In this document: positions 1 to 64,000 of the stretch, piece after piece
How the letters are laid out: each line of letters begins with the position of its first letter
Numbering within the stretch: the first letter of the stretch is position 1
IMG/VR virus record: IMGVR_UViG_3300000651_000003
Coordinates: 33,309 to 97,308 of that record
Source of the DNA: a virus
Length of the DNA stretch: 64,000 bases
Reading direction: 5' to 3' (one strand)
Made by a program: the position numbers and the translations under genes
Notes under the pieces: model-generated
What the model was told of the DNA's origin: nothing
Database searches by the model: none
Seen by the model: the letters and a program-made list of their open reading frames with translations, nothing else

Positions 1-1
1 C

Positions 2-712
2 GCCTTCCACAAGGACATTGGTTATCAGACTCGTGCAAACGCTGATGCCCAAATTGACCTCGACCGTGACGCTACCACCTTCGTTACTCAGCGGCTTCTG
101 CTCCGGCAGGAAATCCAGTGGGTCAGCGATTGTTTCACCACCGGTAAATGGGGCACCGACGTTGTAGGCGGTACCAACTTTACCCAGTGGAGTGACTTCA
201 CAGCCGGCGATCCTATTGAAGACGTTGAACAGGGTAAGGAGACCGTGTTGGCCAATACTGGGTTCATGCCGAACACCATGGTGCTCGGATACCAGACCTA
301 CCGCAAGGTACGCAATCACCCAGTCATCATTGACCGCATCAAGTACACCACTGGAGTTACTGGAAGAACGGTGACTCCGGCTCTGCTCGCTCAAATGTGG
401 GATATCGATCGCGTGCTGGTGGCTCGTGCAGTCAAGGCTACCAACAAAGAAGGTGAAACAGCCGCAATGTCGTTCACCTTTGGGAAGCACGCCCTGCTCG
501 CTTACGTGAACCCGAACCCGGGACTACTGACGCCTAGCGCTGGTTACACGTTCTCATGGCGTGGTGTTTCACAGGGACTCGGCGCAGACGTTGGCATCAC
601 CACTTTCCCGATTCGTCGCCTGAAGGCAGACCGGGTTGAAGGTGAAGTAGCGTTCGCAAACCAGATTGTGGGAAGCGACCTCGGTTACTTCTTCTCCGGC
701 GCAGTAGCGTAA
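2..712 (+). CDS. Major capsid protein, C-terminal part (5' end outside window)
   Basis: The frame is open to the left edge, so the N terminus is missing and 236 codons remain. The stretch VLANTGFMPNTMVLGYQTY, followed by a block with NHPVIIDRIKYT, is a pattern I associate with major capsid proteins of siphoviruses, which are expected to have the HK97 fold and build the icosahedral shell. Its place just before head-completion and tail genes supports this. The exact capsid family cannot be settled without a profile search. Confidence 0.8.
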   Translation, partial: AFHKDIGYQTRANADAQIDLDRDATTFVTQRLLLRQEIQWVSDCFTTGKWGTDVVGGTNFTQWSDFTAGDPIEDVEQGKETVLANTGFMPNTMVLGYQTYRKVRNHPVIIDRIKYTTGVTGRTVTPALLAQMWDIDRVLVARAVKATNKEGETAAMSFTFGKHALLAYVNPNPGLLTPSAGYTFSWRGVSQGLGADVGITTFPIRRLKADRVEGEVAFANQIVGSDLGYFFSGAVA

Positions 713-748
713 ATCGGTAATTCAAACCTTAAGCCTTAGGAGGCCGGA

Positions 749-1060
749 ATGAAAGTACTGGAAGGCAGAGAACGCGAACTCAAAGAACACTTCGCAAACC
801 ACGCAGTACCGTTTCGAGTGGTCACCGCAGACGACGAGGAAAGTCTCATGTGCATGGACATGACTCAGATTCCTCACGCTTTGCGGTCTGAGTTCGACGA
901 GACTGGGTTGTTCGTAGGAACTACGGTCGATGAAACCGCCGCAGCCGTCGAAACCGCAGAGCCACAGGAAACTACAGTCGAACCTTTGTCTATTGATGAA
1001 GCAGTGGCGCAGACCATTGCTCAGAATCCCAGCACTGAAGCTCCGGCTTCCCAAGAATGA
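749..1060 (+). CDS. Hypothetical protein in head module
   Basis: A 103-residue acidic protein preceded by a good ribosome binding site (aggagg, 5 bases before ATG). The last 45 residues are rich in Glu, Thr and Ala and look disordered. No family recognised. It lies between capsid and head-tail joining genes and overlaps the next gene by 4 bases (ATGA), so it is co-translated with the head genes. A small head-associated protein is a reasonable guess from context only. Confidence 0.6.
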   Translation: MKVLEGRERELKEHFANHAVPFRVVTADDEESLMCMDMTQIPHALRSEFDETGLFVGTTVDETAAAVETAEPQETTVEPLSIDEAVAQTIAQNPSTEAPASQE

Positions 1061-1323
1061 TAATGGGTTCTAGGCACACACATCGGGTTTTACGACCTTT
1101 CCCGGCAAGCGGCTCTGAGGTATTGGCTGCCGGCACTCTGGTGAATGCAAGTACTTGGCGTTACACTGACTTGTTGGTCGCGCAAGGGTACATAGAGGCT
1201 ATCAACGATGACGAGCCGGTGGAAGCCCTGAGTATCGAGCCTGAACAGAAACCCAAACCTTGGGAGTCCAACGTGGCAATTCCGTTAGAGGGAGAACAAC
1301 GACATCATGACGACGCCAAATAG
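1057..1323 (+). CDS. Hypothetical protein in head module
   Basis: An 88-residue protein starting in an ATGA overlap; a second ATG two codons on is possible. The first 50 residues look like a small compact domain (SEVLAAGTLVNASTWRYTDL), which resembles short proteins often found behind capsid genes. The tail carries DDEPVEALSIEPEQ, a variant of the EALSL peptide that recurs at protein ends elsewhere in this window. Function unknown. Confidence 0.6.
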   Translation: MIMGSRHTHRVLRPFPASGSEVLAAGTLVNASTWRYTDLLVAQGYIEAINDDEPVEALSIEPEQKPKPWESNVAIPLEGEQRHHDDAK

Positions 1324-1702
1324 AGCAACAGGTGGAATGCTATCTGCAGGAGGGTTCTCTGCCAGAGACGGAGTCAGCGGTGGGTTCATTCCGGCTAGTC
1401 AAGTCATGGCCGCCGACGGAGCCATCACGATAAAGAACGGCGTTGTATTCATAACGAAGTCGTCAGCTGCGGCCATTACGTTGGCCGCTCCTATCTCAGG
1501 TACTGACGATTTCAAGACGTTGAAAATCCTTTCGGCCACTGCTCAGGCACATACCGTTACCAATGCTTCTCCCGGATTCAATGGTGGTGGTGCAGCCAGC
1601 GACGTCGGTACATTCGGAGCCGCAAAAGGCAACGGCTTTGTTGCGGTGGCATATCAAGGTACTTGGTATGTTCAGTCCAATGTGGGTGTCACTTTTGCAT
1701 AG
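1307..1702 (+). CDS. Possible head decoration or fibre protein
   Basis: 131 residues, rich in Gly, Ala, Thr and Ser, with alternating short hydrophobic strands, as in small beta-sandwich virion proteins. It starts inside the end of the preceding gene (17-base overlap) and precedes the head-tail adaptor. Position and composition suggest a capsid surface or decoration protein, but no family motif is recognised. There are no cysteines and no membrane segment. Confidence 0.5.
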   Translation: MTTPNRATGGMLSAGGFSARDGVSGGFIPASQVMAADGAITIKNGVVFITKSSAAAITLAAPISGTDDFKTLKILSATAQAHTVTNASPGFNGGGAASDVGTFGAAKGNGFVAVAYQGTWYVQSNVGVTFA

Positions 1703-1720
1703 TGACCGAGTCTTCGAAAA

Positions 1721-2179
1721 ATGGGATGGTCTTACGATTCATCGAAACTCGACGTACCGCTAAATCAAGTTCGCTTCTTGATTGGCGACACGATTGAAGG
1801 TGCCGCGTTAATTGAAGACGACGACGAAATCCAATTCTGCTTAACCCAGAAAAACAATAACATATATCTAGCTGGAGCCTTTGCACTAAGACGAGGCTCC
1901 GCTAGGCTTCTGCGCGAACTCAAGTTAATCGCTAATAAGGGCGGACTTGAGGATGATACTATGGCCCAGTCGCAGGAGTTGCTGAAGCGGGCCGCAGAGT
2001 TGGAGTCAGAAGCAGTCAAGGCTGGGGGTGTTTCGTTCTACTTTGGAGGTATTTCGAAGGCAGATGTTCAGACTCGCGAACAGGATGATGATCGGGTTGA
2101 CCCAGCTGTAACAGTTGACTCATTTGAACCGAACAGTGTTCCAGTTTCTGAGATTCCGGATACGATTTGGAGATGGTAA
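1721..2179 (+). CDS. Head-tail adaptor (connector ring) protein
   Basis: 152 residues. The N-terminal block LNQVRFLIGDT, then LIEDDDEIQFCL, is typical of the helical head-tail adaptor family (HK97 gp6 / SPP1 gp15 class), which forms a ring under the portal. A helical middle part (residues 45-105) and an acidic, probably flexible C terminus follow. It is the first of three head-completion genes in the usual order: adaptor, stopper, terminator. The start is an ATG with a poor ribosome binding site. Confidence 0.7.
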   Translation: MGWSYDSSKLDVPLNQVRFLIGDTIEGAALIEDDDEIQFCLTQKNNNIYLAGAFALRRGSARLLRELKLIANKGGLEDDTMAQSQELLKRAAELESEAVKAGGVSFYFGGISKADVQTREQDDDRVDPAVTVDSFEPNSVPVSEIPDTIWRW

Positions 2180-2183
2180 CTGA

Positions 2184-2612
2184 ATGTCTCTGCAATTTTC
2201 AGTAGCAGCGAAAAAGTTTGCGGCCCGGGCAGTGAGGACTATGCCGCGCAGACTCGTTCTACAGAAAATGCCCTCGGCCACTGACGGTCATGGCTATCCG
2301 CAGAGCACGTATGTTGACATTGATCCAACGCATCCTGTTCCGTGCCTGTTTACAATGAAGTCAGGGCACGAGATGGTGCTCAGCGGGGCTTCGAAAACAG
2401 TTACTCTATACAACTTCGAGATTCCGCAGCTGAATTATTACGACGGCATCTGGGCCAATGTTGATTTCTCCACTAAGTACCGAGTGCACCTGCTTCCAAA
2501 TAACGACCAAGATTTGGAAGATTTGTTGTTGCAAATTATCGGTGGTGGTGGAGACGACGACCCAATCCTTACGTTTCAGGCGGTGACTCTTGACGACTTG
2601 TTATCATCATGA
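2184..2612 (+). CDS. Head-tail stopper / neck protein candidate
   Basis: 142 residues, placed between the adaptor and the putative tail terminator, the slot of the head closure (stopper) protein in siphoviruses. Mostly beta-strand by pattern (MVLSGASKTVTLYNFEIP). It ends with a Gly-rich then acidic tail (GGGGDDDP). The next gene overlaps by 4 bases (ATGA). The call rests on gene order and size and no specific motif was recognised. Confidence 0.5.
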   Translation: MSLQFSVAAKKFAARAVRTMPRRLVLQKMPSATDGHGYPQSTYVDIDPTHPVPCLFTMKSGHEMVLSGASKTVTLYNFEIPQLNYYDGIWANVDFSTKYRVHLLPNNDQDLEDLLLQIIGGGGDDDPILTFQAVTLDDLLSS

Positions 2613-3061
2613 CGGGCTGGGAACTAGGAGATGTAGATGCGCTCATTGAGTCAACACTGGCTAACGATAGCACGATACAGTCGTTGATGGGAGTCAGCCC
2701 CGCCCGGGTGGCTAATTACCGGGTGCCGTCGGATTTGTCATGGAAACTGCTGTACATTTATTTTTACTCGATACCCGGCAACGACATTCGCGTTCAGGGC
2801 AATGGTCGGGTGATGACAACCGTGGACTATGACATTGAAGTACGAACTACGGGCGCACCAACTGATAACTCGCGAGCAATAGTGGCTCGCATTGATGTTT
2901 TGATAGGGGCTATGAAAAGACAGCTAACAGCCAATAGCCAATGGGTTGTATGTGCTACTCCGCTCAAGCCGATTAACATTTTGCAGTCGGGTGAGAGTTC
3001 GGATGTCTTTTATGTTCGTCAGGGGCGCACATACGCCATTCAAGTAGTCCAAGGATTGTAA
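2609..3061 (+). CDS. Tail terminator / tail completion protein candidate
   Basis: 150 residues starting in an ATGA overlap. A helical N terminus (DVDALIESTLANDSTIQSLM) is followed by alternating strands, including TTVDYDIEVRTTGAP and a final RQGRTYAIQVV strand, which is the general layout of tail terminator proteins that cap the tail tube at the head end. Gene order (adaptor, stopper, terminator, tube) agrees. Assignment is by layout and position. Confidence 0.55.
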   Translation: MTGWELGDVDALIESTLANDSTIQSLMGVSPARVANYRVPSDLSWKLLYIYFYSIPGNDIRVQGNGRVMTTVDYDIEVRTTGAPTDNSRAIVARIDVLIGAMKRQLTANSQWVVCATPLKPINILQSGESSDVFYVRQGRTYAIQVVQGL

Positions 3062-3071
3062 AGGAGAACCT

Positions 3072-3275
3072 ATGAGATTTGACAGAGTTGAAGTGCAGGT
3101 GCGGCAAGGTGATGAAGGTCATCCGAAAGAAGTGCATATCCCGGTGCTGAGCGTGCCGGCAAAATCGAACTTTAAGTCTGGCACTTACACAGTGGTTATA
3201 GGTAGCGACGACCCGGGTGGCGGTGTGATCACTGGCGACGACCCGGGAGTGATCACTGGCGACGAACCCAAATAA
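3072..3275 (+). CDS. Small acidic protein with C-terminal VITGDDPG repeat
   Basis: 67 residues, ribosome binding site aaggag before the ATG. The first 45 residues may form a small beta domain. The C terminus repeats the block VITGDDPG about twice; the coding DNA repeats the unit gtgatcactggcgacga, suggesting slippage duplication. Located between the terminator and tube genes. Function unknown; a minor tail or neck protein is possible. Confidence 0.5.
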   Translation: MRFDRVEVQVRQGDEGHPKEVHIPVLSVPAKSNFKSGTYTVVIGSDDPGGGVITGDDPGVITGDEPK

Positions 3276-3301
3276 CCGATAGATAAGCAAGGGAGAATAC
3301 A

Positions 3302-4336
3302 ATGGCGGGTAGACCAGATGTAACAATTACCAGTCAATTCGGGGTTGAGACCACTCCGGGTACTCCAGTAGCCGCAAACCGGCTGCTGCCTACCATAAGC
3401 TTCACCCCGAAAATCAAACGCGATACCAAACAGTTTCGCGCTCAGGGCAACAAATATAACACCACGTCTCATAAGGCCAAACAGTACGCCGAGGGCGGAT
3501 ATGATGGCATTCTTGACTATAACTCCATCATCTACATTCTTAACGGACTGACAGTTCCAGTAACGTCCCCTGCTGCTATCGTAGGGAGCACGTCAGGCAA
3601 GAAGTGGTCGTATGCTCCTGTCAGCAGAGCATTGGACAACCCAAAGACATATACATTTGAAGTCGGCGGCCCAACAGAGCTTGGTACGAACTTAGTTGAA
3701 CAGTATGCTTATGGTCAGCTAACTTCCCTCACTCTAGATTTGAATCAAGATGATTTGAAACTCAGCGGCAACATGATTTGCCAGACGGCAGTCGCTAACT
3801 TCACTCAGACCGCCAGTCCTACAATCGTACCTGAACGCCCTTGCCAGAGAGACCAAATCGACGTCTTCTGCGATAATGTGTATGCGACTTTCAACGGAGC
3901 TACTCCGACCAAAGTCACAGACGCAATGGAAGAGAAGATAGAAATCGGGGTTAAGTTCAAGCCGAAATTCGTCCACAACACCACTTTCAAGTCGTTTAAA
4001 GACGCTGTGGAAGTCGCTCCTTCGTTTGTGTACTCATTCCTGCAGGAGCATAACGCCCAGAGCAGAACTGCGCTGGCTGACGTGATCGCAAATGACACCC
4101 CTCAGTGGTTGCGCATCCAAGCGAAAGGCTTGGACATAAGCGACGCTCACGACGGGTCAATCACTGAGCTTATTCAGTTCGACGTCTACGGCAAGTACAC
4201 AGAACCGGAAGAGGTGCGCGACGCCCTGACGATGGGAGTCTACGGTTACCGGTATCACTTTGTTGCGTTGGACGATCCAGCAAATATGGGCCGTCCATGG
4301 AGAGCAGTAATTCAGAATACAGTAGCATCATTGTAA
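3302..4336 (+). CDS. Major tail tube protein
   Basis: 344 residues with ribosome binding site agggag. The N terminus (SQFGVETTPGTPVAANRLLP) and the following beta-rich sequence match the style of siphoviral tail tube proteins of about 300-350 residues, which stack as hexameric rings around the DNA channel. It sits directly before the chaperone pair and tape measure, the standard position. It is followed by a stem-loop that may lower read-through into the chaperone genes. Confidence 0.75.
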   Translation: MAGRPDVTITSQFGVETTPGTPVAANRLLPTISFTPKIKRDTKQFRAQGNKYNTTSHKAKQYAEGGYDGILDYNSIIYILNGLTVPVTSPAAIVGSTSGKKWSYAPVSRALDNPKTYTFEVGGPTELGTNLVEQYAYGQLTSLTLDLNQDDLKLSGNMICQTAVANFTQTASPTIVPERPCQRDQIDVFCDNVYATFNGATPTKVTDAMEEKIEIGVKFKPKFVHNTTFKSFKDAVEVAPSFVYSFLQEHNAQSRTALADVIANDTPQWLRIQAKGLDISDAHDGSITELIQFDVYGKYTEPEEVRDALTMGVYGYRYHFVALDDPANMGRPWRAVIQNTVASL

Positions 4337-4398
4337 AAACACGAAAACGCTGAACGCGTAGCTCAGTGAGCGCGCCTAAGCAACGAACAACAGAAGCT

Positions 4399-4439
4399 CG
4401 GCAGTGAAGACATTCTTTGCTGCCGGGTTTCTACTTTTT
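4399..4439 (+). terminator. Probable attenuating terminator after tail tube gene
   Basis: Inverted repeat CGGCAG (4399-4404) / CTGCCG (4420-4425) with a short inner AAG/CTT pairing, followed a few bases later by ttt and ttttt. It fills the 114-base gap between tube and chaperone genes. A partial terminator here would give more tube than chaperone. The U run is interrupted, so termination strength is uncertain. Confidence 0.45.
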
Positions 4440-4450
4440 GAGGAGGAAAA

Positions 4451-4825
4451 ATGGGAACCAACGGCAGCGGCAACAACAACCAAGAAACATTTGACCTTAA
4501 TCAGGTTTTCACCAAGGATGTGTTTACCATACCGGTAGAACTAGTCGAGACCGACGACCTCACCGGAGACATAATTAAGCGCAAAGTTCTGGTGACGTAC
4601 AAGTTTGGGAAAGACAACAAGGATGTGTTTGCGCGGAAAGAAGGCCAGTCATACATCGACCAGCTTGAGTCCTTACTCGTCAGGATTCGAGGAGGTGGCG
4701 ACGATTTTGATAAGAGTGTGCTCACGAAAGATTACATAGCAGCCATGCGAGACAAGCACGTTATCCAGATCGTGGAAGCTATTTCAAATGATATCTACCC
4801 AAACATGAAGACCTCCATAGTTTAA
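4451..4825 (+). CDS. Tail assembly chaperone, short form (gpG-like)
   Basis: 124 residues with strong ribosome binding site gaggagg. It lies between the tube and tape-measure genes, the place of the two overlapping chaperones (lambda gpG and gpGT) that coat the tape measure during tail assembly. The C terminus is LTKDYIAAMRDKHVIQIVEA, and near the end is a slippery sequence in the correct phase for a -1 shift into the next frame. The N terminus is Gly/Asn-rich. Confidence 0.7.
   Translation: MGTNGSGNNNQETFDLNQVFTKDVFTIPVELVETDDLTGDIIKRKVLVTYKFGKDNKDVFARKEGQSYIDQLESLLVRIRGGGDDFDKSVLTKDYIAAMRDKHVIQIVEAISNDIYPNMKTSIV
4798..4804 (+). other. Predicted -1 ribosomal frameshift site
   Basis: The heptamer CCCAAAC fits the X XXY YYZ slippery pattern and is in phase: the zero frame reads CCA (4799-4801) then AAC (4802-4804). 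A -1 shift continues through CAT GAA GAC with no stop into the frame of the following gene. It would yield a fusion of about 189 residues. The downstream gene lacks a clear ribosome binding site, which fits expression by frameshift. Confidence 0.6.
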
Positions 4826-5019
4826 TGATGCACTACGCCTATGGAGAGCAGTCTAGGCAATCGAAAGACACGCCAGACAGAGTAGTGATGGAGTTAGCCT
4901 TGGATTTGCACTTGACGCCAGACCAAGTGAGGTCAATAAACATTCGAGATCTCAACAAGCTCAAAATGGTCAGGGCCGCCCGCATACTTGGTCAGATGCA
5001 AAAGAGTCAGGAGTTCTGA
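4825..5019 (+). CDS. Tail assembly chaperone, frameshift extension (gpT-like part)
   Basis: 64 residues if started at the ATG in the TAATG overlap, but no Shine-Dalgarno precedes it. More likely it is made mainly as the C-terminal part of a -1 frameshift product, as with lambda gpGT. The sequence is helical and charged (DLHLTPDQVRSINIRDLNKL). In known systems the T part binds tail tube subunits and the G part the tape measure. Confidence 0.65.
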   Translation: MMHYAYGEQSRQSKDTPDRVVMELALDLHLTPDQVRSINIRDLNKLKMVRAARILGQMQKSQEF

Positions 5020-5435
5020 TGTACACAGTCAATGCAAAAGTCGTAGGACCAACGCCACAAGAGATGTCAAAGAAGCTGGCTGAGCAGGCAGGTCAGGTGG
5101 TGCTTGCTCAGGCGTTAGGCGCCGTTTCCACCCTCTACCAAATTTACCCGGTGGGTGCTGAGCATAAAGACGGTAGCCCGCATACAAGAGACACTTTCAA
5201 AGTCATCGACGAGAAGGGACACATCTATGGCGAGAAAGGCAACTTCTCTGGTGACGGCTCAAGTTATGTAGCTTCCAAGGACAATAAACTTAAGTTGCTT
5301 ACTGCAGGAGCTTCGTTCTTCCTAGAGTGGGGAACGATCTTCATGGAACCTCAGCCGCTGATACGAATGATAATGAAAAGAGCTCAACAATCAATATCTA
5401 ACGCGCTGAAAAAACTAAACCTTAAACTGAAGTAG
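5019..5435 (+). CDS. HK97 gp10-like neck/tail component
   Basis: 138 residues. The block ASFFLEWGTIFMEPQPLIRM resembles the EFGT..MPARPFLRP motif of the HK97 gp10 family, normally a head-tail or tail-completion protein. An upstream helix (PQEMSKKLAEQAG) also fits. Its place after the chaperones, not before the tube gene, is unusual. It overlaps the preceding stop by one base, so it is probably translationally coupled. Confidence 0.5.
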   Translation: MYTVNAKVVGPTPQEMSKKLAEQAGQVVLAQALGAVSTLYQIYPVGAEHKDGSPHTRDTFKVIDEKGHIYGEKGNFSGDGSSYVASKDNKLKLLTAGASFFLEWGTIFMEPQPLIRMIMKRAQQSISNALKKLNLKLK

Positions 5436-5444
5436 GAGAACTCG

Positions 5445-8378
5445 ATGCCAGACACAATCGGCCAACAGATCGTATGGGAGTTCGTTCCTAACACTGCTCC
5501 TATGGACGCAGCCTTCGTTAAGGCTGACTCCAAAGCGAAGCAGCACGTTAGCTCTGTCAATACCTACTTCAAGGAAGTTGGCAAAACGATTAACATCGGC
5601 ACTCACTTCGATTCTGCAGCAAAGAAGACCGAGTCCTCAGCCAAGGAACACGTTGGTAGGTTGAATTCAATTTTCTCAAAGGTAGGTGAAGGGATAACAA
5701 GTAAGCTTGGCGGCATCGCGTCTGGAGTTGCGTCTGTATTTGGTGGAGGATTTGCTCTCAATGCATTGTCCGGAGCGGAAAGCGCTGTCAGCAGTCTAGC
5801 TCAGACTGGACTGGAGTTCGCAGAGAACTGGGAGAAGGCTCACCTTCGCATGACAGCATTCACAGGTGATGCTCATGAGGCTACGATCGTTCTCAAACAA
5901 CTACAGCAAATATCCGTTGACCGAGCTATGCAGATGCAACCACTCTCGGATGCTGCATTCAAACTTGCCGAGATTGGAATTCAAGGCGACAAAGCAGTCA
6001 ACATAATGAAGGGCATTACTGCCCAAGCCGCGGTGCTCGGTCGAGGGGCCGAAGGTGTCAATTCTATCGTCATGCAGTTAGAGATGATGGTTGACTCAGG
6101 TAAGGCGGCTGGTCAAGGTCTAATGCGCCTCGAGCGCCAAGGCTACCAAGTCTTCCAGACTCTGTCGAAAATGACTGGTATCTCAAATATCGACCTACGC
6201 AAAATGATGATGCAGGGTCGATTGGATCCAAAGGTAGCGATTGAGCTGCTGACTGAGGGTTGGGAAAAACAATTCGGCGAAGCTGCTAATAAAATCACCC
6301 ACACATTTTCCGATGAGCAGACCCGGACGATGAATGCCCTCGCTCCTCAACTCGCTACTGCAATGGGGCCAATCATCGACGCTGCCGGTCACACGATGAA
6401 GGATATTCAGGCAGTGATCAATCAGGCTGGCCCCGGGTTTGCAGAAGGAATTAGCGGTGCAATGTCACTGGCTGCGGGAGCCATGACTAAAGCGCTCGAC
6501 TACCTCATTGAACTCGCCGGGATAAAGCTTGAGACACATTCACCTTCAAAAGTGTTCGAGCGCATGGGCACCGAAGTCATGCAAGGGTTAGGTAATGGTT
6601 TCATACAAGGACAAGACAAAGCTCAGAGAGCGTTGGAAGAAACTTACCGCAGAATCATTGCAAACACTGACCTTCAAAAGCTGGTTCAAGAGGCTTCCAA
6701 ACAATTCAATGTACCAGCTGAACTTATCAATGCTGTTATGGCAAAAGAGTCGGGCGGCAACCCAAATGCATACAACCCCAAGGCGGGGGCCACAGGGTTG
6801 ATGCAATTTACTGCTGGCACCGCATCTAGGTATAACATCACAAACAGGAGGGATCCTCGACAAAGCATATTTGGTGGTGCCCACTATTTATCAGATTTGT
6901 TAGGTATGTTCGGCGGAGATGTCAGTTTAGCCCTTGCTGGCTATAATGCTGGTGAAGGCAAGGTTATGAAGTATGGTAACGAGGTTCCTCCTTATGCAGA
7001 AACCCAAGACTACGTCAAACGCATAACTCAACTGCTAGAAAATGTAGTACGCAATTCAACATCCGCAGGCTCCTCCGTGGTGTCTACAGGTGGGTCTATC
7101 AAAGTTGATGACGAGATGACCCGGGCGTACGAAACTAAGATAAAGGAGATTCAGGGAAAACTTAACACCTACAACGACGCAATCGCACAGGCTACCCAGA
7201 GGGCTATGGCTGGTGGAGGGCGTGACCCGGGAGCATTGAGAGCAGGCATCGAGCTGAATGAATACCGGAGTCAGTTCAAGGAACTCAGCGCTGAATACAG
7301 CGACCTACAAAAGGCACTCCATGATTACATTAAATCTGTGGAAGATGCTCGTGCCAACGCTCACGTTTTTGATTGGTTCAAGGATGCGGCGAATGGAAAG
7401 ATAATACCACAAGGTTCCTCGACAACATTATTTCCATTTGCAGGGCATCCTCTAGGACTATCTCCTGTGACAACAACTCCGTCAGGAGTGTCTGCGTTTG
7501 CTGGCCCTACTATTCAAGGCAGGGGGTTTCAGAGTCTGAACTCGGTGCAGACCTTCAGTAGCTTTGAAAAGACCACTGAAGAAACGTCTGCTTCGATTGG
7601 TAAACTGGCTAAGAGTGCTCAAGATTTGTATACAGAGGAGCAAAAGAGAACTAACGCATTACGAGTGTCAAGGATGGAAAGTGTTTTCGGAGAAGCCAGC
7701 CGCAAGCTCGGAGAAGGATTGGACCCTTTTGGGGCTCGTCAGGCAGAAATCGATGCACTTGTAAACACTCCAAAAGCTATCGCAGCCGTCGCTGGTCAGT
7801 TCCTGACAAATTTCAAATTCAGCATGAGTGATGTTCGGCAGATTCTTTCAAGTGGGTTGAAGTCAGTAGTGGTTGAGCCATTCGCAAAAATCGTTGAAGC
7901 TCAGATCACCAAGTGGGTCACTCAAATGATGATTGACCTGCTAGGACAAAAAGCGATGTCTACCCAAAGTGATATTGTCACAGCAGATAATACTCTGACC
8001 ACAAGTTTGAATACAGCAGCAATCACAGCGTTGACCACGGCAATCACTGCTCAAACCGGTAGCTCCTTCTTCGATACTTTAATTCAAGGGGCCGCAGCTG
8101 CTGGTGAGAATGCAGCAGGCGGTGCAGACTTCATTGTACCTCCGGGCTACCCTGACGATAGTTACCGGCTGAATCTGACTTCGGACGAGCACGTAATGGT
8201 AGCTCCTGCTGGCAAACGTTTGGGAGGAGGGAAGCCACAGCAAACGATTCATCAGTACAACATCACTATGAATGCTCCGATCGTAGGAGGCTCTAGCTAC
8301 GCAGCACCGAAGTCACAACGAGAATATATGCATATGTGGGGAGCCGCGATGCAAGACATAATGAAAAAGGTAGCTTAA
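5445..8378 (+). CDS. Tape measure protein with lytic transglycosylase domain
   Basis: 977 residues, ribosome binding site aggag. Long helical stretches, Ala/Gly-rich hydrophobic segments around residues 85-125 and 325-350, and its location after the chaperones mark the tape measure, which fixes tail length. By the usual rule of about 0.15 nm per residue the tail would be near 145 nm. Residues about 410-530 form an SLT lytic transglycosylase domain: FNVPAELINAVMAKESGG with probable catalytic Glu435, then GATGLMQF and LALAGYNAGEGKV. This would cut peptidoglycan locally during DNA entry. The C-terminal part has an amphipathic, Gly-rich end. Confidence 0.9.
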   Translation: MPDTIGQQIVWEFVPNTAPMDAAFVKADSKAKQHVSSVNTYFKEVGKTINIGTHFDSAAKKTESSAKEHVGRLNSIFSKVGEGITSKLGGIASGVASVFGGGFALNALSGAESAVSSLAQTGLEFAENWEKAHLRMTAFTGDAHEATIVLKQLQQISVDRAMQMQPLSDAAFKLAEIGIQGDKAVNIMKGITAQAAVLGRGAEGVNSIVMQLEMMVDSGKAAGQGLMRLERQGYQVFQTLSKMTGISNIDLRKMMMQGRLDPKVAIELLTEGWEKQFGEAANKITHTFSDEQTRTMNALAPQLATAMGPIIDAAGHTMKDIQAVINQAGPGFAEGISGAMSLAAGAMTKALDYLIELAGIKLETHSPSKVFERMGTEVMQGLGNGFIQGQDKAQRALEETYRRIIANTDLQKLVQEASKQFNVPAELINAVMAKESGGNPNAYNPKAGATGLMQFTAGTASRYNITNRRDPRQSIFGGAHYLSDLLGMFGGDVSLALAGYNAGEGKVMKYGNEVPPYAETQDYVKRITQLLENVVRNSTSAGSSVVSTGGSIKVDDEMTRAYETKIKEIQGKLNTYNDAIAQATQRAMAGGGRDPGALRAGIELNEYRSQFKELSAEYSDLQKALHDYIKSVEDARANAHVFDWFKDAANGKIIPQGSSTTLFPFAGHPLGLSPVTTTPSGVSAFAGPTIQGRGFQSLNSVQTFSSFEKTTEETSASIGKLAKSAQDLYTEEQKRTNALRVSRMESVFGEASRKLGEGLDPFGARQAEIDALVNTPKAIAAVAGQFLTNFKFSMSDVRQILSSGLKSVVVEPFAKIVEAQITKWVTQMMIDLLGQKAMSTQSDIVTADNTLTTSLNTAAITALTTAITAQTGSSFFDTLIQGAAAAGENAAGGADFIVPPGYPDDSYRLNLTSDEHVMVAPAGKRLGGGKPQQTIHQYNITMNAPIVGGSSYAAPKSQREYMHMWGAAMQDIMKKVA

Positions 8379-8379
8379 C

Positions 8380-9138
8380 ATGCCAATCTATTTCGACGAA
8401 ATTCTGCTAGACCCGGGTATGTTTAATCTGAGGTCCATTCAGGGAGGACCCGAGTTCGCTAATGCTAACGAGCGCAATCCTCAGACTGGCATAATGAGTG
8501 TAGCCGTGCTTAGGTACGACCCGTCGATAATGTGGCAATGTAATTTCGAAGACATTAAATTCGACCCGGGACAGTTAGGCGGAGGATCGGGCCTGACTTA
8601 CTTCAACAATTTTTGGTATGGTGGCCTTGGCTCCGCTTATGGTTTCCGAGTTAGGAATCAGTTCGATTATTTTGTGCAGGGTCAGGTAATCGGATCAGGA
8701 GACGGGTCTACACACGACTTCAAACTTTTCAAAACATACACTCGCCCCGGGCCAGCAGGAACAAACGTAGTCTCTGGTCCTTACAATCGCAGGATTATCA
8801 AACCGCTGGCTTCTAGTTTGCTCAGTGCTGACTCGGTCACTCTCTACGAGTCTGACGGCAGCACAGCCAGAGTGGTAGGTTCTCCTACATGGGAAGTTCC
8901 GTTCGTGGCATACTTAGCAGGCACGCCACAAGTTTCCGGGTTTACCATAAGCAACACTCACGGCATCCTACACTTCACCACTGCCCCGGGAGTTGGCGTT
9001 GAAGTTAAGGTGGATTTTCAATTCGACGTGCCGATGAGATTTCTAACCAACATACCTCAGATGACTGCGGACTTCCCCGCTCAGGTAAGCAGCCTGCCGT
9101 TGGTAGAAATCCTGCCGGCAGAACTGGGTATAACATAA
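8380..9138 (+). CDS. Distal tail protein, DUF2460 family
   Basis: 252 residues. The order of motifs fits DUF2460, the gp12 position of the Rhodobacter gene transfer agent: FWYGGLGSAYGFRVRNQFDY, then GSGDGSTHDFKLFKTY, RRIIKPL, and finally VKVDFQFDVPMRF. These proteins form the distal tail ring joining tube and hub. It starts one base after the tape-measure stop and is followed immediately by the DUF2163 gene, keeping the transfer-agent gene order. Confidence 0.8.
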   Translation: MPIYFDEILLDPGMFNLRSIQGGPEFANANERNPQTGIMSVAVLRYDPSIMWQCNFEDIKFDPGQLGGGSGLTYFNNFWYGGLGSAYGFRVRNQFDYFVQGQVIGSGDGSTHDFKLFKTYTRPGPAGTNVVSGPYNRRIIKPLASSLLSADSVTLYESDGSTARVVGSPTWEVPFVAYLAGTPQVSGFTISNTHGILHFTTAPGVGVEVKVDFQFDVPMRFLTNIPQMTADFPAQVSSLPLVEILPAELGIT

Positions 9139-10005
9139 ATGCCATATACACCGACAACCTCAGCTGGGATGATAACTGCTCTTGGGTCGAACGTTGTATT
9201 TCTCTGTCCTATTTGGAAAATCACATCCCGAGACGGACTCACAGCCGCATACTGTGGTCACACTAGACCAGCTGCCGGCAAGAACTGGAATCCTCTGACG
9301 CCTTTTCTATTCAACGGAGTAACATATACACCGTCCGCATCAGTGAATACCCGGGATGTGCATAAAATTGGGTTCAGCCCTAACAGCAGTCAGATCAACG
9401 GTGTATTTGATAACATTATCAAACGGTCCGAGGTGGAAGGCGGACGCTGGAAGCTAGCCAAGGTTACATATGAGTATGTGAACTACCTTGACTTGACTCT
9501 TGGCTCGACTGGAAAAATTGTAGGAGTCGTAGGGCAAATCGAAGTCAAGAATCCAGAGTATACGATGGAGTTTTTCTCTAATGCCCAGTTGCTACATCAA
9601 CTAATCGGTGACATGACGTCACCCACCGATCGTAGCAACTTCCCAGCCGGCTTGTTGAAAACCTCGTATCAATCAAATCGAAATGTGGTTTCGTCCGCTG
9701 ACCAACGCCACTTGGTTGTTGACGGCGCAGCCATTGCTGACAACTATTACACGGAAGGAATCGTTTTCTGGACGACAGGCAATAATGCGAAGTACAACGG
9801 AATGGAAATCAAGAGCAATACTGGGAACACTCTTGAGCTCCAACTCCCGATGCCTGAAGTGATTACAGCCGGCGACCATGTAACGCTGCTGGCTGGGTAT
9901 GACGGTACCCGAGACCAAATGAAGTCAAAATTCAGCGATATGATCGACTTCCAAGGGGAGCCGGATTTGCCCGGTCTACGCGTTCCATTTAGTTACCCTC
10001 AGTAG
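9139..10005 (+). CDS. Tail hub protein, DUF2163 family
   Basis: 288 residues with the DUF2163 / phage BR0599 layout: DGLTAAYCGHTRP near the N terminus, a beta-rich centre, and a C-terminal LLAGYDGTRDQMKSKF. In transfer-agent and lambda gpL-like hubs this C-terminal part usually carries cysteines that bind an iron-sulfur cluster; here the corresponding places appear to be Tyr and Met, so the cluster is probably absent. Lies between DUF2460 and NlpC/P60 genes as expected. Confidence 0.75.
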   Translation: MPYTPTTSAGMITALGSNVVFLCPIWKITSRDGLTAAYCGHTRPAAGKNWNPLTPFLFNGVTYTPSASVNTRDVHKIGFSPNSSQINGVFDNIIKRSEVEGGRWKLAKVTYEYVNYLDLTLGSTGKIVGVVGQIEVKNPEYTMEFFSNAQLLHQLIGDMTSPTDRSNFPAGLLKTSYQSNRNVVSSADQRHLVVDGAAIADNYYTEGIVFWTTGNNAKYNGMEIKSNTGNTLELQLPMPEVITAGDHVTLLAGYDGTRDQMKSKFSDMIDFQGEPDLPGLRVPFSYPQ

Positions 10006-10015
10006 GAGCCATATC

Positions 10016-10504
10016 ATGGGAGAAAGCCTGTTAGACGCCCGTTTTGCGCAAAATACAGCCGTTTTAGACCCTGCCTGCGATCCTTTTGCTACCCTTCTTT
10101 TGACGGAAGCCCTGACTTGGGTCGGGACTCCCTTTAAACGGGGCCAGAGAATCAAGGGGATTGGGATTGACTGTGGTAGGTTTATCGACGCCTGCTTTGA
10201 GGCTGCCGGGGTAGAGACGGGAGGGTTGCCACTTAGTTACAGTGGCGGCTCGCTGCTCTACCTGCTAGAAAACTGCATCCTTCAAGAGGTTGGCGACCGC
10301 AGGTTGATTCAGCCGGCTGACGTACTGGCCTTTGCGGACGAGAACTGTCGGAATATGGACGAGCCTGTTCACGTAGCATTCGTTGAAAAAGTGACTCCTA
10401 TGACCACTTTTATCATCGAAGCTGGACGCAAAGGTGTTTCTCGCCACCGCATACATAATCTTTGGTGGCGCCGTCTTCATTCTATTTGGCACTATCCTAG
10501 ATGA
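10016..10504 (+). CDS. Tail-associated NlpC/P60 peptidase
   Basis: 162 residues. WVGTPFKRGQ followed by GIGIDCGRFIDACFEAAG is the NlpC/P60 signature with nucleophile Cys53; His119 in EPVHVAFVE is the likely catalytic base. Such proteins are the gp14 equivalent of the gene transfer agent and lambda gpK, and cut peptide stems of peptidoglycan or help tip assembly. The stop overlaps the tip gene start (ATGA). Confidence 0.85.
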   Translation: MGESLLDARFAQNTAVLDPACDPFATLLLTEALTWVGTPFKRGQRIKGIGIDCGRFIDACFEAAGVETGGLPLSYSGGSLLYLLENCILQEVGDRRLIQPADVLAFADENCRNMDEPVHVAFVEKVTPMTTFIIEAGRKGVSRHRIHNLWWRRLHSIWHYPR

Positions 10505-13500
10505 GCAAAAAACGCGACCAACTTATAAAGTCAATCGTGTCCGGGAAAATCAATGATCCCGTGACCATTGCTATCTCTGCCGGCCTCGCCATAGGAGGGC
10601 AGTTCCTTAGTAAATTACTAGCTCCCAAACAACCCAAACAACAGGTTGGGCTAATGAGCGGTACTGTTCAGATACAAACGTCTGAGCAAGGTACATTCAT
10701 CCCGGAAATTTACGGAGCCGCGCCGTCTGTAGCCTTGGTCACTCCAACTGCGATTACTTGGTCGAGTGTAGTTAATGCCACGACGGGAGCCAACGGAGCA
10801 ATACACAAAAACGGATCGCCTACCACTTATGGAGCGGGTACCCCCGCAGATCAATTCTGGAATGCAGGTGCAGTGTTTGCAGTTCCACTCGCTGCTGGTC
10901 AAGACGCATTTATACAATTTCAACTAGACGACTCGTCTACTAATTTCAGTGGCAGCGCAGTAGGGTTTTGTCTCAACACAACTCCTCAATCTGGTCTCGG
11001 TGGCCCGCCGGGATTTCCTAACCTCGAATTTGGGATAATCGGGGGTACCAACATTACTGGGCAGAATAATGTATCCGCTAACATCATATCCCATACATAC
11101 TCCACCATATCGCAAAACGTGGGCGGTCCATCGTTAGGAAACTGGTACCCGGGAGATGTCTTTCGGATTGAACGCCGCAATAACATCTACCATCTCTACC
11201 GCGGGTTCGCTGAAGTAGGTAATTTCACGCCTCCTACTCCAACCGCAGTCGTGTATCTGGCTTGGGCCGGCTGGCGCAATAGCTTTGGTTTGATAAATGC
11301 GTACTACGCAGTGGGCAACATAGGCCCACCTCCTAGCGCAGGGTCTGGCGGATGCAAAGTGCCCGGGCAAGTTATCTGGGCCAAACCTCCTGAGAAACAT
11401 CAGTACACCAGTCAGCAAACTACTGGCTCAGGCAAGCATGCCTCTACAACTACCGTTGAGCAAATCTACTACACGATCGACATTCGTTATCTCTATGCTC
11501 GAGGTGGCCCGGGCACCGGTCTTCAGTTATTACGCGAGTATGGCAACACTGACATAATCGTTCACCAAGACCCAAACCTGAACACTCAGTCGAACGTATA
11601 TAACCCGTCTCTGGGTGATATTGGCGTTTACGATCCTAAAACTCCTCCCGATCCTACTCAGTGGGAAAAGTCTACTGTACAGAAAAATGATGGCGACCTA
11701 ACGTTACTCGACGGCGGCATCGGCGCAGGAGGTGGCTACGGTGGCAGCATTCAGGGTGGTGCATCCACTGTAGAAGTCTACCCGGGAACTTTGGTTCAAG
11801 ATATCAGCCCTACAGAAGAAGCAGATATAGACGGTAAATACGGCGCAGGGTCAACTCCGGCTCACCGCGGTACAGCAGGTACTCTCAAACCGGCATTCAA
11901 CCTTCAGCGCTGGGATAATCTAGTACCAAATCACACAGCAGTCTGGCAACATTCTTCATTGAAGATGCTCTCAGACATTTACTCATACCTATGTACGAAC
12001 AGAATCGTTGACCAGTACGGCAACCCCCTGTTAGGTGCCGGGGTTTCAAATATTGAATTTCTAACCTCTGTGGTTCATGGTTCCGTTAGAAGTAACTTCA
12101 CAGGTCAAGTGGGAATTCGATTTACTACTCCCAACTCAAGTCCGCCAACAATCAGCGCTTTGGGACGCATGAGACGTTCTACTAACACCCAGACGCATGC
12201 AGTGACTCTTTACAAAGACGATGGAACAGTAATCGCGACTGTGAATGTGGATTGTTCAAGCGGTACTCCTGATGCTTTCAAATACGTAAGCATCACGCCT
12301 GTGACTTTACTTACCAATACGATCTATCACTTGCTTAGCGCGGAAACGAATGGCGGAGATGAGTGGTATGACGATGTAGGGAGTTCTTTCATAGCAGATC
12401 CAGCAGTAGGGGGCACTGTCTTCTCCAATTTCACAACGTCAGTGCCAACTTGGAGTGACCATACATCAAACCTCGCTTACGTTCCGGTAAATCTTCAGTA
12501 CCAAATAGGAGCCGGTAATCAGGACTTAGACTTCTCGGATGCATCTGCTGTGGTTTGTCGAGGCTTGTTAATCGACGGACGCAGGTATTCTCCAGCCGAG
12601 ATTATTGATAATGAAGACCTACAGGACTGCTACAATTATTTCTCAACAGAAGGCGATGGTAAGCTGTTATTGTTCCAGAATGGAAATGAGCCTGCAATTA
12701 CAATTCCGTGGCAAGACATAAACTGGGTAGAAGCAGGCAGCCAGCAGGAAGCTAGTGAGGGATCGATCATATCCGCTACCAAGCTGGATGAAACAAAGTT
12801 CGACTATGAAGTTGATTTAAAATACGTCAACCCCGGGAACGACTGGGAACCTGACCAGCAGAGCTATATCCGCAAAGTAACACTGGGCACAAACAGAAGC
12901 CAACTCCAAGTTCAGGCCACTATGAACCCCGACGAGGCTAAGCAGGCCGTTACTCGACGATCGTTTAGAAAATATGTGGGTGAGCCGGTCAAGTTCAAAT
13001 TGACTTGGAAGTACATGTACATCTGGCCCGGCTACCGTATCACTACTACTGACCCAGACGGCGAAACTTACGTGATGAGACTAACGGGGGTTTCAGGAGG
13101 AATCGGCATTCGAGATTGCGAAGCTGTTCTTCTTGAGCCGGCTATGTACACTCAATCTCTCAGTGGCGGCATAGCCCCTTTCCACATTCCACCGATTCCA
13201 ATTCCTGCTACCACGATTCTTGCAGCGATGGATGTACCGGCATTCCGCCCGGGAGAAGAAAATCAGTTTGGTATGTATTTCGCCGGCTGCCCACGACAGA
13301 CAGACACTCAACAATGGTTTGGGTTTGGGCTGTACATAAAACGGCCTTCGCAGGTTGAGTACTCGAAGTTAGACGATTTCTCTGGCACCCCTGCTACTCT
13401 GGGCAAGATTGCAAGCGCTACTGATTTGTTAACTGACCCAACAGTATGCGGAGTGACAATAACCGCGAACTCGTCGACCGACTACATCACGACCGCAAAC

Positions 13501-15003
13501 GGCGTTACTCTGAATAACGGAGCAGCGTTTACTCTACTAAACTCTGGTGGTGCATTGCCGGCACCGCTGGTTGCTGGAACAACATACTTTGTGGTAAACG
13601 CTGACTTGGTCAATAGTAGGTTCCAAGTCTCGGCTACCTCTGGTGGCTCGGTAATCAACTTAACCACGAATGGCACAGGTACGAATCTTCTTTATGTAGG
13701 CAAAATCACAGTAGATTTGTACGGGTCTCTGGCTACTCTGCCGAGTGCCACGTCAGAGACCGACATGAGGTCTGGTACGAATCGAGTTGTGATGGGAGAT
13801 ACGATCTGCGGCTACATATGGGCAACTCAAGTCGCTGGATATCCGAACAGGTGGGAGCTAACCGGTCTTCTGAATGGTCTGTACGGCACAGTTGACCACA
13901 TAACAGACACTCAAGTCGGACGCAACTTCTGTTTCATGGATGCAAATGTACATTTCGTATCTCTTAACGCAAACACTGACTTAAACGTGACTCTGCCTAT
14001 CAAGGCAGTTTCAATCTTTCAAGACTTGGCAGATGCAGCAGATTTGTCTGTCGTGTGTACAGGTAATTCAGCAAGGGTGGTTCCTGTGTCATTAGGTTCT
14101 ATGGCTGCGTGGTTCGATGCCACAAATGGTAATGCGCTTCTAGAATGGGTAGGTACTTCTACCCTGACTCCGGGATTGGTAGAGTCTTACGACCTTGAGA
14201 TGAGGGACGGCCCCGGCTCAGGAGCAACTACCAAACTCGCGTTGGTCGTTACGCCAGAGCTGAATTTGTTGGCAGGTAACACTCCTCCTCTTAAAACCGC
14301 TGCTGGCAATACGCTGCCGGGAGGGCAGATTGCATACAGTGACCCCGGTGGCGTAGCATTTACCTACTTCTTGCACGACTTCGATATCAATAACTATACA
14401 GGTTCGGTACAATCAAAAACAACAGCGAACCCGATAGGTACATTCGTGGAGTTTCAAGTGCAAGCAGGAGTGACTAGTCAGCCAAGCAATAACGTGGCAC
14501 CGAGATTCTTACAGCTAAACACAGATGACAATCTTTCCATCTACGGTTGGGTGCGTTTAGGGCAGATAAATGTTACCACAACTGTTTACTGTCCCTATGA
14601 AAATGCCGGTACCACGGGAACACCTTTCTATCAACTTACTCCCGGTGACCGCATGGGAATAATGTTCCAGCCTGACGGTACAGTTCTATATTTTATCAAT
14701 TACCAAGGGCCGAGCAGTCAACCGTTTTTCACTTCCCCAAACAAGTTTGATAAGACGAAGGTCTATCGCATAAACATTATTGAAGGCGATCCATCACAAT
14801 CTCCCGGCACTACAGTATTGTCCTCTGTTAAAAGTGTTAGGTGGTCAAGACCCAATCCAGAATTCATGTTAACCGGTGACATGCAGAAAGGTTACAACAG
14901 CGGAAGTCTACCGGGGACAATTTACGGTAGAATCCGCCAGCATTCCTTCAATGCTGCTGGAAATGTGAGTGCGTGGACTTACTTCCAATTCTTAAGGGTG
15001 TAG
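10501..15003 (+). CDS. Tail tip / host-specificity protein (gpJ-like)
   Basis: 1500 residues, last of the DUF2460-DUF2163-NlpC-tip series. The N terminus has a hydrophobic segment (TIAISAGLAIGGQFLSKLL). Residues about 700-880 (DLQDCYNYFSTEGDGKLL onward, with TATMNPDEAKQAVTRRSF-like text) match the phage tail tip domain of transfer-agent gp15 and lambda J type proteins. Glycine-rich insertions occur near residue 400 (GGIGAGGGYGGSIQGG). The C-terminal 250 residues look like a beta-sandwich carbohydrate or receptor-binding part. It forms the central tip and probably contacts the receptor. Confidence 0.75.
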   Translation: MSKKRDQLIKSIVSGKINDPVTIAISAGLAIGGQFLSKLLAPKQPKQQVGLMSGTVQIQTSEQGTFIPEIYGAAPSVALVTPTAITWSSVVNATTGANGAIHKNGSPTTYGAGTPADQFWNAGAVFAVPLAAGQDAFIQFQLDDSSTNFSGSAVGFCLNTTPQSGLGGPPGFPNLEFGIIGGTNITGQNNVSANIISHTYSTISQNVGGPSLGNWYPGDVFRIERRNNIYHLYRGFAEVGNFTPPTPTAVVYLAWAGWRNSFGLINAYYAVGNIGPPPSAGSGGCKVPGQVIWAKPPEKHQYTSQQTTGSGKHASTTTVEQIYYTIDIRYLYARGGPGTGLQLLREYGNTDIIVHQDPNLNTQSNVYNPSLGDIGVYDPKTPPDPTQWEKSTVQKNDGDLTLLDGGIGAGGGYGGSIQGGASTVEVYPGTLVQDISPTEEADIDGKYGAGSTPAHRGTAGTLKPAFNLQRWDNLVPNHTAVWQHSSLKMLSDIYSYLCTNRIVDQYGNPLLGAGVSNIEFLTSVVHGSVRSNFTGQVGIRFTTPNSSPPTISALGRMRRSTNTQTHAVTLYKDDGTVIATVNVDCSSGTPDAFKYVSITPVTLLTNTIYHLLSAETNGGDEWYDDVGSSFIADPAVGGTVFSNFTTSVPTWSDHTSNLAYVPVNLQYQIGAGNQDLDFSDASAVVCRGLLIDGRRYSPAEIIDNEDLQDCYNYFSTEGDGKLLLFQNGNEPAITIPWQDINWVEAGSQQEASEGSIISATKLDETKFDYEVDLKYVNPGNDWEPDQQSYIRKVTLGTNRSQLQVQATMNPDEAKQAVTRRSFRKYVGEPVKFKLTWKYMYIWPGYRITTTDPDGETYVMRLTGVSGGIGIRDCEAVLLEPAMYTQSLSGGIAPFHIPPIPIPATTILAAMDVPAFRPGEENQFGMYFAGCPRQTDTQQWFGFGLYIKRPSQVEYSKLDDFSGTPATLGKIASATDLLTDPTVCGVTITANSSTDYITTANGVTLNNGAAFTLLNSGGALPAPLVAGTTYFVVNADLVNSRFQVSATSGGSVINLTTNGTGTNLLYVGKITVDLYGSLATLPSATSETDMRSGTNRVVMGDTICGYIWATQVAGYPNRWELTGLLNGLYGTVDHITDTQVGRNFCFMDANVHFVSLNANTDLNVTLPIKAVSIFQDLADAADLSVVCTGNSARVVPVSLGSMAAWFDATNGNALLEWVGTSTLTPGLVESYDLEMRDGPGSGATTKLALVVTPELNLLAGNTPPLKTAAGNTLPGGQIAYSDPGGVAFTYFLHDFDINNYTGSVQSKTTANPIGTFVEFQVQAGVTSQPSNNVAPRFLQLNTDDNLSIYGWVRLGQINVTTTVYCPYENAGTTGTPFYQLTPGDRMGIMFQPDGTVLYFINYQGPSSQPFFTSPNKFDKTKVYRINIIEGDPSQSPGTTVLSSVKSVRWSRPNPEFMLTGDMQKGYNSGSLPGTIYGRIRQHSFNAAGNVSAWTYFQFLRV

Positions 15004-15004
15004 A

Positions 15005-18000
15005 ATGGCGAGACCAGATTTCACAGTACCTCTCAATCTAATCAAAAAACCTCTTCTAGACCTTGAAGATTGGGTTGACCAATATCAAACTGTTCATCTT
15101 GATACCGACTATGCCAGCCTGAGCGCCGCTGTGTCTGCAATAGGTTCTGCACAATCGAAGCTAATAATCACAAGACCCAATTTCGTTGTTGGTACAACTT
15201 GTTCAGTGCCTGCTACTCTGCTTATTGAATTCGGTGCTGATGGATTCCTTAATCTGACTAGCGGGCAGACAGCAACCATCCTAAGTCCCACAAATCTGTG
15301 GCCCAACAGACAGCTATTCATTGATTTTGGTGGTAGTGTTAAATTCGCTGCCGGCGTTACAGTTAACCCTGTGTGGTGGCCCGATCTAACTGCTACTGTA
15401 CCTGCTCCCACGAATGCTCCTACTCTGTCTGTCGGTGGAACAGGAGTCAGTGCTGGATTAGTGAATGGCACCTCATACAAGGTAGCATACACCTATCGGG
15501 CTTGGAATGGTGAGACCGGCATATCTCCTGCTAGTGCTGCATTCACAGCAGTCACTAATCAAGGAGTAGCTGCGTTAGCGATCGCCTCACTGGCAGATAA
15601 TTCTAAGTGGGCAGTGCAGGCTCACTTCTACATGTCTAACGATGGAGGTACTACTTGGCATAGAACAGACACTGTTACCGATCCTAATTTTCCGGGAGCT
15701 GGAGCTTTCTGTGAATCTGAACCTTTTGGGGGCACCGTGCTTCTTTGGAATGCTTCTGGAGCAGCACCACCGGGAGGTGCAGCTACCACAACAACCAAGA
15801 CTAGTAGAACGGTGAGTCCTCCTGCGAATGCTCCTACTGTCACTCAGCTGGCAAATATAGCAGCAACCACTTACTATGGCGCATTTTCATTCTTGTGCGG
15901 AGACGGAACAGAAAGCGCCTTGAGTGCTATCTCTGCCGGGCAGGCTGTTACTGCTGGTCAATGGATAAATTTCCGTATAAACAATGAACCTCCCTCAGGG
16001 GCTGTTGCAATTCGTAGGTATCTCGGAACAGTGGCATCTGCAGGGTCGATGCACTTGCAGGACACTGTACCTTTATTCCACGTCAATGGCATGATTCATA
16101 CCTACAACTCTGGAGGAGCAGCCCCTTCAGCCGGATCAGCCCACTCAGTTGTTGGTGGATTCCAGAGAGCGTGGGATGCAATTATCGAATCAGGCGGTGG
16201 TGCAATATTAGTAACCACATCGCTGAATTTCCAGTGCCCACTGATACTTCGACTAAAGAATCAGGCTGGAACTACTGTAACAGGTACTCGAGTTCAAGGC
16301 GTAGCGAGTGACCAACTGAATAATGCATCATCAGGCAGGTTAGTTTATACAGGCACGCAGACCGGTATAGTTGGTATTTTAGCTTGTGGTTCAGCAATTA
16401 CTTGGAGCGGTCTTGATACCAGAGACGTAAATAACAGAATCAAATACGGTTGGGTAGGATGTGATTTCTATGGTGCAGGCGGTTTCGAATCTATCTGGCA
16501 CAGGTCATACTTCGAAGCTAATTTTGCTGGTGGCATCGGTGGCCACATCTCCGTATTGGGGGCCAGCCCATCATCTCATATATGCTCCGAACAGTTTTTT
16601 GATAATGTGATATTCAGCGGCAAGGCTTGGGGATTCGACCCTAGAGGAGGACAGACGGGAGACCTAATTTTTAGAAACTGTTCCTTTAACACTCAAGGTG
16701 ATTCGAACTCAGCAAATTCCGGTAACTTGAGACTAGGTGCTGGCTTCAACACACACTTTGAAGGGATGACCTCTTTAGGAGGAGGCGGTGAGTACAGGAT
16801 TGCTTGCGTAGGGGATTACCCTCACCCGCTCTACGGTAGATTCACTGGTATAATTGAAGGCTGTTTAAATGATGCGTCGTCAGCTGGAGTAGCATTCCTG
16901 TTCTATAGCTCACCCAATAACAGTGGTGCGGCTTATCAAATGGAATTGATTGGAAATTCTTTCCAATCAAATGACGGAGATACTCTGGCCGTGTATTCAT
17001 ACGCAGCTCTACAACTAACCCTAGCTGGTAATAAAGGACCCGGTAGGCTTGCTTGGATAAACTTCACTGCTACTAGCAGTTTTTCCGCTGGTTCGAACCC
17101 GTTTATCACAGCAGTAGGCGGTGACAATTTCCTGTCTCAAACATTAGGCGATGTCAAAATCAATGATTCAGTACACATCGACTATACTCGTAAAGGTCTC
17201 ACCCTATACACGTCCAGCCTAGCGCTACATAATGAGTCTGGGCAGAAATCTCTCATAGGTACGAATGCTGGCGGAGACATCTCAGTATCGCCGGCGAGAA
17301 GCGTACAAGTCAATGCAAGCACACCTGTAATCGTTAGCACGAACACAGACTCAAACATCAACGCCCCGCGTGATATCTACATCGATGGGCGCTTTGCTTA
17401 TATCGCGTGCTACTCTGCCAACAGCATTCGCATCCACGACATTTCGAATCCGCTTTCGCTGGCAAACGGAATCAGCGCGCTGACGGATGCGACGAATCTA
17501 AACGGTGCCTACAAACTGTGGGTTGCTGGCGGCTATGCTTTTGTATGTTGCGCCAATGCCGGCCGACTGACTGCGGTCGATGTCCGGAATCCTAACGTGC
17601 CGGCCGTTGCGAGTTCGCTTGCCGATGCCACCAACTTCGGCGCGGGTCTTATCGGCATTCAGGTGGTTGGCAGATACGCATACGTGGTCAGCGAGGCGGG
17701 CAATCGAATCACCATCGTCGACGTGAGCAATCCGGGCGCGATGGTCGTTAAAGGTTCATTGCAGGACGCTACCAATCTGAATGGCGCTTATGCCATCAGA
17801 GTGCTTGGCAAGTACGCCTATGTAGGATGCTTCGATGGAAATCGCGTGACGGTAGTTAACATCAGCAATCCTGCGTCGCCCACGGTTGTTGGCTCAGTTC
17901 AAGACGCCACAAATCTCGGCCACCCTGCGCGAGTATATCTCTCGGGTAAGTACCTGTATGTTGCGTGCCAGTCAGTGAATCGCCTTACGGTGGTGGACGT

Positions 18001-18829
18001 GAGCAACCCGGCCTCGCCGTTCGTTGTCGGTTCGGTGCAGGACAATACCATTCTGAATCTAATCACGGACTTAGATGTGATTGACCATTATGTGATAACG
18101 ACAGCGCTGACCGCACAACGCATTGCCATCGTAGACGTGGCGACGCCCGCGAGTCCTGTAATCATTTCTTCTCTTAATGACGCGACCAATTTCAATGGCG
18201 TGGTGCCGATTCGAATAGTCGGCAGACATGCGTTTGTTGGCGCAGCCTCGAAGCTGAATGCGGTAGACATTGGCGGAGCGATCCAGACGCTGGGCCTGAC
18301 GGCGGGCGGCATAGCGGCGAATCACATTCACGTCGCTGAAGAGTTAGACGTCGCTGGGAGCGGCTACTTTCAGACAGGACTCAATGTCGGCATAGGCGGG
18401 ATCAATTCGCAGGGGCCGCTCTATGCACCCAACGTCATCGATTATGCTGAAGGCACATTCACACCGGGTTTATCATTCGGCGGTGGAACGACAGGTATCA
18501 CATATTCGCTTCAGCAAGGGAGCTACAAAAAGATAGGTAACATGGTGCAGGTTTGGATTCGCATCACGTTGACATCTAAAGGCACCTCTACCGGTCAGGC
18601 CGCTATAACAGGCTTGCCATTTACAGTAGCTACTCCAGCGAATACAATCTCGGGTTTGATCTACCACAACAACATTACATATAACGGAACAATTTTAGCA
18701 GGTCCCGGTAGCGGCGGAACCACAGCGTCGTTGTGGCAAGTTGTTTCTGCTACAGGAGCGGCAGCGCTCAACGATACCGGATTCACCAATACCACCGATT
18801 TCATTGTTAGCTTTGCATATCCAATCTAA
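15005..18829 (+). CDS. Tail fibre with beta-helix region and LVIVD propeller
   Basis: 1274 residues. After a short N-terminal anchor come Ig-like or Fn3-like repeats (residues 130-380), a right-handed beta-helix style region (about 390-720), and seven repeats of LVIVD type (about 782-1095; for example GRYAYVVSEAGNRITIVDVS), expected to form a seven-bladed propeller. The last 120 residues (GSYKKIGNMVQVWIRITL) resemble C-terminal fibre heads. The DNA encoding the propeller (about 17.35-18.45 kb) looks clearly GC-richer, with gcg/gcc and cgc codons, than the flanks, suggesting an acquired module. Likely receptor binding. Confidence 0.75.
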   Translation: MARPDFTVPLNLIKKPLLDLEDWVDQYQTVHLDTDYASLSAAVSAIGSAQSKLIITRPNFVVGTTCSVPATLLIEFGADGFLNLTSGQTATILSPTNLWPNRQLFIDFGGSVKFAAGVTVNPVWWPDLTATVPAPTNAPTLSVGGTGVSAGLVNGTSYKVAYTYRAWNGETGISPASAAFTAVTNQGVAALAIASLADNSKWAVQAHFYMSNDGGTTWHRTDTVTDPNFPGAGAFCESEPFGGTVLLWNASGAAPPGGAATTTTKTSRTVSPPANAPTVTQLANIAATTYYGAFSFLCGDGTESALSAISAGQAVTAGQWINFRINNEPPSGAVAIRRYLGTVASAGSMHLQDTVPLFHVNGMIHTYNSGGAAPSAGSAHSVVGGFQRAWDAIIESGGGAILVTTSLNFQCPLILRLKNQAGTTVTGTRVQGVASDQLNNASSGRLVYTGTQTGIVGILACGSAITWSGLDTRDVNNRIKYGWVGCDFYGAGGFESIWHRSYFEANFAGGIGGHISVLGASPSSHICSEQFFDNVIFSGKAWGFDPRGGQTGDLIFRNCSFNTQGDSNSANSGNLRLGAGFNTHFEGMTSLGGGGEYRIACVGDYPHPLYGRFTGIIEGCLNDASSAGVAFLFYSSPNNSGAAYQMELIGNSFQSNDGDTLAVYSYAALQLTLAGNKGPGRLAWINFTATSSFSAGSNPFITAVGGDNFLSQTLGDVKINDSVHIDYTRKGLTLYTSSLALHNESGQKSLIGTNAGGDISVSPARSVQVNASTPVIVSTNTDSNINAPRDIYIDGRFAYIACYSANSIRIHDISNPLSLANGISALTDATNLNGAYKLWVAGGYAFVCCANAGRLTAVDVRNPNVPAVASSLADATNFGAGLIGIQVVGRYAYVVSEAGNRITIVDVSNPGAMVVKGSLQDATNLNGAYAIRVLGKYAYVGCFDGNRVTVVNISNPASPTVVGSVQDATNLGHPARVYLSGKYLYVACQSVNRLTVVDVSNPASPFVVGSVQDNTILNLITDLDVIDHYVITTALTAQRIAIVDVATPASPVIISSLNDATNFNGVVPIRIVGRHAFVGAASKLNAVDIGGAIQTLGLTAGGIAANHIHVAEELDVAGSGYFQTGLNVGIGGINSQGPLYAPNVIDYAEGTFTPGLSFGGGTTGITYSLQQGSYKKIGNMVQVWIRITLTSKGTSTGQAAITGLPFTVATPANTISGLIYHNNITYNGTILAGPGSGGTTASLWQVVSATGAAALNDTGFTNTTDFIVSFAYPI

Positions 18830-18904
18830 GGAAAAAAGTGAGACTAGGTAATTGTTTCGAGATTATCAGTTAAAATTGACAGCTCGAAGAAAGGATCCCT
18901 TTAC

Positions 18905-19624
18905 ATGGCTGACTTCACTACTTTAACGCTAGACGCGAATAGAGGTACTCAAGGCACTCCAGTATGGGTATCCGTACTTGGCGCGAATAAAGAAACACGC
19001 TGGTCTGATAGCAACGCGCAAAACAATGTTGCCTCTGCCTCATGGCCAGCGATGATTCGCCCCGGCTCGACACAAAACGTCGCATACACATATGCATTTA
19101 CAGCCGACGCGACTGGTGACGGCTACATAGGTTCGAGCGGTGGCACTGTACCGAGCTTCTCCAACTCGAATTACAATTGGGGCAGATGGAACTGGGACAA
19201 TACTGGTACGTTTGCCAGTGCTCCTATCATGACCTCATATCCGACCACTGCCCACGGTTCAATCACTCGAGGTGACAACTCCCTGCTGGGTGGCAATACA
19301 ACGGACACCGGAGCTACTCAGCGCAGCTATCTGAAGGCCAACATCTTCGGTCGCGTTGATTCTGCAGGCGCCCCTGCCGCCGCCCCTACCAATGCTCCTG
19401 TTGTGACTGACGGAGCTACCGGATCAGTTTCTCCAACAGCCGGAGCTAACTGGGCAACGAATTACCAAGGTCTGCAAGGTGACAATGACTATTTAACTTT
19501 CCCGAACACTCCGGCTGCAACCACCGCAGATACTCAACACTGCATCTTCGCACTATTTACAGGGCCGAATATGACACCCAGCACTTACACAGTAGTGATT
19601 ACTCTGAAGTACACTTGGACCTAA
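18905..19624 (+). CDS. Putative virion surface protein
   Basis: 239 residues, ribosome binding site aaagga. Rich in Asn, Thr, Gly, Ser and Trp, with strand-like alternation and no membrane segment. One linker is SAGAPAAAPTNAPVV. Composition and position behind the tail fibre suggest a secreted-style structural or accessory fibre protein. No family recognised. The 75-base gap before it contains no convincing promoter. Confidence 0.5.
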   Translation: MADFTTLTLDANRGTQGTPVWVSVLGANKETRWSDSNAQNNVASASWPAMIRPGSTQNVAYTYAFTADATGDGYIGSSGGTVPSFSNSNYNWGRWNWDNTGTFASAPIMTSYPTTAHGSITRGDNSLLGGNTTDTGATQRSYLKANIFGRVDSAGAPAAAPTNAPVVTDGATGSVSPTAGANWATNYQGLQGDNDYLTFPNTPAATTADTQHCIFALFTGPNMTPSTYTVVITLKYTWT

Positions 19625-19637
19625 AAAAGGAGCTCGA

Positions 19638-19907
19638 ATGAGAATCAGAATTGACGCAGAAGTAGAGGGAACCGAACAGGTTCAAACGTACAACGGAGAA
19701 TCTCCCACGGAAGCAGTTGCTTTCTTAGATAAACTCGAAACCGAGAAGACATTCGTCCTATCATGTAACATGAAAAATGTGAAGCCCGGGGGAGAATTCT
19801 CGTTGGCTCGTAGAGTGACAGGTAAAGATTGTGCGGCGCTACTGTCGGACATAGTTTCGTGGTTGCAGGAACACGGAGCTCCCAAACCAGAAGCACCGAA
19901 GGAATAA
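19638..19907 (+). CDS. Hypothetical protein
   Basis: 89 residues, strong ribosome binding site aaaggagc. An N-terminal beta pattern (MRIRIDAEVEGTEQVQTY) and a C-terminal amphipathic helix (CAALLSDIVSWLQEHG) ending in a Pro/Glu/Lys tail. No family recognised. Ends directly against the next gene, forming a short operon with it. Confidence 0.55.
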   Translation: MRIRIDAEVEGTEQVQTYNGESPTEAVAFLDKLETEKTFVLSCNMKNVKPGGEFSLARRVTGKDCAALLSDIVSWLQEHGAPKPEAPKE

Positions 19908-20537
19908 ATGGAATCTCTCGTAACAACAGTTACGGCAGCGGAACCAATCCGCAATCCTCCTACGCCTTCAAAGTTAGAAGGCATGCAGATTACGAGGTCT
20001 GGGCGTAGCTGGTGGGCTGTTAGATATCAATCGGGACGAGTTATCAATGAATGGGCAACGCTACAATTCACTAAACTATTCACTCCTCTAGGACCTGCAC
20101 CTACATCTCGCTGGGAAGACATTTCAAAACAAAACATCAATGGTCTCTATCTGTTTTGCCCGAATGGTAGAGTGGGTGCACTTGAAGGTGATTACGAGTA
20201 CTTCCAATTGAAGGTGGGTGGTGCTCATGCGGTATTCTCATTTGGGAATCGGCCAGTAAAGGTAAAGGACAAGCATATTAGAGCTCATATCATAGGCAGG
20301 GTAGTAGGCGAAAATGGCGAGTGCGAATGTTACGCTTGGGAGTATCAGGAAACACCTTATTCAACATTCTTTTGCCCTCGGTGCGGAGGATGTGGTAGAA
20401 AAAGAAAATCTTGCCCGGGCTGCGGTAGCCAAGAATTGCGGCGAGACCCACTAATACTTTTTCGAGATAATGTGACCAACATGGCCTATGAGCAGATAGG
20501 GACGATTTCTCTGGGCCATCATACAGGAATCAGGTAA
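19908..20537 (+). CDS. Zinc-ribbon hypothetical protein
   Basis: 209 residues. The C-terminal third contains CPRCGGCGRKRKSCPGCGSQ, four or more CxxC-type pairs that should bind zinc. The N-terminal part is a Trp- and Tyr-rich domain (SGRSWWAVRYQSGRVINEW). Starts at the ATG adjoining the preceding stop without its own strong ribosome binding site. The role is unknown; it is the last gene before the large non-coding block. Confidence 0.55.
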   Translation: MESLVTTVTAAEPIRNPPTPSKLEGMQITRSGRSWWAVRYQSGRVINEWATLQFTKLFTPLGPAPTSRWEDISKQNINGLYLFCPNGRVGALEGDYEYFQLKVGGAHAVFSFGNRPVKVKDKHIRAHIIGRVVGENGECECYAWEYQETPYSTFFCPRCGGCGRKRKSCPGCGSQELRRDPLILFRDNVTNMAYEQIGTISLGHHTGIR

Positions 20538-20539
20538 TT

Positions 20540-21295
20540 GCGCTTTCTGACGATCGAACGATCACCAAGGTGTTTAAGTATGTTCCACAATGGGGCGGGG
20601 GCAGAAAGAACTGAGATTAGCTCAACAGGATACGGTGCTTGGCGAGTGACTCTTCCCGTGAATCGTTCGGTCTTCTGAGAGCGTACAGCCGGATAAAGCC
20701 GCTCCCGGCCTAATCTATAGAAAGGACTCACTGATGGTTAGGTCAGTGATTGATTGAGAGGCCGACATCACAGGGATTGTTAGGCGAAAAAGGATGAAGA
20801 AGAGAGCGAAGTATGACAGCCAAAGCCTGCCCCGGTGGGAAAGGGCGTAACGACCTTGATGGCCTTGTCGGGGCAGGAAATTAAAATCGATGCTTTGTGG
20901 TGATTGAATTTGGCAATGACCAGAGAGCAGCCAACTCTCAAAGAATCAGGTACGCGAGCACGGCCTGATGCTTCGCTTGAGTGAGGTGAGCGAAGGTGAT
21001 CTTTTACAACTCAGCGTTGTGCTGAGTTCTAAGTGGTTATAATTTACCACGATTTGGCGTGTCCGGGTGTTGCAACACTCGGCCTATTTCAAGCCGGGGC
21101 AAAAGAAGATGCTGCTTTAGGGACTCCACATCGCTGTCTAATGCTATCGGTAAAGAACTGGGTATGTGTTTTGATTGAGGGCGACTGAGTCTTTATCGGT
21201 AAGCATTCGTTTTTAGTTGAAAGACTAAAAATTGTCTTAAGCGTAGTTGGGAGCGGTAGGTGGAGAATGAAGCATTTTGCCGCTCTCAACTTCAA
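20540..21295 (+). ncRNA. Candidate large structured RNA
   Basis: About 750 bases with no credible gene but many complementary segments: 20552-20562 with 20662-20672 (11 pairs, one G-U); 20565-20569 with 20638-20642; 20688-20692 with 20705-20709; 20728-20734 with 20743-20749; 20826-20834 with 20869-20877 (9 perfect); 20971-20977 with 20989-20995; 21008-21015 with 21021-21028 (8 perfect); 21033-21037 with 21046-21050; 21063-21070 with 21075-21082; 21141-21145 and 21151-21156 with 21190-21206; 21210-21217 with 21224-21231; 21246-21256 with 21280-21290 (11 pairs, one G-U). Nested and tandem helices of this density suggest a large ornate phage RNA of the GOLLD or ROOL kind. Strand is inferred from the neighbours. 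Identity with a known class was not tested. Confidence 0.6.
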
Positions 21296-21309
21296 AAAAA
21301 AAGGAGTTT

Positions 21310-21759
21310 ATGAAAACACCACTGATTATAGTTGCAGTAGTGATAATGATTCTCGCGACGTTAGCGGGAATTTCTCTTGCTCGTAAACGAGCTTCACTGC
21401 TACATATTCCAAGATTCGCGATCACATATACTAAGGAAAACGGACTCAGCGCGATGTCGCCAATGCCGTGGTCAGACCCTGAAGAGTTAGTAATTGATGT
21501 GAATTTCGTTGACTACAAGCCTCACTGGATTGCATTTGAGTTTGCAGGTGATGAGCTGCGGGAAACGTTAGTTCAAGCATATGACAAAACTGGATCTTTG
21601 ATAGAAACTCAACAAATCACCAAGCTAGACAAGGATAGGCGACTGACTGCACAACAAACAGGCTACAGGCAGTACCGGTTCACTCGCCTAAGCGGCCCCG
21701 ACGTTCGCATTACAGGAATCTTTTTTGATTCAGTACCACCAGAACAAAGACGAAGGTAA
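21310..21759 (+). CDS. Membrane-anchored hypothetical protein
   Basis: 149 residues from the ATG behind aaggag (an upstream TTG at 21277 would lie in the last RNA helix and is unlikely). The N-terminal segment TPLIIVAVVIMILATLAGISLA is a signal anchor. The rest is a mixed domain with DPEELVIDVNFVDYKPHWIA and a beta-rich end, and a terminal EQRRR. Probably exposed outside the inner membrane. It may pair with the lipoprotein gene just downstream. Confidence 0.55.
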   Translation: MKTPLIIVAVVIMILATLAGISLARKRASLLHIPRFAITYTKENGLSAMSPMPWSDPEELVIDVNFVDYKPHWIAFEFAGDELRETLVQAYDKTGSLIETQQITKLDKDRRLTAQQTGYRQYRFTRLSGPDVRITGIFFDSVPPEQRRR

Positions 21760-21766
21760 AAACTAA

Positions 21767-23332
21767 TTGAGACGCAAGATCGCATTAGTAGTCGGGTTTG
21801 TTTTGTTGTTTGCGGCCCTGCTTGATGGTTGTAGGAAAAAGGTAATCCCTCCCTCAGAGCCAAGCCCGACACCAGCCCCAGAGAGTTCTCCATCTCCCTC
21901 TCCTTCTGAAACTCCGTTTATCGAACATGAAGTGATTGGCCCAGTGCCAAGCGTGAAGCAGAAAGTGCAGCGTTCATCGGCCGCAGCTGCGACACCAAGC
22001 GCAAGTCCCTGCACACCAGCACCGCCAAAAGATCCGAATGCGAGCTATACGATTAGGGCAGGAGTAGTACAGCAGTGGGCAAACTGCTCTATTGTTATCT
22101 TGTTCGATGGTGATAGCACTGCAACGACATTAGGATTAGCTATGTCAGGGCAAGACACAACGCCAAGCATCGGGCAACATGCAACACTCTACTACTATCA
22201 AAACAATGTTTATCTGGCAGCGTTTCCGTCGGCTCCGTTTGTAGGTCCATCTCCTACTCCCACGCCTCCCTCGCGAGCGGTGCAAGGAGTCGTAAGAGTA
22301 GCCGGTGCACCGTTCCAAGGACCAATGATTATCAATCGGCAGGGCAGCACGGTAGCTCAAATCACAGGTACAGCAGCAGATGGTACATTTTCATTCTCAA
22401 GTTCGGTTATCGGCTCAACGCTTGAAGCCAGCTATGGCGCATATCTTTTTAATACAGTTGTTGTAGATAGTTCGTCGCCTGCGTTTGTTCTGAACGGAAT
22501 GCCGCCCCCTACGCCGACTCCTACACCGATCCCCAGCCCCACTGCAACACCTACACCGACGCCAACCCCCGGGCCGTCTCCAACGCCTACTCCGACACCG
22601 GTGCCGGGTTTATACTTGTCAGGTGGCACTTTCTATTCGGGTGGCGGTCAATTCAACTACACTTACATTCAAGTACTCGACGCGAACCGAGTTGAGTTGT
22701 GGCGTTATCAAGAACAGGATTCAACTTATCTATACCCGTTGACGGCTAATGGCAACTACATAGTCAGGCCGATGATCGAGATTTGGAACGGGGAATACAA
22801 CGCCCAGCCGACTGAATATCAAGTCAGCGTATGTGGTCAGCCGGTGAGTAATTTGAACTTTACGATTGGACCGTCAAGCAACTACCCGCTTGGTAGCCCA
22901 ATAGTGGTGCCGTGCGCTAGCCCATCTCCTACACCAACACCTAGCCCAACGCCATCGCCAACTCCTTTGCCTACTCCTACACCAACACCGACCCCGACAC
23001 CCACGCCGGTGCCTACTCCTAATCCAACGCCTAGCCCATCTCCAAGTCCTATTCGAGATGTAATACCGCCAACTATTTCGATAACGTCCCCGGGGAAAAC
23101 AGTGACGAGAAAAACCGACGTAGTATTTTCAGTAAACGCGAGTGACAATGTAGGAGTGACGTCTGTTGGATTCTTTGTAAATGGAACGCCAATAGGTTGG
23201 GTATATACAGCCCCTTATCAAGTTACATGGCATGTTCCGCCGCCAGCCAATACGAATTACACCTTAACTGCGGTGGCCCGAGATGCTGCCGGCAATGCCA
23301 CTACGACTACTTTAACGGTCACAGCAAGATGA
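21767..23332 (+). CDS. Putative lipoprotein with Pro-Thr linkers and Ig-like domain
   Basis: 521 residues from a TTG start 7 bases after the previous stop. The N terminus is a signal peptide (ALVVGFVLLFAALLDGC) with a lipobox-like LDGC, Asp at -2 being atypical. Two central beta domains are separated by long linkers made almost only of Pro, Thr and Ser (about residues 245-285 and 383-430). The C terminus (DNVGVTSVGFFVNGTPIGWV) is an Ig-like domain of the Big_7 type. This architecture is typical of secreted bacterial surface proteins, which is unusual for a phage; superinfection exclusion or a virion appendage are possibilities. Confidence 0.65.
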   Translation: MRRKIALVVGFVLLFAALLDGCRKKVIPPSEPSPTPAPESSPSPSPSETPFIEHEVIGPVPSVKQKVQRSSAAAATPSASPCTPAPPKDPNASYTIRAGVVQQWANCSIVILFDGDSTATTLGLAMSGQDTTPSIGQHATLYYYQNNVYLAAFPSAPFVGPSPTPTPPSRAVQGVVRVAGAPFQGPMIINRQGSTVAQITGTAADGTFSFSSSVIGSTLEASYGAYLFNTVVVDSSSPAFVLNGMPPPTPTPTPIPSPTATPTPTPTPGPSPTPTPTPVPGLYLSGGTFYSGGGQFNYTYIQVLDANRVELWRYQEQDSTYLYPLTANGNYIVRPMIEIWNGEYNAQPTEYQVSVCGQPVSNLNFTIGPSSNYPLGSPIVVPCASPSPTPTPSPTPSPTPLPTPTPTPTPTPTPVPTPNPTPSPSPSPIRDVIPPTISITSPGKTVTRKTDVVFSVNASDNVGVTSVGFFVNGTPIGWVYTAPYQVTWHVPPPANTNYTLTAVARDAAGNATTTTLTVTAR

Positions 23333-23344
23333 AAGAAGTGCAAA

Positions 23345-23373
23345 TAGAGATGGCACTTAAGTAAAGATATAAT
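23345..23373 (+). promoter_or_regulatory. Sigma-70-like promoter
   Basis: TAGAGA (23345-23350), 17-base spacer, perfect TATAAT (23368-23373). Transcription would begin about 6 bases before the ATG at 23386, giving an almost leaderless message, which fits the lack of a ribosome binding site there. Confidence 0.5.
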
Positions 23374-23385
23374 CCCTGTTGTAAA

Positions 23386-23634
23386 ATGGCGGAAGACCAA
23401 ACAGTTCAAATCAACCCGGCTGGCAGCGGTCAGCTTATTCGCACTCTGCAAGTGCAGACAGTGGGCGTGGGTAGTACTGGTCAGCAAACCACCCAGAGCG
23501 TACTCATGCAGGTAGTTTCAATAGCAGACGAGAACGGAATACCGATAAATCTCGACGCAATAAACCTGAATGAGAAAATATTAGAAACTCTTGAAGACAT
23601 TCGTACGCTTCTGGGAGCAATAGTGTCGAAGTAG
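23386..23634 (+). CDS. Hypothetical protein
   Basis: 82 residues: a Gln/Thr-rich N-terminal half and a helical C-terminal half (INLNEKILETLEDIRTLLGA), which could trimerise. No Shine-Dalgarno; a promoter lies just upstream, so it may be leaderless. It starts a set of three genes ending at a strong terminator. The helical end and its neighbours suggest a small structural or assembly protein. Confidence 0.55.
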   Translation: MAEDQTVQINPAGSGQLIRTLQVQTVGVGSTGQQTTQSVLMQVVSIADENGIPINLDAINLNEKILETLEDIRTLLGAIVSK

Positions 23635-23649
23635 AAGGAGAACATCTCA

Positions 23650-24447
23650 ATGAGCCTTGAAACAATCATGCAAGGAATTGTCAGTAGATTCTTGCCACAA
23701 CCTCAGGCGGACAACCAAGATGACATTCTTCGTCTATCTCGGTACAAAGACGCCTACATACTTCCGGTTGTTCGGAAGAATCACGCCCTTGCGGATGAAG
23801 GCTCCTACTTTGTAACTAACAATGCTCAGACTGCGATCGCTGGAGATACATCAGTAGCGTTCACCGCCACCAAGCCTACCATCTGGATTTTCAACTCGGA
23901 CTCCCCGGGCAACCAGTCAGCCAAAAGAATTCACCTTGACTACATTTACTTGTTGTCAGGAGGCACTGCATATTCGAATGCCACCTCGAATACCGGGTTC
24001 TTCTGTGCAGTAGTGATTGATAATCCATCAGCTGCAACGACAGGTGGTTCCGATTTAACTCCTAACATAGTTTGTCCAAACATTGATGTCAGCAAAAAGG
24101 CTTCGATTGCTACTGTAAGGTATGGCGCCCTGACCGCTCCTGCTGCAACCCAGAACGCTAGAACGATTGTTGGTCAGAGATTGCTGCGCGCGCCAGTTTC
24201 AGGTACTGCAATCACATTGGCCAACGTCGACCAGTTCATGTTGAACTTCGGGGGCGTGGAACCCAATCTTGCGCTTCCTAATGCAGCATCAGCGACCGTG
24301 GAAGCTAACGCAGTTGGCCGCATGTTGCATCTGCCCCCAGTTGTGATAGGCCCCGGCCAGTCGGCATTTATTTACCTATTCATGGTAGCAAACAGCGCTG
24401 GGGTTGGTGGAACGATGTACCCTGAAATCGCATGGTGGGAGAGATAA
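23650..24447 (+). CDS. Structural-type protein, paralog A
   Basis: 265 residues, ribosome binding site aaggag. It is a close relative of the next gene: shared blocks include LPQ.QADNQ, LADEGSYFVTNN, GG.DLTPNI.CPNIDV.KK, FGGVEPN.ALPN and a final PEI.WWER. Beta-rich, with no signal peptide. Conserved short Pro/Trp loops suggest a jelly-roll-like virion protein such as a decoration or fibre component; family not recognised. Confidence 0.6.
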   Translation: MSLETIMQGIVSRFLPQPQADNQDDILRLSRYKDAYILPVVRKNHALADEGSYFVTNNAQTAIAGDTSVAFTATKPTIWIFNSDSPGNQSAKRIHLDYIYLLSGGTAYSNATSNTGFFCAVVIDNPSAATTGGSDLTPNIVCPNIDVSKKASIATVRYGALTAPAATQNARTIVGQRLLRAPVSGTAITLANVDQFMLNFGGVEPNLALPNAASATVEANAVGRMLHLPPVVIGPGQSAFIYLFMVANSAGVGGTMYPEIAWWER

Positions 24448-24451
24448 CAAA

Positions 24452-25276
24452 ATGGAGCTTCTACAACAAGCGAAGGGGCTAGTCAGCAGAGTACTGCCAC
24501 AGGCCCAAGCCGACAACCAAGTAGATACTATACGCCTCTCTCGGTTTCAAGAGGTGTACGGGATCCCGATCGTTCGCAAGCAGCACGTACTCGCTGATGA
24601 AGGCTCGTACTTCGTGACGAACAACGGGCAGGCCGCGATCACAGCTCAGGTCTTACAGCAGAATGCCACCTCCATCGACCCTACCAAACCAACGCTGGCG
24701 ATTTTCAACTCTGACTCCGACGGCAATGCTGCTGCGAAGAGAATTTTTCTTGATTATGTGCACCTGCTTGCTGGTGGTACTGCATACTCGGTCGGCGCTG
24801 CGGCAGTTCAGGTGGCAATGCTGTTGACCATTATCATTGATGCTCAAGGCGGAGCCTCTGGAGGAACAGACTTAACTCCTAACATAATCTGCCCGAACAT
24901 TGACGTAGGGAAAAAGTCATCTCAGGCAGTAGTAAGATTCGGAGCCTTGACTGCACCCGCTCTGTCAGCAAATAGTCGTCAAGTGGTAGGAGCTCGGTTA
25001 TTCCGCATGTGCCTGAGTCAGGGAGCTAGCGCGAACCTGTCTGTCGCTAACCTTGACTTCTGGCATATGAACTTCGGTGGTGTTGAACCGAACATGGCTC
25101 TTCCCAATCCCGGTTCACCCACTATCGCAACTAGCATGTGGGGTTCGAATATGTGTCTGCCCCCAGTAATTCTTGGCCCCGGAGACTCGATGTGGATGTA
25201 CATAAGTGTGAATGCATCTGCCGGCACCGTAGTAGCTGGAAACTTGATCCCAGAAATTGGTTGGTGGGAACGGTAA
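24452..25276 (+). CDS. Structural-type protein, paralog B
   Basis: 274 residues from the ATG just after the previous stop; an in-frame start at 24404 would overlap paralog A and is rejected. Same domain as paralog A over the whole length, so the pair arose by tandem duplication followed by wide divergence. Both copies keep the C-terminal WWER, arguing that both are functional. Followed by a strong terminator. Confidence 0.6.
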   Translation: MELLQQAKGLVSRVLPQAQADNQVDTIRLSRFQEVYGIPIVRKQHVLADEGSYFVTNNGQAAITAQVLQQNATSIDPTKPTLAIFNSDSDGNAAAKRIFLDYVHLLAGGTAYSVGAAAVQVAMLLTIIIDAQGGASGGTDLTPNIICPNIDVGKKSSQAVVRFGALTAPALSANSRQVVGARLFRMCLSQGASANLSVANLDFWHMNFGGVEPNMALPNPGSPTIATSMWGSNMCLPPVILGPGDSMWMYISVNASAGTVVAGNLIPEIGWWER

Positions 25277-25303
25277 GGACCGCTAACATTCTTTCTTGAA
25301 CAG

Positions 25304-25332
25304 GGTCGGGTCGTGTTTCGGCCCGACCTTTT
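25304..25332 (+). terminator. Intrinsic terminator
   Basis: Ten-pair stem GGTCGGGTCG (25304-25313) / CGGCCCGACC (25319-25328) with one G-U pair, five-base loop tgttt, then tttt. It closes the three-gene unit that starts at 23386. Confidence 0.8.
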
Positions 25333-25338
25333 AATTAA

Positions 25339-28300
25339 ATGGCTCTCTTAGATTTTGTACAATTTCACACCAATCGAGACACTACGGGATCGAACGTAAA
25401 CACGTTCTCCAGTGCCGTAACGAACGGCAGTGTGATTGTCGTCGATATACTATTTGAGACCTATTATGACGATGTTACCAGCCTCACTGACAACAAAGGT
25501 AACACCTACATCAGGGCAAGTCACCAACAGAATGGCAGTGTTTGTGCGCTTGCCACATATTATTGTTTGAACGCTGTTGGCGGTTCCTCATTCGCGATCA
25601 CGCTTGCTAATAATCTAGGGAGCGCCTTTCCGACGGTTACCACTATCCATGAATATCTAGGCGATGCGAGCGTCAAGTTTCTAGCAGATTTCTGTGCGGC
25701 CGGCGGCGCGGGAGTCGGCGTTCAACTAAATAACGCATCTCCGGCGATAGTTCATGGTTTTGGTCAGAGTGCTACTGCACAGCCAGGAGCCGGTTCGGGA
25801 TTTACTATTCGTGAACAGTTTCATTCCGTTCAATACCATTCAACTGAAGACCAAGCTGTAAGCGGTAGTCAAACCTCTGTGACTTTTACCAGTGGAGGCT
25901 ACGATACGGCTGTAGGTGTGTCGTTTGGCGTGGGGCCGAAAATTTCCACGTTATACATCGATCCGGGCGGCGACGCTGATAACTTTTTCAGTGCTGTCAA
26001 CAACGGCGCGGACATTGCGCAGGACACTTCTGTCAAAGTGCAAGGGATAGGGTCGTACCGTTTTGATTCCACAGCTGGGAACGTAGCTGCAAATGCTGCT
26101 TGTTACAACGTTCCCGCCCCTATGGGACTCGCGTGGGATTATCGCTTGAACTTTTGGTTTCGATATGACTCCCAACCTACAGGCAGAACTACGATTCTGC
26201 TTGTCTCAAGCCTTGGCGGAGGTCGGCAGTTCGAACTAGTGGTTAATCCTAGCGGGGCTGGCGTGACCGTCGGGTTAGACGGCGCTAGCCATGTCACGAC
26301 CAGTGACGGAGCCACAGTGCTCTCCGTTAATACGTGGTATCGCATCAGCGTTGCCGTGGTCGTGCATTCAATTAACAACCAAGAAACCTATCTATTCATC
26401 AACGGGACTCAGGAGCTTCATGTCACTTCCATCTACACTGGAGATAGAGTCCCGAGCTACTTCTTTTTTGGCTGGGCAGAAACTCCGGGCGCAAGCAAGA
26501 AGTGTTGGTTTGATCAGCTCTACGTTGATGATGGCGGATATCAATTCACCGACGTTGGAGATGTTCGCAGCACAGCTAAACTCCCGACCGCCGTCAACGC
26601 AAATAACTTCGACACGGTTATCGGCACGGGTGCAGTCAACGAGCGACCTGCCAACGCTAGCAATGGAATGCAACAGGCCGGGAGTTCACAGGTATCTCAA
26701 AATTACAATCTGGAAACGATAGGCTCCGGCGATATTGATATCTCGAATCATCAAATCTACGGATACATGGGATGGGCGGCTGCAAATAGAGCGGCTGCTA
26801 CAGGAACGCCAAAATTTACAGTCAATGGGATCGATTACTCGACAGCGTTACCTGCTGTCGCAGATCCCAGTTGGGGTATTACCCAACCAGTTAGCAGCGC
26901 GAGTTATCCGACAGCGGCCGCCGCTATCGGTTTAGTCAGCACCGGAACAACCGACGATACGATCCTATATGAATGCGGAATCGTGATCGCCTACAACCCG
27001 GTAGCAACCCCTTCACCAATTCGGCGCGGGGTTTTTGGCGGTCTGCTACTTGCGCTCTCTTCTCTGTTGGTTCCGGGGTCATGGGTTAATGCAGCAACTC
27101 GGTTCAAGATATATGGCACCACATGGGCTTCTGCTGCTACAAGGTTTATCGTACAGGTAATAGGATTCAAAGACGCTGCTACCAGATTCAAACTATTTGG
27201 TATCACGTTCAGAGATGCAAATACTCGTTTTATTCTGTGGGTCCGAAACTATGTAGATGCTGCAACCAGATTCATTCTACAAGTCCGTGGCTACAAAGAC
27301 GCATCCACTAGGTTCAAGATGTATGGCATTACTTGGGCCAACGCTGCCACGCGGTTTGTGTTGAACGTACGCAGCTACAAGGATGCTGCTACTAGGTTTA
27401 AACTATGGGTACAAGGATACAGGGATGCAAGTACGAGATTTATTCTCCAAGTCCGCAACTATGCAGACGCCAGCACTAGATTTGTTTTAACATCGGCTAA
27501 CACAACATGGAAAAATGCAAACACTAGATTTATCCTCTGGGTCAGGGGGTTCAGAGACGCCAATACCAGATTCAAGGTGGTGGTGCAGGCATACCGAGAT
27601 GCAGCTACTCGATTTAAATTGACCGTACAATCTTTCAAGGATGCAGCGACTCGGTTCAAGTTGATCGTGCAAGCTTACCGCGACGCGTCAACGCGTTTTA
27701 TCCTGACCGTCAGGGCTTACAAGGATGCAGCGACTCGTTTTGTGCTGACGTCAAGAAGCTACAAAGATGCTAATACTCGTCTCAAACTATATGGCATCAC
27801 ATACAGAGATGCAGCCGCAAGGTTTGTTCTAATTGTGCAAGGCACATCTTTCAAAGATGCTGCAACTAGGTTTAAGCTAAGCGGTATCACATGGAAGAAT
27901 GCTTCTACGCGCTTTAAAGTCACTGTACTTACATTCAGGGACGCTGGCTCCAGATTCATCGTAATTGCAAGAGCATTCAGAGACGCGAGCTCTAGATTCA
28001 AAGTAACGGTGCAAGCTTACCGAGATGCGTCAAGCAGGTTCAAAGTTACTGTCAGAGCATACCGAGATGCTGGTACAAGGTTCATCACAATCGCAAGAAA
28101 CTTTGCTGATGGCAAAACAAGGTTTAAGGTTTCTGTGCGGAGCTTTAGAGATGGTTCTACAAGATTTAAAGTAGCCACTTTACTACAGTACCGCAATTCG
28201 TTCACTCGGTTCATCTCAGTGGGTGGCAACAGCAGAAATGTGAATTGCAGGTTTGCTCTTATTACAGTTCCACCCGGGTATAGAAAAGCAGTGGTGGACC

Positions 28301-28374
28301 CAGAGTATAGAATAACAACTGTACCACCACAGTTGCGTTTCCCGATCGTAGATAAGGAGGGCCGACCATCGTGA
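25339..28374 (+). CDS. Large tail-appendage protein with LamG-like domain and 28 TRF repeats
   Basis: 1011 residues. Residues 1-205 form a beta domain (FHTNRDTTGSNVNTFSSAVT), 207-400 a concanavalin/LamG-like domain (LNFWFRYDSQPTGRTTILLV), 400-570 a linker domain, then about 28 repeats of a 14-residue unit with consensus (F/Y)(K/R)DA(A/S/N)TRFKLxVxx. A non-repeated end follows (PEYRITTVPPQLRFP). There is no ribosome binding site; the ATG follows a terminator by six bases, so how it is expressed is unclear. It ends in a GTGA overlap with a fibre-adaptor-like gene, suggesting a tail fibre or spike stalk. Confidence 0.7.
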   Translation: MALLDFVQFHTNRDTTGSNVNTFSSAVTNGSVIVVDILFETYYDDVTSLTDNKGNTYIRASHQQNGSVCALATYYCLNAVGGSSFAITLANNLGSAFPTVTTIHEYLGDASVKFLADFCAAGGAGVGVQLNNASPAIVHGFGQSATAQPGAGSGFTIREQFHSVQYHSTEDQAVSGSQTSVTFTSGGYDTAVGVSFGVGPKISTLYIDPGGDADNFFSAVNNGADIAQDTSVKVQGIGSYRFDSTAGNVAANAACYNVPAPMGLAWDYRLNFWFRYDSQPTGRTTILLVSSLGGGRQFELVVNPSGAGVTVGLDGASHVTTSDGATVLSVNTWYRISVAVVVHSINNQETYLFINGTQELHVTSIYTGDRVPSYFFFGWAETPGASKKCWFDQLYVDDGGYQFTDVGDVRSTAKLPTAVNANNFDTVIGTGAVNERPANASNGMQQAGSSQVSQNYNLETIGSGDIDISNHQIYGYMGWAAANRAAATGTPKFTVNGIDYSTALPAVADPSWGITQPVSSASYPTAAAAIGLVSTGTTDDTILYECGIVIAYNPVATPSPIRRGVFGGLLLALSSLLVPGSWVNAATRFKIYGTTWASAATRFIVQVIGFKDAATRFKLFGITFRDANTRFILWVRNYVDAATRFILQVRGYKDASTRFKMYGITWANAATRFVLNVRSYKDAATRFKLWVQGYRDASTRFILQVRNYADASTRFVLTSANTTWKNANTRFILWVRGFRDANTRFKVVVQAYRDAATRFKLTVQSFKDAATRFKLIVQAYRDASTRFILTVRAYKDAATRFVLTSRSYKDANTRLKLYGITYRDAAARFVLIVQGTSFKDAATRFKLSGITWKNASTRFKVTVLTFRDAGSRFIVIARAFRDASSRFKVTVQAYRDASSRFKVTVRAYRDAGTRFITIARNFADGKTRFKVSVRSFRDGSTRFKVATLLQYRNSFTRFISVGGNSRNVNCRFALITVPPGYRKAVVDPEYRITTVPPQLRFPIVDKEGRPS
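27082..28260 (+). repeat. Array of about 28 degenerate 42-base coding repeats
   Basis: Each unit encodes about 14 residues with an invariant (T/S)RF core and usually a preceding DA(A/S/N). A few units are longer (GITWANAATRF, TSANTTWKNANTRF). The DNA copies differ strongly in synonymous positions, so the array is old and under protein-level selection; it is not a recent tandem expansion. Confidence 0.85.
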
Positions 28375-28655
28375 AGAGATATTTGAAAGACCCTGACTCA
28401 AGATTAGATTATGGTTATGATTGGACTCCTTGGCTCGAGGCTGGGGACAGCATTCTCACATCCACTTGGGTTTTGGATCCGGGCAACCCTGACACTGCTT
28501 TGATAATTGACTCGTTCAATTTTGCCGGTGCGCTGACTGTTGTCTATCTCAAAGCGGGGACCGTTGGTAAGCGGTATGTGGTGACTAATAGAATAACTAC
28601 GCTTAACGGTTTAATCGATGATAGATCAATACAGGTTGACGTGGTGCAGCGTTAG
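28371..28655 (+). CDS. Fibre-tail adaptor-like structural protein
   Basis: 94 residues, GTG start in a GTGA overlap with a strong ribosome binding site (aaggaggg). The pattern DPDSRLDYGYDWTPWLEAGD, then ITSTWVL-like text and a final VTNRITTLNGLIDDRSIQV, is a common small phage structural family next to fibre genes, sometimes called fibre-tail adaptor. Its stop codon overlaps the stop of the convergent helicase gene. Confidence 0.6.
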   Translation: MKRYLKDPDSRLDYGYDWTPWLEAGDSILTSTWVLDPGNPDTALIIDSFNFAGALTVVYLKAGTVGKRYVVTNRITTLNGLIDDRSIQVDVVQR

Positions 28656-30052
28656 TCGTCGTTTGCCAGATTATCAAACCGAGCGCAGGTGGGATCCCAT
28701 CTCAAGTAAACAGTGTCGGTGCGGCCGTTGCGGTGCTTCGCTACAATAATCTCAGCAATGTTGTCGTGCTCTTCATTCTTAGCCTTGTACATATCTCCTC
28801 GGTATACGAAAGCAACTAAATCCGCATCTTGCTCTATGGCACCAGACTCTCTCAAGTCAGACAGAATCGGCCGGTGGTCTGTCCTGTTTTCAGGAGCACG
28901 GCTGAGCTGAGACAATACTACCATCGGTACTTTGAGTTCTCGGGCGACTCCCTTGAGGTCGGCCGAGATTTGGGTAATCTCCTCGAGGCGGTTTTTGTAA
29001 CTCTTTGTACCCGCCATCAATTGCAAATAGTCCACAACAACCAGTCCAAGTTCTGACCCAGACCTCGACAGCTCGGAAGCCAGCCGCATAGCCCGGGCTT
29101 TTAGCTGGGTCACAGAGATGCGTGGTGTGTCATCGACTTGCAGCTTCTTGCCCACTAGCGTGTGAAATGCGGTCGTGAGCTTGTTCCATTCCTGCTGAGT
29201 GACATAGCCAGACTGATATTTCATGCTATCCATCCTTGACTCTGCGCAGAGCACTCGCATCGCGATTTGCTCCTCTGGCATCTCGAGGGAGAATAATGCA
29301 GTGGGGACTTGGGGATTCGAGTGAATGGCTGCATGCATCGCGATCAAAACCCCGAGGGCTGTTTTGCCACTGCTGGGCCTGCCGGCAACGATGATGAGAT
29401 CTCCGGGACGCAGACCAAGTGTCAATGCATTCAAATCTACGAAACCAGTATCTACACCTACCATTGCTTTGCCGGACTGCTGTATTTCATAGGTCTTAGT
29501 CAAGCTGGCTTCAGCAATCTCTTCGATTAACGAAAATGATTTCGTAGTGTGGTCTACTGAGATATCAAAAATCGCTTTTTGCGAATGCTCTAAAACACTT
29601 TCCGGGTCATCCTCATCTTCGTAGCACTCCGCAGTGATTTTCGCAGCAGCTTTGATTAGCTGTCGCTTGATGGACTTCCCTTTGATAATCTTCGCCAGTG
29701 GACTCAGGTTCGTGATGTGAAAGTGCCCATCAGTTAGTTTCGTCAGGGCCATTATCCCACCAGCCATTTGCAACGCGCCATCTTTCTTCAACTCCTCACC
29801 TACAGTAATGGGATTGATTTCTTCGTTGCGCTCAAAGAGACCCATCATAGCAGTAAAAATCTTTTTGCGAGAAGGTACATAATAGTCGTCTGGTCTCAGC
29901 AAGTCGATAGCCTGAGCCATCAGAGAATTGTCCAACATGATTGCTGCTAGAGAAGCAGTCTCAGAAGCTTCGCTGTTAGGTAGAGGGCGATCAAGGAATT
30001 CGTCTTGAGAAGTGGGGCCGTCGTTTGGGGAGCCTATTTGTTTTTCTGCCAT
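28652..30052 (-). CDS. dnaB: Replicative DNA helicase, DnaB family
   Basis: 466 residues from the ATG at 30052; a TTG four codons upstream lies inside the preceding gene and is less likely. DnaB N-terminal domain at about 18-125 (ASLAAIMLDNSLMAQAIDLL), RecA-like domain with Walker A GRPSSGKT (224-231), Walker B VVVDYLQLM near 325, and LSQLSRAPENR near 370. It should unwind the replication fork as a hexamer with the phage polymerase. It is the last gene of a leftward operon, far from the other replication genes. Confidence 0.95.
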   Translation of the reverse strand: MAEKQIGSPNDGPTSQDEFLDRPLPNSEASETASLAAIMLDNSLMAQAIDLLRPDDYYVPSRKKIFTAMMGLFERNEEINPITVGEELKKDGALQMAGGIMALTKLTDGHFHITNLSPLAKIIKGKSIKRQLIKAAAKITAECYEDEDDPESVLEHSQKAIFDISVDHTTKSFSLIEEIAEASLTKTYEIQQSGKAMVGVDTGFVDLNALTLGLRPGDLIIVAGRPSSGKTALGVLIAMHAAIHSNPQVPTALFSLEMPEEQIAMRVLCAESRMDSMKYQSGYVTQQEWNKLTTAFHTLVGKKLQVDDTPRISVTQLKARAMRLASELSRSGSELGLVVVDYLQLMAGTKSYKNRLEEITQISADLKGVARELKVPMVVLSQLSRAPENRTDHRPILSDLRESGAIEQDADLVAFVYRGDMYKAKNEEHDNIAEIIVAKHRNGRTDTVYLRWDPTCARFDNLANDD

Positions 30053-30056
30053 TGAT

Positions 30057-30320
30057 TCAACCAAGCGCTTTCTGCGATAGCCACTGGGCTGCGCACTGCT
30101 TTCCGCAAAGGTGGCCGTCCGCCATCTGAGGTTGGAATTGTTCGATGTCTGCTGATACTACCACGTCCTGAGTAGGGTTCTTGCCCCACCTAAGAATCAG
30201 TACGCCTACAGACTCTCCTTCTGATTCAATCTCGAATCCTAGCCACCAACCGTTAGTAGGGCTGAGATATTTGGGTTTGCCACAAATATCGCATTTCCAT
30301 GGTTCGTCGATTTTAGCCAT
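30057..30320 (-). CDS. Small zinc-binding protein
   Basis: 87 residues, ribosome binding site ggagg close before ATG. CDICGK near the N terminus and LCGKQCAAQWL near the C terminus give two cysteine pairs that could bind one zinc ion. Between them are strands (GFEIESEGESVGVLILRW). Short spacers link it to helicase and the YkgJ-like gene. Function unknown. Confidence 0.6.
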   Translation of the reverse strand: MAKIDEPWKCDICGKPKYLSPTNGWWLGFEIESEGESVGVLILRWGKNPTQDVVVSADIEQFQPQMADGHLCGKQCAAQWLSQKALG

Positions 30321-30840
30321 TGATCCTCCTTTGATTGTAGTAGCGCTGCACTTTGATCCACTCTTTAGCGAATGGGTCGCGGCCCCGTTTCTTCTTTACA
30401 TTCCAGAGATAATCCCATACTTGAGTGTACAGACCACCGTTGTTACGGTCTTCGCAAATCGCCTGCCCACCAGCTACCGAGATTTTCTCTGCGTGTTTGG
30501 CTGACATGTGGTCATCAGCAAATGCACAGCCAAACGGTGATGTCTCATGAATTGTACAATGATTATCTTGGTCGAGAAATTTACAGGTAGTAGTTTGTGG
30601 TAGGCATGCAGGACGCAGGCTGCCAATTCTAAACGGCACTCCTGCTCTGACAGCGATGGCCCCGGGAGTTGCTTCTAGGTGATCCTCAGCATACTTGAAG
30701 GGATCAGTGTAGCCGGCTGCTGCCATCATGCGAGGTAGGTCGCTGGGTACCATGTAGCCCGGGTAGAGCTTACAAAAACGACTGCATCGCCAGCAGTCGC
30801 AAGTAGTACGAGTAAATCCAAACTCCACTCGGTCAACCAT
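30313..30840 (-). CDS. YkgJ-like cysteine cluster protein
   Basis: 175 residues from the ATG preceded by aggag; longer upstream reading frames lack this signal. Cysteines follow the YkgJ/UPF0153 pattern: TTCDCWRCSRFC at the N terminus, then TTTCKFLDQDNHCTIHETSP with FGC. These proteins are thought to bind zinc or iron; their role in phages is not known. Overlaps the next gene by 8 bases. Confidence 0.7.
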   Translation of the reverse strand: MVDRVEFGFTRTTCDCWRCSRFCKLYPGYMVPSDLPRMMAAAGYTDPFKYAEDHLEATPGAIAVRAGVPFRIGSLRPACLPQTTTCKFLDQDNHCTIHETSPFGCAFADDHMSAKHAEKISVAGGQAICEDRNNGGLYTQVWDYLWNVKKKRGRDPFAKEWIKVQRYYNQRRING

Positions 30841-31081
30841 GAAATCTCCTGAGAATGGATACGAGAAAATCCAGCAGCCAGTACGGGTGAAAGTAAAAAC
30901 TAGAAATAACAATTGCCGGCAAGCCGGCTCTGACCGACCAGTGCCAGAGCCAGCCAGCTGTTGTGCGCTTGCGGCGTTTTCCAAGCAGCCAACTCGAACT
31001 AAACACCGTCAAGCGCACAGGGCCAACATAAATGTATGCATGAACTCGACCATCCCATGAGCGAACATGAAAATGCTTCAT
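30833..31081 (-). CDS. Small membrane protein
   Basis: 82 residues from the ATG with ggagg six bases upstream; the first 50 residues are basic and Trp-rich, followed by a hydrophobic stretch (LPAIVISSFYFHPYWLLDFL) likely to cross the membrane. Begins in an ATGA overlap with the mini-gene upstream and ends over the start of the YkgJ-like gene. Unknown function; a lysis role cannot be excluded. Confidence 0.5.
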   Translation of the reverse strand: MKHFHVRSWDGRVHAYIYVGPVRLTVFSSSWLLGKRRKRTTAGWLWHWSVRAGLPAIVISSFYFHPYWLLDFLVSILRRFHG

Positions 31082-31185
31082 CTCTGACCTCCCAGCCATG
31101 ATGCCACAAAAATAAGACCTTCGACCAGTACCATGGTAGCCACTGCAACTAAAATGACGATCAAGAACTCACAACCTCTATTCAT
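31078..31185 (-). CDS. Single-span membrane mini-protein
   Basis: 35 residues: a short basic start, then a hydrophobic span (LIVILVAVATMVLVEGLIFV). It lies 11 bases after the upstream stop and ends in an ATGA overlap with the next gene, as expected for a real operon member, but its ribosome binding site is weak. Without a gene here the gap would be atypically long for this operon. Confidence 0.4.
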   Translation of the reverse strand: MNRGCEFLIVILVAVATMVLVEGLIFVASWLGGQR

Positions 31186-31196
31186 CTGCGGCGGCA

Positions 31197-31757
31197 TCAG
31201 AACACTCTCCTTATCGCATCCTCTTGGTCTTCCCAAACAATGCCGTCGTTCGGACAAACGGCAATGCGCTCACCCACCATGCCCTTACCAATCTCGAGGT
31301 CGGCTGAGCATCGAGGACAGCAAATCGGCTCCGGCTGGTTCATAATACCTTGGTTGCGTAGCTCGGTTTGGAGTTCCAACTCGGCAGGGTCGTCGGCATA
31401 ATCGAGTGGGTTGAGAAAAGCGTCTGGCTCCGCTGGGTCATTGTAGTTAACCGGGCCAGACAACGACGGGTTCTCTACTACCATCCCCGTGGCTTTGGTG
31501 CTGGCCTTCTTGGGCGTTCCCGGGCTTCCAAGGGCCATGAACTCAGCAACCCGATCGGTTGCCGGCAATGACTTAAGTAAGCCGCTGAATTCGAGTTTGC
31601 GCAGGCAATTCTTGCAGACGTTACCTGTGCCTTTAAAGCCCGTGATGTTGGTTAGGTCAGGTCGGTCGCCATACTGGCATCCGGAACAAAGGTCTCGACC
31701 GCACACTTGGCAAATGAACATATCGCAATGTTCGCAGCAATCTGAAAATCTAGGCAT
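31197..31757 (-). CDS. Multi-zinc-finger protein
   Basis: 186 residues. The N terminus holds a dense cysteine cluster (CCEHCDMFICQVCGRDLCSG, then CKNC) like a B-box or FYVE-style treble clef; the C terminus has CCPRC ... CPND as a second zinc ribbon. A disordered acidic linker joins them. It may bind nucleic acid or recruit a host protein; no specific family recognised. Confidence 0.6.
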   Translation of the reverse strand: MPRFSDCCEHCDMFICQVCGRDLCSGCQYGDRPDLTNITGFKGTGNVCKNCLRKLEFSGLLKSLPATDRVAEFMALGSPGTPKKASTKATGMVVENPSLSGPVNYNDPAEPDAFLNPLDYADDPAELELQTELRNQGIMNQPEPICCPRCSADLEIGKGMVGERIAVCPNDGIVWEDQEDAIRRVF

Positions 31758-31770
31758 CTTTCTGTCCTCC

Positions 31771-32055
31771 TTAGGTGTCGTAGTCTCTGGCCTCGGGCAT
31801 TTGCTCCATGTCCGAGTCAGTTAACTTCTCGCCAGTGGCAACTTCCGCCAGAATTACCATAACATCGAAGGCTGTATAACTCATGTTACGATAGCCTTCC
31901 AATACCTGCCCGATTGTCTGAGCGCTGCTGAGTTTTGTAGAAGCATACTCCTCCATTTCAGCAGCATAATCTTTATCCATATCTTCTTCAGCGATTGCAC
32001 GCACCTCTTTGATAAGGCGTTGCTTCAATGCTTCCACATATTCGTACTTCGTCAT
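31771..32055 (-). CDS. Hypothetical helical protein
   Basis: 94 residues, strong ribosome binding site (gaggagg) and an ATGA overlap with the upstream gene. Almost entirely charged helices (YEYVEALKQRLIKEVRAIAE), probably a coiled-coil dimer. Family not recognised. Confidence 0.6.
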   Translation of the reverse strand: MTKYEYVEALKQRLIKEVRAIAEEDMDKDYAAEMEEYASTKLSSAQTIGQVLEGYRNMSYTAFDVMVILAEVATGEKLTDSDMEQMPEARDYDT

Positions 32056-32294
32056 CTTACCTCCTCAATTTTGTTTTCAGCAAAAAGCTGAATGGAAATC
32101 CAGTCTGAATCTACAAACCACACGCCGTCTAAGTTTTCGCACTCTGGTTCGGGTTGCGGTTCGTCGGGCTCAACTCCTGACTCTCTTATCGCCACACGCT
32201 TGACCGCATCGAGTTCTGAAAATGCATAGACATAATAAACTCGAGGGCCGACTTCCATTCCTGACGCTTCTGTTACGCATGCTAAGTATTTCAT
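32052..32294 (-). CDS. Hypothetical protein
   Basis: 80 residues from the ATG in a TGATG overlap with the upstream stop; an upstream in-frame start lies inside the previous gene and is not needed. Pattern MKYLACVTEAS..., then VYYVYAFSELDAVKRVAIRE and an acidic Pro-rich loop. Looks like a small alpha/beta fold often seen in phage early regions. Function unknown. Confidence 0.55.
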   Translation of the reverse strand: MKYLACVTEASGMEVGPRVYYVYAFSELDAVKRVAIRESGVEPDEPQPEPECENLDGVWFVDSDWISIQLFAENKIEEVR

Positions 32295-32941
32295 CACGCT
32301 CTCGCTTTCCGCCACTTGTTAAACTGAGTGGCTGCTGTCGCTGGGTTAATTCCGGCCTTGCTGCAAGCCTCTAGAACCGCTCGTCTAAATGCCGGGTCAC
32401 TCGGTTCATTTTCGAATGTTGGCAGGGCAATCATTTTGTCTGCAAGTGCCCAGACTTGACCAGTCACTCCCTTCATAGGAGCCGCTGGCTGTTGAGCTGC
32501 TTTCATTTCGTCAATTTTGGCCTTGACTTCCGCAGGGCTGAATTCCTTTTGTGGTAGCAAGCCTGCCTTGACTAGGCTTGCCGGGAAGACGAATTTCTTG
32601 CCCTTGGCTCCTTGGGCGATGATCGGACGCTTGGGAGCTTTTGTCCTCAGGCCTAGAATAATAAACTCGTCGCCATGACATACAAAACGTCGCCCGAGGT
32701 CGGTTGCGGCGAGACCATATTGGTAGGCGTAACGTTTGAAGTCCGTCACCACTCCGGTCTCTGCCTGACCCGACTCGCCAATCACTGCCATCTCGAATTT
32801 GACGTTGACATGTGAGGAAGTAAAGGTGGCATTGCCCAGTGTGACCTTAATTCCGAACTCCTCTTCCAAGACGCTCAAGGCCTTCACGATAGAAGGCCGC
32901 ATAAACTTGAGCGTTGGTTTGTCAAATTTAGTTATTGCCAT
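32294..32941 (-). CDS. Phage protein with C-terminal domain shared with a protein at 56.5 kb
   Basis: 215 residues from MAITKF, with aaaggg upstream. The N-terminal 110 residues form an alpha/beta domain. Residues about 155-215 (GQVWALADKMIALP ... KAGINPATAATQFNKWRKA) closely resemble the C-terminal part of the gene at 56548, which reads KVWDIADKLAEAQG ... KAGVNKATAGVQYGAWMKG. The shared unit may be a small DNA-binding helical domain. The two proteins are otherwise unlike. Confidence 0.6.
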   Translation of the reverse strand: MAITKFDKPTLKFMRPSIVKALSVLEEEFGIKVTLGNATFTSSHVNVKFEMAVIGESGQAETGVVTDFKRYAYQYGLAATDLGRRFVCHGDEFIILGLRTKAPKRPIIAQGAKGKKFVFPASLVKAGLLPQKEFSPAEVKAKIDEMKAAQQPAAPMKGVTGQVWALADKMIALPTFENEPSDPAFRRAVLEACSKAGINPATAATQFNKWRKARA

Positions 32942-33347
32942 TGTTTCCGTCCCTTTCTGCTCTCGCATGCTCGACAATACCGAGCACTTGAGTCAACACT
33001 TCTATTGGCAAAAACTCCCATCGCACCTGCTTAACCTGACCGAGGGCAGCGTTGAACCTTTTTACCTTCTCCAGCCGGGACTTGGTCTCCTCGACAAAAG
33101 TGTTGACCGAGATGTGAGTGCCATAACCACAGCGGCCTACTTGGTCGCCGCTGTCTTTGTAGAACTTCATGCCATTGATGACCAGCTGGGTCGGAGTTAC
33201 TCGCTGGACATGATGTGGCGTTTCGTGGTCATAGCTTATTCCGTAGCGAGTCAGAAAAACTTCGTCGCCTGCTTTGAGCTCATGCATGTTCATGCGATTG
33301 GCTTTTTGCCGTTCGATAAAGGTCATTCCTTGAGTTGACGTAATCAT
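32928..33347 (-). CDS. Hypothetical protein
   Basis: 139 residues, ribosome binding site gggagg. Central text (ELKAGDEVFLTRYGISYDHE) suggests a small SH3-like barrel, followed by helices (TFVEETKSRLEKVKRFNAAL). It overlaps the next gene by 14 bases. Family unknown. Confidence 0.55.
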   Translation of the reverse strand: MITSTQGMTFIERQKANRMNMHELKAGDEVFLTRYGISYDHETPHHVQRVTPTQLVINGMKFYKDSGDQVGRCGYGTHISVNTFVEETKSRLEKVKRFNAALGQVKQVRWEFLPIEVLTQVLGIVEHARAERDGNNGNN

Positions 33348-33469
33348 TTGTTCCTCCCTTTGCGGGCCGTATAAAGGCCGCGGTAACCGTAAGCGTCGTC
33401 TGAAGTCATAGCAACCACGAAGGCTGCCACCAAGTAAATGCCCGAGAAAATGAAAGGTACGTAAATCAT
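33344..33469 (-). CDS. Small membrane protein
   Basis: 41 residues from the ATG that has ggagg five bases upstream; a longer frame starting at 33544 has no such signal. One hydrophobic span (VPFIFSGIYLVAAFVVAM) followed by a basic tail (YTARKGRNK), so the C terminus is probably cytoplasmic. Overlaps both neighbours by 4 bases (ATGA). Confidence 0.55.
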   Translation of the reverse strand: MIYVPFIFSGIYLVAAFVVAMTSDDAYGYRGLYTARKGRNK

Positions 33470-34029
33470 GCAGCCCTCCGAATTTCCCGACCGTCGGTCG
33501 TCTCGCAAACCGGATTCAACACCGGGCCGAAAGACTTGACGCATACTGGCCCGATGCCCTGCTCGACTGACTTGGCCGCTTTAAGGTGGCGGTTGCAGTT
33601 GATGCAGCGGCCGTAGAGCGTAATCAATTCCTTGGCTCGTTCGAGGCTCATGCGATCGCTGAGTTTGATGTCGAAGATGCCGCCCGTCTTGGTTGCCCAG
33701 TCACCCTTCTCATACTGGAATTCGAAGTCAACTCGGGAGCCGGCTTCGGTCGTGCGATAGTCGCCATTGAGCTGGACAAAGCGCTTGGCATAAAGCCGGC
33801 TCTTGTCTTCGCGGGTGGCCTTGACCACGTAAATGCGACCGTCAGCCAATTCATAAACGCCCGGCACGAGTGGCTCGGGTTTCCATGCTGGCTCTGCGGT
33901 TGCGATTGGCTCTGGGCAGGTGACGTGAATTGCTTTGGTCTCAGGTGACCAGTCAATCTCGGTACCGGCCGGAAAGGACTGATTGCACTTGCGGCAGTAG
34001 CCCGGGAATTTGCTCGTCATTCGCTTCAT
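33466..34029 (-). CDS. DUF6011-type zinc protein
   Basis: 187 residues from the ATG with ggagg ten bases upstream; MSTYK at 34065 is an alternative but lies at the predicted transcription start. Near the N terminus FPGYCRKCNQSFPAGTEIDW is a zinc-binding hairpin; near the C terminus GRCINCNRHLKAAKSVEQG plus IGPVC is the DUF6011 pattern common in phages. It is the first gene of a leftward transcript that starts at the promoter just upstream. Confidence 0.65.
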   Translation of the reverse strand: MKRMTSKFPGYCRKCNQSFPAGTEIDWSPETKAIHVTCPEPIATAEPAWKPEPLVPGVYELADGRIYVVKATREDKSRLYAKRFVQLNGDYRTTEAGSRVDFEFQYEKGDWATKTGGIFDIKLSDRMSLERAKELITLYGRCINCNRHLKAAKSVEQGIGPVCVKSFGPVLNPVCETTDGREIRRAA

Positions 34030-34074
34030 AACTTTTTGGCCTCCGTAATTTTTGTAGGTGCTCATTACAAAGGA

Positions 34075-34103
34075 ATTATGGGCTTCAAACAGGCAAAATT
34101 CAA
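34075..34103 (-). promoter_or_regulatory. Sigma-70-like leftward promoter
   Basis: Read on the minus strand: TTGAAT (34103-34098), 17-base spacer, CATAAT (34080-34075). It lies between an upstream hairpin and the DUF6011 gene and would drive the operon down to the helicase. Confidence 0.6.
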
Positions 34104-34167
34104 CTACAAAAAGCACTCTTGACCTAATTTTCTTCTCCTTTATTTTCAACGATTTAACCCTAGTGAG

Positions 34168-34195
34168 TAGGGCCGTCTCTATTAAAACGGCCCTA
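34168..34195 (-). terminator. Nine-pair hairpin between leftward operons
   Basis: Perfect stem TAGGGCCGT (34168-34176) / ACGGCCCTA (34187-34195), loop ctctattaaa. It sits just past the end of the upstream leftward gene and before the next promoter, a terminator position. On the minus strand the following bases (ctcactag) are not U-rich, so it may act as a weak or factor-dependent terminator. Confidence 0.45.
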
Positions 34196-34231
34196 TTTGC
34201 CACAAAATCGCCCGCTGGCTGGTCTTCCGGG

Positions 34232-35407
34232 CTAGTCAAGGCTAAGCGCTTCGGTAGGCTCGTCCTCGTCTCCCTTAAAGAATTTACGCTGAGAAACTAC
34301 GATCAATTTGCCCGCATCTTTCTTGATCGTATTGACTGCATCGAAAATGGTCTCGCGCAGAGTAGTGTCTTTGCGAACCTCTGCCGGGTCAACATTCTGC
34401 AAAATGTCTTTTGCTTTCAGACAAAACTTCTTAAGGTCGTTGTCCCCAGTCAGATCGCCGCCAGTCAAAAACATGTTGATGAATTCGACGTACTTCGTTA
34501 TCGACCCACCCATGAACCTCTTTGGCTTGCCCTTCTCGTCCGTGCCAAGCTGAGACAGCAAGTGGTCGTTCAACTCCTGAAATGCTATACGGGCTGCATC
34601 GCGAGCTTCCTGAGCAGCATTCGCGAAAAAGACACCGGCTTTCTCGGACTCCTCCTTGTATATCTCGCTGTCTAGGTCAGACAGCGCAGCTGCAACGTTG
34701 TAGTTGATCCATCGATACTCAACATCGTACTTGAGCCGGATGGTTGCGAACGGTGGGTAGTCAGCAGAGGTGAAAAACGGTCCGCGCTTAGTCTTTGCAT
34801 CCTTGACTACTGCATCCCACTTTTTGCCAAACAGAGTAATCAATTTCTCTCGGTCCTCGATGTACTGTTTGGCTGCATCGGTAATCATTTTCACCTCGGT
34901 GCGTCTCATCAAATACGCACCTTGGAATTTGAGTGGCGACGGAACAACATGGGCCTTGACATAGTTCGTAAATTGCTTGTCTCGTTTCGCAATTGCTTTG
35001 ATGAACTTGCGATCAATCAAGTCCTGCGAGACATGCACCATTGAAGGGTCAGGCTTATGGCCGTTCGAATCCTCCTCGAGGCCCGGCATCGCTCCAACCA
35101 CCTTCTTCGGAAACTCCTGCACGCCGATTTGGGTTTGGGCGTCGGATATCAGTTTCTTCATCTCTGGAGTCAGGCTCGCAATCTCGTCCTCGGACAATTT
35201 GCTGACCACTCGCATAAAGTGTGCTGAGTCAATCGACTTTTTGAAGCCCGGGGTGCCGATATGCAGCTCGAAGGTAGTGGTAAGGTCAACCAGCTTCTTA
35301 CCTGCTTCGGCTTTGTCGAAGCTGGGATCCTCCAAAGCCAGTGCTTCTATTTCTTCCTCCAACACTTCATCAAGCGTAGGTTTTGTTTTCACAGGTTTTT
35401 TGCTCAC
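34232..35407 (-). CDS. Conserved phage protein of unknown function, EALSLD C terminus
   Basis: 391 residues, ribosome binding site aggag. Charged, mostly helical, no membrane segment, no zinc motif. The region YPPFATIRLKYDVEYRWINY is a likely core strand-rich section. The last residues DEDEPTEALSLD match the C termini of two other proteins here, which hints at a shared binding partner. It is the last gene of the upstream leftward operon. No family recognised. Confidence 0.6.
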   Translation of the reverse strand: MSKKPVKTKPTLDEVLEEEIEALALEDPSFDKAEAGKKLVDLTTTFELHIGTPGFKKSIDSAHFMRVVSKLSEDEIASLTPEMKKLISDAQTQIGVQEFPKKVVGAMPGLEEDSNGHKPDPSMVHVSQDLIDRKFIKAIAKRDKQFTNYVKAHVVPSPLKFQGAYLMRRTEVKMITDAAKQYIEDREKLITLFGKKWDAVVKDAKTKRGPFFTSADYPPFATIRLKYDVEYRWINYNVAAALSDLDSEIYKEESEKAGVFFANAAQEARDAARIAFQELNDHLLSQLGTDEKGKPKRFMGGSITKYVEFINMFLTGGDLTGDNDLKKFCLKAKDILQNVDPAEVRKDTTLRETIFDAVNTIKKDAGKLIVVSQRKFFKGDEDEPTEALSLD

Positions 35408-35655
35408 AGTACATTCTCCTTTATGAATTTGGTCTCGGCATCTAGTGCCTGTTGTCTAAAATCGAACGGGCCAAGCATTGGACCAGCCACTGGCGACATA
35501 TCCGCATACCACTTGTTGTCTGGCCCCGGTTCGACGTGGCTCGCACGTTTGGTCTCGGCATGACCGAGCTCCATCAAAAACGCTAGGTCGTCGTGGTAGA
35601 TGAATGACAGTACGCCATTCTCATCTGCGCTGATTAGAAACTCTTGTAGTGGCAC
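35404..35655 (-). CDS. Small conserved phage protein
   Basis: 83 residues from a GTG start with ggagg nine bases upstream. The pattern FIYHDDLAFLMELG, RASHVEPGPDNKWYADMSPV, then GPFDFRQQALDAE is a recurrent small phage and bacterial family of unknown function, often beside DUF1257/DUF2997 genes as here. It overlaps the following gene by 4 bases and the preceding one by 35. Confidence 0.65.
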   Translation of the reverse strand: MPLQEFLISADENGVLSFIYHDDLAFLMELGHAETKRASHVEPGPDNKWYADMSPVAGPMLGPFDFRQQALDAETKFIKENVL

Positions 35656-35830
35656 GATTGAGTACCTCCCTCTCGTTGTATTCCGGAGTGGTCTCGGTCG
35701 ATGTGACCTTGCCGAGTTTTTGTTCTAAATCCGCAGTCAGGGCGCGACATGCTTTGCCTTTGACACCCTTGACCGAAATGACAGGATTGTCATTGTCATC
35801 GAAGTCCATTAGAATTTCCTGCAGTGCCAT
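35621..35830 (-). CDS. DUF2997 family protein
   Basis: 69 residues from the ATG in a TAATG overlap with the DUF1257 gene, with ggagg eight bases upstream. NPVISVKGVKGKACRALTAD followed by LEQKLGKV and TTPEYNE is the DUF2997 signature. In bacteria this family sits beside DUF1257 and a Ycf46-like AAA ATPase, the same trio as here. Biochemical function unknown. Confidence 0.8.
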   Translation of the reverse strand: MALQEILMDFDDNDNPVISVKGVKGKACRALTADLEQKLGKVTSTETTPEYNEREVLNRATTRVSNQRR

Positions 35831-36291
35831 TAGACGTTCCTCCATGCCCGCATCTGAGGTTTATTTGTTACCGGGTTAATCCTTCTTTCGGTTCTAAAGC
35901 CCTTCCGAGCTGCATCCCGCATACCTACCGCAAGGGCGTATTCTCTCCTGAGTAAGCCGGCGTCCTTGCCAATGGCGGCCTGTAATCCTTGACCGCCAGC
36001 CCAGAAGTCGTAGATCAGTACGTAGCCCGGGCCATTCGGGTTCTTGACCAGACCAACTTCATATGCGTCTGGGTTGCCTTTGACTCGGATTGCATGTTCG
36101 CACTTGCCATAATCCTTCGGGTCGATGCCATGTTTGTATGCGGCATCGTCGCCGTGATAATCATTGACCCACGACCCGAACCACTTGTAGGTCTTCTGCC
36201 CTCGGGCCAACTCGAGGCCGAGAGGCTTGCATGCTTGTTCGGCAGCATCTAAGTCCTCGAAAATTGTCTCTACCGCTGTGACGTGACTCAT
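35830..36291 (-). CDS. DUF1257 (Ycf35-like) protein
   Basis: 153 residues, ATG in an ATGA overlap with the ATPase gene and ggagg upstream. The opening MSHVTAVETIFEDLDAAEQA, then a central AYEVGLVKNPNGPGYVLIYD, is typical of DUF1257, related to plastid Ycf35. It ends in an Arg-rich segment (GFRTERRINP). Coupled translation with the ATPase and DUF2997 genes suggests a complex. Confidence 0.8.
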   Translation of the reverse strand: MSHVTAVETIFEDLDAAEQACKPLGLELARGQKTYKWFGSWVNDYHGDDAAYKHGIDPKDYGKCEHAIRVKGNPDAYEVGLVKNPNGPGYVLIYDFWAGGQGLQAAIGKDAGLLRREYALAVGMRDAARKGFRTERRINPVTNKPQMRAWRNV

Positions 36292-37817
36292 TGATCCTCC
36301 TTCATAATCTTGCGGCCAGTTGAAATGTTCGTACCCTTGGTAGGTCGAGCGTAGGGACCCGGGAAGCTGGCTGAGTTGTACTTACCAGCAGCTTCACCGC
36401 GAAGTCTATCCAGCCCCTCGCGATCGCTAACGGCCACCGGGATAATGTTGCGAGCTGCTTCGATTAACGTGACACTCTCTTCCCAAGCAGTCTGGAAGCA
36501 TGACTCGATTTCTGCTCCCGTCCAGTCGGTGCTGTCTACTTGGCCCCAGTCATGTAGGTCAACGTCTGGGTACTTCTTGGAGTAAATGTCAACGATGACT
36601 CGCTTCTCGTCTTCGTCAGGAATATCGAAATACCAGATGCCCTTTTTCATCCGGCGTTTCAGCTCGGGCTTGACTACGCGAATGTCGTTCGACGTGCAAA
36701 TGAAAAACGCGCCGGCTGGCCCGGCAATCGCCTTAATGACTTTGAAGATGTCGCGAATCTCGTTCTCGGCCTGACCATACAGCCCCTCGCCTACGGCCCC
36801 ACCAAGGTCAACTTTGAGAGTGATGCAGCCGCATTCGTTGGCTACGGCCTTGGCCGCTACGGACTTCGCGGCCCCCGGGGGTCCGACTAGTAGCATGCCT
36901 GTATACTCGTTGTCCTGCATCTCGCAGAGAATAACGCCAAGGCGGTCGCTGTCAGAAGCATTCGGGCCACCGACTCCTGCCATCGCCTTTTCAATCTCAT
37001 CAATCCAGACAATGAGTTTTGGTTTGCGCTTGCCGGCAATGATGCGATTCCAGCGGCGCTTGAATTCTTCGATACCGCCGATGCCTGAAAACTTCTGACC
37101 GCCTACCCAGACTGACAATCCCTTGGTCTGGGAAATCATTTGCTTCTTGAGATACCACATCTCGTCAATCTCAAGGACATCTTTCGGCATACACATAGCG
37201 GAAGTCTGTTCTGCTTCAAAACCTACCAAACCGCGCAGAGCACTGACTCCGCTCTCGAGGTCTACCTTGTTGAGTTTGACATCTGCGGCCTTGGCTACGT
37301 CGGTAATGATCTGGGCCAGTTGCTTCTCGTCTGGCAATGGTTCGTCAAGCAAAAGAATGTCGTGGGACAGTTCTGGCGGGAATTCGAAGTTGGGGCCGAG
37401 TAAGACCAACGTGCGGCCGCTGTCGCGATATGGAGTTCTCAGATTCCATACAGCTTGAATAAACGCAGCCCGGTCGCCGTACTCCCTTTGGAAGAACGCA
37501 TGAGCGTTGAGCATAAAGAGAATCGGGTTGACAGGTTTGTTGGTGTCTGCGTTGTATGGGAATTGATTGGCAACAACCAGAGAGTCTACTGGGTTGACTA
37601 CGTTGCTCGCCTCGGCTTTGTCAATAACGAGCTGCCCTGCGTCCGACCGGGGACGCATTCCCCTCACGACGTCCCACTGAATAATAGGAACGTCGGTGCC
37701 GTTTGAATTGACCATGGAACAGATGGTCTGCATGGTTAGTTCAGGGTCTAGTGTCTTAATCGCAATCAATGGCGTGCCGACCCTGCGAGCCGCCTTGAAG
37801 TGTTCTAGTAAATTCAT
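36288..37817 (-). CDS. AAA+ ATPase of Ycf46-like type with permuted Walker motifs
   Basis: 509 residues from MNLLEHF, preceded by aaaggag. The N-terminal 200 residues resemble Ycf46 (TPLIAIKTLDPELTMQTICS). In the AAA+ part the Walker B-like IVWIDEIEKAMAG (269-281) comes before Walker A GPPGAAKS (312-319); the sensor strand FFICTSND (371-378) and arginines KRRM (387-390) follow. Classical AAA+ proteins have Walker A first, so the core looks permuted. It heads a tightly coupled trio with DUF1257 and DUF2997. Role unknown; remodelling of a protein complex is likely. Confidence 0.8.
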   Translation of the reverse strand: MNLLEHFKAARRVGTPLIAIKTLDPELTMQTICSMVNSNGTDVPIIQWDVVRGMRPRSDAGQLVIDKAEASNVVNPVDSLVVANQFPYNADTNKPVNPILFMLNAHAFFQREYGDRAAFIQAVWNLRTPYRDSGRTLVLLGPNFEFPPELSHDILLLDEPLPDEKQLAQIITDVAKAADVKLNKVDLESGVSALRGLVGFEAEQTSAMCMPKDVLEIDEMWYLKKQMISQTKGLSVWVGGQKFSGIGGIEEFKRRWNRIIAGKRKPKLIVWIDEIEKAMAGVGGPNASDSDRLGVILCEMQDNEYTGMLLVGPPGAAKSVAAKAVANECGCITLKVDLGGAVGEGLYGQAENEIRDIFKVIKAIAGPAGAFFICTSNDIRVVKPELKRRMKKGIWYFDIPDEDEKRVIVDIYSKKYPDVDLHDWGQVDSTDWTGAEIESCFQTAWEESVTLIEAARNIIPVAVSDREGLDRLRGEAAGKYNSASFPGPYARPTKGTNISTGRKIMKEDQ

Positions 37818-37845
37818 TTCTCTCCTTTCTTTGAACTGTAAACAT

Positions 37846-38493
37846 TTAGTCACAATCGCAAGACATTGACTCAAAATCGCTGACGATAGTCTCAACCAAA
37901 TCACTGTTGTCGGCCTCTTCAGCTTCGAACTCATGCTCGAACTCCTCGTGGCCCTTGGTGTGGCGATCATCGCCCTTTGCCATTGAGCACTTGCTACCGC
38001 TACCGTCGACTACGCCGCATTCGGCATCTTCATCCTCTGCGCCATCAGGCCAGTCAGCGTTGTCGATTGCCGAGTCAAGTTCGTCAATGAATGAGTCGAG
38101 CGCTTCAACCCGACCTTGCACTAACTCCCCATTCTGCCCGTTCTGAAATGACTCTGGCATGTTGTTGTAATTCTCGTCGAACTCATCCTTGAGAGACTCC
38201 GCATCATCTTTTAAAGACTCAAGGTTGGATTTAAAATCCTCGAACTCCATGTCTCTGCGAAAATCGTCGCAGTAGTCACCCAGTCTCTCGTTGAGTTCGT
38301 AAACTCGACCAATCTGGCCCTGAGTCAGTTCGCTGGCCCGGGGTGAGCAACCCGGAGCCATGCAGCGAAACTGTTTTGCCGAGTTGCGGAATTGCCACGA
38401 CTTATATTGACTGCCGGGCTGAATCTGAATCCCACAATGCCCACATTTGTACTCACCTCGAGTACTCTTAGTCTTGATAACTATTCTAGCCAT
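37846..38493 (-). CDS. Zinc-finger protein with long acidic tail
   Basis: 215 residues, strong ribosome binding site aaggagga. The N terminus is basic and has KCGHCG ... CMAPGC, a PARP-like or zinc-ribbon finger seen in many phage early proteins. From residue 85 on it is extremely acidic (DDAESLKDEFDENY), ending CDCD. A basic finger plus acidic tail resembles a DNA mimic or a histone-binding layout. Unknown function. Confidence 0.6.
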   Translation of the reverse strand: MARIVIKTKSTRGEYKCGHCGIQIQPGSQYKSWQFRNSAKQFRCMAPGCSPRASELTQGQIGRVYELNERLGDYCDDFRRDMEFEDFKSNLESLKDDAESLKDEFDENYNNMPESFQNGQNGELVQGRVEALDSFIDELDSAIDNADWPDGAEDEDAECGVVDGSGSKCSMAKGDDRHTKGHEEFEHEFEAEEADNSDLVETIVSDFESMSCDCD

Positions 38494-38507
38494 TTTTTTC
38501 TCCTCCT

Positions 38508-38753
38508 TTAGAAGTCCTTGGTGGCTTCTATGTAATTGTCAACGTCGGCCTGAGTGTAGTTGCCTTCGGTCTCTCCCATGGTCTGGTCAATCTTCCGCAA
38601 GGCCCGGCACTTTTCTTCAAGGCTGGCGGTGCCAGTCAGTAGTTGGTGGCATGCGTCGAAAATCGGCATGTCGTGGTAGGCGTTGCCATAAATGACAGCG
38701 GCTTCAATTGATTCGATGTTTGTCGGTATGACTCGTTCTGCTGGGCAGCTCAT
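38508..38753 (-). CDS. Hypothetical protein
   Basis: 81 residues from MSCPAERV, which has aaagga nine bases upstream and lies one base after the previous stop; longer in-frame starts overlap the upstream gene. Two or three helices (DMPIFDACHQLLTG, EEKCRALRKIDQTM). No family recognised. Confidence 0.55.
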   Translation of the reverse strand: MSCPAERVIPTNIESIEAAVIYGNAYHDMPIFDACHQLLTGTASLEEKCRALRKIDQTMGETEGNYTQADVDNYIEATKDF

Positions 38754-38754
38754 T

Positions 38755-39177
38755 TTAGCTTTTCCTTTCTTGGCAGGTCTTGCCATCGAAAACCCATTTC
38801 CATCGGTAGCCGTCTTCACCCATCATGCGAATAAAACTACCGGGGCTGACAAACTTTGCGATCGTCTCGAACATTATGTTCTCTTGTCCGATCTTCTCTC
38901 CCGAGAATTCAATACCAACGACGTTGCCAGTTTCATCAATCTCGACTGGGTAGCGCCAGTCAGCAAAGGCATCCTGAATTCCGGGCCATTGATTTGGGTC
39001 AACATCATTCATCCAAGAAAACCATCTCCCATCTCTCTTTCCGCCAGACCACGACCCAGCGTGTGCTCGTTCGTCATTGGACCCATTACCAAGCGACTTG
39101 AGTGCTTCGAAAACCTGAGGCCTCAAGTCTGCTGGTATGAAAAACTTTTGATCGATCATGCGAATGTGGTATCCCAT
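38755..39177 (-). CDS. Hypothetical conserved phage protein
   Basis: 140 residues from MGYHIRMID with aaggag eight bases upstream. The pattern (FFIPADLRPQVFEALKSLG, then RWFSWMNDVDPNQWPGIQDA and FADWRY, then FVSPGSFIRMMGEDGYRWKW) is a compact alpha/beta protein type recurrent in phage and plasmid genomes. Function unknown. Confidence 0.6.
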   Translation of the reverse strand: MGYHIRMIDQKFFIPADLRPQVFEALKSLGNGSNDERAHAGSWSGGKRDGRWFSWMNDVDPNQWPGIQDAFADWRYPVEIDETGNVVGIEFSGEKIGQENIMFETIAKFVSPGSFIRMMGEDGYRWKWVFDGKTCQERKS

Positions 39178-39178
39178 T

Positions 39179-39451
39179 TCATTTTCTCCTTTTGGCAGCA
39201 GCCGCTTTGCCAGCTGCAAAGATTTCATCGGCCTGAATGTTGATTGTTGCGGGGTGAACCTTAGTTCCCTCGCGCTGGTAGTGGACGGTCAGCATGTGGA
39301 AAATCATGCTGCGAGAGATTGTCCTCTCTTTATTGTCAGCCAGCAGCCAGCGACGCCCGGGTAAGTGCACCGGCTTTAAGAAACCGGCTTTGCCCATTTC
39401 GGCGATTGCTCGCTCTGCTTCAAATTCGGTTGGGTAGGATTTGTTAGACAT
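39179..39451 (-). CDS. Hypothetical protein
   Basis: 90 residues, starting within the last codons of the upstream gene with no strong ribosome binding site, so translation is probably coupled. A basic helical protein with KPVHLPGRRWLLADN and a Lys/Arg-rich end (GKAAAAKRRK), which could bind nucleic acid. Confidence 0.5.
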   Translation of the reverse strand: MSNKSYPTEFEAERAIAEMGKAGFLKPVHLPGRRWLLADNKERTISRSMIFHMLTVHYQREGTKVHPATINIQADEIFAAGKAAAAKRRK

Positions 39452-39794
39452 AAAGTTTGTCGTTGACGTAGTCTCGTAATTCCAAAACTGCTCGCTCAGG
39501 AGTAAGCATGTCGTCTGAGTCGGTGCCGTCGAAGAGTTGCTCTCGGAGAAAGTCCTCGATGCCTTCGAGAATGAGTTTGTAGAATGGGTCGGCGATTGCT
39601 TGCTTAGGCTCTATGCCTGCGTCGTAAACCGCTTGGATAGTTTTGCAAAGTGATCGTCGAGTCTCGCCAAAGCCGCCAGTGATGCCGAAGAATGCGAATG
39701 GGCAATTCTCTCTCATTTGTTTAATGAGATTGTCGTCGCTGGGCATGGGAAAAGTTTTGCGAATGAGTTGGTGTAAGTCGTTGGCTGCTGTCAT
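39444..39794 (-). CDS. First gene of leftward operon, unknown function
   Basis: 116 residues from MTAANDL, which has gggag five bases upstream; starts further upstream would lie in the promoter region. Helical with a central AFFGITGGFGETRRSLCKTI. It is the promoter-proximal gene of the leftward operon and probably expressed very early. No family recognised. Confidence 0.55.
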   Translation of the reverse strand: MTAANDLHQLIRKTFPMPSDDNLIKQMRENCPFAFFGITGGFGETRRSLCKTIQAVYDAGIEPKQAIADPFYKLILEGIEDFLREQLFDGTDSDDMLTPERAVLELRDYVNDKLYV

Positions 39795-39816
39795 TTTATC
39801 TCCCTTCATGGCTGAA

Positions 39817-39846
39817 ATTATAATACGGCCATAATACAAATTGCAA
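39817..39846 (-). promoter_or_regulatory. Leftward early promoter
   Basis: On the minus strand: TTGCAA (39846-39841), 18-base spacer, perfect TATAAT (39822-39817). Placed 23 bases before the first leftward gene. Directly upstream lies a palindrome, a possible operator. Confidence 0.65.
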
Positions 39847-39863
39847 CTCGAAAAAAGTCGAGT
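39846..39863. promoter_or_regulatory. Palindromic operator candidate
   Basis: ACTCGA (39846-39851) and TCGAGT (39858-39863) form a perfect inverted repeat with a 6-base A-rich centre, abutting the -35 box of the leftward promoter. The HTH protein encoded to the right is the natural candidate to bind it. Confidence 0.45.
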
Positions 39864-39909
39864 CAATACTACCCGTAACTGATTGAAAATAAAGCGGAAA
39901 AAATACCTA

Positions 39910-39939
39910 TTGACTTCTGCTAGGCATTCAAATTAGACT
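39910..39939 (+). promoter_or_regulatory. Rightward promoter, TTGA-N18-TAGACT type
   Basis: TTGACT (39910-39915), 18-base spacer, TAGACT (39934-39939), then ctcggccca just before the GTG at 39947. The same arrangement, with the same spacing and flanking ctc.gg, occurs at 56470-56499. Transcription should start close to the GTG, giving a leaderless message. Confidence 0.55.
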
Positions 39940-39946
39940 CGGCCCA

Positions 39947-40297
39947 GTGAGAAATGCTAATAATAATAGACCTGTTATGGTTAGGCCCAAGGGCCGGCTG
40001 CTACTCTATTTAAGACAAAAGCGCCGCATGCCAGAGCCTAACGATTATCGATGCCCCACTCAAAGGGAAGTTGAAGATACAGCGGGTATTCCCGAACGCC
40101 GATTATCGTTTTATGAGAATGACAAACGGCCGTACTTGGCTCCTCTGGATCACATGATTGCCCTTGCGTCTTATTATGAGATGCCAGTCAGAGAGTTAAT
40201 AGAACCAGAGAGCCTTGACCAGTGCAAGACTCTAACCAAGTTCCTACTGACCACTCTTGATTTCACCGACGAGGAATTAGCCAGATGTCAGACATAG
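39947..40297 (+). CDS. HTH (XRE-like) transcription regulator
   Basis: 116 residues from GTG; an ATG ten codons on is an alternative, and neither has a ribosome binding site, fitting leaderless expression. The region PTQREVEDTAGIPERRLSFY followed by ENDKRPYLAPLDHMIALASY is a helix-turn-helix of the XRE class. The C-terminal 35 residues are probably for dimerisation. It lies between divergent promoters and a palindromic site, so it likely controls the early switch. Confidence 0.7.
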   Translation: MRNANNNRPVMVRPKGRLLLYLRQKRRMPEPNDYRCPTQREVEDTAGIPERRLSFYENDKRPYLAPLDHMIALASYYEMPVRELIEPESLDQCKTLTKFLLTTLDFTDEELARCQT

Positions 40298-40545
40298 CAG
40301 AGAAAATCGAAGTAGAAGTGACTGGCAAAGTCATCGGGTTCCGATTCGAAGATGAAGACATCGATGATGCCCGTGCCAGACTCGTTCTTGATGCAGAGAT
40401 ATTATCAAATGAGAATTGCAAGCAGCGGCTTCATCTATCTATTAAAGACCCAGAAAAATACTACAAGGGATTTTTGAAACCGTCGAGTGACCGAGACGAG
40501 CTACGCTCTTCGAATGCGCACGGAGAACAAACTGGCTCACACTAA
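40285..40545 (+). CDS. Hypothetical protein upstream of exonuclease
   Basis: 86 residues overlapping the regulator by 13 bases. One alpha/beta domain (IEVEVTGKVIGFRFEDEDID) and a polar tail. Its position directly before the exonuclease and annealing genes suggests a link to recombination, but no family is recognised. Confidence 0.55.
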   Translation: MSDIAEKIEVEVTGKVIGFRFEDEDIDDARARLVLDAEILSNENCKQRLHLSIKDPEKYYKGFLKPSSDRDELRSSNAHGEQTGSH

Positions 40546-40568
40546 CTAGATCGCTCGACGATTTCAAA

Positions 40569-41534
40569 ATGGCAATCACCCCTGAAGAAAGAGAAGCGAG
40601 AAAATCCGGGCTTGGCAGTTCAGACATTGCCCGCATAATGTGTGGGCACTCTGTCGACGTGGCTCTGGAAAAATTAGCCTCGGAAGATGACGACTATGAG
40701 TCTGTCAATCTTGACGACGCATGGGAAATCCGCATCGGCAAAATAGCAGAGCCGTTGATTTTATCAGCTTATGAAAAAAGAATGGGCTGCGAACTAGAGA
40801 AGTCACCGCCTCGAGTCACCCACCCAGAATATCCCTACATCTTCTGTCACCTTGATAGCCGCTGGCCCGGAGTCAGAACAGTTGAAGCCAAAACCTGCGG
40901 CCACTATCGCATCGGTGAGTTCGGGGATGCTGGTACTGACCAAGTGCCTGATTACGAGCTCTGGCAGGCTCATGTATTCAATGCTTGCGAGAATACAAAC
41001 GAGACTGACATAGCAGTTTGCTTCGTTACTATGGAAGCCACCCGGGCTTTGATTCTACGAGAGCGCCCACCGATTCATATCTACAAAGTACAACGAGATT
41101 TCGAACTGGAGGCCATGCTAATTCGCAAGGCCACTATGGTCTGGGAATACATACAAGCAGGATGCACTCCGCCGCCGGAAAATCTTGAGGACGTCAAGCG
41201 ATTGTACCGCAGAGGCGTAGTAACAAAGACAGCTCAGGCTACCGAGGAGTTGTACGATCACTATCTAAACCTGATAGATGTAAATGATAAAATCAGCGAC
41301 CTCGAGAAAAAGAAACGTGACGAGCAGATGATTCTGCAATCATTCATGAAGGATGCCGGGGAGTTGAGGTACGGCGATCGTCTGTTGGCAACATGGAAGA
41401 ATGATCGCGACGGAGAAAAACTCGACATGGAAACGCTCATGAATGACTATGAGGAAGTCTACAAAGATTGTCTGGTTCCCAAGCGAGGGGCCAGAAAATT
41501 TCTACCGAAGAAACCAAAGGAGCGAGATAGATGA
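40569..41534 (+). CDS. YqaJ-type recombination exonuclease
   Basis: 321 residues. GLGSSDIARIM (15-25), Glu61 in GKIAEPLILSAYEKRMG, Asp96 in CHLDSRW, and Glu106/Lys108 in VEAKT form the PD-(D/E)XK nuclease pattern of lambda Exo/YqaJ enzymes. A C-terminal coiled segment follows (DLEKKKRDEQMILQSFMKDA). It degrades one strand from DNA ends to give tails for the annealing protein encoded next, which starts in an ATGA overlap. Confidence 0.85.
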   Translation: MAITPEEREARKSGLGSSDIARIMCGHSVDVALEKLASEDDDYESVNLDDAWEIRIGKIAEPLILSAYEKRMGCELEKSPPRVTHPEYPYIFCHLDSRWPGVRTVEAKTCGHYRIGEFGDAGTDQVPDYELWQAHVFNACENTNETDIAVCFVTMEATRALILRERPPIHIYKVQRDFELEAMLIRKATMVWEYIQAGCTPPPENLEDVKRLYRRGVVTKTAQATEELYDHYLNLIDVNDKISDLEKKKRDEQMILQSFMKDAGELRYGDRLLATWKNDRDGEKLDMETLMNDYEEVYKDCLVPKRGARKFLPKKPKERDR

Positions 41535-43144
41535 GTAACGAGACAGTCAAACAGGACGCAATGGTTAAAATGGCGTCTGAACAAATCGCAGCGCCCGCTG
41601 CTGGTACAGAGATTGCTACCACTGCAGCTGCCGCTGAAACCGCTGCCATGATTCAAGCCCGGTATATCATGGCAATCAAGGCGCCCCGGAATATCGAGCA
41701 GGTACGGCTCGACCTATTAAAGGAGTGCAGCAGACCATCGTTCGCTCTAGTAGATGAGAAGGGCCAGTCGAGTGCTCTGTACCGCAAGCCTGTTGGCTGG
41801 GACCCGGACACCAGACAGCAGACCTTCGTTGAGGGATTGGGAATCCGGTTTGCTGAAGTTGCCATGCGGTGTATGAAGAATCTGATGGCAGAGTCATTCA
41901 CTGTACAAGAGAATGACAACCACCGAGTTATCCGGGTTATCGTTATTGACCTCGAGTCGAACATTTCGTATGCTAAATCAATTACCCTAGCAAAAACAGT
42001 CGAGCGTAAAAATCCCAGACGAGGGGCGATCATTATTGGTCAGCGCACAAACTCCCAAGGAGAAACTACCTTCACTGTTAAGGCAACTGACGACGACCTC
42101 GCCACTAAGGAAGCTGCTCAGATTTCAAAGGCAGTAAGAACGCTTATCCTCAGAATGGTGCCCGGCGACCTACAAGATGAGTGCGAGCAGAAAATCAGGG
42201 ATGTGCGTGCTGGCAAGATTACCGAAGACCCGGACGCAGCCAAGCGGAAAATCATCGACGGCATGGCTCTTCAAAACGTTAGCGTCGTGCAGTTAGAAGA
42301 ATTCCTTGGGCATCCTGTCGAGGAGTGCTCGCCACAGGAGATTCTGAATCTGCAGGCGCTGTACGGGGCAATTCGCGATGGCGAAACCACGTGGGCTGAG
42401 ATAAGCGACAATGTAGAAGCCGCAAAGAAAAAGAGGCCAGAACAAAAGGTCAGTGGAGACCCAACAAAGGGTAGCGCTGCTGCGAGTGAGCGAGCCAAGG
42501 CCGCGGAAGAAAAACAAGCAGCCACTCAAGCGGCCACCAAGCCGGTTCAACCAAAATCGAAACCAACGCTCGTTCCTCCTCCTGCGAAGGAAGAAAAGTC
42601 AGCAGTGTTTTGTATCAGCTGCGGAGTCACTGATGAGCCAATGGTTCAAACAGAGGCTGGGCCGATGTGCAAAAACTGCGCACCCAAACCGGAGCCAAAG
42701 ACTGAACCGAAACCTGCTCCAAAGCCGGCAGCATCAGCCCCGGCTAAACCAGCAGCCAAACCTGTAAAGGACATGCCGTGGATGAAGAAACCTGCTGCTG
42801 CGCCGGCCCCCGCCGCCGAGGACGAACTTGAGTTGCCGCTTGCCGGCAATGAAGAGGACGAAGACGAGGTGGAGCGAGTCTCTCCTAAGATGACAGAAAT
42901 CAAGGGAGTGAAGATGCCTCAGTACGCTGACCGGGCTGGCGATGACGTACCTTGGGATCAGGAGCAATACGATGCGGCTGTTGCTGCGTTCTCAGAAATT
43001 CCCGGCAGTAAGGGTGAAGCCCAGATGGTGATGTCGATAAACCAGTGGATCGGTTTACCGGTGCAGGAAATCAACGCTGCTACTCTTGAAGCGTTGACCC
43101 TTGCATTCACCACATTCGCTAACGAGAAGAAAGCCCAGCAATGA
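41531..43144 (+). CDS. Probable single-strand annealing recombinase with zinc ribbon
   Basis: 537 residues, ATGA overlap with the exonuclease gene. Residues about 40-290 form the conserved core (QQTFVEGLGIRFAEVAMRCM and AAQISKAVRTLILRMVP), as in RecT/Erf-like proteins paired with YqaJ nucleases. Then follow an Ala/Pro/Lys-rich linker, a zinc ribbon CISCGVTDE ... CKNC, a second linker, and a C-terminal helical domain (INQWIGLPVQEINAATLEAL). The long modular tail is much larger than in typical RecT (about 270 residues). Confidence 0.65.
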   Translation: MSNETVKQDAMVKMASEQIAAPAAGTEIATTAAAAETAAMIQARYIMAIKAPRNIEQVRLDLLKECSRPSFALVDEKGQSSALYRKPVGWDPDTRQQTFVEGLGIRFAEVAMRCMKNLMAESFTVQENDNHRVIRVIVIDLESNISYAKSITLAKTVERKNPRRGAIIIGQRTNSQGETTFTVKATDDDLATKEAAQISKAVRTLILRMVPGDLQDECEQKIRDVRAGKITEDPDAAKRKIIDGMALQNVSVVQLEEFLGHPVEECSPQEILNLQALYGAIRDGETTWAEISDNVEAAKKKRPEQKVSGDPTKGSAAASERAKAAEEKQAATQAATKPVQPKSKPTLVPPPAKEEKSAVFCISCGVTDEPMVQTEAGPMCKNCAPKPEPKTEPKPAPKPAASAPAKPAAKPVKDMPWMKKPAAAPAPAAEDELELPLAGNEEDEDEVERVSPKMTEIKGVKMPQYADRAGDDVPWDQEQYDAAVAAFSEIPGSKGEAQMVMSINQWIGLPVQEINAATLEALTLAFTTFANEKKAQQ

Positions 43145-43548
43145 AGTTGACCCAACTAAGTCTAGACCTCGACGAGCAGCTCGACTCTATGCAGCGAGCT
43201 GCTCACGGGCCTAGACTTGGCATAATCTTTAACGCCCAGCCACCGACCGGGGACGAGCTGAAAGAAGATGGGATAGCGAAAGTATCCTCAAAAGAAGCCT
43301 CTCGTCACTACCGGAATGGACTAGTCGAAACACTGAAATGCTTCCCAGTAGGGTCTCGCATAACTTCAGAGCAACTAACAGGCATCTACGGTAGGCCGCC
43401 CGAAGGCGTCAGTGTTAATGCAGTTGGGGCCGCAATCAACTTTATGGCTAAGCGAGGAATGATTTGTAAAACAGGGCGCATGCTTAAACCCGGGCGCAAG
43501 GAACGTCATTCCAATTTAATACCTGAATGGGAGGTACGACACTACTAA
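43141..43548 (+). CDS. Winged-helix-like protein, N-terminal QLSLD
   Basis: 135 residues, ATGA overlap. The C-terminal 90 residues look like a winged helix (GLVETLKCFPVGSRITSEQL followed by a PEGVSVNAVGAAINFMAKRG helix). The N terminus carries TQLSLDLD, close to the clamp-binding consensus QL(S/D)LF, and the clamp gene is next. It may be a clamp-associated or nuclease accessory factor. Confidence 0.5.
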   Translation: MKLTQLSLDLDEQLDSMQRAAHGPRLGIIFNAQPPTGDELKEDGIAKVSSKEASRHYRNGLVETLKCFPVGSRITSEQLTGIYGRPPEGVSVNAVGAAINFMAKRGMICKTGRMLKPGRKERHSNLIPEWEVRHY

Positions 43549-44675
43549 TGGAATTCGCTATCGCAAAATCTGTTCTTCAAGAAGAGATGGGCAAGCTGAC
43601 AGGAATAATCGAAAAGAAGCCAACTATTCCTATTCTCGGGTTCATCAAGGTCGAAACTACTGACGCTGGGCTGCGGCTGAGCGCCACAGACATGGAGTCA
43701 TGGATTTTCTCGGAAGTGTCCAGCAAGCAGTTAGCTGTCACTCAACCCGGAGTCATGATGATACCGGCAAAGCAAATGTCCGACTTAGTAAGGCTGGCCC
43801 CAGACGGCCCCATCAAAGTAACTCTTGACAACAACGGTTGGATTCGAGTGCTTGCGAAGAACTGCAACTTCCGCATTCCCTCTGTTGCTCCAGACGGCTT
43901 TCCTGACCCGCCATCGTGGGAACATGTTACGTGGCTAGAGTTGCCAAGCAAAACAGTCAAGACCATCTTGCCAATGGTAAAGAACATGATGGCTCAGGAC
44001 GACAGCCGGCTGAATCTTCGTGGCATCAAATTGGAAATAGTAGATGGGCAGCTGACTATGGTGGCCACCGATGGTCACCGCATAATCGTTGGTTCATCTC
44101 AGCTCGACGGCATGATGCTGGACGACATTACAGTTCTGCTGCCTGCTCAGGGAATCGACGAATTAGTGAAGTTGATTCCTGATGACGGAAACATCAGCAT
44201 CGCCTTCGACGACGACAATCTATTTTTCTCCTTGGGGACGAGAATCCTTACTACTCGGTTATTGGCTGTCAAGTTCCCGGGTTACAAGGCAGCATTCGGT
44301 AATATAAAGTATTGTGATCTGTCATGCTCATTCAAGGCCGATTACTTGAGTCAGGCAGTCAAGCGAGCTATGTTATGCGCGGACAGGGAGAAGGGTGATT
44401 CAGCCGCAATATCTCTGTTGTTTGAGTCCGGGAAGTTAAAACTGAATGCTGCGTCTGCCGAGTTGGGTGAAGCCAATAACATTCTAGAGAGCAACTTCAG
44501 CGGCGACGATCCATTCAAGGTCTATTTCAACGGGAAATATTTGTTGGACTTCCTTGACCCGGCCGGCTCCGAAACGGTGGGAATCCAATTCAAGGACACC
44601 AATAGCCAAGCATACTTAACGAGTGAACGAGATGGATGTTCATTCTTTTACTGCTGCATGCCAATGCGTGGATGA
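43548..44675 (+). CDS. dnaN: DNA polymerase sliding clamp (DnaN-like)
   Basis: 375 residues from MEFAIAKSVLQEEM, in a TAATG overlap with the previous gene. Three clamp repeats are visible; key text includes KKPTIPILGFIKVETTD, then LRLSATDMESWI, MVATDGHRIIVGSS (second repeat) and the C-terminal LDPAGSETVGIQF and FYCCMPMRG, matching the conserved PMRL-type end. It encircles DNA and tethers polymerase. Length is close to bacterial clamps (about 366). Confidence 0.9.
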   Translation: MEFAIAKSVLQEEMGKLTGIIEKKPTIPILGFIKVETTDAGLRLSATDMESWIFSEVSSKQLAVTQPGVMMIPAKQMSDLVRLAPDGPIKVTLDNNGWIRVLAKNCNFRIPSVAPDGFPDPPSWEHVTWLELPSKTVKTILPMVKNMMAQDDSRLNLRGIKLEIVDGQLTMVATDGHRIIVGSSQLDGMMLDDITVLLPAQGIDELVKLIPDDGNISIAFDDDNLFFSLGTRILTTRLLAVKFPGYKAAFGNIKYCDLSCSFKADYLSQAVKRAMLCADREKGDSAAISLLFESGKLKLNAASAELGEANNILESNFSGDDPFKVYFNGKYLLDFLDPAGSETVGIQFKDTNSQAYLTSERDGCSFFYCCMPMRG

Positions 44676-44932
44676 AGTGTCACTATGTTTTAAATCCCCG
44701 AGGGGGATTCATTGCTGAGCATACAGAACCCTTTTGTCGACGATGCATTCACAGGTACGCAACGCCTAAAAGAGTTCGCTACCACGTCTATATTCAATAC
44801 TGGTGTGGTCATGTATGTGTGTATTGCAGAGACGAGCTCGCAATCAAACATAAATACGAGCGAGTGGAAGTAAAACCAATCGGCCCTTGGAATTTACCGA
44901 GAGCGCCAAAACCATGGGAGAGTACAGAATGA
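44672..44932 (+). CDS. Small zinc-finger protein
   Basis: 86 residues from the ATG in the ATGA overlap with the clamp stop. CRRC near residue 24 and CGHVCVYC near 48 give a four-cysteine zinc site; the end is basic and Pro-rich. Overlaps the next gene by 4 bases. Function unknown. Confidence 0.55.
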   Translation: MKCHYVLNPRGGFIAEHTEPFCRRCIHRYATPKRVRYHVYIQYWCGHVCVYCRDELAIKHKYERVEVKPIGPWNLPRAPKPWESTE

Positions 44933-45192
44933 TAATCGTAGAACTTGCTGTCAGGTGCAAAACCTGCAAAACAGAACTGACTGCTTTAATCTCAGCAGAG
45001 GTATCTGGTGGTCCTCAAGAGATACTCGTAGAGCCATGTGAGAAGTGTGTCGATAACGCAGCTGAAGTAAAGACTGCATTGGACTCATCAGCCAGAAGAG
45101 ACGACCCGCCCGAAGACGATGAAGTAAAAATCGACTTGGTGGTAAATCGTGATCGTCAGGTGATTTCAGTGACCGACCGAGCCAAATACTAA
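44929..45192 (+). CDS. Small protein with two CxxC pairs
   Basis: 87 residues from MIIVELAVRCKTCKTEL, with gggagag upstream and an ATGA overlap. CKTC and CEKC could bind zinc. The C-terminal half is acidic. It abuts the polymerase gene with no gap. Function unknown. Confidence 0.55.
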   Translation: MIIVELAVRCKTCKTELTALISAEVSGGPQEILVEPCEKCVDNAAEVKTALDSSARRDDPPEDDEVKIDLVVNRDRQVISVTDRAKY

Positions 45193-47148
45193 ATGTATCA
45201 GCCCGCAATCATACTTGACGAGTACGAGGATAGTGCTACCAGATGGACTCCTCCTCGTCCTGAAGACTTGCCAACGCTGGAAGGCGTTAGTCGCATCTCA
45301 ATGGATACTGAGAATAGTGGCAAGAACGCCTTCGATGACTTCGTATGTGGAGTGTCGATTGGCTGGCGAGACCCCGAGAATCTTGCAGCGAAATCTCTCT
45401 ACGCTCCTGTTGGCCACATCGAAGGCAATATGGATCCTGAAATCGTCAAGATGTGGATGGAGTATGTTTTGCCGGGTAAGGAAATCGTTTTTGCAAATGG
45501 TAAGTACGATATTCAGATCATGCGCACCGGGCTGAAGAAAAAGTTTGGTATTGACCTCGAGGCTCTGGGTTGTAAAGTTCGTGATGTAGCATTCCCTGCA
45601 GCTCTGTTGGACGACAGCCCGTTTGCTGATTTAAGCCTTGACGCAATTGGCATTAAGTACGTTGGCAGAGGCAAGGAGAGATTCCCCGGGGACATTGACA
45701 AAATGGCTAGCTACCCGAGTTGGATGGCTGGGCCTTATGCCGAGGGTGACTCGTTGATCACTCTTGAAGCAGACGAGAACATGGAACCGTTCATCCGGCA
45801 AGAAGGTTTGGAAAATGTTCTTGAGTTGGAAAATAGTCTCATCTATGCTGTCTGTGAGATTGAGCGCAATGGCTGCCGGGTGCATCGACCAAAACTGGAG
45901 CAATGGCGCAGCGAGGTCAGGACTGAGTATGAGAAGATCCTACGAGAAATCTTTCAACTAACCGGTTTCCGGGTTGACCCCGGGACCGTCGACTCGATGA
46001 TGAAGCTGTTTAGTTTTCTTGGCCTTGAGCCACCGAAGAAAAAACCAAAGCGCAAATCCAAAGCAAAGGGTAAATCTAAGCATCAAGAGGAGGAGCCTGA
46101 AGATGAGGAAGAAAATAGCCAAAAACGCACCTTTGAGGTTGATGAGTTATTATCGTTTAATCACCCCATCTTCAATTTAGTTGTTGATGCCAGACGGCAG
46201 CAAAGTTTACTGTCGAGATTTCTAGATAAGTACTATGAAGCTCTTACGTGGGGGCACCAGAACGGCAATGATTTGTTAAGAGCGTCATTCCATCAATGCA
46301 AGAACAATTTGGAAGCGCTCAAAAAGAAAGAGAAGGCTAAGGGCACCGGATGGGGCCGCTTTAGTAGTAGTGGCGGAGGAGATCTCAAGAGTGGGTATTC
46401 GTTTAATGCTCAGCAAGTCATACGAGCAGACAAGCAGGAAGCAGAGCTGGGCGATGCTCACATAATTCGAGAATTGTTTATACCAGACGACGGCATGGAA
46501 TACTTCAGCGCAGATATGAAGCAGGTTGAATATAGAATCTATGCCGCATTGGCTGGAGCCAAGACCGTCATCAAGGCTTACCGAGAGGATGCAAATACTG
46601 ACTACCATGCTTTGCTACACGATCGTATCCGACCCTACAAACCACATATTCAGCGAACCATTGTTAAGAATGTCAGTTTCGCTTATGCGTACAACTCTAG
46701 TCCTCAGACGTTGGCAGCCACCGCAGGAGTCACAATTAAAGAGGCAGAAGAGATATATGAATTTTGTAAACAGCTAATGCCAGAGCGAGACGGGTTCATA
46801 AAGAAATGCGCTCATGATGCCGAGCATAAAGGATACGTGGCTACCATCATGGGAAGGCGGGCGCGGTTCAAGCCTAGCGATCCCTTTTACAGAGCGGTTA
46901 GTCGCGTAGTACAGGGCAGTGCAGCTGATATATTTAAGCTAGCCCTGAGAGACTTATACCGCGAGAGAAAAACGCTCGGCATACACAAACTACGACAGGT
47001 TGTGCACGACGAAATCGACGGAGATAAAGAGCCGGGAGAAATTTATACAAAAAGGATTCTCGATTTCCTTGACGAACAGAGGTTCAACCTATCCATACCG
47101 ATTCGCTGGGACCTACACGCTGGAGCCAACTGGAGGGACTGCAAATGA
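45193..47148 (+). CDS. polA: Family A DNA polymerase with 3'-5' exonuclease domain
   Basis: 651 residues. Exonuclease motifs: Asp38/Glu40 in MDTEN, Asp106 in NGKYDI, and Tyr182/Asp186. Polymerase motif A YFSADMKQVEYRI (about 436), motif B R-x3-K-x3-F-x3-Y in RTIVKNVSFAYAY (about 488), motif C VVHDEID (about 603). The Phe in motif B is the Escherichia coli F762 equivalent. There is no 5'-3' exonuclease domain. Residues about 280-315 hold a Lys-rich then Glu-rich insertion. It is the replicative polymerase, next to its clamp. Confidence 0.95.
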   Translation: MYQPAIILDEYEDSATRWTPPRPEDLPTLEGVSRISMDTENSGKNAFDDFVCGVSIGWRDPENLAAKSLYAPVGHIEGNMDPEIVKMWMEYVLPGKEIVFANGKYDIQIMRTGLKKKFGIDLEALGCKVRDVAFPAALLDDSPFADLSLDAIGIKYVGRGKERFPGDIDKMASYPSWMAGPYAEGDSLITLEADENMEPFIRQEGLENVLELENSLIYAVCEIERNGCRVHRPKLEQWRSEVRTEYEKILREIFQLTGFRVDPGTVDSMMKLFSFLGLEPPKKKPKRKSKAKGKSKHQEEEPEDEEENSQKRTFEVDELLSFNHPIFNLVVDARRQQSLLSRFLDKYYEALTWGHQNGNDLLRASFHQCKNNLEALKKKEKAKGTGWGRFSSSGGGDLKSGYSFNAQQVIRADKQEAELGDAHIIRELFIPDDGMEYFSADMKQVEYRIYAALAGAKTVIKAYREDANTDYHALLHDRIRPYKPHIQRTIVKNVSFAYAYNSSPQTLAATAGVTIKEAEEIYEFCKQLMPERDGFIKKCAHDAEHKGYVATIMGRRARFKPSDPFYRAVSRVVQGSAADIFKLALRDLYRERKTLGIHKLRQVVHDEIDGDKEPGEIYTKRILDFLDEQRFNLSIPIRWDLHAGANWRDCK

Positions 47149-47267
47149 GTGACTTGCAATTCTTTGTGCAGAGCATCAGAGTCAGTTTCGAAATCTTCTG
47201 TTTTGTGGTGATAATACTTTTCCTTGTATTCGCAATCGTCTTGCCGTTTTGGAACAGGAGCAAATAA
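47145..47267 (+). CDS. Single-span membrane mini-protein
   Basis: 40 residues. It starts in an ATGA overlap with the polymerase stop and ends in a TAATG overlap with queD. A hydrophobic span (IFCFVVIILFLVFAIVLPFW) and a short basic tail. Its seamless fit between two certain genes supports it. Function unknown. Confidence 0.6.
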   Translation: MSDLQFFVQSIRVSFEIFCFVVIILFLVFAIVLPFWNRSK

Positions 47268-47674
47268 TGTACACAATAACTAAAGAATTCCATTTCGAAG
47301 CTGCTCACCACTTGTACGGGTTGCCAGAAGGCCACCAATGCGCTCGGATGCATGGACACTCATACCGAGTGGAAGTAGAATTGGCTTCTCCCAAACTTAA
47401 CAGAGTGGGTTTTGTTGTTGACTATGGCGAGCTTGACGTATTCGCTACGTACCTGAAAGAAAACTTCGATCATCAGGACCTCAATTTTGTGCTACAAAGA
47501 CTGTCGAAAATCCAAAACATGTGGTACAACGCAACAGGCGGCGATGGTATGTATAATCCTACTGCAGAAAATCTTGCCCGGGGATTTTACCTTTGGTGTA
47601 AACAGCATTGGAAAGAGACTATAGCTGTCCGCGTCAGCGAGACTCAAAAGACTTGGGCGGAACACCGTCCATAG
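47267..47674 (+). CDS. queD: 6-carboxytetrahydropterin synthase QueD
   Basis: 135 residues from the ATG with aggag six bases upstream. Zinc-binding histidines in FEAAHHL (His15) and MHGHSY (His29, His31), catalytic Cys25 in QCARMHG, then NPTAENLA and a final VSETQ, all typical of QueD. It converts dihydroneopterin triphosphate to 6-carboxytetrahydropterin, step two of preQ0 synthesis, between FolE and QueE, which are encoded nearby. Confidence 0.92.
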   Translation: MYTITKEFHFEAAHHLYGLPEGHQCARMHGHSYRVEVELASPKLNRVGFVVDYGELDVFATYLKENFDHQDLNFVLQRLSKIQNMWYNATGGDGMYNPTAENLARGFYLWCKQHWKETIAVRVSETQKTWAEHRP

Positions 47675-47703
47675 CAAAGCCACGGAAGGGAGAACATAAA
47701 TCT

Positions 47704-47883
47704 ATGATGTGGCTTCTTTTAATACTGGGTGCTCTGAATTTGGTTTGTATACTCATTGCACTCCGTAAACTATCAACCATGCTTCGCTTCGTCAAACAGA
47801 TGGAAACCTTATCGGCTTTAACATCGGGGCTGAAAGACTCATCTGAGAAATTGAAGGAAGCTCTTAAGAAACAGGGAGGTTAG
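47704..47883 (+). CDS. Small membrane protein with coiled coil
   Basis: 59 residues from tandem ATGs, gggag eleven bases upstream. An N-terminal membrane span (MMWLLLILGALNLVCILIAL) is followed by an amphipathic helix (TSGLKDSSEKLKEALKKQGG). The shape is like spanin or holin-accessory proteins, but nothing specific identifies it. Confidence 0.5.
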   Translation: MMWLLLILGALNLVCILIALRKLSTMLRFVKQMETLSALTSGLKDSSEKLKEALKKQGG

Positions 47884-47886
47884 GAA

Positions 47887-48150
47887 ATGTCTGTTCTCGA
47901 TGATGTAAATGCTCTGAAGGCTCAAATCGAGGCCACAGAAACAGTAGAAGGTTCTGCCACTACTTTCATTAACGGTGTGCCGGGCCTTATTTCAGCTGCA
48001 GTAGCCGCGGCGTTGGCGAACGGAGCCACCGCGGATCAACTGAAGCCTCTTACCGATCTTCAGTCTACACTGCAAGCACAAACCGAAGCGCTGTCAGCAG
48101 CGATCGCGGCAAACACTCCGCCGCCTCCGCCGCCTCCGGCCAATCCATAG
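47887..48150 (+). CDS. Small helical protein with poly-Pro tail
   Basis: 87 residues, ribosome binding site ggagg-like just upstream. Two Ala-rich helices (QLKPLTDLQSTLQAQTEALS) and a run of Pro near the end. Similar short coiled-coil/Pro proteins are common in phages and may be structural. Function unknown. Confidence 0.55.
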   Translation: MSVLDDVNALKAQIEATETVEGSATTFINGVPGLISAAVAAALANGATADQLKPLTDLQSTLQAQTEALSAAIAANTPPPPPPPANP

Positions 48151-48176
48151 TCGCGAGCAATCGCTGTCACGCGGAA

Positions 48177-48203
48177 GCCCCGGGCAACCGTAAGGCCCGG
48201 GGC
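48177..48203 (+). other. Strong GC-rich hairpin before secreted-protein gene
   Basis: Perfect nine-pair stem GCCCCGGGC / GCCCGGGGC with loop aaccgtaag, ending 9 bases before the ribosome binding site of the next gene. There is no U tract, so it is probably not an intrinsic terminator; it may protect or pace the downstream message. Confidence 0.5.
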
Positions 48204-48223
48204 AGACCGCAGGAGAATCTAAG

Positions 48224-48523
48224 ATGAAGAAATTGTTTATGACGGTAGTGGTACTGGTGGCAATCGCTGCTGTGGTGTTTACGTCGCGACCTGCTAAGGC
48301 GGTTTCCGCACCTTCAGCTGTGACTCAGGCCGACATCTGCGACGACGTTATCGCAGTAGCTCAAACGGACGGCGACCAGACTTATACGTCGTGCATTGCC
48401 GCGTTCGGTAGAGGGATGGACACGCAGTGCTTTCAGAATGCGTCACGTACTTTCACATCTACGCTTCGACAACAGAATTTTGCACTCGGAACCGATTGCG
48501 TAGGAACGTACCAAAGCCAGTGA
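48224..48523 (+). CDS. Secreted small cysteine protein
   Basis: 99 residues, ribosome binding site aggag. A clear signal peptide (KLFMTVVVLVAIAAVVFTSR, cleavage after AKA near residue 26). The mature part has four Cys, probably two disulfides, and is Gln/Thr/Asp rich. It is exported by the host Sec pathway during infection; possible roles include periplasmic interference or superinfection exclusion. Confidence 0.55.
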   Translation: MKKLFMTVVVLVAIAAVVFTSRPAKAVSAPSAVTQADICDDVIAVAQTDGDQTYTSCIAAFGRGMDTQCFQNASRTFTSTLRQQNFALGTDCVGTYQSQ

Positions 48524-48574
48524 AACCTTCGATGCGGCACGCTCCCACGTGGCTGCATCTTGGACTCAAACAAA

Positions 48575-48793
48575 ATGGCAAAAACAGCATTTAATCGCAG
48601 CAATATACTCACATTTGAAGAGCGTCAAGAAGCAGCTATCAAGTGTCTCAACCTTATAGAGGATGAAATGGAATCATTATCTCCTAAAGATCGCAATTTC
48701 GTTATTGAGATGGGAGACAAAGTTCATACCGGTGGGGCGAGCGAGCGACAACTTGCTTGGCTGCGAGACATTTGTGGGAAGCTGGGTTACTGA
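48575..48793 (+). CDS. Hypothetical helical protein
   Basis: 72 residues from MAKTAFNRS; the upstream TTG adds five residues. No clear ribosome binding site. The pattern (EEMESLSPKDRNFVIEMGDK-like, then GGASERQLAWLRDICGKLGY) resembles the small C-terminal helical unit found in many phage early proteins that ends in a Q..WL..I motif. Function unknown. Confidence 0.55.
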   Translation: MAKTAFNRSNILTFEERQEAAIKCLNLIEDEMESLSPKDRNFVIEMGDKVHTGGASERQLAWLRDICGKLGY

Positions 48794-48794
48794 G

Positions 48795-48932
48795 TTGGAA
48801 AAAATTCACTTCAGCTTTCAGAGAAAACCTCTTTGCCAGAACCGCAGCCGTTTGCGGTGCACTGACGATAAATCAAGAGTTACTTGTGATAGCTGCAAAA
48901 GAGAATTGGAGAAAAGACCATGGCTGAAATGA
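48795..48932 (+). CDS. Small CxxC zinc protein
   Basis: 45 residues from a TTG that overlaps the preceding stop region. KPLCQNRSRLRCTDDKSRVT followed by CDSCKREL is a pattern common to short phage zinc proteins (PLCG ... T.D...VTC..C). The non-ATG start and the 13-base overlap with queE leave some doubt. Confidence 0.5.
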   Translation: MEKIHFSFQRKPLCQNRSRLRCTDDKSRVTCDSCKRELEKRPWLK

Positions 48933-49594
48933 CCCTGAAGGTATCTGAGGTATTTTACTCGTTGCAGGGAGAAGGTGCCCGGGCTGGCGAGCCATCGATA
49001 TTCATTCGACTGCAAGGGTGCTCTGCAAAATATGCTTGCGCTCGGTCAGGAGTAGTTTGTGATACAGAGTTCGAATCCGGCAAAGAGATGACCCTTAAAG
49101 AATTGGACGACACCATCTATAATGTTGAGGTGCGAACTGTGGCAGGAGCCACCCTGCGACCATGGTGGATCGTCTGGACTGGCGGCGAACCCCTCGACCA
49201 GTTGACTCCAGACATCCTGAGGTGGTTCAAAGACAAAAAGTACATGCAGGCGATAGAGACTAGCGGCATCAAATATATGTCGAATGAAATCTCTACCTTG
49301 CTCGACTGGATTGTCTGTTCGCCGAAGGTAGCAGAGCACATACTCGAAAAGAATTTCAAGGACGTCATCCGCAAGCATGAAGCTGGAAACGTTGACGAGC
49401 TGAGATATGTTCGTCACGCAGGCCAGCCCGGGGTCCCCGTACCTGCTCTACATGCTCAGTACTACTACCTGTCGCCCCATACTGACGGTCAGAAAATCAA
49501 CCAAGGAAATCTCCGACACTGCATCAAGCTCTGTTTAGAAAATCCAATGTGGAGGCTGTCTGTTCAGCAGCACAAGCTATGGCAGATACTATAA
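48920..49594 (+). CDS. queE: 7-carboxy-7-deazaguanine synthase QueE
   Basis: 224 residues, ggag eight bases upstream. The start VSEVFYSLQGEGARAGEPSI and FIRLQGCS are the QueE opening; WTGGEPLDQ is the SAM-binding GGEP motif; SPKVAEH and YYLSPHTDG follow the family. The cluster cysteines would be Cys34, Cys40 and Cys47 (C-x5-C-x6-C), not the common CX3CX2C. It converts QueD product to CDG by radical SAM chemistry. Its 3' end overlaps folE. Confidence 0.88.
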   Translation: MAEMTLKVSEVFYSLQGEGARAGEPSIFIRLQGCSAKYACARSGVVCDTEFESGKEMTLKELDDTIYNVEVRTVAGATLRPWWIVWTGGEPLDQLTPDILRWFKDKKYMQAIETSGIKYMSNEISTLLDWIVCSPKVAEHILEKNFKDVIRKHEAGNVDELRYVRHAGQPGVPVPALHAQYYYLSPHTDGQKINQGNLRHCIKLCLENPMWRLSVQQHKLWQIL

Positions 49595-50166
49595 ACCAAA
49601 AACCAGACATCGAGCACCAATACGACCTGTTAAAGATGTCGATAGCTGACACCTTGATTGCCCTCGGCCTCAATATTGAGTCTGAGGGGCTTAAACGAAC
49701 GCCGGCTCGCATAGCCAAGTTCTATCTTGAGTTCCTGCGACCCCCAGACTTCGAATTCACCGTATTCGACAATGATGGCAGCGACGAGATGGTAATCCAG
49801 AGTGACATAGAGTTTGCCAGTCTCTGCGAGCACCACGGCCTACCATTTATCGGCGCCGCAGCGATCGCATACATACCAGACGGTAAAATTGTAGGCTTGT
49901 CGAAGCTGGCTCGGTGCCTTGATACTTATGCTCGTAGGTTCCAAAATCAGGAACGCATTACCCGGCAAGTTGCTGATGCATTACAAGAGGCGTTGAATCC
50001 AAAAGGAGTCGCTGTTGTACTTAAGGCCCGGCACTTCTGCATCGAGATTCGCGGAGTGAGAAAGCGCGGTTCAATCACTACTACATCTTGTCTGACAGGA
50101 GTATTTAAAAACGACCCGGCTTGCCGCAATGAATTTCTATCACTAGCACGAGGAATGAGAATATGA
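49579..50166 (+). CDS. folE: GTP cyclohydrolase I (FolE)
   Basis: 195 residues from the ATG overlapping the queE end; a GTG ten codons upstream is possible. KRTPARIAKFYLEFL, then SLCEHHGLPFIG with Cys83, DGKIVGLSKLARCLDTYARR and ARHFCIEIRGV with Cys154 are standard GCH1 zinc and active-site motifs. It opens GTP to dihydroneopterin triphosphate, the first step of preQ0 synthesis. The C terminus is a complete type I core. Confidence 0.92.
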   Translation: MADTINQKPDIEHQYDLLKMSIADTLIALGLNIESEGLKRTPARIAKFYLEFLRPPDFEFTVFDNDGSDEMVIQSDIEFASLCEHHGLPFIGAAAIAYIPDGKIVGLSKLARCLDTYARRFQNQERITRQVADALQEALNPKGVAVVLKARHFCIEIRGVRKRGSITTTSCLTGVFKNDPACRNEFLSLARGMRI

Positions 50167-50885
50167 GTACCCCAGAAACTGTGGCCCTAGAGCTTGACGA
50201 ACCAACTACCAACATCGACAAAATCCACCCGGAGTTAAGGCAGTTCGCCAAACCAATGGAGGACTTAATCCCTGACCCGGAGAACGCCAACAAGCACGAC
50301 GCCCGCAACCTGAAAATGATTGCCGAGAGTCTTATCCGGTTTGGTCAAGTAGTGTTGCTCAAGGTCAATCGAGAAACCAACTTCATCGAAAAAGGTAACG
50401 GCACCTACATGGCAGCCAAAATGCTTGGTTGGACTCAGCTTGCTGCAATATGGTCAGACTTAGATAGGACAGAAGCGATCGCATACGGTTTGATTGATAA
50501 TCGCTGTGGGCAGACATCTCGCCCCGACTATGCGCAGACAGGAAAGCACCTTAGGGAGTTGAAAGAGGCTGACTACGAGATGATGCAATTTTGGACTCCG
50601 GAAGAGGCGCTGCCACTCGTTAGAGGGGAGTTTGTCAAGCCGGAAATCAGTGACGAGAAGTTTGACTCAGGGTTGCAGCGTGGTAGGCCGATATCGAAAA
50701 TCTCAGCTAGCGAGCGCATAACTGTAGACCGAGCCATTGCGTTCGTCAGAACCAAGGACAAGCGGTACAAGACCGAAGGCTCGGCCCTTGACTTCATATG
50801 TGGCGAGTTCATGGCATATCATGTCAACGATCTTGACAACGAGACCGAGGACCAAATCGAGCTCGAAGCTCTGTCGTTAGAGTAA
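50163..50885 (+). CDS. ParB/Srx-fold protein (possible DpdB-like partner)
   Basis: 240 residues, ATGA overlap with folE. Residues 30-120 follow the ParB N-terminal domain: LIPDPENANKHDARNLKMIA, SLIRFGQVV, IEKGNGTYMAAKMLGW and AIAYGLIDNR. The ParB arginines of GERR are replaced by GNGTY, as in other phage relatives. In bacterial dpd islands DpdB, also of ParB/Srx type, assists DpdA, so this gene may help base insertion; this is inference from position. The C terminus is LEALSLE, the recurrent peptide. Confidence 0.7.
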   Translation: MSTPETVALELDEPTTNIDKIHPELRQFAKPMEDLIPDPENANKHDARNLKMIAESLIRFGQVVLLKVNRETNFIEKGNGTYMAAKMLGWTQLAAIWSDLDRTEAIAYGLIDNRCGQTSRPDYAQTGKHLRELKEADYEMMQFWTPEEALPLVRGEFVKPEISDEKFDSGLQRGRPISKISASERITVDRAIAFVRTKDKRYKTEGSALDFICGEFMAYHVNDLDNETEDQIELEALSLE

Positions 50886-50889
50886 ACTC

Positions 50890-51027
50890 ATGGTCAGCAT
50901 ATTCAATCGCATACAAAATCTCTGGCGAGGTTCTTGGCTTTATTGTTTTACTCATCACCACGATCCTGTGCATACCATGGATGGCAGGATCTGGTGTAGG
51001 GTTTGTTTGAAATTCAGGTTGCTCTAA
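50890..51027 (+). CDS. Small CF-HHH-CxxC protein
   Basis: 45 residues filling the gap before queC. YCFTHHHDPVHTMDG and RIWCRVC suggest a compact zinc site. A second member of the same pattern is encoded at 63389-63532. No good ribosome binding site, but the repeated motif supports it as real. Confidence 0.5.
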   Translation: MVSIFNRIQNLWRGSWLYCFTHHHDPVHTMDGRIWCRVCLKFRLL

Positions 51028-51038
51028 AAGGAGGAGAA

Positions 51039-51761
51039 ATGGAACAGGGAAAGGCTGTGGTGCTTCATAGTGGTGGCCTTGACTCCACTACATTGCTTTA
51101 TTACATCAAGGGCATGGGATTCGAAGTTTACCCACTAACGATTTACTATGGCCAGCGGCACAGCCGGGAGATAACGTCGGCTGTTGAGATTTGTGCTACA
51201 ATGGGTATTCCAGAGCGGTTCAGAAAAGTTGACCTCGAGAGTCTGCAAAGCGTAATGCTAGGCAGTAGTCAGACAGACCGCACTGTAGAAGTACCCGAGG
51301 GGCACTACGCAGCAGACAACATGGCGATTACCGTAGTACCGAATCGCAACATGATTCTGCTGGCCGTCGCTACTGCTTATGCAATCAGCATTAAAGCGAA
51401 ACTTGTGGCCTACGCTGCTCACATCGGCGACCATGACCAGTATCCGGATTGCCGACAGGTCTTCATTGACCAATTAGCAGAAGCCATCAAGCTCTGTGAC
51501 AACAACCCACCGTATCTAATTGCACCCTTCAGTGGGTACTCGAAACAGCAGATTGCAGAGCTAGCCAACACTATCGGCGTGCCAATCGAGTTGACTTACT
51601 CATGCTACAAGGGTGAGGAAAAGCATTGTGGTCGTTGCGGGACTTGTGTTGAGAGAGCAGAAGCATTAAGCCTCGCAGGAGTGGAAGATAAGACTCAGTA
51701 CGTGGATGCAGAGTATTGGAAAGCGGTGACCAACCATGCAAATGCACAAGTTTCGCAATAG
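51039..51761 (+). CDS. queC: 7-cyano-7-deazaguanine synthase QueC
   Basis: 240 residues with aaggagg just upstream. P-loop SGGLDS (11-16), VPNRN (100-104), HIGDHDQYPDCR, and zinc cysteines 189, 197, 200 and 203 in CYKGEEKHCGRCGTC are all present. It turns CDG into preQ0 using ATP and ammonia and completes the pathway. The gene overlaps the transporter gene downstream by 26 bases. Confidence 0.95.
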   Translation: MEQGKAVVLHSGGLDSTTLLYYIKGMGFEVYPLTIYYGQRHSREITSAVEICATMGIPERFRKVDLESLQSVMLGSSQTDRTVEVPEGHYAADNMAITVVPNRNMILLAVATAYAISIKAKLVAYAAHIGDHDQYPDCRQVFIDQLAEAIKLCDNNPPYLIAPFSGYSKQQIAELANTIGVPIELTYSCYKGEEKHCGRCGTCVERAEALSLAGVEDKTQYVDAEYWKAVTNHANAQVSQ

Positions 51762-52515
51762 TCTGTGGTTCGCCATTACTTTGGTTGCATTCTACCTTGG
51801 TGCGATCGTGCTGGCGAACTACCTCATCACAAAATATGGTCAGGTAGCTGTGCCATTTGTGGCATTCGCTCTAATTCCATTTGACTTGATTGCCCGGGAC
51901 TTGATGCAAGACCATTGGAACTGGGTTCCCGGCAGAAGCAGAATGTACGTCGCTGAGAGAATGTCTGTGGTAATAGTGGTAGGTGCTGTCATCTCATATG
52001 CGACGGGAACAGGTTCATTCAGGATAAATGCTGCCTCTTGCTTGGCATTCATGGCAGCTGCCACTATTGACGCGCTGACCTACCAGTGGATGATACGGTA
52101 CGGGCGGATATTCCGCATTAACGCCGCTACCTTTACCGCTGCGGTGACTGACTCGCTCATCTTCGTGTTCATTGCATTCAGCGCAATTAACTGGCAACTA
52201 GTAGGATTGCAGATTGTTATGAAAATCTCGGGAGGGTTTGTCTGGTCATTGCTGCTGTACAAACTTTTTCGGCAGCGCTACGACCGAGTAGAGTTTGTTC
52301 CACCTATGATTTTCAAAAAAGAATACAAACCCACTTTCGACTATGCCCGATTGTTTGCAAAAGAGCGAGTAATCCAAGGTTCGTTTGTTGGTCCAGTGAA
52401 TTGTGGTCTGTGCTCAGGTAGTTCTAATACCGGGTGTCGTTGCCACTCCGCTGAAGGATTAGGCTGCGACATGCTTTGTCACGTAGACTACATTGGCAGG
52501 TTAGTTAGGAGATAA
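51736..52515 (+). CDS. VUT-family (YhhQ-like) preQ0/queuosine precursor transporter with Cys-rich tail
   Basis: 259 residues. About six membrane spans, with the VUT family opening YLGAIVLANYLITKYGQ, FALIPFDLIARD, and TFTAAVTDSLIFVFIAF. YhhQ-type members import preQ0 or preQ1. The last 60 residues are an extra cysteine-rich part (CGLCSGSSNTGCRCH, CDMLC) not usual for the family, possibly a zinc domain. Transport together with a full synthesis pathway would raise precursor supply. Confidence 0.75.
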   Translation: MQMHKFRNSLWFAITLVAFYLGAIVLANYLITKYGQVAVPFVAFALIPFDLIARDLMQDHWNWVPGRSRMYVAERMSVVIVVGAVISYATGTGSFRINAASCLAFMAAATIDALTYQWMIRYGRIFRINAATFTAAVTDSLIFVFIAFSAINWQLVGLQIVMKISGGFVWSLLLYKLFRQRYDRVEFVPPMIFKKEYKPTFDYARLFAKERVIQGSFVGPVNCGLCSGSSNTGCRCHSAEGLGCDMLCHVDYIGRLVRR

Positions 52516-52518
52516 AGT

Positions 52519-53043
52519 ATGTCAGAAGAAATCAAAGCGAAGAGCGGCAGTGCGTGGGAGTGTGCTATGGTGCCTGCCGAGAAAAGGCGTACACCGGATC
52601 AAATAGCCACTATCGCTGCTTGGGTAATGCAATGCCCGGGTTGGTCACCAGCATGGGACAAATTCTTGTTATGCTGTGTTCACCTTCGACAGATTGAAGG
52701 AGTTAAGCCGGCTGTATTCACTATGCAAGGTGCCACGCATGAGATTATGCTAGTGGCGCTGGACCCAACGTATGCCGCAGACCCCGACGATATATTCTCA
52801 GACAAAACGAGAATACTTCGCCCAATAAACATCGTGCAGCAATTTATCGTCAACAATGACGACCAAGCTATAGAGCTTACGAAAAATGTTGCAATGGCTT
52901 GTATTCAGGGCATATTACCAATCGAACCGCAGGGTATCAGAGGAGCTAGGGAGTACTGGGAAAGCACAATACTTACTACCGCTCAGCACATTCGAGATGG
53001 TTGCTGCTCAGAGGATTCCGCAACTAAAGAGACGATAAATTGA
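52519..53043 (+). CDS. Hypothetical protein in the deazaguanine cluster
   Basis: 174 residues following the transporter gene by 3 bases, with aggagat upstream. Helical, with PGWSPAWDKFLLCCVHLRQI and a TMQGATHEIMLVALDP strand pair. No family recognised. It sits between the transporter and the first DpdA-like gene and overlaps the latter (TTGA), so it may act in base modification. Confidence 0.55.
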   Translation: MSEEIKAKSGSAWECAMVPAEKRRTPDQIATIAAWVMQCPGWSPAWDKFLLCCVHLRQIEGVKPAVFTMQGATHEIMLVALDPTYAADPDDIFSDKTRILRPINIVQQFIVNNDDQAIELTKNVAMACIQGILPIEPQGIRGAREYWESTILTTAQHIRDGCCSEDSATKETIN

Positions 53044-53816
53044 CTCAAATATATTTCGCAAGTACTCCCCGGGCTGACCTGCTTGAACTGACACTTGGGC
53101 AGTGGGATTGGGTTGACAAACCACTCAACATTCTAGTGGCGTTTCCTTTCTCGAAAGTGTGGCACTCAGAAAATGAAGAGAAAAACAATTTCTGGCAGTG
53201 CAAGGCGACCATGCTTGACTCGGGCGCATACTCTGCTTGGTCTGCGGGCAAGGAGATTGATATGGATGAACTCTGCAAAGAGGCAGTTCGTACATATACA
53301 AAGCCCGATGGATCGATCCACAAATGCTGGGACGAAGTAGTTGCTTTGGACGTCATCGGCGACGATAAAGCTAGCCTAGTTAATTCATTGGAAATGAAGA
53401 ACCGAGGATTGGAAATAATGCCGGTGTTCCACTTCGGTGACGACTGGGCAATCCTACAGGAATACAAAAGTCAGTTCCATCGCATTGGCATAGCGTCAGG
53501 GCATGGGGCGCCGTTTGCTCAGCGCATCAAGTGGACGAATCAATGTTTCGCCCGGGCCTACCCAGCGAAGTTTCACTCCTTTGGTTGGATTGAAGAACGA
53601 GTGCTGATGGAGTTTCCTTTTGTGACAGCTGACTCCTCGAGTTGGGCTGCCGGCACTCGGTTCGGTGTTTCGAAAATCCACAAAGGTATGCGCATTCCAA
53701 AAAAGAGTGAAGTCGGGGCCAGCAACGCGGACTTAAGGTTTGATTTGTTAGCATACCTCGAGATGCAAGAGAGGTTGGTAGACAGGTGGAAATCTGAGTT
53801 AGCTTGGGCTAACTAA
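53040..53816 (+). CDS. DpdA-like DNA deazaguanine transglycosylase, paralog 1
   Basis: 258 residues from TTG in a TTGA overlap. Motifs shared by all three paralogs: LDSGAYSAW (Asp60), WDEVVALDVIGD (Asp104), MPVFHFGDDW, CFARAYPAKFHSFG and a DSSSW block with Asp198. This is the layout of phage DpdA, a TGT-fold enzyme that swaps guanine in DNA for a 7-deazaguanine. Where paralogs 2 and 3 have GGIA this copy has GIASG, so substrate or sequence preference may differ. Confidence 0.78.
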   Translation: MTQIYFASTPRADLLELTLGQWDWVDKPLNILVAFPFSKVWHSENEEKNNFWQCKATMLDSGAYSAWSAGKEIDMDELCKEAVRTYTKPDGSIHKCWDEVVALDVIGDDKASLVNSLEMKNRGLEIMPVFHFGDDWAILQEYKSQFHRIGIASGHGAPFAQRIKWTNQCFARAYPAKFHSFGWIEERVLMEFPFVTADSSSWAAGTRFGVSKIHKGMRIPKKSEVGASNADLRFDLLAYLEMQERLVDRWKSELAWAN

Positions 53817-53837
53817 AAAAAGCTTGGGCCTTCCACA

Positions 53838-53901
53838 GTGGGCCTGAGAGGGTGCGAGGGTTGGTAGAAGTCGAGGGGTCGATTAGGCCACTCTCGCACT
53901 C
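53838..53901 (+). ncRNA. Structured intergenic RNA element with crossing stems
   Basis: GTGGGCCT (53838-53845) can pair with AGGCCAC (53885-53891, one bulge), and GGGTGCGAG (53850-53858) with CTCGCACTC (53893-53901, one G-U). The two helices cross, so they form either a pseudoknot or two alternative folds. A small TCGA-gggg-TCGA hairpin lies between. It precedes the ribosome binding site of the next mini-gene. Confidence 0.4.
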
Positions 53902-53918
53902 CTAAAAAGGGGGAAACG

Positions 53919-54041
53919 ATGTTAAGTTGGCGCAGACTCGGAAGCACAAGAAGCAGAAGCGGTACGGGTTGTCTGGTCCCGATGCTGATTGCAGTTGGGC
54001 TTGTATACGGGATTCTGTTGTACGTGTTGTCGAGAGGCTGA
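53919..54041 (+). CDS. Single-span membrane mini-protein
   Basis: 40 residues with aaaggggg upstream, ending directly against the methyltransferase start. A basic Ser/Arg/Gly-rich N terminus, then a hydrophobic span (CLVPMLIAVGLVYGILLYVL). Unknown function, one of several such mini-proteins here. Confidence 0.55.
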   Translation: MLSWRRLGSTRSRSGTGCLVPMLIAVGLVYGILLYVLSRG

Positions 54042-54671
54042 ATGGCAAAATATCCTATTTCGATTCAAGATTCGTTGCATGATGGCAAGCTTGGGCCAGC
54101 ATTCGCTAACCTGCTAAAGTTACATGTCAAGCCGTGGCATGAAATTCTTGACCCTACTGCCGGCAGCCGGCTCCTCTGGGAAGGCATACCATTAGACAAA
54201 TACCACGTCTATTTCAGCGATATACAAGGTGATAACGGCAACATCAAAATGGATCTGCGAGAAGCTGGGTTACGATTTGCTCTGGGGTCATTTGATGCAG
54301 TGGTCTTCGACCCACCCTACTTCATTGGTAAATCGAAGACGAAAGACCCGCGAGAGGACAAGTACGGTGGTTATGTGCAGTCATATGAGGAGCTCAGGCA
54401 GTTCATTCAAATGTGCACTCACCCAATCTGGCATCTACTAAAGCCGGGTGGTAAGTTGATTGTGAAATGCAGTGACCAGTACTCAGTGCCTGAAAGAAAA
54501 ATCTATACTCATCATATCGACTGGGCGATCAAGATGCAAGAGCATTACGAAATCGTTGACATAATGATCTACCGACACCATCGCATCAGCCCGACCGCGT
54601 TCCAAGTTAAGAATCGGCCTTGCTCAGTAATCATGCACACATACTTCATCGTTGGGAGAAAAATAGTATGA
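54042..54671 (+). CDS. DPPY-type DNA methyltransferase
   Basis: 209 residues. EILDPTAGSRLLWEG is the SAM-binding motif I, VVFDPPYFIG the catalytic DPPY motif of N6-adenine/N4-cytosine enzymes, and LLKPGGKLIVKCSDQ the following strand. There is no obvious target recognition domain, so it is small. Placed between DpdA paralogs 1 and 2, it might methylate phage DNA or act on the deazaguanine; the second idea is speculative. Confidence 0.75.
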   Translation: MAKYPISIQDSLHDGKLGPAFANLLKLHVKPWHEILDPTAGSRLLWEGIPLDKYHVYFSDIQGDNGNIKMDLREAGLRFALGSFDAVVFDPPYFIGKSKTKDPREDKYGGYVQSYEELRQFIQMCTHPIWHLLKPGGKLIVKCSDQYSVPERKIYTHHIDWAIKMQEHYEIVDIMIYRHHRISPTAFQVKNRPCSVIMHTYFIVGRKIV

Positions 54672-55513
54672 CTGAGTTATACTTCGCAGCTCCTAACTCA
54701 TTTCACATTCAGCGCGACACCTTCGGTCGCTGGGATTGGTTGAACCCGCTGAATGTTCTCGTGGCTTATGAGCCGAAAGAAGGATTCCTGTCATGGGTGC
54801 AGCGAGGAGCCGGTTGGACTCAGACACCGGGTAAGTTCGATGCCACTCGAGGTCAAGGTTACCAATTCGCTCAGTACCCAGATCCAACTTGCACTCCCGG
54901 GGTCAAAACGATTTTAGATTCAGGAGCATTCAGCGCTTGGAAATCAGGCACTTCTGTCAACTTACAAATGTTGATTGAAGAAGCGAAAAAGCGCTGCCCG
55001 AGATGGGACGAAGTAGTTTCGCTCGACGTGATCGGTGACCCAGTAGAAAGTACATTCAACGCAGTGCAGATGCAGAAAGCCGGTCTGCATGTTATACCGG
55101 TATTTCATTATGGCGAGGACTGGGGCTACCTCGAGGCTTACAAGGATCGGTTTGGCGGCAGAGTGGGTCTGGGCGGAATAGCCACGGGAATCTCAAGTAC
55201 GCAGAAAAGAAAATGGTTGTCACAATGCTTTGCTAGAGCATACCCGGCAAAGTTTCACGGGTTCGGCGTAGCCACCAAAGAATTGCTAATGAAGTTTCCT
55301 TTCTACTCGGTAGACACAGCGTCGTGGCACACCGCACTAAGGTATGGCAGGTCATCTGCGGCCCCGGAAATCAAGCAACCGAAAAAGTCTAGTCTTGATG
55401 GAACTCAGTTCGACGGGTCAGGCTATGACTTGAGATACGAAATAATGGCCTACCTTGAGATGGCTCAAGAGGTGAATGAGCGTTGGAAAGGTGAGTTGTC
55501 GTGGGCACATTAG
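54668..55513 (+). CDS. DpdA-like DNA deazaguanine transglycosylase, paralog 2
   Basis: 281 residues from the ATG overlapping the methyltransferase stop. Carries all conserved blocks: TILDSGAFSAW (Asp84), WDEVVSLDVIGD (Asp120), IPVFHYGEDW, GLGGIA, CFARAYPAKFHGFG and SVDTASW (Asp216). Compared with the other two it has an insertion of about 25 residues (40-75) before the first Asp block. All putative catalytic residues are intact, so it should be active. Confidence 0.8.
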   Translation: MTELYFAAPNSFHIQRDTFGRWDWLNPLNVLVAYEPKEGFLSWVQRGAGWTQTPGKFDATRGQGYQFAQYPDPTCTPGVKTILDSGAFSAWKSGTSVNLQMLIEEAKKRCPRWDEVVSLDVIGDPVESTFNAVQMQKAGLHVIPVFHYGEDWGYLEAYKDRFGGRVGLGGIATGISSTQKRKWLSQCFARAYPAKFHGFGVATKELLMKFPFYSVDTASWHTALRYGRSSAAPEIKQPKKSSLDGTQFDGSGYDLRYEIMAYLEMAQEVNERWKGELSWAH

Positions 55514-55695
55514 TTCAAGTATGCGTGTGTATGAATTGCAACATATATTTCAAAAGAAGGATTCCGACTGCAATCGACGAAGAAGCTATTTTAGTAGAAA
55601 AGTGCCCAAGATGTGAGTCAACAAACTGGATTCCGATGGGAATCGACACAGAGTCCTTAGAAGATGAGATTCCGTCTATACTTCGCCCTGCATAA
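55501..55695 (+). CDS. Zinc-ribbon mini-protein between DpdA paralogs
   Basis: 64 residues from a GTG overlapping the paralog 2 stop; an inner ATG at 55531 is possible. CVCMNCNIYF and CPRCESTNWIP form a zinc ribbon. It overlaps the start of paralog 3 by 32 bases. It could be a DNA-binding adaptor for the transglycosylases, on position alone. Confidence 0.55.
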   Translation: MGTLVQVCVCMNCNIYFKRRIPTAIDEEAILVEKCPRCESTNWIPMGIDTESLEDEIPSILRPA

Positions 55696-56473
55696 CACTC
55701 CAATGGCAAACGACATGACGTTTGGCCAATGGGATTGGAATGCTCGCCCACTAAACATCCTATGCTCGTTTGCACTCAAAGGTGCTCTGCGATCGTGGAA
55801 AAATCGTCAGTACGAAACCCCCGGGGTAAAGACCATTCTTGACAGCGGTGCATACTCAGCATGGAAATCCGGAACCGATGTAGACTATGATGACTTTATT
55901 TTAGAAGCTATAGAAGAGGGTTGGGACGAAGTGGCCGCATTAGACGTTATTGGGGATCCCGTCAGCAGTCAGGCATGTGCATTCGATATGAAAGTTCAAC
56001 ATCACATTGACACTCTCCCAGTGTTCCACTACGGCGAGCCGTGGGAATACTTGGCTAAGTACAAAGAACATTTCAACAGTCGAGTGGCTATCGGTGGAAT
56101 TGCTGGCATTGGTAAGCAGCAGAAAATCAAATTTGTCGGTCAATGCTTTGCTCGGGCGTATCCTTGTAGCTTCCACGGGTTTGGCGTTGGCGATGAAGAT
56201 GTGTTAATGGAGTTTCCGTTCGCGAGTGCAGACACTGCATCATGGGGATCGGTGCATATGTATGGTCGCAGCATGGCAGCCCCGGGCCTGAAAATACCAA
56301 AGCTTGAGGACGGAGATAGAAATAAGCATTACGACTTAAGATTCGAAGTAGCCGCATTCTGCGAAATGGAAGATCGAGTTCGTGATCGATGGAGCAATGA
56401 GCTCCAAAAATTAGAGTCACTGCTGAACCCTTTAAGTAGTGGGGCGGTGGCAAAAACTCAAAAATCTAGTTGA
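55664..56473 (+). CDS. DpdA-like DNA deazaguanine transglycosylase, paralog 3
   Basis: 269 residues. Same block order: TILDSGAYSAW (Asp60), WDEVAALDVIGD (Asp94), LPVFHYGEPW, AIGGIA, CFARAYPCSFHGFG and SADTASW (Asp190). The last 35 residues are a polar extension. It is closer in motif detail to paralog 2 (GGIA, SWKSG) than to paralog 1. It is the last gene of the cluster; the next promoter starts 4 bases before its stop. Confidence 0.8.
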   Translation: MRFRLYFALHNTPMANDMTFGQWDWNARPLNILCSFALKGALRSWKNRQYETPGVKTILDSGAYSAWKSGTDVDYDDFILEAIEEGWDEVAALDVIGDPVSSQACAFDMKVQHHIDTLPVFHYGEPWEYLAKYKEHFNSRVAIGGIAGIGKQQKIKFVGQCFARAYPCSFHGFGVGDEDVLMEFPFASADTASWGSVHMYGRSMAAPGLKIPKLEDGDRNKHYDLRFEVAAFCEMEDRVRDRWSNELQKLESLLNPLSSGAVAKTQKSS

Positions 56474-56499
56474 GATTCTATGCTCAAATAGGTTAGACT
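56470..56499 (+). promoter_or_regulatory. Promoter, TTGA-N18-TAGACT type
   Basis: TTGAGA (56470-56475), 18-base spacer, TAGACT (56494-56499), followed by ccgggccgtg. Matches the promoter at 39910-39939 in spacing, -10 box and flanks. It drives a gene that ends at its own terminator. Confidence 0.6.
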
Positions 56500-56547
56500 C
56501 CGGGCCGTGTTAAGTTGTGTAAAGAGTGATCGAGAAAGGTAGTTGAA

Positions 56548-57321
56548 ATGACAGATCAAGAGAAGCCTGCCCAGCTGTTTGCCCTTGTTGATGTGAGCTC
56601 TACTGAGAATGCTTCATTCCTCAAACGAGCATCACTCAAGGACATTTTAGTTTGGCAGAAGTACTTTGTGGCGGAAGGCAAGGCAGTCAAACGGCTGGAC
56701 TTGATCCATGATTTGGAGACACTTCAATACCTTTTTTGGAACACGACCCAGACGGCCCCTGCAGATACAATCGAAGCTTTGGTGTCTGCCTGCGCCGAGT
56801 TGGCTAACCAAGTGCCGGTAGATGACACTACAAGCATGGAAGAGTTGCTAAATCAACTTCCTGCGAACGGTGGCTCTGCCGACGTAACCAATTTAGAAGA
56901 AGGAGAAACTGTTACAATGGGACAAGGTGCAAAGACAGAAGGAACACTGGAAAAAGGTTCTGCCAAGAAGAAAACCAGTGCGAAGAAGCCTGCTGCGGAT
57001 GCTGCCGAGACTACAAAGCCGGCTGCTGAAGCGAAACCGAAGAAAGAGAAGGACCCGACTGGTCGACCGAGCGAAGGTACTGCAACCCGCAAGGTGTGGG
57101 ATATCGCCGACAAGTTGGCTGAAGCTCAGGGTCATACACCGACTCGTGGCGACGTTATTGATGCGTCAGTCAAGGCTGGTGTCAACAAGGCGACTGCCGG
57201 GGTGCAGTATGGTGCGTGGATGAAGGGAATGAAGCGCGACCCCGCGCCGAAGCCGGTCAAGGAAGTCGAGGCTGCGGAGGAGACTGAGACCGAGGACAAC
57301 GAAGAGGGTGAGGAAGAGTAA
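56548..57321 (+). CDS. Lys/Ala-rich, possibly DNA-binding protein in its own transcription unit
   Basis: 257 residues. An N-terminal helical domain (1-105), a histone H1-like Lys/Ala/Pro linker (GSAKKKTSAKKPAADAAETT), then residues about 180-230 (KVWDIADKLAEAQG ... KAGVNKATAGVQYGAWMKG) shared with the protein at 32294, and a very acidic tail (EETETEDNEEGEEE). A dedicated promoter and strong terminator suggest high expression, as for a nucleoid-type or single-strand-binding factor. No known family. Confidence 0.6.
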   Translation: MTDQEKPAQLFALVDVSSTENASFLKRASLKDILVWQKYFVAEGKAVKRLDLIHDLETLQYLFWNTTQTAPADTIEALVSACAELANQVPVDDTTSMEELLNQLPANGGSADVTNLEEGETVTMGQGAKTEGTLEKGSAKKKTSAKKPAADAAETTKPAAEAKPKKEKDPTGRPSEGTATRKVWDIADKLAEAQGHTPTRGDVIDASVKAGVNKATAGVQYGAWMKGMKRDPAPKPVKEVEAAEETETEDNEEGEEE

Positions 57322-57360
57322 ATCACCGACCTCGTATCTCAGTTCTGAATGAACAACCAT

Positions 57361-57390
57361 ACGGGGTCTCGACATGGGACCCCGTTTTTT
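57361..57390 (+). terminator. Intrinsic terminator
   Basis: Stem ACGGGGTC (57361-57368) / GACCCCGT (57378-57385), loop tcgacatgg, then a run of T. It closes the single-gene unit that begins at the 56470 promoter. Confidence 0.85.
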
Positions 57391-57414
57391 ATCGCCATCG
57401 AATCCCTGTGAGCC

Positions 57415-57861
57415 ATGATAGAACACAAAGGCGATATCTGGACCTTCCGACAACCAGACGATCACGTAGTAATAACAACCAATAATACAATCAGGCGGGA
57501 CGGTGCTCTCGTCATGGGCCGAGGCATAGCCTTAGAGGCCTGTTCAAAATATCCTCGCTTGCAGTTCGAACTCGGCAATCGCATCAGGCAGTTTGGATTG
57601 AGAGTCGAACACATCAGGCCACACAAGTTAATAATCTTCCCAGTAAAATTCCACTACCGAGACTCGGCCGACATAAATCTTATACTTCGCAGTACCCTGC
57701 AATTGTTAACCTTGGCTGAGGAAATTGAAGGTCGCATTCTAATGCCGCGGCCCGGGTGTGGTTACGGTCACTTAGACTGGGCAGAAGTAGGGCCAATGAT
57801 GAATCATTATTTGACGAGCGACAAGTTCATAGTTTTCTCCAAAGACAAGTCTGCGAGGTGA
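57415..57861 (+). CDS. Macro domain protein
   Basis: 148 residues. HKGDIWTFRQ, then ITTNNTIRRDGALVMGRGIA and ILMPRPGCGYGHLDW are the binding-loop motifs of macro domains, which bind or hydrolyse ADP-ribose groups. A phage copy could reverse host ADP-ribosylation defences or recycle ADP-ribose phosphate. There is no clear ribosome binding site. The stop codon lies within a structured RNA element. Confidence 0.8.
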   Translation: MIEHKGDIWTFRQPDDHVVITTNNTIRRDGALVMGRGIALEACSKYPRLQFELGNRIRQFGLRVEHIRPHKLIIFPVKFHYRDSADINLILRSTLQLLTLAEEIEGRILMPRPGCGYGHLDWAEVGPMMNHYLTSDKFIVFSKDKSAR

Positions 57862-57934
57862 AATCGGCTCCCTCGCAGTTGCCGCGCTCCCGGGAACGCT
57901 TTTCGGCATGGTGGGTGCGTTCCCGGTCGAGCCG
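57851..57934 (+). ncRNA. Pseudoknot-like RNA element
   Basis: Hairpin 1: CTGCGAGG (57851-57858) / CCTCGCAG (57871-57878). Its loop holds CGGCTC (57865-57870), which pairs with GAGCCG (57929-57934). Hairpin 2: CCGGGAACGC (57890-57899) / GCGTTCCCGG (57917-57926), ten perfect pairs. The loop-to-tail pairing closes around hairpin 2, a compact pseudoknot. It spans the macro gene stop and ends 13 bases before the HNH gene. Confidence 0.55.
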
Positions 57935-57947
57935 GCTTGACAAAAAG

Positions 57948-58424
57948 ATGAAGCGGTCAGGATTCAAAAAACTATCTTACGAGGATGCCCTTATAAAAGC
58001 AGAGGCTACCCGGGCAGGGCAGAGGGCGAGAGCAGTGGGGAAAGCCCGGGAAAACGCTCGTAAAAGAGTGACTTCTGGCCTGAGAAAGCGGTCACCCAAA
58101 GCACAGGCAAACCAAAGCAGAGAACTAGCATTCACCAAAGCTGTTAGGGAACGAGATAGGTGTATGTGCAGATGGTTCTACCCAGATGGTAGTCGCTGCA
58201 CCTATCAGGATCCTAACATTACCGTTCATCATATCAACGAGCGATCGCAACGTCCAGACGAAAAGTTTAATCCCGACAATGGTGCGTGTATTTGTCCGGA
58301 GCATCACGATTACATGCACCATACCGTAGCAGGCCGAGAGCGTGGGAGGGTTCTTGGCCTGCTTGGTGGCGAGACTTACGAAAAAGCAATGAAAAGGAAA
58401 CGAGATGGAAGCCCTGTCGCTTGA
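57948..58424 (+). CDS. HNH endonuclease-like protein
   Basis: 158 residues from MKRSGFKK. Basic N terminus; cysteines 72, 74, 84, 114 and 116 plus TVHHINERS (His94/95), NPDNG and CPEHHDYMH (His119, 120, 124) form an HNH/zinc fold. It could be a homing-like, packaging or nicking nuclease; it is not inside an intron as far as I can see. Overlaps the next gene by 20 bases. Confidence 0.75.
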   Translation: MKRSGFKKLSYEDALIKAEATRAGQRARAVGKARENARKRVTSGLRKRSPKAQANQSRELAFTKAVRERDRCMCRWFYPDGSRCTYQDPNITVHHINERSQRPDEKFNPDNGACICPEHHDYMHHTVAGRERGRVLGLLGGETYEKAMKRKRDGSPVA

Positions 58425-58638
58425 TGACGACATTACTCCTTTGGAATTAGAACTGGAACCACAGCATGTTCCGAAAATGGAGTTGACTGTAAAGCTGTAC
58501 CCCTTTAGTAAATATATGAAGGTGCCAGACAGCGAACTACTCGGGATGACTGCTCATGGGTTTCAGGTTACTGCTGTCAACGATATTGTAGGGGTACATG
58601 GGTTAGAGAGTAGAACGATCATATTGAGGCAACTATGA
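58405..58638 (+). CDS. Hypothetical protein with N-terminal MEALSLDD
   Basis: 77 residues, aaagga upstream. Begins MEALSLDDDITPLELELEPQ, the same peptide found at the C termini of other proteins here. The remainder is a small alpha/beta domain (VPDSELLGMTAHGFQVTAVN). Function unknown. Overlaps the following membrane gene by 4 bases. Confidence 0.55.
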   Translation: MEALSLDDDITPLELELEPQHVPKMELTVKLYPFSKYMKVPDSELLGMTAHGFQVTAVNDIVGVHGLESRTIILRQL

Positions 58639-58916
58639 ACATAGCACTTGCACTCGACATATTTACCGTAGGTTGGATTCTCTTCGTCATTTGGTTTGTT
58701 GTCGAGGAGACTCTGGCTATCGTGAGCAAGACTCCCCATACCAACACTCTGTCGGCCCATCTCTGGGTTTGGTTTTCAATGCAAGGTAAGGGTAGATTCT
58801 GGTTATTGCGCCGGCTCTTTATGATCCTCACCTTGGTCTGGCTATTTGTGCATTTGACTTTGCACTGGTCAAGAGTATTTGGTTGGTTTCACTCGTCTTT
58901 CTGGAACAAATACTGA
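58635..58916 (+). CDS. Two-span membrane protein
   Basis: 93 residues, ATGA overlap. Two hydrophobic spans (DIFTVGWILFVIWFVVEETL and RRLFMILTLVWLFVHLTLHW) with TNTLSAHLWVWF between. Similar two-span proteins are widespread in tailed phages. Size and topology allow a holin role, but there is no endolysin next to it. Confidence 0.6.
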   Translation: MNIALALDIFTVGWILFVIWFVVEETLAIVSKTPHTNTLSAHLWVWFSMQGKGRFWLLRRLFMILTLVWLFVHLTLHWSRVFGWFHSSFWNKY

Positions 58917-59143
58917 TGGACCAGCCGGCTGTTTACATTTGCATCGAGTACGATCGCTTCAGTCGCAAGACTGGTAAGACTTGGATGGTGCTGGCTTTGG
59001 AAGACGACAAGTGGAATCCGGGAGATCTCATCAAGATCAATGGAAAGGATTACATACTATCGAATAGAACGGTTGACAGAAAGAAAGTTGTGCATTACAG
59101 AATGTACGTCGCGGAAGAAATAACAGCGTTACCTTTGGATTAA
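58916..59143 (+). CDS. Hypothetical protein
   Basis: 75 residues, TGATG overlap. A small beta-rich domain (YICIEYDRFSRKTGKTWMVL, DLIKINGKDYILSNRTV) ending EITALPLD, a weak variant of the EALSLD tail. Family unknown. Confidence 0.5.
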   Translation: MDQPAVYICIEYDRFSRKTGKTWMVLALEDDKWNPGDLIKINGKDYILSNRTVDRKKVVHYRMYVAEEITALPLD

Positions 59144-59207
59144 ATACTCGGGTGTGGCTACCCGGCAATAAACAAAGAATGCGATCCCCTAGTTCTCAAG
59201 TAAATCG

Positions 59208-59291
59208 AAGTCGAGGCGTCTAAGCTGGGCCGACCCGTGCGCATTCGCGGGTTAGCCATCGGTGTCAGCTGATGCCGCCTCGACTTGGAGG
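59208..59291 (+). ncRNA. Riboswitch-like structured leader
   Basis: Eleven perfect pairs AAGTCGAGGCG (59208-59218) / CGCCTCGACTT (59276-59286) enclose a second helix 59228-59237 / 59248-59257 (ten positions, one mismatch, one G-U) and a possible third hairpin at 59261-59275. The outer helix ends exactly at the ggagg ribosome binding site (59287-59291) of the next gene, a layout suited to translational control. A five-pair CGGGT/ACCCG hairpin lies further upstream. No known riboswitch class recognised by eye. Confidence 0.5.
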
Positions 59292-59300
59292 TATTTGAGA

Positions 59301-59648
59301 ATGAGTCAGGAAGAAGATAGAAAATTGGTTAAGTCAGCGAAAGACAAGTTGTCGTTTGCTGAGGTGTCTGCGCTGCAGGAGGATGGTCATTGTTGTATAG
59401 AATGTAATGGACAGCACCGGGGCAGCGTCGGAAGTGCTGGGCATGCTCACCGAGGAGTTGAGGGAGTTGGGTTTGTGAGATTGCTAGTAATTGGTCTTCG
59501 GCCGGGGATCCCTCAAGACTACTCGAGGCCGGAACATTGCTGGCGTTGTGGCTGCGTAAAGAGTGGGGCCGTCAATGCGAAGAACAATGTCTGGCCGTAT
59601 TGCACTGACAATGACTGCGTCTGCCATGTAGCAGAAAGGACATACTGA
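59301..59648 (+). CDS. Small zinc-binding protein
   Basis: 115 residues from the ATG nine bases after ggagg. HCCIECNGQH and HCWRCGC ... CTDNDCVCH are two cysteine clusters. The region between them has odd composition, and a different frame there encodes a plausible 23-residue peptide (LTEELRELGL), so the gene may be two small genes; the frame itself is open throughout. Confidence 0.5.
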   Translation: MSQEEDRKLVKSAKDKLSFAEVSALQEDGHCCIECNGQHRGSVGSAGHAHRGVEGVGFVRLLVIGLRPGIPQDYSRPEHCWRCGCVKSGAVNAKNNVWPYCTDNDCVCHVAERTY

Positions 59649-60034
59649 TGGGTGATCCAATCTCGGAGTACCCGATGGTGAGTTGTAAGATTTGTGGTGA
59701 CCGGGAGCAAGCCTACTACACCGACGATATCAGGAATCGCATGGTATCGAGGCAGCTATGCTTCACTTGTCTATTCTGGACTGAGCATATAGAAAACCAC
59801 GACGACCAAACTGTAGTCATAGTCAAAGGAGTCAGATACCACATGGCTCCTGAGGATGACAAGCCGGGTAGAGGGGTGGGTAGAGGTTTTGGTGGGTCTC
59901 GTTTCGTCATCAGATTCTTCGACGGGCGAGAAGTTGTTTCCACCAACTTGTGGTGTCAGGGTGGCATTCCAGAAAGATTCAAGAGCCAGTTGCCAGACAA
60001 TGCAGAGTTTGTTTCCAACAAGAAAAGGAGCTGA
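59648..60034 (+). CDS. Conserved phage protein with CxxC fingers
   Basis: 128 residues, ATG overlapping the previous stop. Residues 10-45 hold CKICGD and CFTCLFW (zinc). The second half (VKGVRYHMAPEDDKPGRGVG, GFGGSRFVIRF, TNLWCQGGIPERF and LPDNAEF) is a recurrent phage domain of unknown function that often accompanies DNA-modification or early genes. Confidence 0.6.
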   Translation: MGDPISEYPMVSCKICGDREQAYYTDDIRNRMVSRQLCFTCLFWTEHIENHDDQTVVIVKGVRYHMAPEDDKPGRGVGRGFGGSRFVIRFFDGREVVSTNLWCQGGIPERFKSQLPDNAEFVSNKKRS

Positions 60035-60036
60035 AA

Positions 60037-60261
60037 ATGCTTAGTGAACAAGAGAGAAGGTTAATAGTTGACTATGAAGTGGTAAGAGGTTGGATGTGGT
60101 GGGTAGCCTGTTCATTCTGGTTGCCAGATTGGGCCAAGGAGAAGATGGCCAATCGAGCTGCCAAGCGGGCAAGGCTGGGAATTGCCCGACTAGAATCAGT
60201 GGAGAGAAAAATCAATGGGCAAATACGGAGAAGTTCGAACTCTTTACGCATACAACCGTGA
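60037..60261 (+). CDS. Hypothetical basic protein
   Basis: 74 residues, aaggag six bases upstream. Helical and Trp-rich first half (VRGWMWWVACSFWLPDWAKE), Arg/Lys-rich second half. Could be membrane-associated. It overlaps the next gene by 47 bases. Confidence 0.5.
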   Translation: MLSEQERRLIVDYEVVRGWMWWVACSFWLPDWAKEKMANRAAKRARLGIARLESVERKINGQIRRSSNSLRIQP

Positions 60262-60451
60262 CTATGTACCGGATGTGGTCGCCTGCGTCAGGAGAATAAT
60301 GCGCGAGTATAGAAAGCCTATGTCTTGCCGGCAAATCGCTGAGGAGTTGGAAAAGATGGGAGTGTCTACATATAACAGCGAGCAAGCGGTATCATGCATC
60401 CTTCAGCGAATGATTAGACGTGGTGAAGTCAGAAGGGTAAAAAGAAGATGA
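60215..60451 (+). CDS. Winged-helix DNA-binding protein
   Basis: 78 residues with ggagag upstream. CRQIAEELEKMGVSTYNSEQ and VSCILQRMIRRGEVRRVKRR form a typical winged helix. Likely a small transcription factor. Confidence 0.6.
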   Translation: MGKYGEVRTLYAYNRDYVPDVVACVRRIMREYRKPMSCRQIAEELEKMGVSTYNSEQAVSCILQRMIRRGEVRRVKRR

Positions 60452-60504
60452 GCGACGACCTAGTTAAGTCATTCCTGCAAGGTCTCTACTCAGGGACTCG
60501 TTAG
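60448..60504 (+). CDS. Possible 18-residue peptide
   Basis: Starts in an ATGA overlap with the winged-helix gene: MSDDLVKSFLQGLYSGTR. It follows the operon style here, but a frame this short could be chance. Confidence 0.25.
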   Translation: MSDDLVKSFLQGLYSGTR

Positions 60505-60526
60505 AGTTAGAGATGGAGTATCGAAG

Positions 60527-60802
60527 ATGAGCAGGATGCAGTTACCCAGTATTTGGCTGCTGGGCTTTTTAATAAGGCATGGTATGTATTGGCCGTTGTC
60601 GGCCTTACCACCGGATGCACCAACTGGACTCACCATGTCAACCATGAGGGGATTGGAAAAGCGCGGTTACGCAAAAGAGACTGAGAATCATTGCTGGCAG
60701 GTAACGGAGAAAGGCCGAGAAGCATTCAAGTCAATGCCCAAGTTGAAATCAGTTATGAGTAAGCATGGAATTGTTTCACTGGTAATTGAGAATGATAGGT
60801 AA
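60527..60802 (+). CDS. Winged-helix-like protein
   Basis: 91 residues. Pattern LTMSTMRGLEKRGYAKETEN followed by HCWQVTEKGREAFKSM is that of PadR/MarR-like winged helices in which a wing precedes a TEKG turn. Probably binds DNA. Overlaps the replication gene by 11 bases. Confidence 0.55.
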   Translation: MSRMQLPSIWLLGFLIRHGMYWPLSALPPDAPTGLTMSTMRGLEKRGYAKETENHCWQVTEKGREAFKSMPKLKSVMSKHGIVSLVIENDR

Positions 60803-62168
60803 GGTCGAAAAATATACGCAGGAGCAGCTTGAAGAGGAAGAAGCTTATAAGGCTCGTCCTCAATGGTTCAAGTTCTTCTACGGCGCTTGGCTGCTGAGCA
60901 CCAGCACATTGGATGATGACCAGAGAGGCTGGTACATGCAGCTACTATGCTATGCAGCCTCGGAAGGCGACCCACCGGGATACTTGGTAGATGACGAGGA
61001 CGAGTTAAAGGAGATTGCCGGCTTCAAGGAGTTGGATTCAGCGGTGCTATTTTTACTCGGCAAGGGAGTACACTTACCGGGTGACGTCTTGAATGACTGC
61101 ATTGATGCAAGACAAAGAAAGTGGAATAAGGTCATGAAGAAGTTCCGTCACAGCGAGAAGCATGGCGGGATGCTATATAATAAGCGTTTGCAGGCGGCCT
61201 TGGCTGAAGCCTATCAACTCAGGCGTAACGCAATTTTAGGTGGGAAAAAATTGCAAGAGGAGATACGAAACAAGCGCCAAAGTGTTGAAAATAAACTTAC
61301 TAGCGGCTCCAATGCGGACGCGGAACCGGAGCCATCATTAAAGAAGAACGAAAGCGGAGAGGTCGTAAATGCTAGAGAAGATTCTTCGTTAGAGGTAAAT
61401 GTTGACAATAAACTTGTTAGCAGCGGGCGCTCAGCAGGACCTAAGCAGGTGCTAAGCTCCCGCTCAGCTGGTGCTCAACGGGTGCTGAGCCATTATATTT
61501 CTGATCTCTCTTCTCTTGTTTTAGAGACTAACGAATATAGTAACTTCCAAGAAACGAATACCGAGAGTAAGGTGGGAAGGAATGATACGAAAACCCTAGA
61601 GGTTAGTGGGGACGAGGAGTCGGGTGAAGAGTTGACTGCTTTGGAGTTGGAACCTGAAACTGGTAAACGAGATGTTGGAAAATCTGTGACAGGCGAGATG
61701 AGAACTACTGTAACGGGGTTGAGAGTGGAGAAAACCCGGTCTCGACGTGATTGGCTGCCGGCAAACTTTTCGCTGGCTCCAGCACAGCGTGTCAAGCTTG
61801 TCACACTCATCACAGCAGAACTTAGATGCTCGAACGAAGAAGCTGAGCTGAAGAATCAAATCTGGTTCGATGAGTTCACTGAATACTGGTCGGCGCAAGC
61901 TGAAGTCGACAAAGAGTCAGGACGCACCGGTGCGCAGAAGGCAAACTGGTACCTGACCTATCGCAATCGAGTTGAAGAACGATGCTATCGCGAGAAGCAG
62001 AGGAGGGCAGGAAGAAATGTTCAGTCGAAACAAAAACCGTGGGAGTCTACCGCCGAACGCAATGCAAGGCTGGAGCGAGAAGCGCAAGAGTATACCGAAC
62101 AGCTACAAAGCGGTGGTGAGCGACATCATACAAACGATTCGACGATTGAGCCTCTTGAACCCAGTTGA
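60792..62168 (+). CDS. Replication protein, DUF1376-like N terminus
   Basis: 458 residues. The N-terminal 100 residues (RPQWFKFFYGAWLLSTSTLD and GWYMQLLCYAASEGDPPGYL) match DUF1376 type replication or helicase-loader proteins. A long polar linker (160-320) contains the repeated SAG..QVLS segments (GRSAGPKQVLSSRSAGAQRV). The C-terminal domain (ITAELRCSNEEAELKNQIWF) is a DNA-binding or loader part. It would recruit the DnaB helicase to the origin. The 3' end overlaps the next gene by 152 bases in another frame. Confidence 0.6.
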   Translation: MIGKVEKYTQEQLEEEEAYKARPQWFKFFYGAWLLSTSTLDDDQRGWYMQLLCYAASEGDPPGYLVDDEDELKEIAGFKELDSAVLFLLGKGVHLPGDVLNDCIDARQRKWNKVMKKFRHSEKHGGMLYNKRLQAALAEAYQLRRNAILGGKKLQEEIRNKRQSVENKLTSGSNADAEPEPSLKKNESGEVVNAREDSSLEVNVDNKLVSSGRSAGPKQVLSSRSAGAQRVLSHYISDLSSLVLETNEYSNFQETNTESKVGRNDTKTLEVSGDEESGEELTALELEPETGKRDVGKSVTGEMRTTVTGLRVEKTRSRRDWLPANFSLAPAQRVKLVTLITAELRCSNEEAELKNQIWFDEFTEYWSAQAEVDKESGRTGAQKANWYLTYRNRVEERCYREKQRRAGRNVQSKQKPWESTAERNARLEREAQEYTEQLQSGGERHHTNDSTIEPLEPS

Positions 62169-62451
62169 GGTGAAACAGCTCGACGGCGAAGTTAGCGACT
62201 GGTGTGAAATGTTGTACGGACACATCCCGGAGAACCAACTGCTGCCAGCTTTCGATGTAGCGATCCACACCGCACCCGGTGCCGGCAAGCAAGTGCGAGT
62301 CAGAGCATTCGAGCTCCTCGACGCATATCGCATTATCGCGGCTAGAAGTAATGCAGGTCCGTTGCTGCTCAACGTGCGCCCCTGTAGCTACTGCAAGATG
62401 TTTGAAAGTGACCCCACCGAGTTCCCGCCGTGCCCGTTCCACACAAAATGA
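62017..62451 (+). CDS. Hypothetical protein with C-terminal zinc motif
   Basis: 144 residues from the ATG with gaggagg ten bases upstream; the first 50 codons overlap the replication gene in a different frame. Helical core (SDIIQTIRRLSLLNPVEVKQ), then a CSYCKMFESDPTEFPPCPFH zinc end. In phages the gene after a DUF1376 protein often has a loader or accessory role; here that is only a guess. Confidence 0.6.
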   Translation: MFSRNKNRGSLPPNAMQGWSEKRKSIPNSYKAVVSDIIQTIRRLSLLNPVEVKQLDGEVSDWCEMLYGHIPENQLLPAFDVAIHTAPGAGKQVRVRAFELLDAYRIIAARSNAGPLLLNVRPCSYCKMFESDPTEFPPCPFHTK

Positions 62452-62461
62452 CCAACTGCCC

Positions 62462-62581
62462 ATTTGGGCGTTATTTGGCTTGTTGGGCCTGAGTAAGGGG
62501 TAACCTAGGCCATCATAAGGGTTGCTGCATACAGACGGCTGGAAGGAGCTTTAACGCGCAGCAATTTGGGCATATTTGGGC
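62462..62581. repeat. ATTTGGGC repeats in intergenic region
   Basis: Three exact ATTTGGGC copies (62462, 62564, 62574) with near copies ATTTGGC (62473) and GTTGGGCC (62482), all in one orientation, in a 165-base gap without a gene between converging operons and right behind the replication gene. Iteron-like, so an origin is possible; GC skew of this gap is not tested. Confidence 0.35.
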
Positions 62582-62615
62582 TGGGTAGGCTGGCAGGCGG
62601 GCAAACTGGCCGACT

Positions 62616-62888
62616 CTAAAGACTAAGCGGCCCCAACGGCTCTTCATCTCCGGGCTGAGCATGGACGGCCTTCAGCTCCGTCTTCAGCCAATCAAGACTG
62701 TACTTCACAAGCTCATCGTATCGCATAGCTCCCCAGAGCGTGAGGTCTTGCGGATTCATTATCGCAAGCAGGGCATGCAATTGCTGAGTCATCGCATTGC
62801 GATAAGCTCGCTCGGTCTGCTGGCCCCGGGTGCTAAGCGGAGCCGGCCGATCCGCTGACACTAAATCTTTCAGTCGTGTATTACTCAT
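62616..62888 (-). CDS. Hypothetical protein with DEEPLGPLSL C terminus
   Basis: 90 residues from MSNTRLKD, overlapping the upstream gene by 4 bases. Helical (NAMTQQLHALLAIMNPQDLT, DELVKYSLDWLKTELKAV). The C terminus DEEPLGPLSL resembles the DEP.EALSLD tails of other proteins here. Last gene of the right-hand leftward operon. Confidence 0.55.
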   Translation of the reverse strand: MSNTRLKDLVSADRPAPLSTRGQQTERAYRNAMTQQLHALLAIMNPQDLTLWGAMRYDELVKYSLDWLKTELKAVHAQPGDEEPLGPLSL

Positions 62889-63082
62889 GGCCTGAACCTC
62901 GAGTGGCAGACGCAGCCACACTTCATCGCTGTACAGTTGCTGTGATAGCCTTTGCCTTCTTCAGCCTTGCGGCAGGTAGCCGACATCGTAGTAAATCCTC
63001 GAGGAGTAGCAACATCTTTCATCCCTACTCTGTCCGAGGAGCCTCGTCTTGGTTTACCAGCACACATCTCAGCAAAGGACAT
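62885..63082 (-). CDS. Small cysteine-rich protein
   Basis: 65 residues from MSFAEMCAGK; longer in-frame starts lie in the upstream gene. CRKAEEGKGYHSNCTAMKCG plus CVCH is a pattern typical of short phage zinc proteins. The ATGA overlap with the next gene supports it. The Arg-rich centre may bind nucleic acid. Confidence 0.55.
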   Translation of the reverse strand: MSFAEMCAGKPRRGSSDRVGMKDVATPRGFTTMSATCRKAEEGKGYHSNCTAMKCGCVCHSRFRP

Positions 63083-63110
63083 GTTAGCTCGTCGTAGGCG
63101 GTCACTGTTT

Positions 63111-63371
63111 CTAGTCAAGGGAAAGTGCCTCCATTGGTTCGTCTTCTGTAGCGGAAAAAACTCCTTCTTTGTGAGTAGCAAGGTAATGCATTTCATTGCA
63201 GTAGCCAGTATAGTGGTCGTCGTCTGGGTGCTCAACGACCCAGTACGAATCATCACACCTGACCCCTCTATACTCATCACTATACTTGGGAGCCACGATC
63301 GCCTTGCAGAAAGGACATACGGCTTCTTGGCGCTCCTTGGGCGGTTCCCAGTCTTCGTCGAGAAAATCCAT
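63111..63371 (-). CDS. Zinc protein with EALSLD C terminus
   Basis: 86 residues from MDFLDEDW; a start at 63422 would overlap the mini-gene upstream in another frame and is less likely. CPFCKAIVAPKY and later Cys/His residues (CDDSYW, YCNEMHY) form a zinc site. It ends TEDEPMEALSLD. Function unknown. Confidence 0.6.
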   Translation of the reverse strand: MDFLDEDWEPPKERQEAVCPFCKAIVAPKYSDEYRGVRCDDSYWVVEHPDDDHYTGYCNEMHYLATHKEGVFSATEDEPMEALSLD

Positions 63372-63388
63372 GGCTATATATTGACATG

Positions 63389-63532
63389 CTAGGAAACATG
63401 CGGTCCGAGCCGTTGCGCCCATGATGGGTTACATTCCCAGCAAAACCAAATCACAGACTTATCTTCCTTGGTGTAAGTAACCCGGGCCAGCCTATGGTGA
63501 TGCCAGAAGCAGTGAAAGAACAATCTAATCAT
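63389..63532 (-). CDS. Small CF-HHH-CxxC protein
   Basis: 47 residues starting in an ATGA overlap with the SLOG gene. HCFWHHHRLARV and WFCWECNPSW repeat the pattern of the 45-residue protein at 50890-51027, defining a small family in this phage. Probably one zinc site. Confidence 0.55.
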   Translation of the reverse strand: MIRLFFHCFWHHHRLARVTYTKEDKSVIWFCWECNPSWAQRLGPHVS

Positions 63533-64000
63533 GGCGTGCAATACCCATTCGATTGTAGTCGCTCAACCCACTCATCATTCGGCAGCAATGCTAGGTTATA
63601 GATCGGTATGTTGTATTGAGGTAGCATAGCGATCTTCAACGCTGTCGCAGTACCACCTACCACCTTACCCTTCGGAGTCCAGCATACAATCATCTTCGCT
63701 GGAGTCTTCAAGTCATAACCGAGGACCTGATATGAGTTGCGACCATGTAGCAGCTGCGCTGCTCTGTTCTGCCACTTGATGTGAGGGCTGACCGAGATAG
63801 CTAGCTCGATGGCTTCCGGACTGACCTTGTAGTAGTTACCGCTTACATCATTGAAGCGCTGCCATGGTAGATAGACTTCTAGTAGATGAAAAGGAATGCT
63901 TCTATCGACGACAGAGAAGTGGCCCAGCATGAACGCAGTATCAGGCCCGTCAGCTCCACCGGTGCGCAACGTCCAACCACGTCGATATAACGCTGCTGCG
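63529..64000 (-). CDS. SLOG/DprA-like protein, partial (5' end outside window)
   Basis: The frame is open to the right edge, so the N terminus is missing. ALYRRGWTLRTGGADGPDTA is the GG-(A/S)-x-G-x-D nucleotide-binding loop of the SLOG superfamily (DprA, LOG, YspA). The rest (WTPKGKVVGGTATALKIAML and IPIYNLA) completes the Rossmann-like domain. In phages such proteins may bind single-stranded DNA or nucleotide ligands. First gene seen of the right-hand leftward operon. Confidence 0.7.
   Translation of the reverse strand, partial: AAALYRRGWTLRTGGADGPDTAFMLGHFSVVDRSIPFHLLEVYLPWQRFNDVSGNYYKVSPEAIELAISVSPHIKWQNRAAQLLHGRNSYQVLGYDLKTPAKMIVCWTPKGKVVGGTATALKIAMLPQYNIPIYNLALLPNDEWVERLQSNGYCTP

Follow-up and report, generated by a model that had tools for sequence, protein, structure and literature searches.

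In the row of structural genes of an uncultured tailed phage, one stretch of about 770 bases contains no gene, which raises the question of whether it encodes a large structured RNA and, if so, whether that RNA belongs to a known class. The original prediction, made from a 64,000-base window (bases 33309-97308 of the 97,308-base virus record IMGVR_UViG_3300000651_000003), proposed a member of a class such as GOLLD or ROOL, or of a new class, expressed late together with the structural genes. Judging from fold modeling, we consider it very probable that the block is a functional structured RNA of some sort.

A gene-free block in a row of structural genes

The record carries genes for terminase subunits, a portal protein, and a head maturation protease, and the proteins of the window include a tape-measure/transglycosylase protein, tail assembly and tail proteins, a DnaB helicase, and a DNA polymerase. 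The block (positions 20538-21309 of the window) sits in a + strand row of genes for tail proteins and other probable structural components, and both of its flanking genes lie on the + strand. It spans the interval from the stop codon (20537) of a 209-aa gene (19908-20537), the product of which contains two zinc-ribbon-like CxxCG motifs and falls into no family above the cut-off, to the start (21310) of a 149-aa gene (21310-21759), the product of which has a hydrophobic N-terminus and no family match. Directly upstream of the latter, the sequence contains a probable + strand ribosome-binding site (aaaggag, 21300-21306). The claim of a gene-free block, originally placed at 20540-21295, holds: the longest open frame anywhere in 20538-21309 comprises 76 codons, none of the five longest ORFs across the block has a Pfam match at E ≤ 1, and gene calling by codon usage finds no gene in it. 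However, its extent is nearer 20538-21309, as the first predicted helix follows the stop codon at 20537 directly and about 16 bases separate the last one from the ATG at 21310. Promoter- and terminator-like sites occur in the block at frequencies within two standard deviations of chance with none being convincing, and no terminator-like site is found at its 3' end.

This is the sole large gene-free stretch of the window. Other large gaps left by the first gene-calling pass hold ORFs, such as an HNH-like ORF at 57756-58424, inside which lies a second structured gap (57862-58404) that was rejected for this reason. The remaining gap of 418 bases (39867-40284) is located at the junction of divergent gene rows. 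Downstream of the block, a 521-aa protein (21767-23332) combines long proline-threonine repeats with a C-terminal bacterial Ig domain (Big_7, E 1e-13), and tandem paralogues of 265 and 275 aa (23650-24447 and 24449-25276; 55% identical), which are absent from PHROGs and Pfam and found in 78 other viral loci, are possibly virion proteins. In a 1011-aa protein without a family match (25339-28374), a short "DAATRFKL"-like motif recurs about 20 times or more and makes up the C-terminal half. Elsewhere in the window, 7-deazaguanine pathway genes encode a 6-pyruvoyl-tetrahydropterin-synthase-like (QueD-type) protein (47249-47674), GTP cyclohydrolase I (49549-50166), QueC (51003-51761), and a Vut_1-type (YhhQ-like) transporter (51736-52515), which suggests that the phage DNA is modified.

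The predicted fold and its strand

Folding energy beyond that of dinucleotide shuffles is a general criterion of functional structured RNA, and the + strand of the 772-nt block has a minimum free energy of -276.5 kcal/mol compared with -236.3 +/- 8.2 in 100 such shuffles, none of which folds as well (z -4.9; a separate fold tool with 20 shuffles yielded z -4.8). Among the 139 completed 772-nt windows of the same 64 kb (164 were planned), the block ranks first with z -5.15 (mean -0.87, sd 1.3). In windows of 250 nt it scores well without coming first, so the signal resides in the block as a whole. The predicted ensemble is well defined, with a pair probability above 0.9 for 35% of the nucleotides as opposed to 17 +/- 8.5% in shuffles. 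The original expectation of many long helices stands in part. The minimum free energy fold contains 24 helices of at least 4 pairs (251 pairs, 35 of them G-U) and perfect stems of at least 9 pairs are in excess (9 versus 3.5 +/- 1.8 in shuffles, with 1 shuffle in 100 having as many), whereas the 15 perfect stems of at least 8 pairs are near chance (11.7 +/- 3.6, with 20 of 100 shuffles reaching 15). Similarly, four of the helices named at the outset (20552/20662, 21008/21021, 21210/21224, and 21246/21280) are all present in the fold with mean pair probabilities of 0.84-0.97, but the fifth, 20826/20869, is outcompeted by long-range pairing.

The predicted structure is divided into five + strand domains, each of which folds better than its own shuffles, four of them at or below 1 in 200. 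Domain 1 (20538-20686) consists of a 25-pair helix, 20539-20565/20658-20685, which contains 20552/20662, has a pair probability of 0.95, and closes two or three small hairpins. Domain 2 (20701-20766; z -2.0 on the + strand, 4/200 shuffles as good) is a hairpin, 20706-20715/20756-20764, enclosing an inner hairpin, 20728-20735/20742-20749. Domain 3 (20801-21139; z -4.5, equal on both strands) is a multibranched core of about seven hairpins or arms inside the long-range helices 20801-20816/21125-21139, 20820-20826/21114-21121, and 20828-20846/21082-21101 (17 pairs), with pair probabilities mostly of 0.8-0.98. Domain 4 (21140-21207) is a 28-pair arm with 7 G-U pairs, and the 3' part (21208-21295) comprises two hairpins, one capped by a GAAA loop (21209-21232) and one of 19 pairs (21243-21293). 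When folded alone, domain 1, the inner core, and the 3' part keep the structure seen in the whole block. The local hairpin 20826-20834/20870-20878 (20826-20878, + strand) reaches -28 kcal/mol by itself, but it excludes the 17-pair helix, in which 20828-20846 pairs with 21082-21101, and imposing it makes the molecule as a whole about 15 kcal/mol less stable. It is possible that these two exclusive pairings of 20826-20846 constitute a switch or a folding intermediate. The core also contains a palindromic UGCA hairpin loop within 21064-21081, which together with the GAAA-capped hairpin 21209-21232 would fit a folded-RNA function like that of GOLLD or ROOL, while proving nothing.

The - strand of the whole block likewise folds better than chance (z -3.6), because a complementary sequence must also fold well. 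Despite this, three domains exhibit a clear + strand preference: the 5' domain 1 (z -3.0 on + and -0.9 on -), the 28-pair arm (-5.5 and -2.2), and the 3' hairpins (-5.1 and -3.7). The first two lose most of their significance on the - strand, since their G-U pairs turn into A-C mismatches. Hence, a + strand RNA is favored, which would be read in the same sense as the structural genes on either side, in line with the original argument that G-U pairs fit RNA rather than DNA function.

Known families and relatives

Searched with the 4227 covariance models of Rfam, neither the window nor record bases 1-34000 contain a family at the gathering score. The window remains empty when the cut-off is relaxed to E ≤ 0.1, and at E ≤ 10 the hits in the block are all noise. 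OLE, HEARO, and group I and II introns are all without a match at these thresholds and scopes. The models of GOLLD (RF02032) and ROOL (RF03087) found no match in the whole record (GOLLD at E ≤ 10), whereas the known ROOL of L. salivarius pMP118 was recovered with the same tool at 130.4 bits, a positive control that covers ROOL only. Consequently, the predicted membership of GOLLD, ROOL, HEARO, or OLE is unsupported. The structured RNA itself is well supported by its energy, modular domains, and strand preference, and a new class, represented by a single sequence, is possible. As far as sequence comparison reaches, the block appears to lie outside the catalogued families and would at present be a class of one. 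A literature search across mainly open-access journals yielded no account of an RNA of this kind. There are no tRNA genes in the window or record bases 1-34000. The 15-mer TAGCTCAACAGGATA at 20618-20632, the only copy among 408 loci, resembles a tRNA D-arm, but a tRNA origin of the block was rejected, as ARAGORN detects no tRNA and the 15-mer has a different use in the fold.

Covariation among homologues would be the usual way to prove such a structure. DNA comparison and single-sequence covariance models found no homologue of the block in phages, plasmids, related viral records, prophage loci, or sampled genomes. The models, built for three domains, recover the window itself and yielded nothing convincing in 50 whole related records or more than 100 further loci; the same was true of 396 bacterial genomes from one phylum, searched with one model only. 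Failure to find a homologue with single-sequence models says little about whether one exists. Three IMG/VR motif scans with 14-16 exact bases returned chance matches only, in the case of the first (14 GC-rich bases, a poor choice) among the matches listed. The 209-aa neighbor and a 1500-aa tail protein led to no relatives, and the 78 loci reached through the 265/275-aa paralogues, at most 47% identical, all lack the block. According to its terminase, the virus appears nearly alone in the sequence collections: one relative from another metagenome (L201) is 99% identical and stops an estimated 10 kb before the block, judging from its coordinates, and none of the others exceeds 56% identity. Among structured gaps in relatives, that of L183 was rejected as coding (an endonuclease-like frame), and those of L196, L137, and L186 hold long open frames by eye. 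A distant relative carries a non-coding 650-base block (L134:17451-18100; z -3.6 on + and -4.8 on -) directly after a small zinc-ribbon-like ORF; it was rejected as a counterpart, having neither similarity to the block nor an Rfam match.

Possible functions and comparison with known large RNAs

On balance, and with moderate confidence, we lean towards the block encoding a large stand-alone structured + strand RNA of about 750-770 nt, probably made with the late genes. This is argued by its non-coding character, the z of -4.9 and first rank among 139 windows, the defined ensemble, and the strand shared with the flanking genes. It is also argued by the five domains folding below their shuffles, three of them + strand-biased and three retaining their fold alone. 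On the other hand, the block is a single sequence without a homologue, its - strand also folds beyond chance overall, it reaches the ribosome-binding site as a leader would, and a strong fold is no hallmark of such RNAs, given that the pMP118 ROOL has a z of -0.2.

Chief among the alternatives is a long leader that acts in cis on the downstream gene or genes. It would be kept in the mRNA and control translation or stability of the 149-aa message, for instance by hiding the ribosome-binding site or through a switch between the exclusive pairings of 20826-20846. The block directly adjoins the AAGGAG and ATG, its 3' end has no terminator-like site, the two pairings of 20826-20846 are mutually exclusive, and the GGAG is predicted to pair weakly with 20702-20705 (probability about 0.8). 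However, this site-hiding pairing consists of only 4 pairs, and no Rfam riboswitch or leader family matches. Furthermore, leaders of ordinary phage genes are much smaller than 772 nt with at least five domains. We regard a leader as unlikely, yet more probable than the remaining alternatives. It is rather improbable that the block is non-functional filler, in other words a spacer or a decayed gene whose good fold arose by chance. The lack of a homologue to this single sequence and the near-chance count of perfect stems of at least 8 pairs are what such filler would give, but a z near -5 over 772 nt, the top rank among 139 windows, four of five domains with no more than 1 shuffle in 200 folding as well, and the lack of a gene remnant in Pfam all argue against it. 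We give little credence to a DNA-level element, such as a replication origin or a packaging or recombination site, the inverted repeats of which would act as DNA, either double-stranded or extruded. Inverted repeats can abound in phage origins, and those of the block do fold on both strands, but on the - strand, where G-U pairs are lost, the 5' domain and the 28-pair arm fold much less well, the location is inside a same-strand gene row, and no direct-repeat family suggestive of iterons is present. Least likely of all is an intron or other selfish RNA inserted between genes: a large structured non-coding insert missing from all relatives found would be compatible with one, but group I, group II, and OMEGA-type Rfam families are lacking in the block even at E ≤ 10, the position is between two intact genes rather than inside one, and no reverse transcriptase family occurs among the 44 window proteins scanned.

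If the block does encode a stand-alone RNA, this would be made late, within or cut from the structural-gene transcript; neither a convincing promoter nor a convincing terminator of its own was recognized, and it is position and strand only that point to late expression. The RNA would then work as a folded molecule in its own right, for which the nearest model is the compact multi-copy particles of GOLLD and ROOL. More tentatively, and with clearly less confidence, it may represent a new class of large ornate phage RNA that is unrelated in sequence to GOLLD and ROOL, is made with the virion genes, and forms an RNA particle of its own.

Few large ornate phage RNAs are known, their function is unknown, and the prevalence of RNA cages among large natural RNAs has been stated as an open question (PMC12286853). 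An unrelated RNA of the same size in a row of phage structural genes would be an independent test case, and the RNA is short enough for in vitro synthesis, chemical probing, mass photometry, and cryo-EM. Taken as modeled here, the block is a promising candidate for a large phage RNA of a new kind.

How does it compare with the known systems? OLE and HEARO are similarly large structured bacterial RNAs, but neither has an Rfam match in the block and no partner gene of either was identified. ROOL is a phage or prophage RNA of 543-659 nt without a known protein partner, and GOLLD is phage-encoded, on the 800-nt scale, with separable 5' and 3' domains and expression tied to phage production; solved members of GOLLD and ROOL form cages of 14 and 8 copies, respectively (PMC12286853), and both RNAs often adjoin tRNA islands. 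The GOLLD cage is homo-oligomeric and its RNA is expressed during lysis, and the multimeric cage of ROOL includes pseudoknots. The block differs from ROOL in lacking a model match, in lying outside any tRNA island, and in its nested fold, which is far stronger than that of the pMP118 ROOL by the same measure, and yet the two are of comparable size and complexity. With GOLLD there is no match in sequence or to the covariance model with its conserved 3' region, and GOLLD is often found beside or containing tRNA genes, whereas the block resides in a phage record and has no tRNA gene in or near it. Nevertheless, like GOLLD, the block is phage-encoded, lies on a scale of about 800 nt, and is predicted to arrange many helices in separable domains.

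Follow-up and report, generated by a model that had tools for sequence, protein, structure and literature searches.

A tailed phage, a virus of bacteria known from a 97-kb metagenomic record (IMG/VR IMGVR_UViG_3300000651_000003), encodes a complete preQ0 biosynthesis set together with three intact DpdA-type transglycosylases (here P1, P2, and P3), and phylogeny indicates that this triplication is old and specific to the phage lineage. The best reading, to which we assign a probability of about 0.55, is that these are specialized DpdAs, with P2 and P3 inserting preQ0 and P1 differing in base or site, and with DNA as the presumed substrate. One virus may in this way write several kinds of chemical mark or mark several kinds of site. 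Positions below are those of the window, the whole 64,000-nucleotide stretch of the record that was analyzed, and all features described lie on the plus strand.

Open reading frames were found at every position given in the initial annotation, and start codons were checked. The full preQ0 pathway proposed there was borne out by Pfam, PHROG, and NCBIfam matches. The queD gene, encoding 6-carboxy-tetrahydropterin synthase (47267 to 47674, ATG at 47267), matched PF01242 (E = 2.8e-29) and phrog_2389, and fell just short of the TIGR03367 cutoff (3.6e-23). The radical-SAM 7-carboxy-7-deazaguanine synthase gene queE (48920 to 49594) matched the QueE-like phrog_2076 (E = 1.1e-27), was weak in Pfam, and also stayed under its NCBIfam cutoff (TIGR04508, 7.7e-28). 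Its three-Cys motif has an unusual spacing, CX5CX6C; of 61 alignment rows, 3 share this spacing, the phage's own queE accounting for two. GTP cyclohydrolase I (folE, 49549 to 50166, overlapping queE, GTG start as listed; PF01227, E = 8.9e-61) and preQ0 synthase (queC, 51039 to 51761; PF06508, E = 1.5e-57) both exceeded their NCBIfam cutoffs (TIGR00063 and TIGR00364, respectively). QueC retains its Cys-rich tail, and its frame is open from 51003, with an ATG at 51039. The family-scan query for QueD began one codon past its ATG and that for QueC one codon ahead of its ATG, which left the matches unaffected. The proposed VUT/YhhQ-type transporter (51736 to 52515), a candidate for preQ0 uptake, was confirmed by an above-cutoff match to Vut_1 (PF02592, E = 4.8e-7). 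QueF, reported earlier as not visible, has its sole match in the whole record within folE, and the DpdC/YaaA type (PF03883), which is matched in 4 of 14 control genomes, has no match anywhere in it. We therefore infer, as had been suggested, that dPreQ0 would be the simplest product. There was no tRNA within the window, and an Rfam scan of positions 44000 to 60000 returned nothing at the gathering threshold.

The three DpdA-type genes, P1 (53040 to 53816, TTG start), P2 (54668 to 55513), and P3 (55664 to 56473), encode proteins of 258 to 281 residues that all carry the motif blocks and Asp residues on which the claim of three intact copies was based. All three matched phrog_887, the phage DpdA family (E = 2e-32, 9.4e-33, and 3e-31 for P1, P2, and P3), and phrog_7068 (1.9e-17, 8.8e-25, and 3.7e-18); both families are named queuine tRNA-ribosyltransferase. 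Other resources missed them as DpdA or TGT proteins, and recognition came from PHROGs plus structure for the modeled copies. The Pfam TGT family (PF01702) had no match in the record, P1 to P3 included (14 of 14 control genomes match), the curated DpdA model NF041059 had none in the record and none for P1 to P3 at E values up to 1, and a PADLOC scan of 10 proteins yielded no Dpd gene.

Structure models of P1 (pLDDT 85) and P2 (pLDDT 82) align best to TGTs, and P2 to DpdA as well, placing these two copies in the TGT/DpdA fold. The top Foldseek match of the P2 model was the DpdA structure 7ui4 (E = 4.4e-5), which VIA-align superimposed with a Z score of 16.5 and a root mean square deviation of 3.7 over 239 aligned residues; the 50 listed VIA-align rows were all TGT, arcTGT, or DpdA (Z = 15.8 to 16.8). 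For the P1 model, all 50 listed VIA-align rows were TGT or arcTGT (Z = 16.1 to 16.7), and Foldseek gave nothing at E = 0.001, its 50 listed rows being other barrels with no TGTs. P3 is 53 to 54% identical to P2. Sequence searches of solved structures, with P2 alone and with a profile, found no TGT, and hhalign against a single TGT matched only 17 columns, around the DSG motif (probability, 3.4%). Against 16 TGT sequences, local realigned mode produced a sensible path of low probability (E = 0.012; probability, 3.5%). The residue correspondence between P1 to P3 and TGT is based on this weak profile alignment plus fold agreement.

Five key residues (D, D, H, H, and D) are retained in P1, P2, and P3. 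Over 290 DpdA copies among the matches listed, in P2 numbering, D84 and D120 are present in 290, H147 in 288, H197 in 289, and D216 in 289. D84 and D216, found in all three copies, form a catalytic-type Asp pair equated with TGT residues by the weak profile alignment. The two near-invariant His residues, H147 and H197, are likewise retained; in Hutinet et al. (2019, PMC6884629), a conserved DpdA His is given at position 196 and is absent from DpdA2. The C-terminal zinc site CxCxxC is missing from P1 to P3 and from all 290 full DpdA reading frames (P1 to P3 included) among the matches listed.

Relatives were collected into 266 groups (244 from viral_contigs, 16 from genome_contigs, 5 phage records, and the window). 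Four of five productive viral scans contributed the best 80, by query similarity, of 559, 272, 174, and 482 confirmed relatives, two of these totals being "at least" values; viral_contigs scans with P1 or P3 as the sole query found no relatives. Loci were merged solely for identical DpdA cores, leaving near-identical contigs in the counts, and copies and neighbors were counted within fetched stretches (flanks of 6 to 10 kb, shorter at contig ends). Among the matches listed, 241 groups had one full dpdA copy, in agreement with the premise that a single dpdA is the usual state, 23 had two, 1 had only fragments, and the only group with three was the present phage. A full copy required 140 model positions; by this rule the second copies in L032 and L096, which are cut or broken, were excluded, and L046, with dpdA in two pieces, was counted as having none. 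The second copy in L096 appears to be decaying. The idea that three copies stand against single copies everywhere, drawn from 22 of 22 first relatives, was abandoned when wider scans gave the two-copy groups (23/266 among the matches listed). Tandem copies are spread over at least five separate clades, and in the 88-row tree L151, L160, and L275 retain both members of a pair as orthologs, as do the Microbacterium phages Nicole72 and Megan.

The initial annotation asked whether the three copies are recent or ancient, and phylogeny answers for ancient. Mutual identity is 43 to 54%, synonymous sites are near saturation, and codon comparison shows second positions most alike and third positions least, with 70 to 74% of fourfold sites differing; the copies are thus old and constrained as proteins. 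P1, P2, and P3 form one clade (support, 93/92; 100/98 with pocket columns left out), with SH-aLRT values of 94 and 97 in further trees, the latter from the quick 88-row tree of the 24 multi-copy groups plus chosen and random single copies, for which the program gave a long-branch warning. P3 is nearest to P2 in the trees. With pocket columns left out, the pairing of P2 and P3 as sisters had support of 92/19, and the branch setting the window clade on the side of proteins with an SCR loop had 84/89.

Two loops set P1 (GIASG and HSFGW) apart from P2 and P3 (GG and HGFGV) and tentatively align with the base pocket of TGT. A Ser directly after H197 occurs in 15 of 15 SCR-loop proteins versus 1 of 231 GG-loop proteins among the matches listed. 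In approximately unbiased (AU) tests, a grouping of P2 and P3 with GG rows was rejected at P = 0.0079 and one of P1 with SCR rows at P = 0.0016, so the pocket changed within the phage lineage. The contigs L047/L205 and L131/L265 each carry one SCR-type and one GG-type copy. Among the matches listed, a mix of GG and non-GG loops occurs in 3 of 24 multi-copy groups (the present phage, L047, and L131/L265), so a pocket difference cannot account for most tandem sets. Among listed groups with folE, queD, and queE, queC was not found in 13 of 14 with GK or GV loops versus 20 of 161 with GG loops, a pattern spotted post hoc, with counts uncorrected for descent and queC sought within the fetched flanks. 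Because the first loop tracks queC presence across relatives, it may read the base. The SCR pocket is no pointer to a base earlier than preQ0, since queC is present in all 8 listed SCR-loop groups with the other three pathway genes; a role for the SCR-loop Arg in using 7-carboxy-7-deazaguanine was dropped on the same count. The suggestion that the paralogs may use different bases is borne out in part: P1 differs in the aligned pocket loops, and the loop correlates with missing queC among relatives.

A neighbor that does recur beside dpdA, absent from the initial annotation, is a ParB-like gene (50163 to 50885; phrog_620, E = 1.1e-21), found within 1 kb of dpdA in 151 of 264 other groups among the matches listed. 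Its product had no match to the DpdB model NF041060 at E values up to 1 in NCBIfam, where two weak ParB-type models were the only matches, and by context it is probably a DpdB-like helper. The genes interleaved with the paralogs had been proposed as possible parts of the same machine, which found no backing: a weakly matched DPPY-type DNA methyltransferase of the N6/N4 family (54042 to 54671; N6_N4_Mtase, E = 4.1e-5, short of the cutoff; phrog_24333, 5.6e-16) and a small zinc-ribbon-like frame with two Cys pairs, recognized from its sequence (55501 to 55695, overlapping both P2 and P3, with no PHROG or Pfam match), were matched in 0 of 264 other groups among the matches listed, with window proteins alone as seeds. 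Replacement of the lost TGT zinc site by the zinc ribbon was dropped on the same 0/264 among the matches listed. A small frame of no assigned function (52519 to 53043), overlapping the P1 start by 4 bases, had no PHROGs or PADLOC match and recurred in 1 of 264 other dpdA groups among the matches listed.

In the preferred reading, preQ0 would be made from GTP by FolE, QueD, QueE, and QueC, and possibly also imported through the VUT-type transporter. The three DpdA-type enzymes, probably helped by the ParB-like protein, would replace guanines of the phage DNA with 7-deazaguanines and so hide this DNA from host nucleases. An old triplication would have been followed by specialization: P2 and P3, with the widespread GG/HGFG base pocket, most likely insert preQ0, perhaps in different sequence contexts, and P1, retaining an HSFG-type pocket as in its nearest relatives, most likely prefers another base or site.

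A less probable but serious alternative is that all three insert preQ0 and differ in DNA motif or strand, with neutral or kinetic pocket changes. DpdAs can be motif-selective, since the paper on phage MED16 (PMC8306585) describes specific modification of GA and GGC sites by DpdA in phage CAjan. Loops and insertions also differ among P1 to P3 (P2 has an insert before the DSGA block, P1 a predicted hairpin), and 21 of 24 listed multi-copy groups lack a GG/non-GG mix. Against this, variation that follows pathway content is seen in the pocket loop, exactly where P1 differs from P2 and P3.

In eukaryotes, queuine TGT is made up of one active and one inactive subunit, and overlapping genes on one strand suggest coordinated translation, as would suit a single enzyme built of P1, P2, and P3. 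That arrangement is unlikely: with catalytic-type residues in all three, no copy looks like a dead partner, which disfavors the hetero-complex raised in the initial annotation in its form with an inactive subunit, and 241 of 266 listed groups have one full copy. A complex of subunits that are all active could still form. Slightly less credible still is a simple gain in enzyme amount; the copies are in tandem on the same strand, but their low identity, near-saturated synonymous sites, and diverged loops, and the retention of pairs as distinct orthologs in other phages, speak against redundancy. Assembly artifact or decay can practically be set aside, even for a metagenomic record of unknown completeness and with a decaying copy elsewhere (L096), as P1 to P3 are far too different for assembly repeats, and their frames are open with all key residues retained.

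Phage DpdA with a preQ0 pathway is described for Enterobacteria phage 9g, Escherichia phage CAjan, and mycobacteriophages Rosebush and CRB2 by Hutinet et al. (PMC6884629), who place CAjan and Rosebush in a group without the amidotransferase. As in that type, preQ0 genes here adjoin a TGT-type DpdA and, as in CRB2, a ParB-like gene adjoins dpdA; unlike it, the present phage has three paralogs, a variant P1 pocket loop, and an interleaved transporter, methylase, and zinc ribbon. In Nicole72 and Megan, too, dpdA paralogs lie side by side in the company of ParB-like and preQ0 genes, but there they are two copies of one pocket class, in a clade separate from P1 to P3. In bacterial Dpd restriction-modification (DpdA/DpdB/DpdC), a TGT homolog and a ParB-like ATPase put preQ0 into DNA according to PMC12839542, which notes that some clusters may do without DpdB; the present phage shares the TGT homolog with a ParB-like protein and differs in lacking matches to the DpdA (NF041059), DpdC, and DpdB (NF041060) models. 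With TGT and arcTGT, the P1 and P2 models share the barrel fold, and Asp and GG motifs align weakly, whereas P1 to P3 differ in their short length and in having no Pfam TGT match or CxCxxC motif. In the literature searched, no description of phages with multiple DpdAs was found.

For the question of what determines DpdA base and site choice, tandem dpdA sets, diverged and retained, offer a natural contrast of several writers in one phage with one precursor pool. A more speculative extension is an expandable DpdA writer set in which the base-contacting loop is a specificity code and one phage carries at least two distinct 7-deazaguanine marks. GG would denote preQ0, GK/GV a pathway ending before QueC, and HSFG/SCR another base or context; P2 and P3 would have switched pocket after duplication, which would have given this phage the same mix as L047 and L131/L265, where the copies come from different clades. 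If so, the present record would hold the largest DpdA set seen, DNA labeling would gain from enzymes that put different modified bases at sites of choice, and the base in the DNA of uncultured phages would become predictable from dpdA sequence.

The window spans positions 33309 to 97308 of a viral record 97,308 bases long. The record has tailed-phage traits (terminase, portal, and tape-measure-type matches) and replication genes (DnaB-like helicase, sliding clamp, and family A DNA polymerase). From 47,267 to 56,473 on the plus strand, the order is queD, queE, folE, a ParB-like gene, queC, a VUT-type transporter gene, an unassigned ORF, P1 (53040 to 53816), a DPPY methylase gene, P2 (54668 to 55513), a zinc-ribbon-like ORF, and P3 (55664 to 56473), with a few small ORFs separating queD from queE. 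Reading frames and family matches bore out the initial annotation that the four preQ0 pathway genes (queD, queE, folE, and queC), the VUT transporter gene, and the three DpdA-type transglycosylase genes P1, P2, and P3 are real. P1 and P2 each share 4 bases at their starts with the preceding gene, and P3 shares 32, a pattern that would fit a translationally coupled operon. The 225 bases between P1 and the methylase gene (53817 to 54041) contain no assigned gene and had no Rfam match at the gathering threshold.

The QueE encoded in the window (48920 to 49594) has the cysteine spacing CX5CX6C, also present in QueE of a Bacteroidetes MAG contig with dpdA (L041); CX3CX2C occurred in 33 of 61 alignment rows. 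Downstream of P3, the next gene (56548 to 57321) has a related second copy in the record at 32297 to 32992 on the minus strand (E value, 2.9e-17). A small protein encoded at 57415 to 57861 had a DarG-like match (PADLOC E value, 5e-11) and a match to phrog_335 ("phosphatase"), with no Pfam match at E values up to 0.1, and may be a macro-domain protein serving in counter-defense by removing ADP-ribose.

All three transglycosylases matched phrog_887 (E values of 2e-32 for P1, 9.4e-33 for P2, and 3e-31 for P3) and phrog_7068, and none matched the Pfam TGT family, the curated bacterial DpdA model, or PADLOC. AlphaFold models, whose input alignments combined the window proteins with relatives from viral contigs (20 sequences for P1 and 22 for P2), reached pLDDT values of 85 and 82, respectively. 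The top Foldseek match of the P2 model was the DNA preQ0 insertase DpdA (7ui4; E value, 4.4e-5), and arcTGT, TGT, or DpdA filled all of its best 50 VIA-align rows (Z, 15.8 to 16.8). For the P1 model, Foldseek returned nothing at an E value of 0.001, the best 50 rows being other barrels, and VIA-align returned TGT or arcTGT in 50 of the best 50 rows (Z, 16.1 to 16.7). The TGT/DpdA fold claimed initially thus holds for both models by VIA-align and for P2 also by Foldseek; P3 is 53 to 54% identical to P2. A profile path of low probability pairs DSGAFSAW and SLDVIGD with TGT DSGGFQVF and the FDEC Asp, respectively; GLGGIATG falls on the VGGLAVGE loop, HGFG on the YLMG stretch, and the SVD Asp on the FDCV Asp. 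In TGT, the positions so aligned are Asp102 and Asp280 (the catalytic pair; Z. mobilis numbering), Asp156, the loop at Gly230-Leu231, and Met260, which stacks on the base. The aligned Asp residues and both near-invariant His residues (H147 and H197 in P2) are present in P1, P2, and P3. None of 290 full DpdA reading frames carried the TGT zinc motif, so lack of this motif characterizes the phage DpdA family as sampled.

The phylogeny proposed in the initial annotation placed P1, P2, and P3 in a single clade, with support of 93/92 (29 rows, not starred), SH-aLRT values of 94 (93 rows) and 97 (88 rows), and 100/98 in a 40-row tree omitting the pocket columns. P2 and P3 were closest kin with mixed support (91/70, 80, 98, and 92/19 in the 29-, 93-, 88-, and 40-row trees). 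Pairwise identity was 43 to 54%, second codon positions were most alike and third positions least, and fourfold sites differed at 23 of 33, 21 of 29, and 34 of 46 places in the three pairs, so that synonymous change is near saturation with the protein conserved.

The copies differ in their pockets, with GIASG and FHSFGW in P1, GLGGIATG and FHGFGV in P2, and AIGGIAG and FHGFGV in P3. Among 290 copies, Ser followed the second conserved His in 15 of 15 with an SCR-class pocket loop, in 1 of 231 with a GG loop, and in 3 of 44 others (P1 and both copies of L138, whose tandem pair at 5114 to 6741 has HSFG-type pockets throughout and no preQ0 pathway gene in the fetched stretch). The window clade has its closest relatives among SCR/HSFG-type proteins, the branch placing it on the SCR side had support of 84/89, and AU tests rejected grouping P2 and P3 with GG rows (P = 0.0079) and P1 with SCR rows (P = 0.0016). 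The simplest account would be an HSFG-type ancestor, with P2 and P3 shifting to the common pocket after duplication. GG and non-GG loops were mixed in 3 of 24 multicopy groups, namely, this record, L047/L205, and L131/L265; the latter two each combine copies that sit apart in the tree, indicating that a two-pocket set was reached by two routes.

The first 22 viral relatives, searched along their entire records, carried a single dpdA each. A wider sample from viral_contigs scans, one genome_contigs scan, and five phage records yielded 266 distinct dpdA groups, drawn from best-ranked relatives and leaning to query-like sequences; in this biased sample, 241 groups had one full copy, 23 had two, this record alone had three, and one (L046) had only pieces, in agreement with the earlier statement that a single dpdA is usual. 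In the isolate-phage collection, tblastn matched P2 in 225 records at 226 places, P1 in 225 at 228, and P3 in 130 at 130, and the phages with two places among the matches listed were Nicole72 and Megan (Megan with two accessions). The 88-row tree spreads the multicopy sets over at least five separate clades (SH-aLRT of 97 for the window, 100 for L298, 98 for the L168/L154/L167 set, 98 for the L109/L124/L151 set and kin, 100 for Nicole72/Megan, and 93 for L180). This scatter fits repeated origin; older duplications followed by repeated loss are the formal alternative. At loci L047, L058, L202, and L265, the two copies fall in separate regions of the tree. Both copies are retained as two ortholog sets in L151, L160, and L275, and likewise in Nicole72 and Megan, which argues for nonredundant roles. 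At L096 (2635 to 3411), a second dpdA split over several frames adjoins an intact copy, making this a dpdA pair in decay.

A ParB-like gene lay within 1 kb of dpdA in 151 of 264 other groups and was found in 18 of the 23 groups with two copies and 135 of the 241 with one. Published work describes DpdB as the ParB-type partner of DpdA (PMC12839542, PMC6392294), perhaps dispensable in some clusters (PMC12839542). The window ParB did not match the curated DpdB model, and the label "DpdB-like" therefore rests on context and superfamily. With window proteins alone as seeds, which distant relatives would escape, the transporter matched at 1 of 264 groups, and neither the methylase nor the zinc ribbon matched at any, which gives no support to the suggestion that the latter two belong to the DpdA machine.

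In 198 groups the fetched stretch includes folE, queD, and queE; queC went undetected there in 9 of 10 with GK loops (LGK for LGG; L168, L154, L167, L185, L195, L196, L197, L158, and L170), 4 of 4 with GV loops (LGV for LGG; L106, L108, L112, and L296), 20 of 161 with GG loops, 0 of 8 with SCR loops, 2 of 12 others, and 0 of 3 mixed groups (Fisher P = 5e-10 for GK/GV versus GG, a value that ignores descent for a pattern spotted post hoc). A pathway without QueC stops at 7-carboxy-7-deazaguanine. Because queC was undetected in 13 of 14 such groups, LGV and LGK DpdAs are suggested to insert this base or a later product, and a loop varying with end product supports its involvement in selecting the base. 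This end point was raised for phage Bipper, and phage DpdA places preQ0 in DNA, according to PMC6884629; the DpdA studied there, from phage 9g, has a GG loop. P2 and P3 are therefore expected to accept preQ0, with P1 the odd one.

No description of multiple or tandem DpdA was found in the literature, in which subscription papers and preprints were thinly covered. Genes 2 and 3 of Megan are each named queuine tRNA-ribosyltransferase in a public annotation, which thus shows two copies, and the accessible part of the Nicole72 announcement mentions preQ0 genes without the words DpdA or transglycosylase. The three-DpdA finding is real, and it enlarges a known system with a bigger DpdA set and a pocket switch. 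As a mechanism, we propose that one phage probably deploys several specialized DpdA writers.
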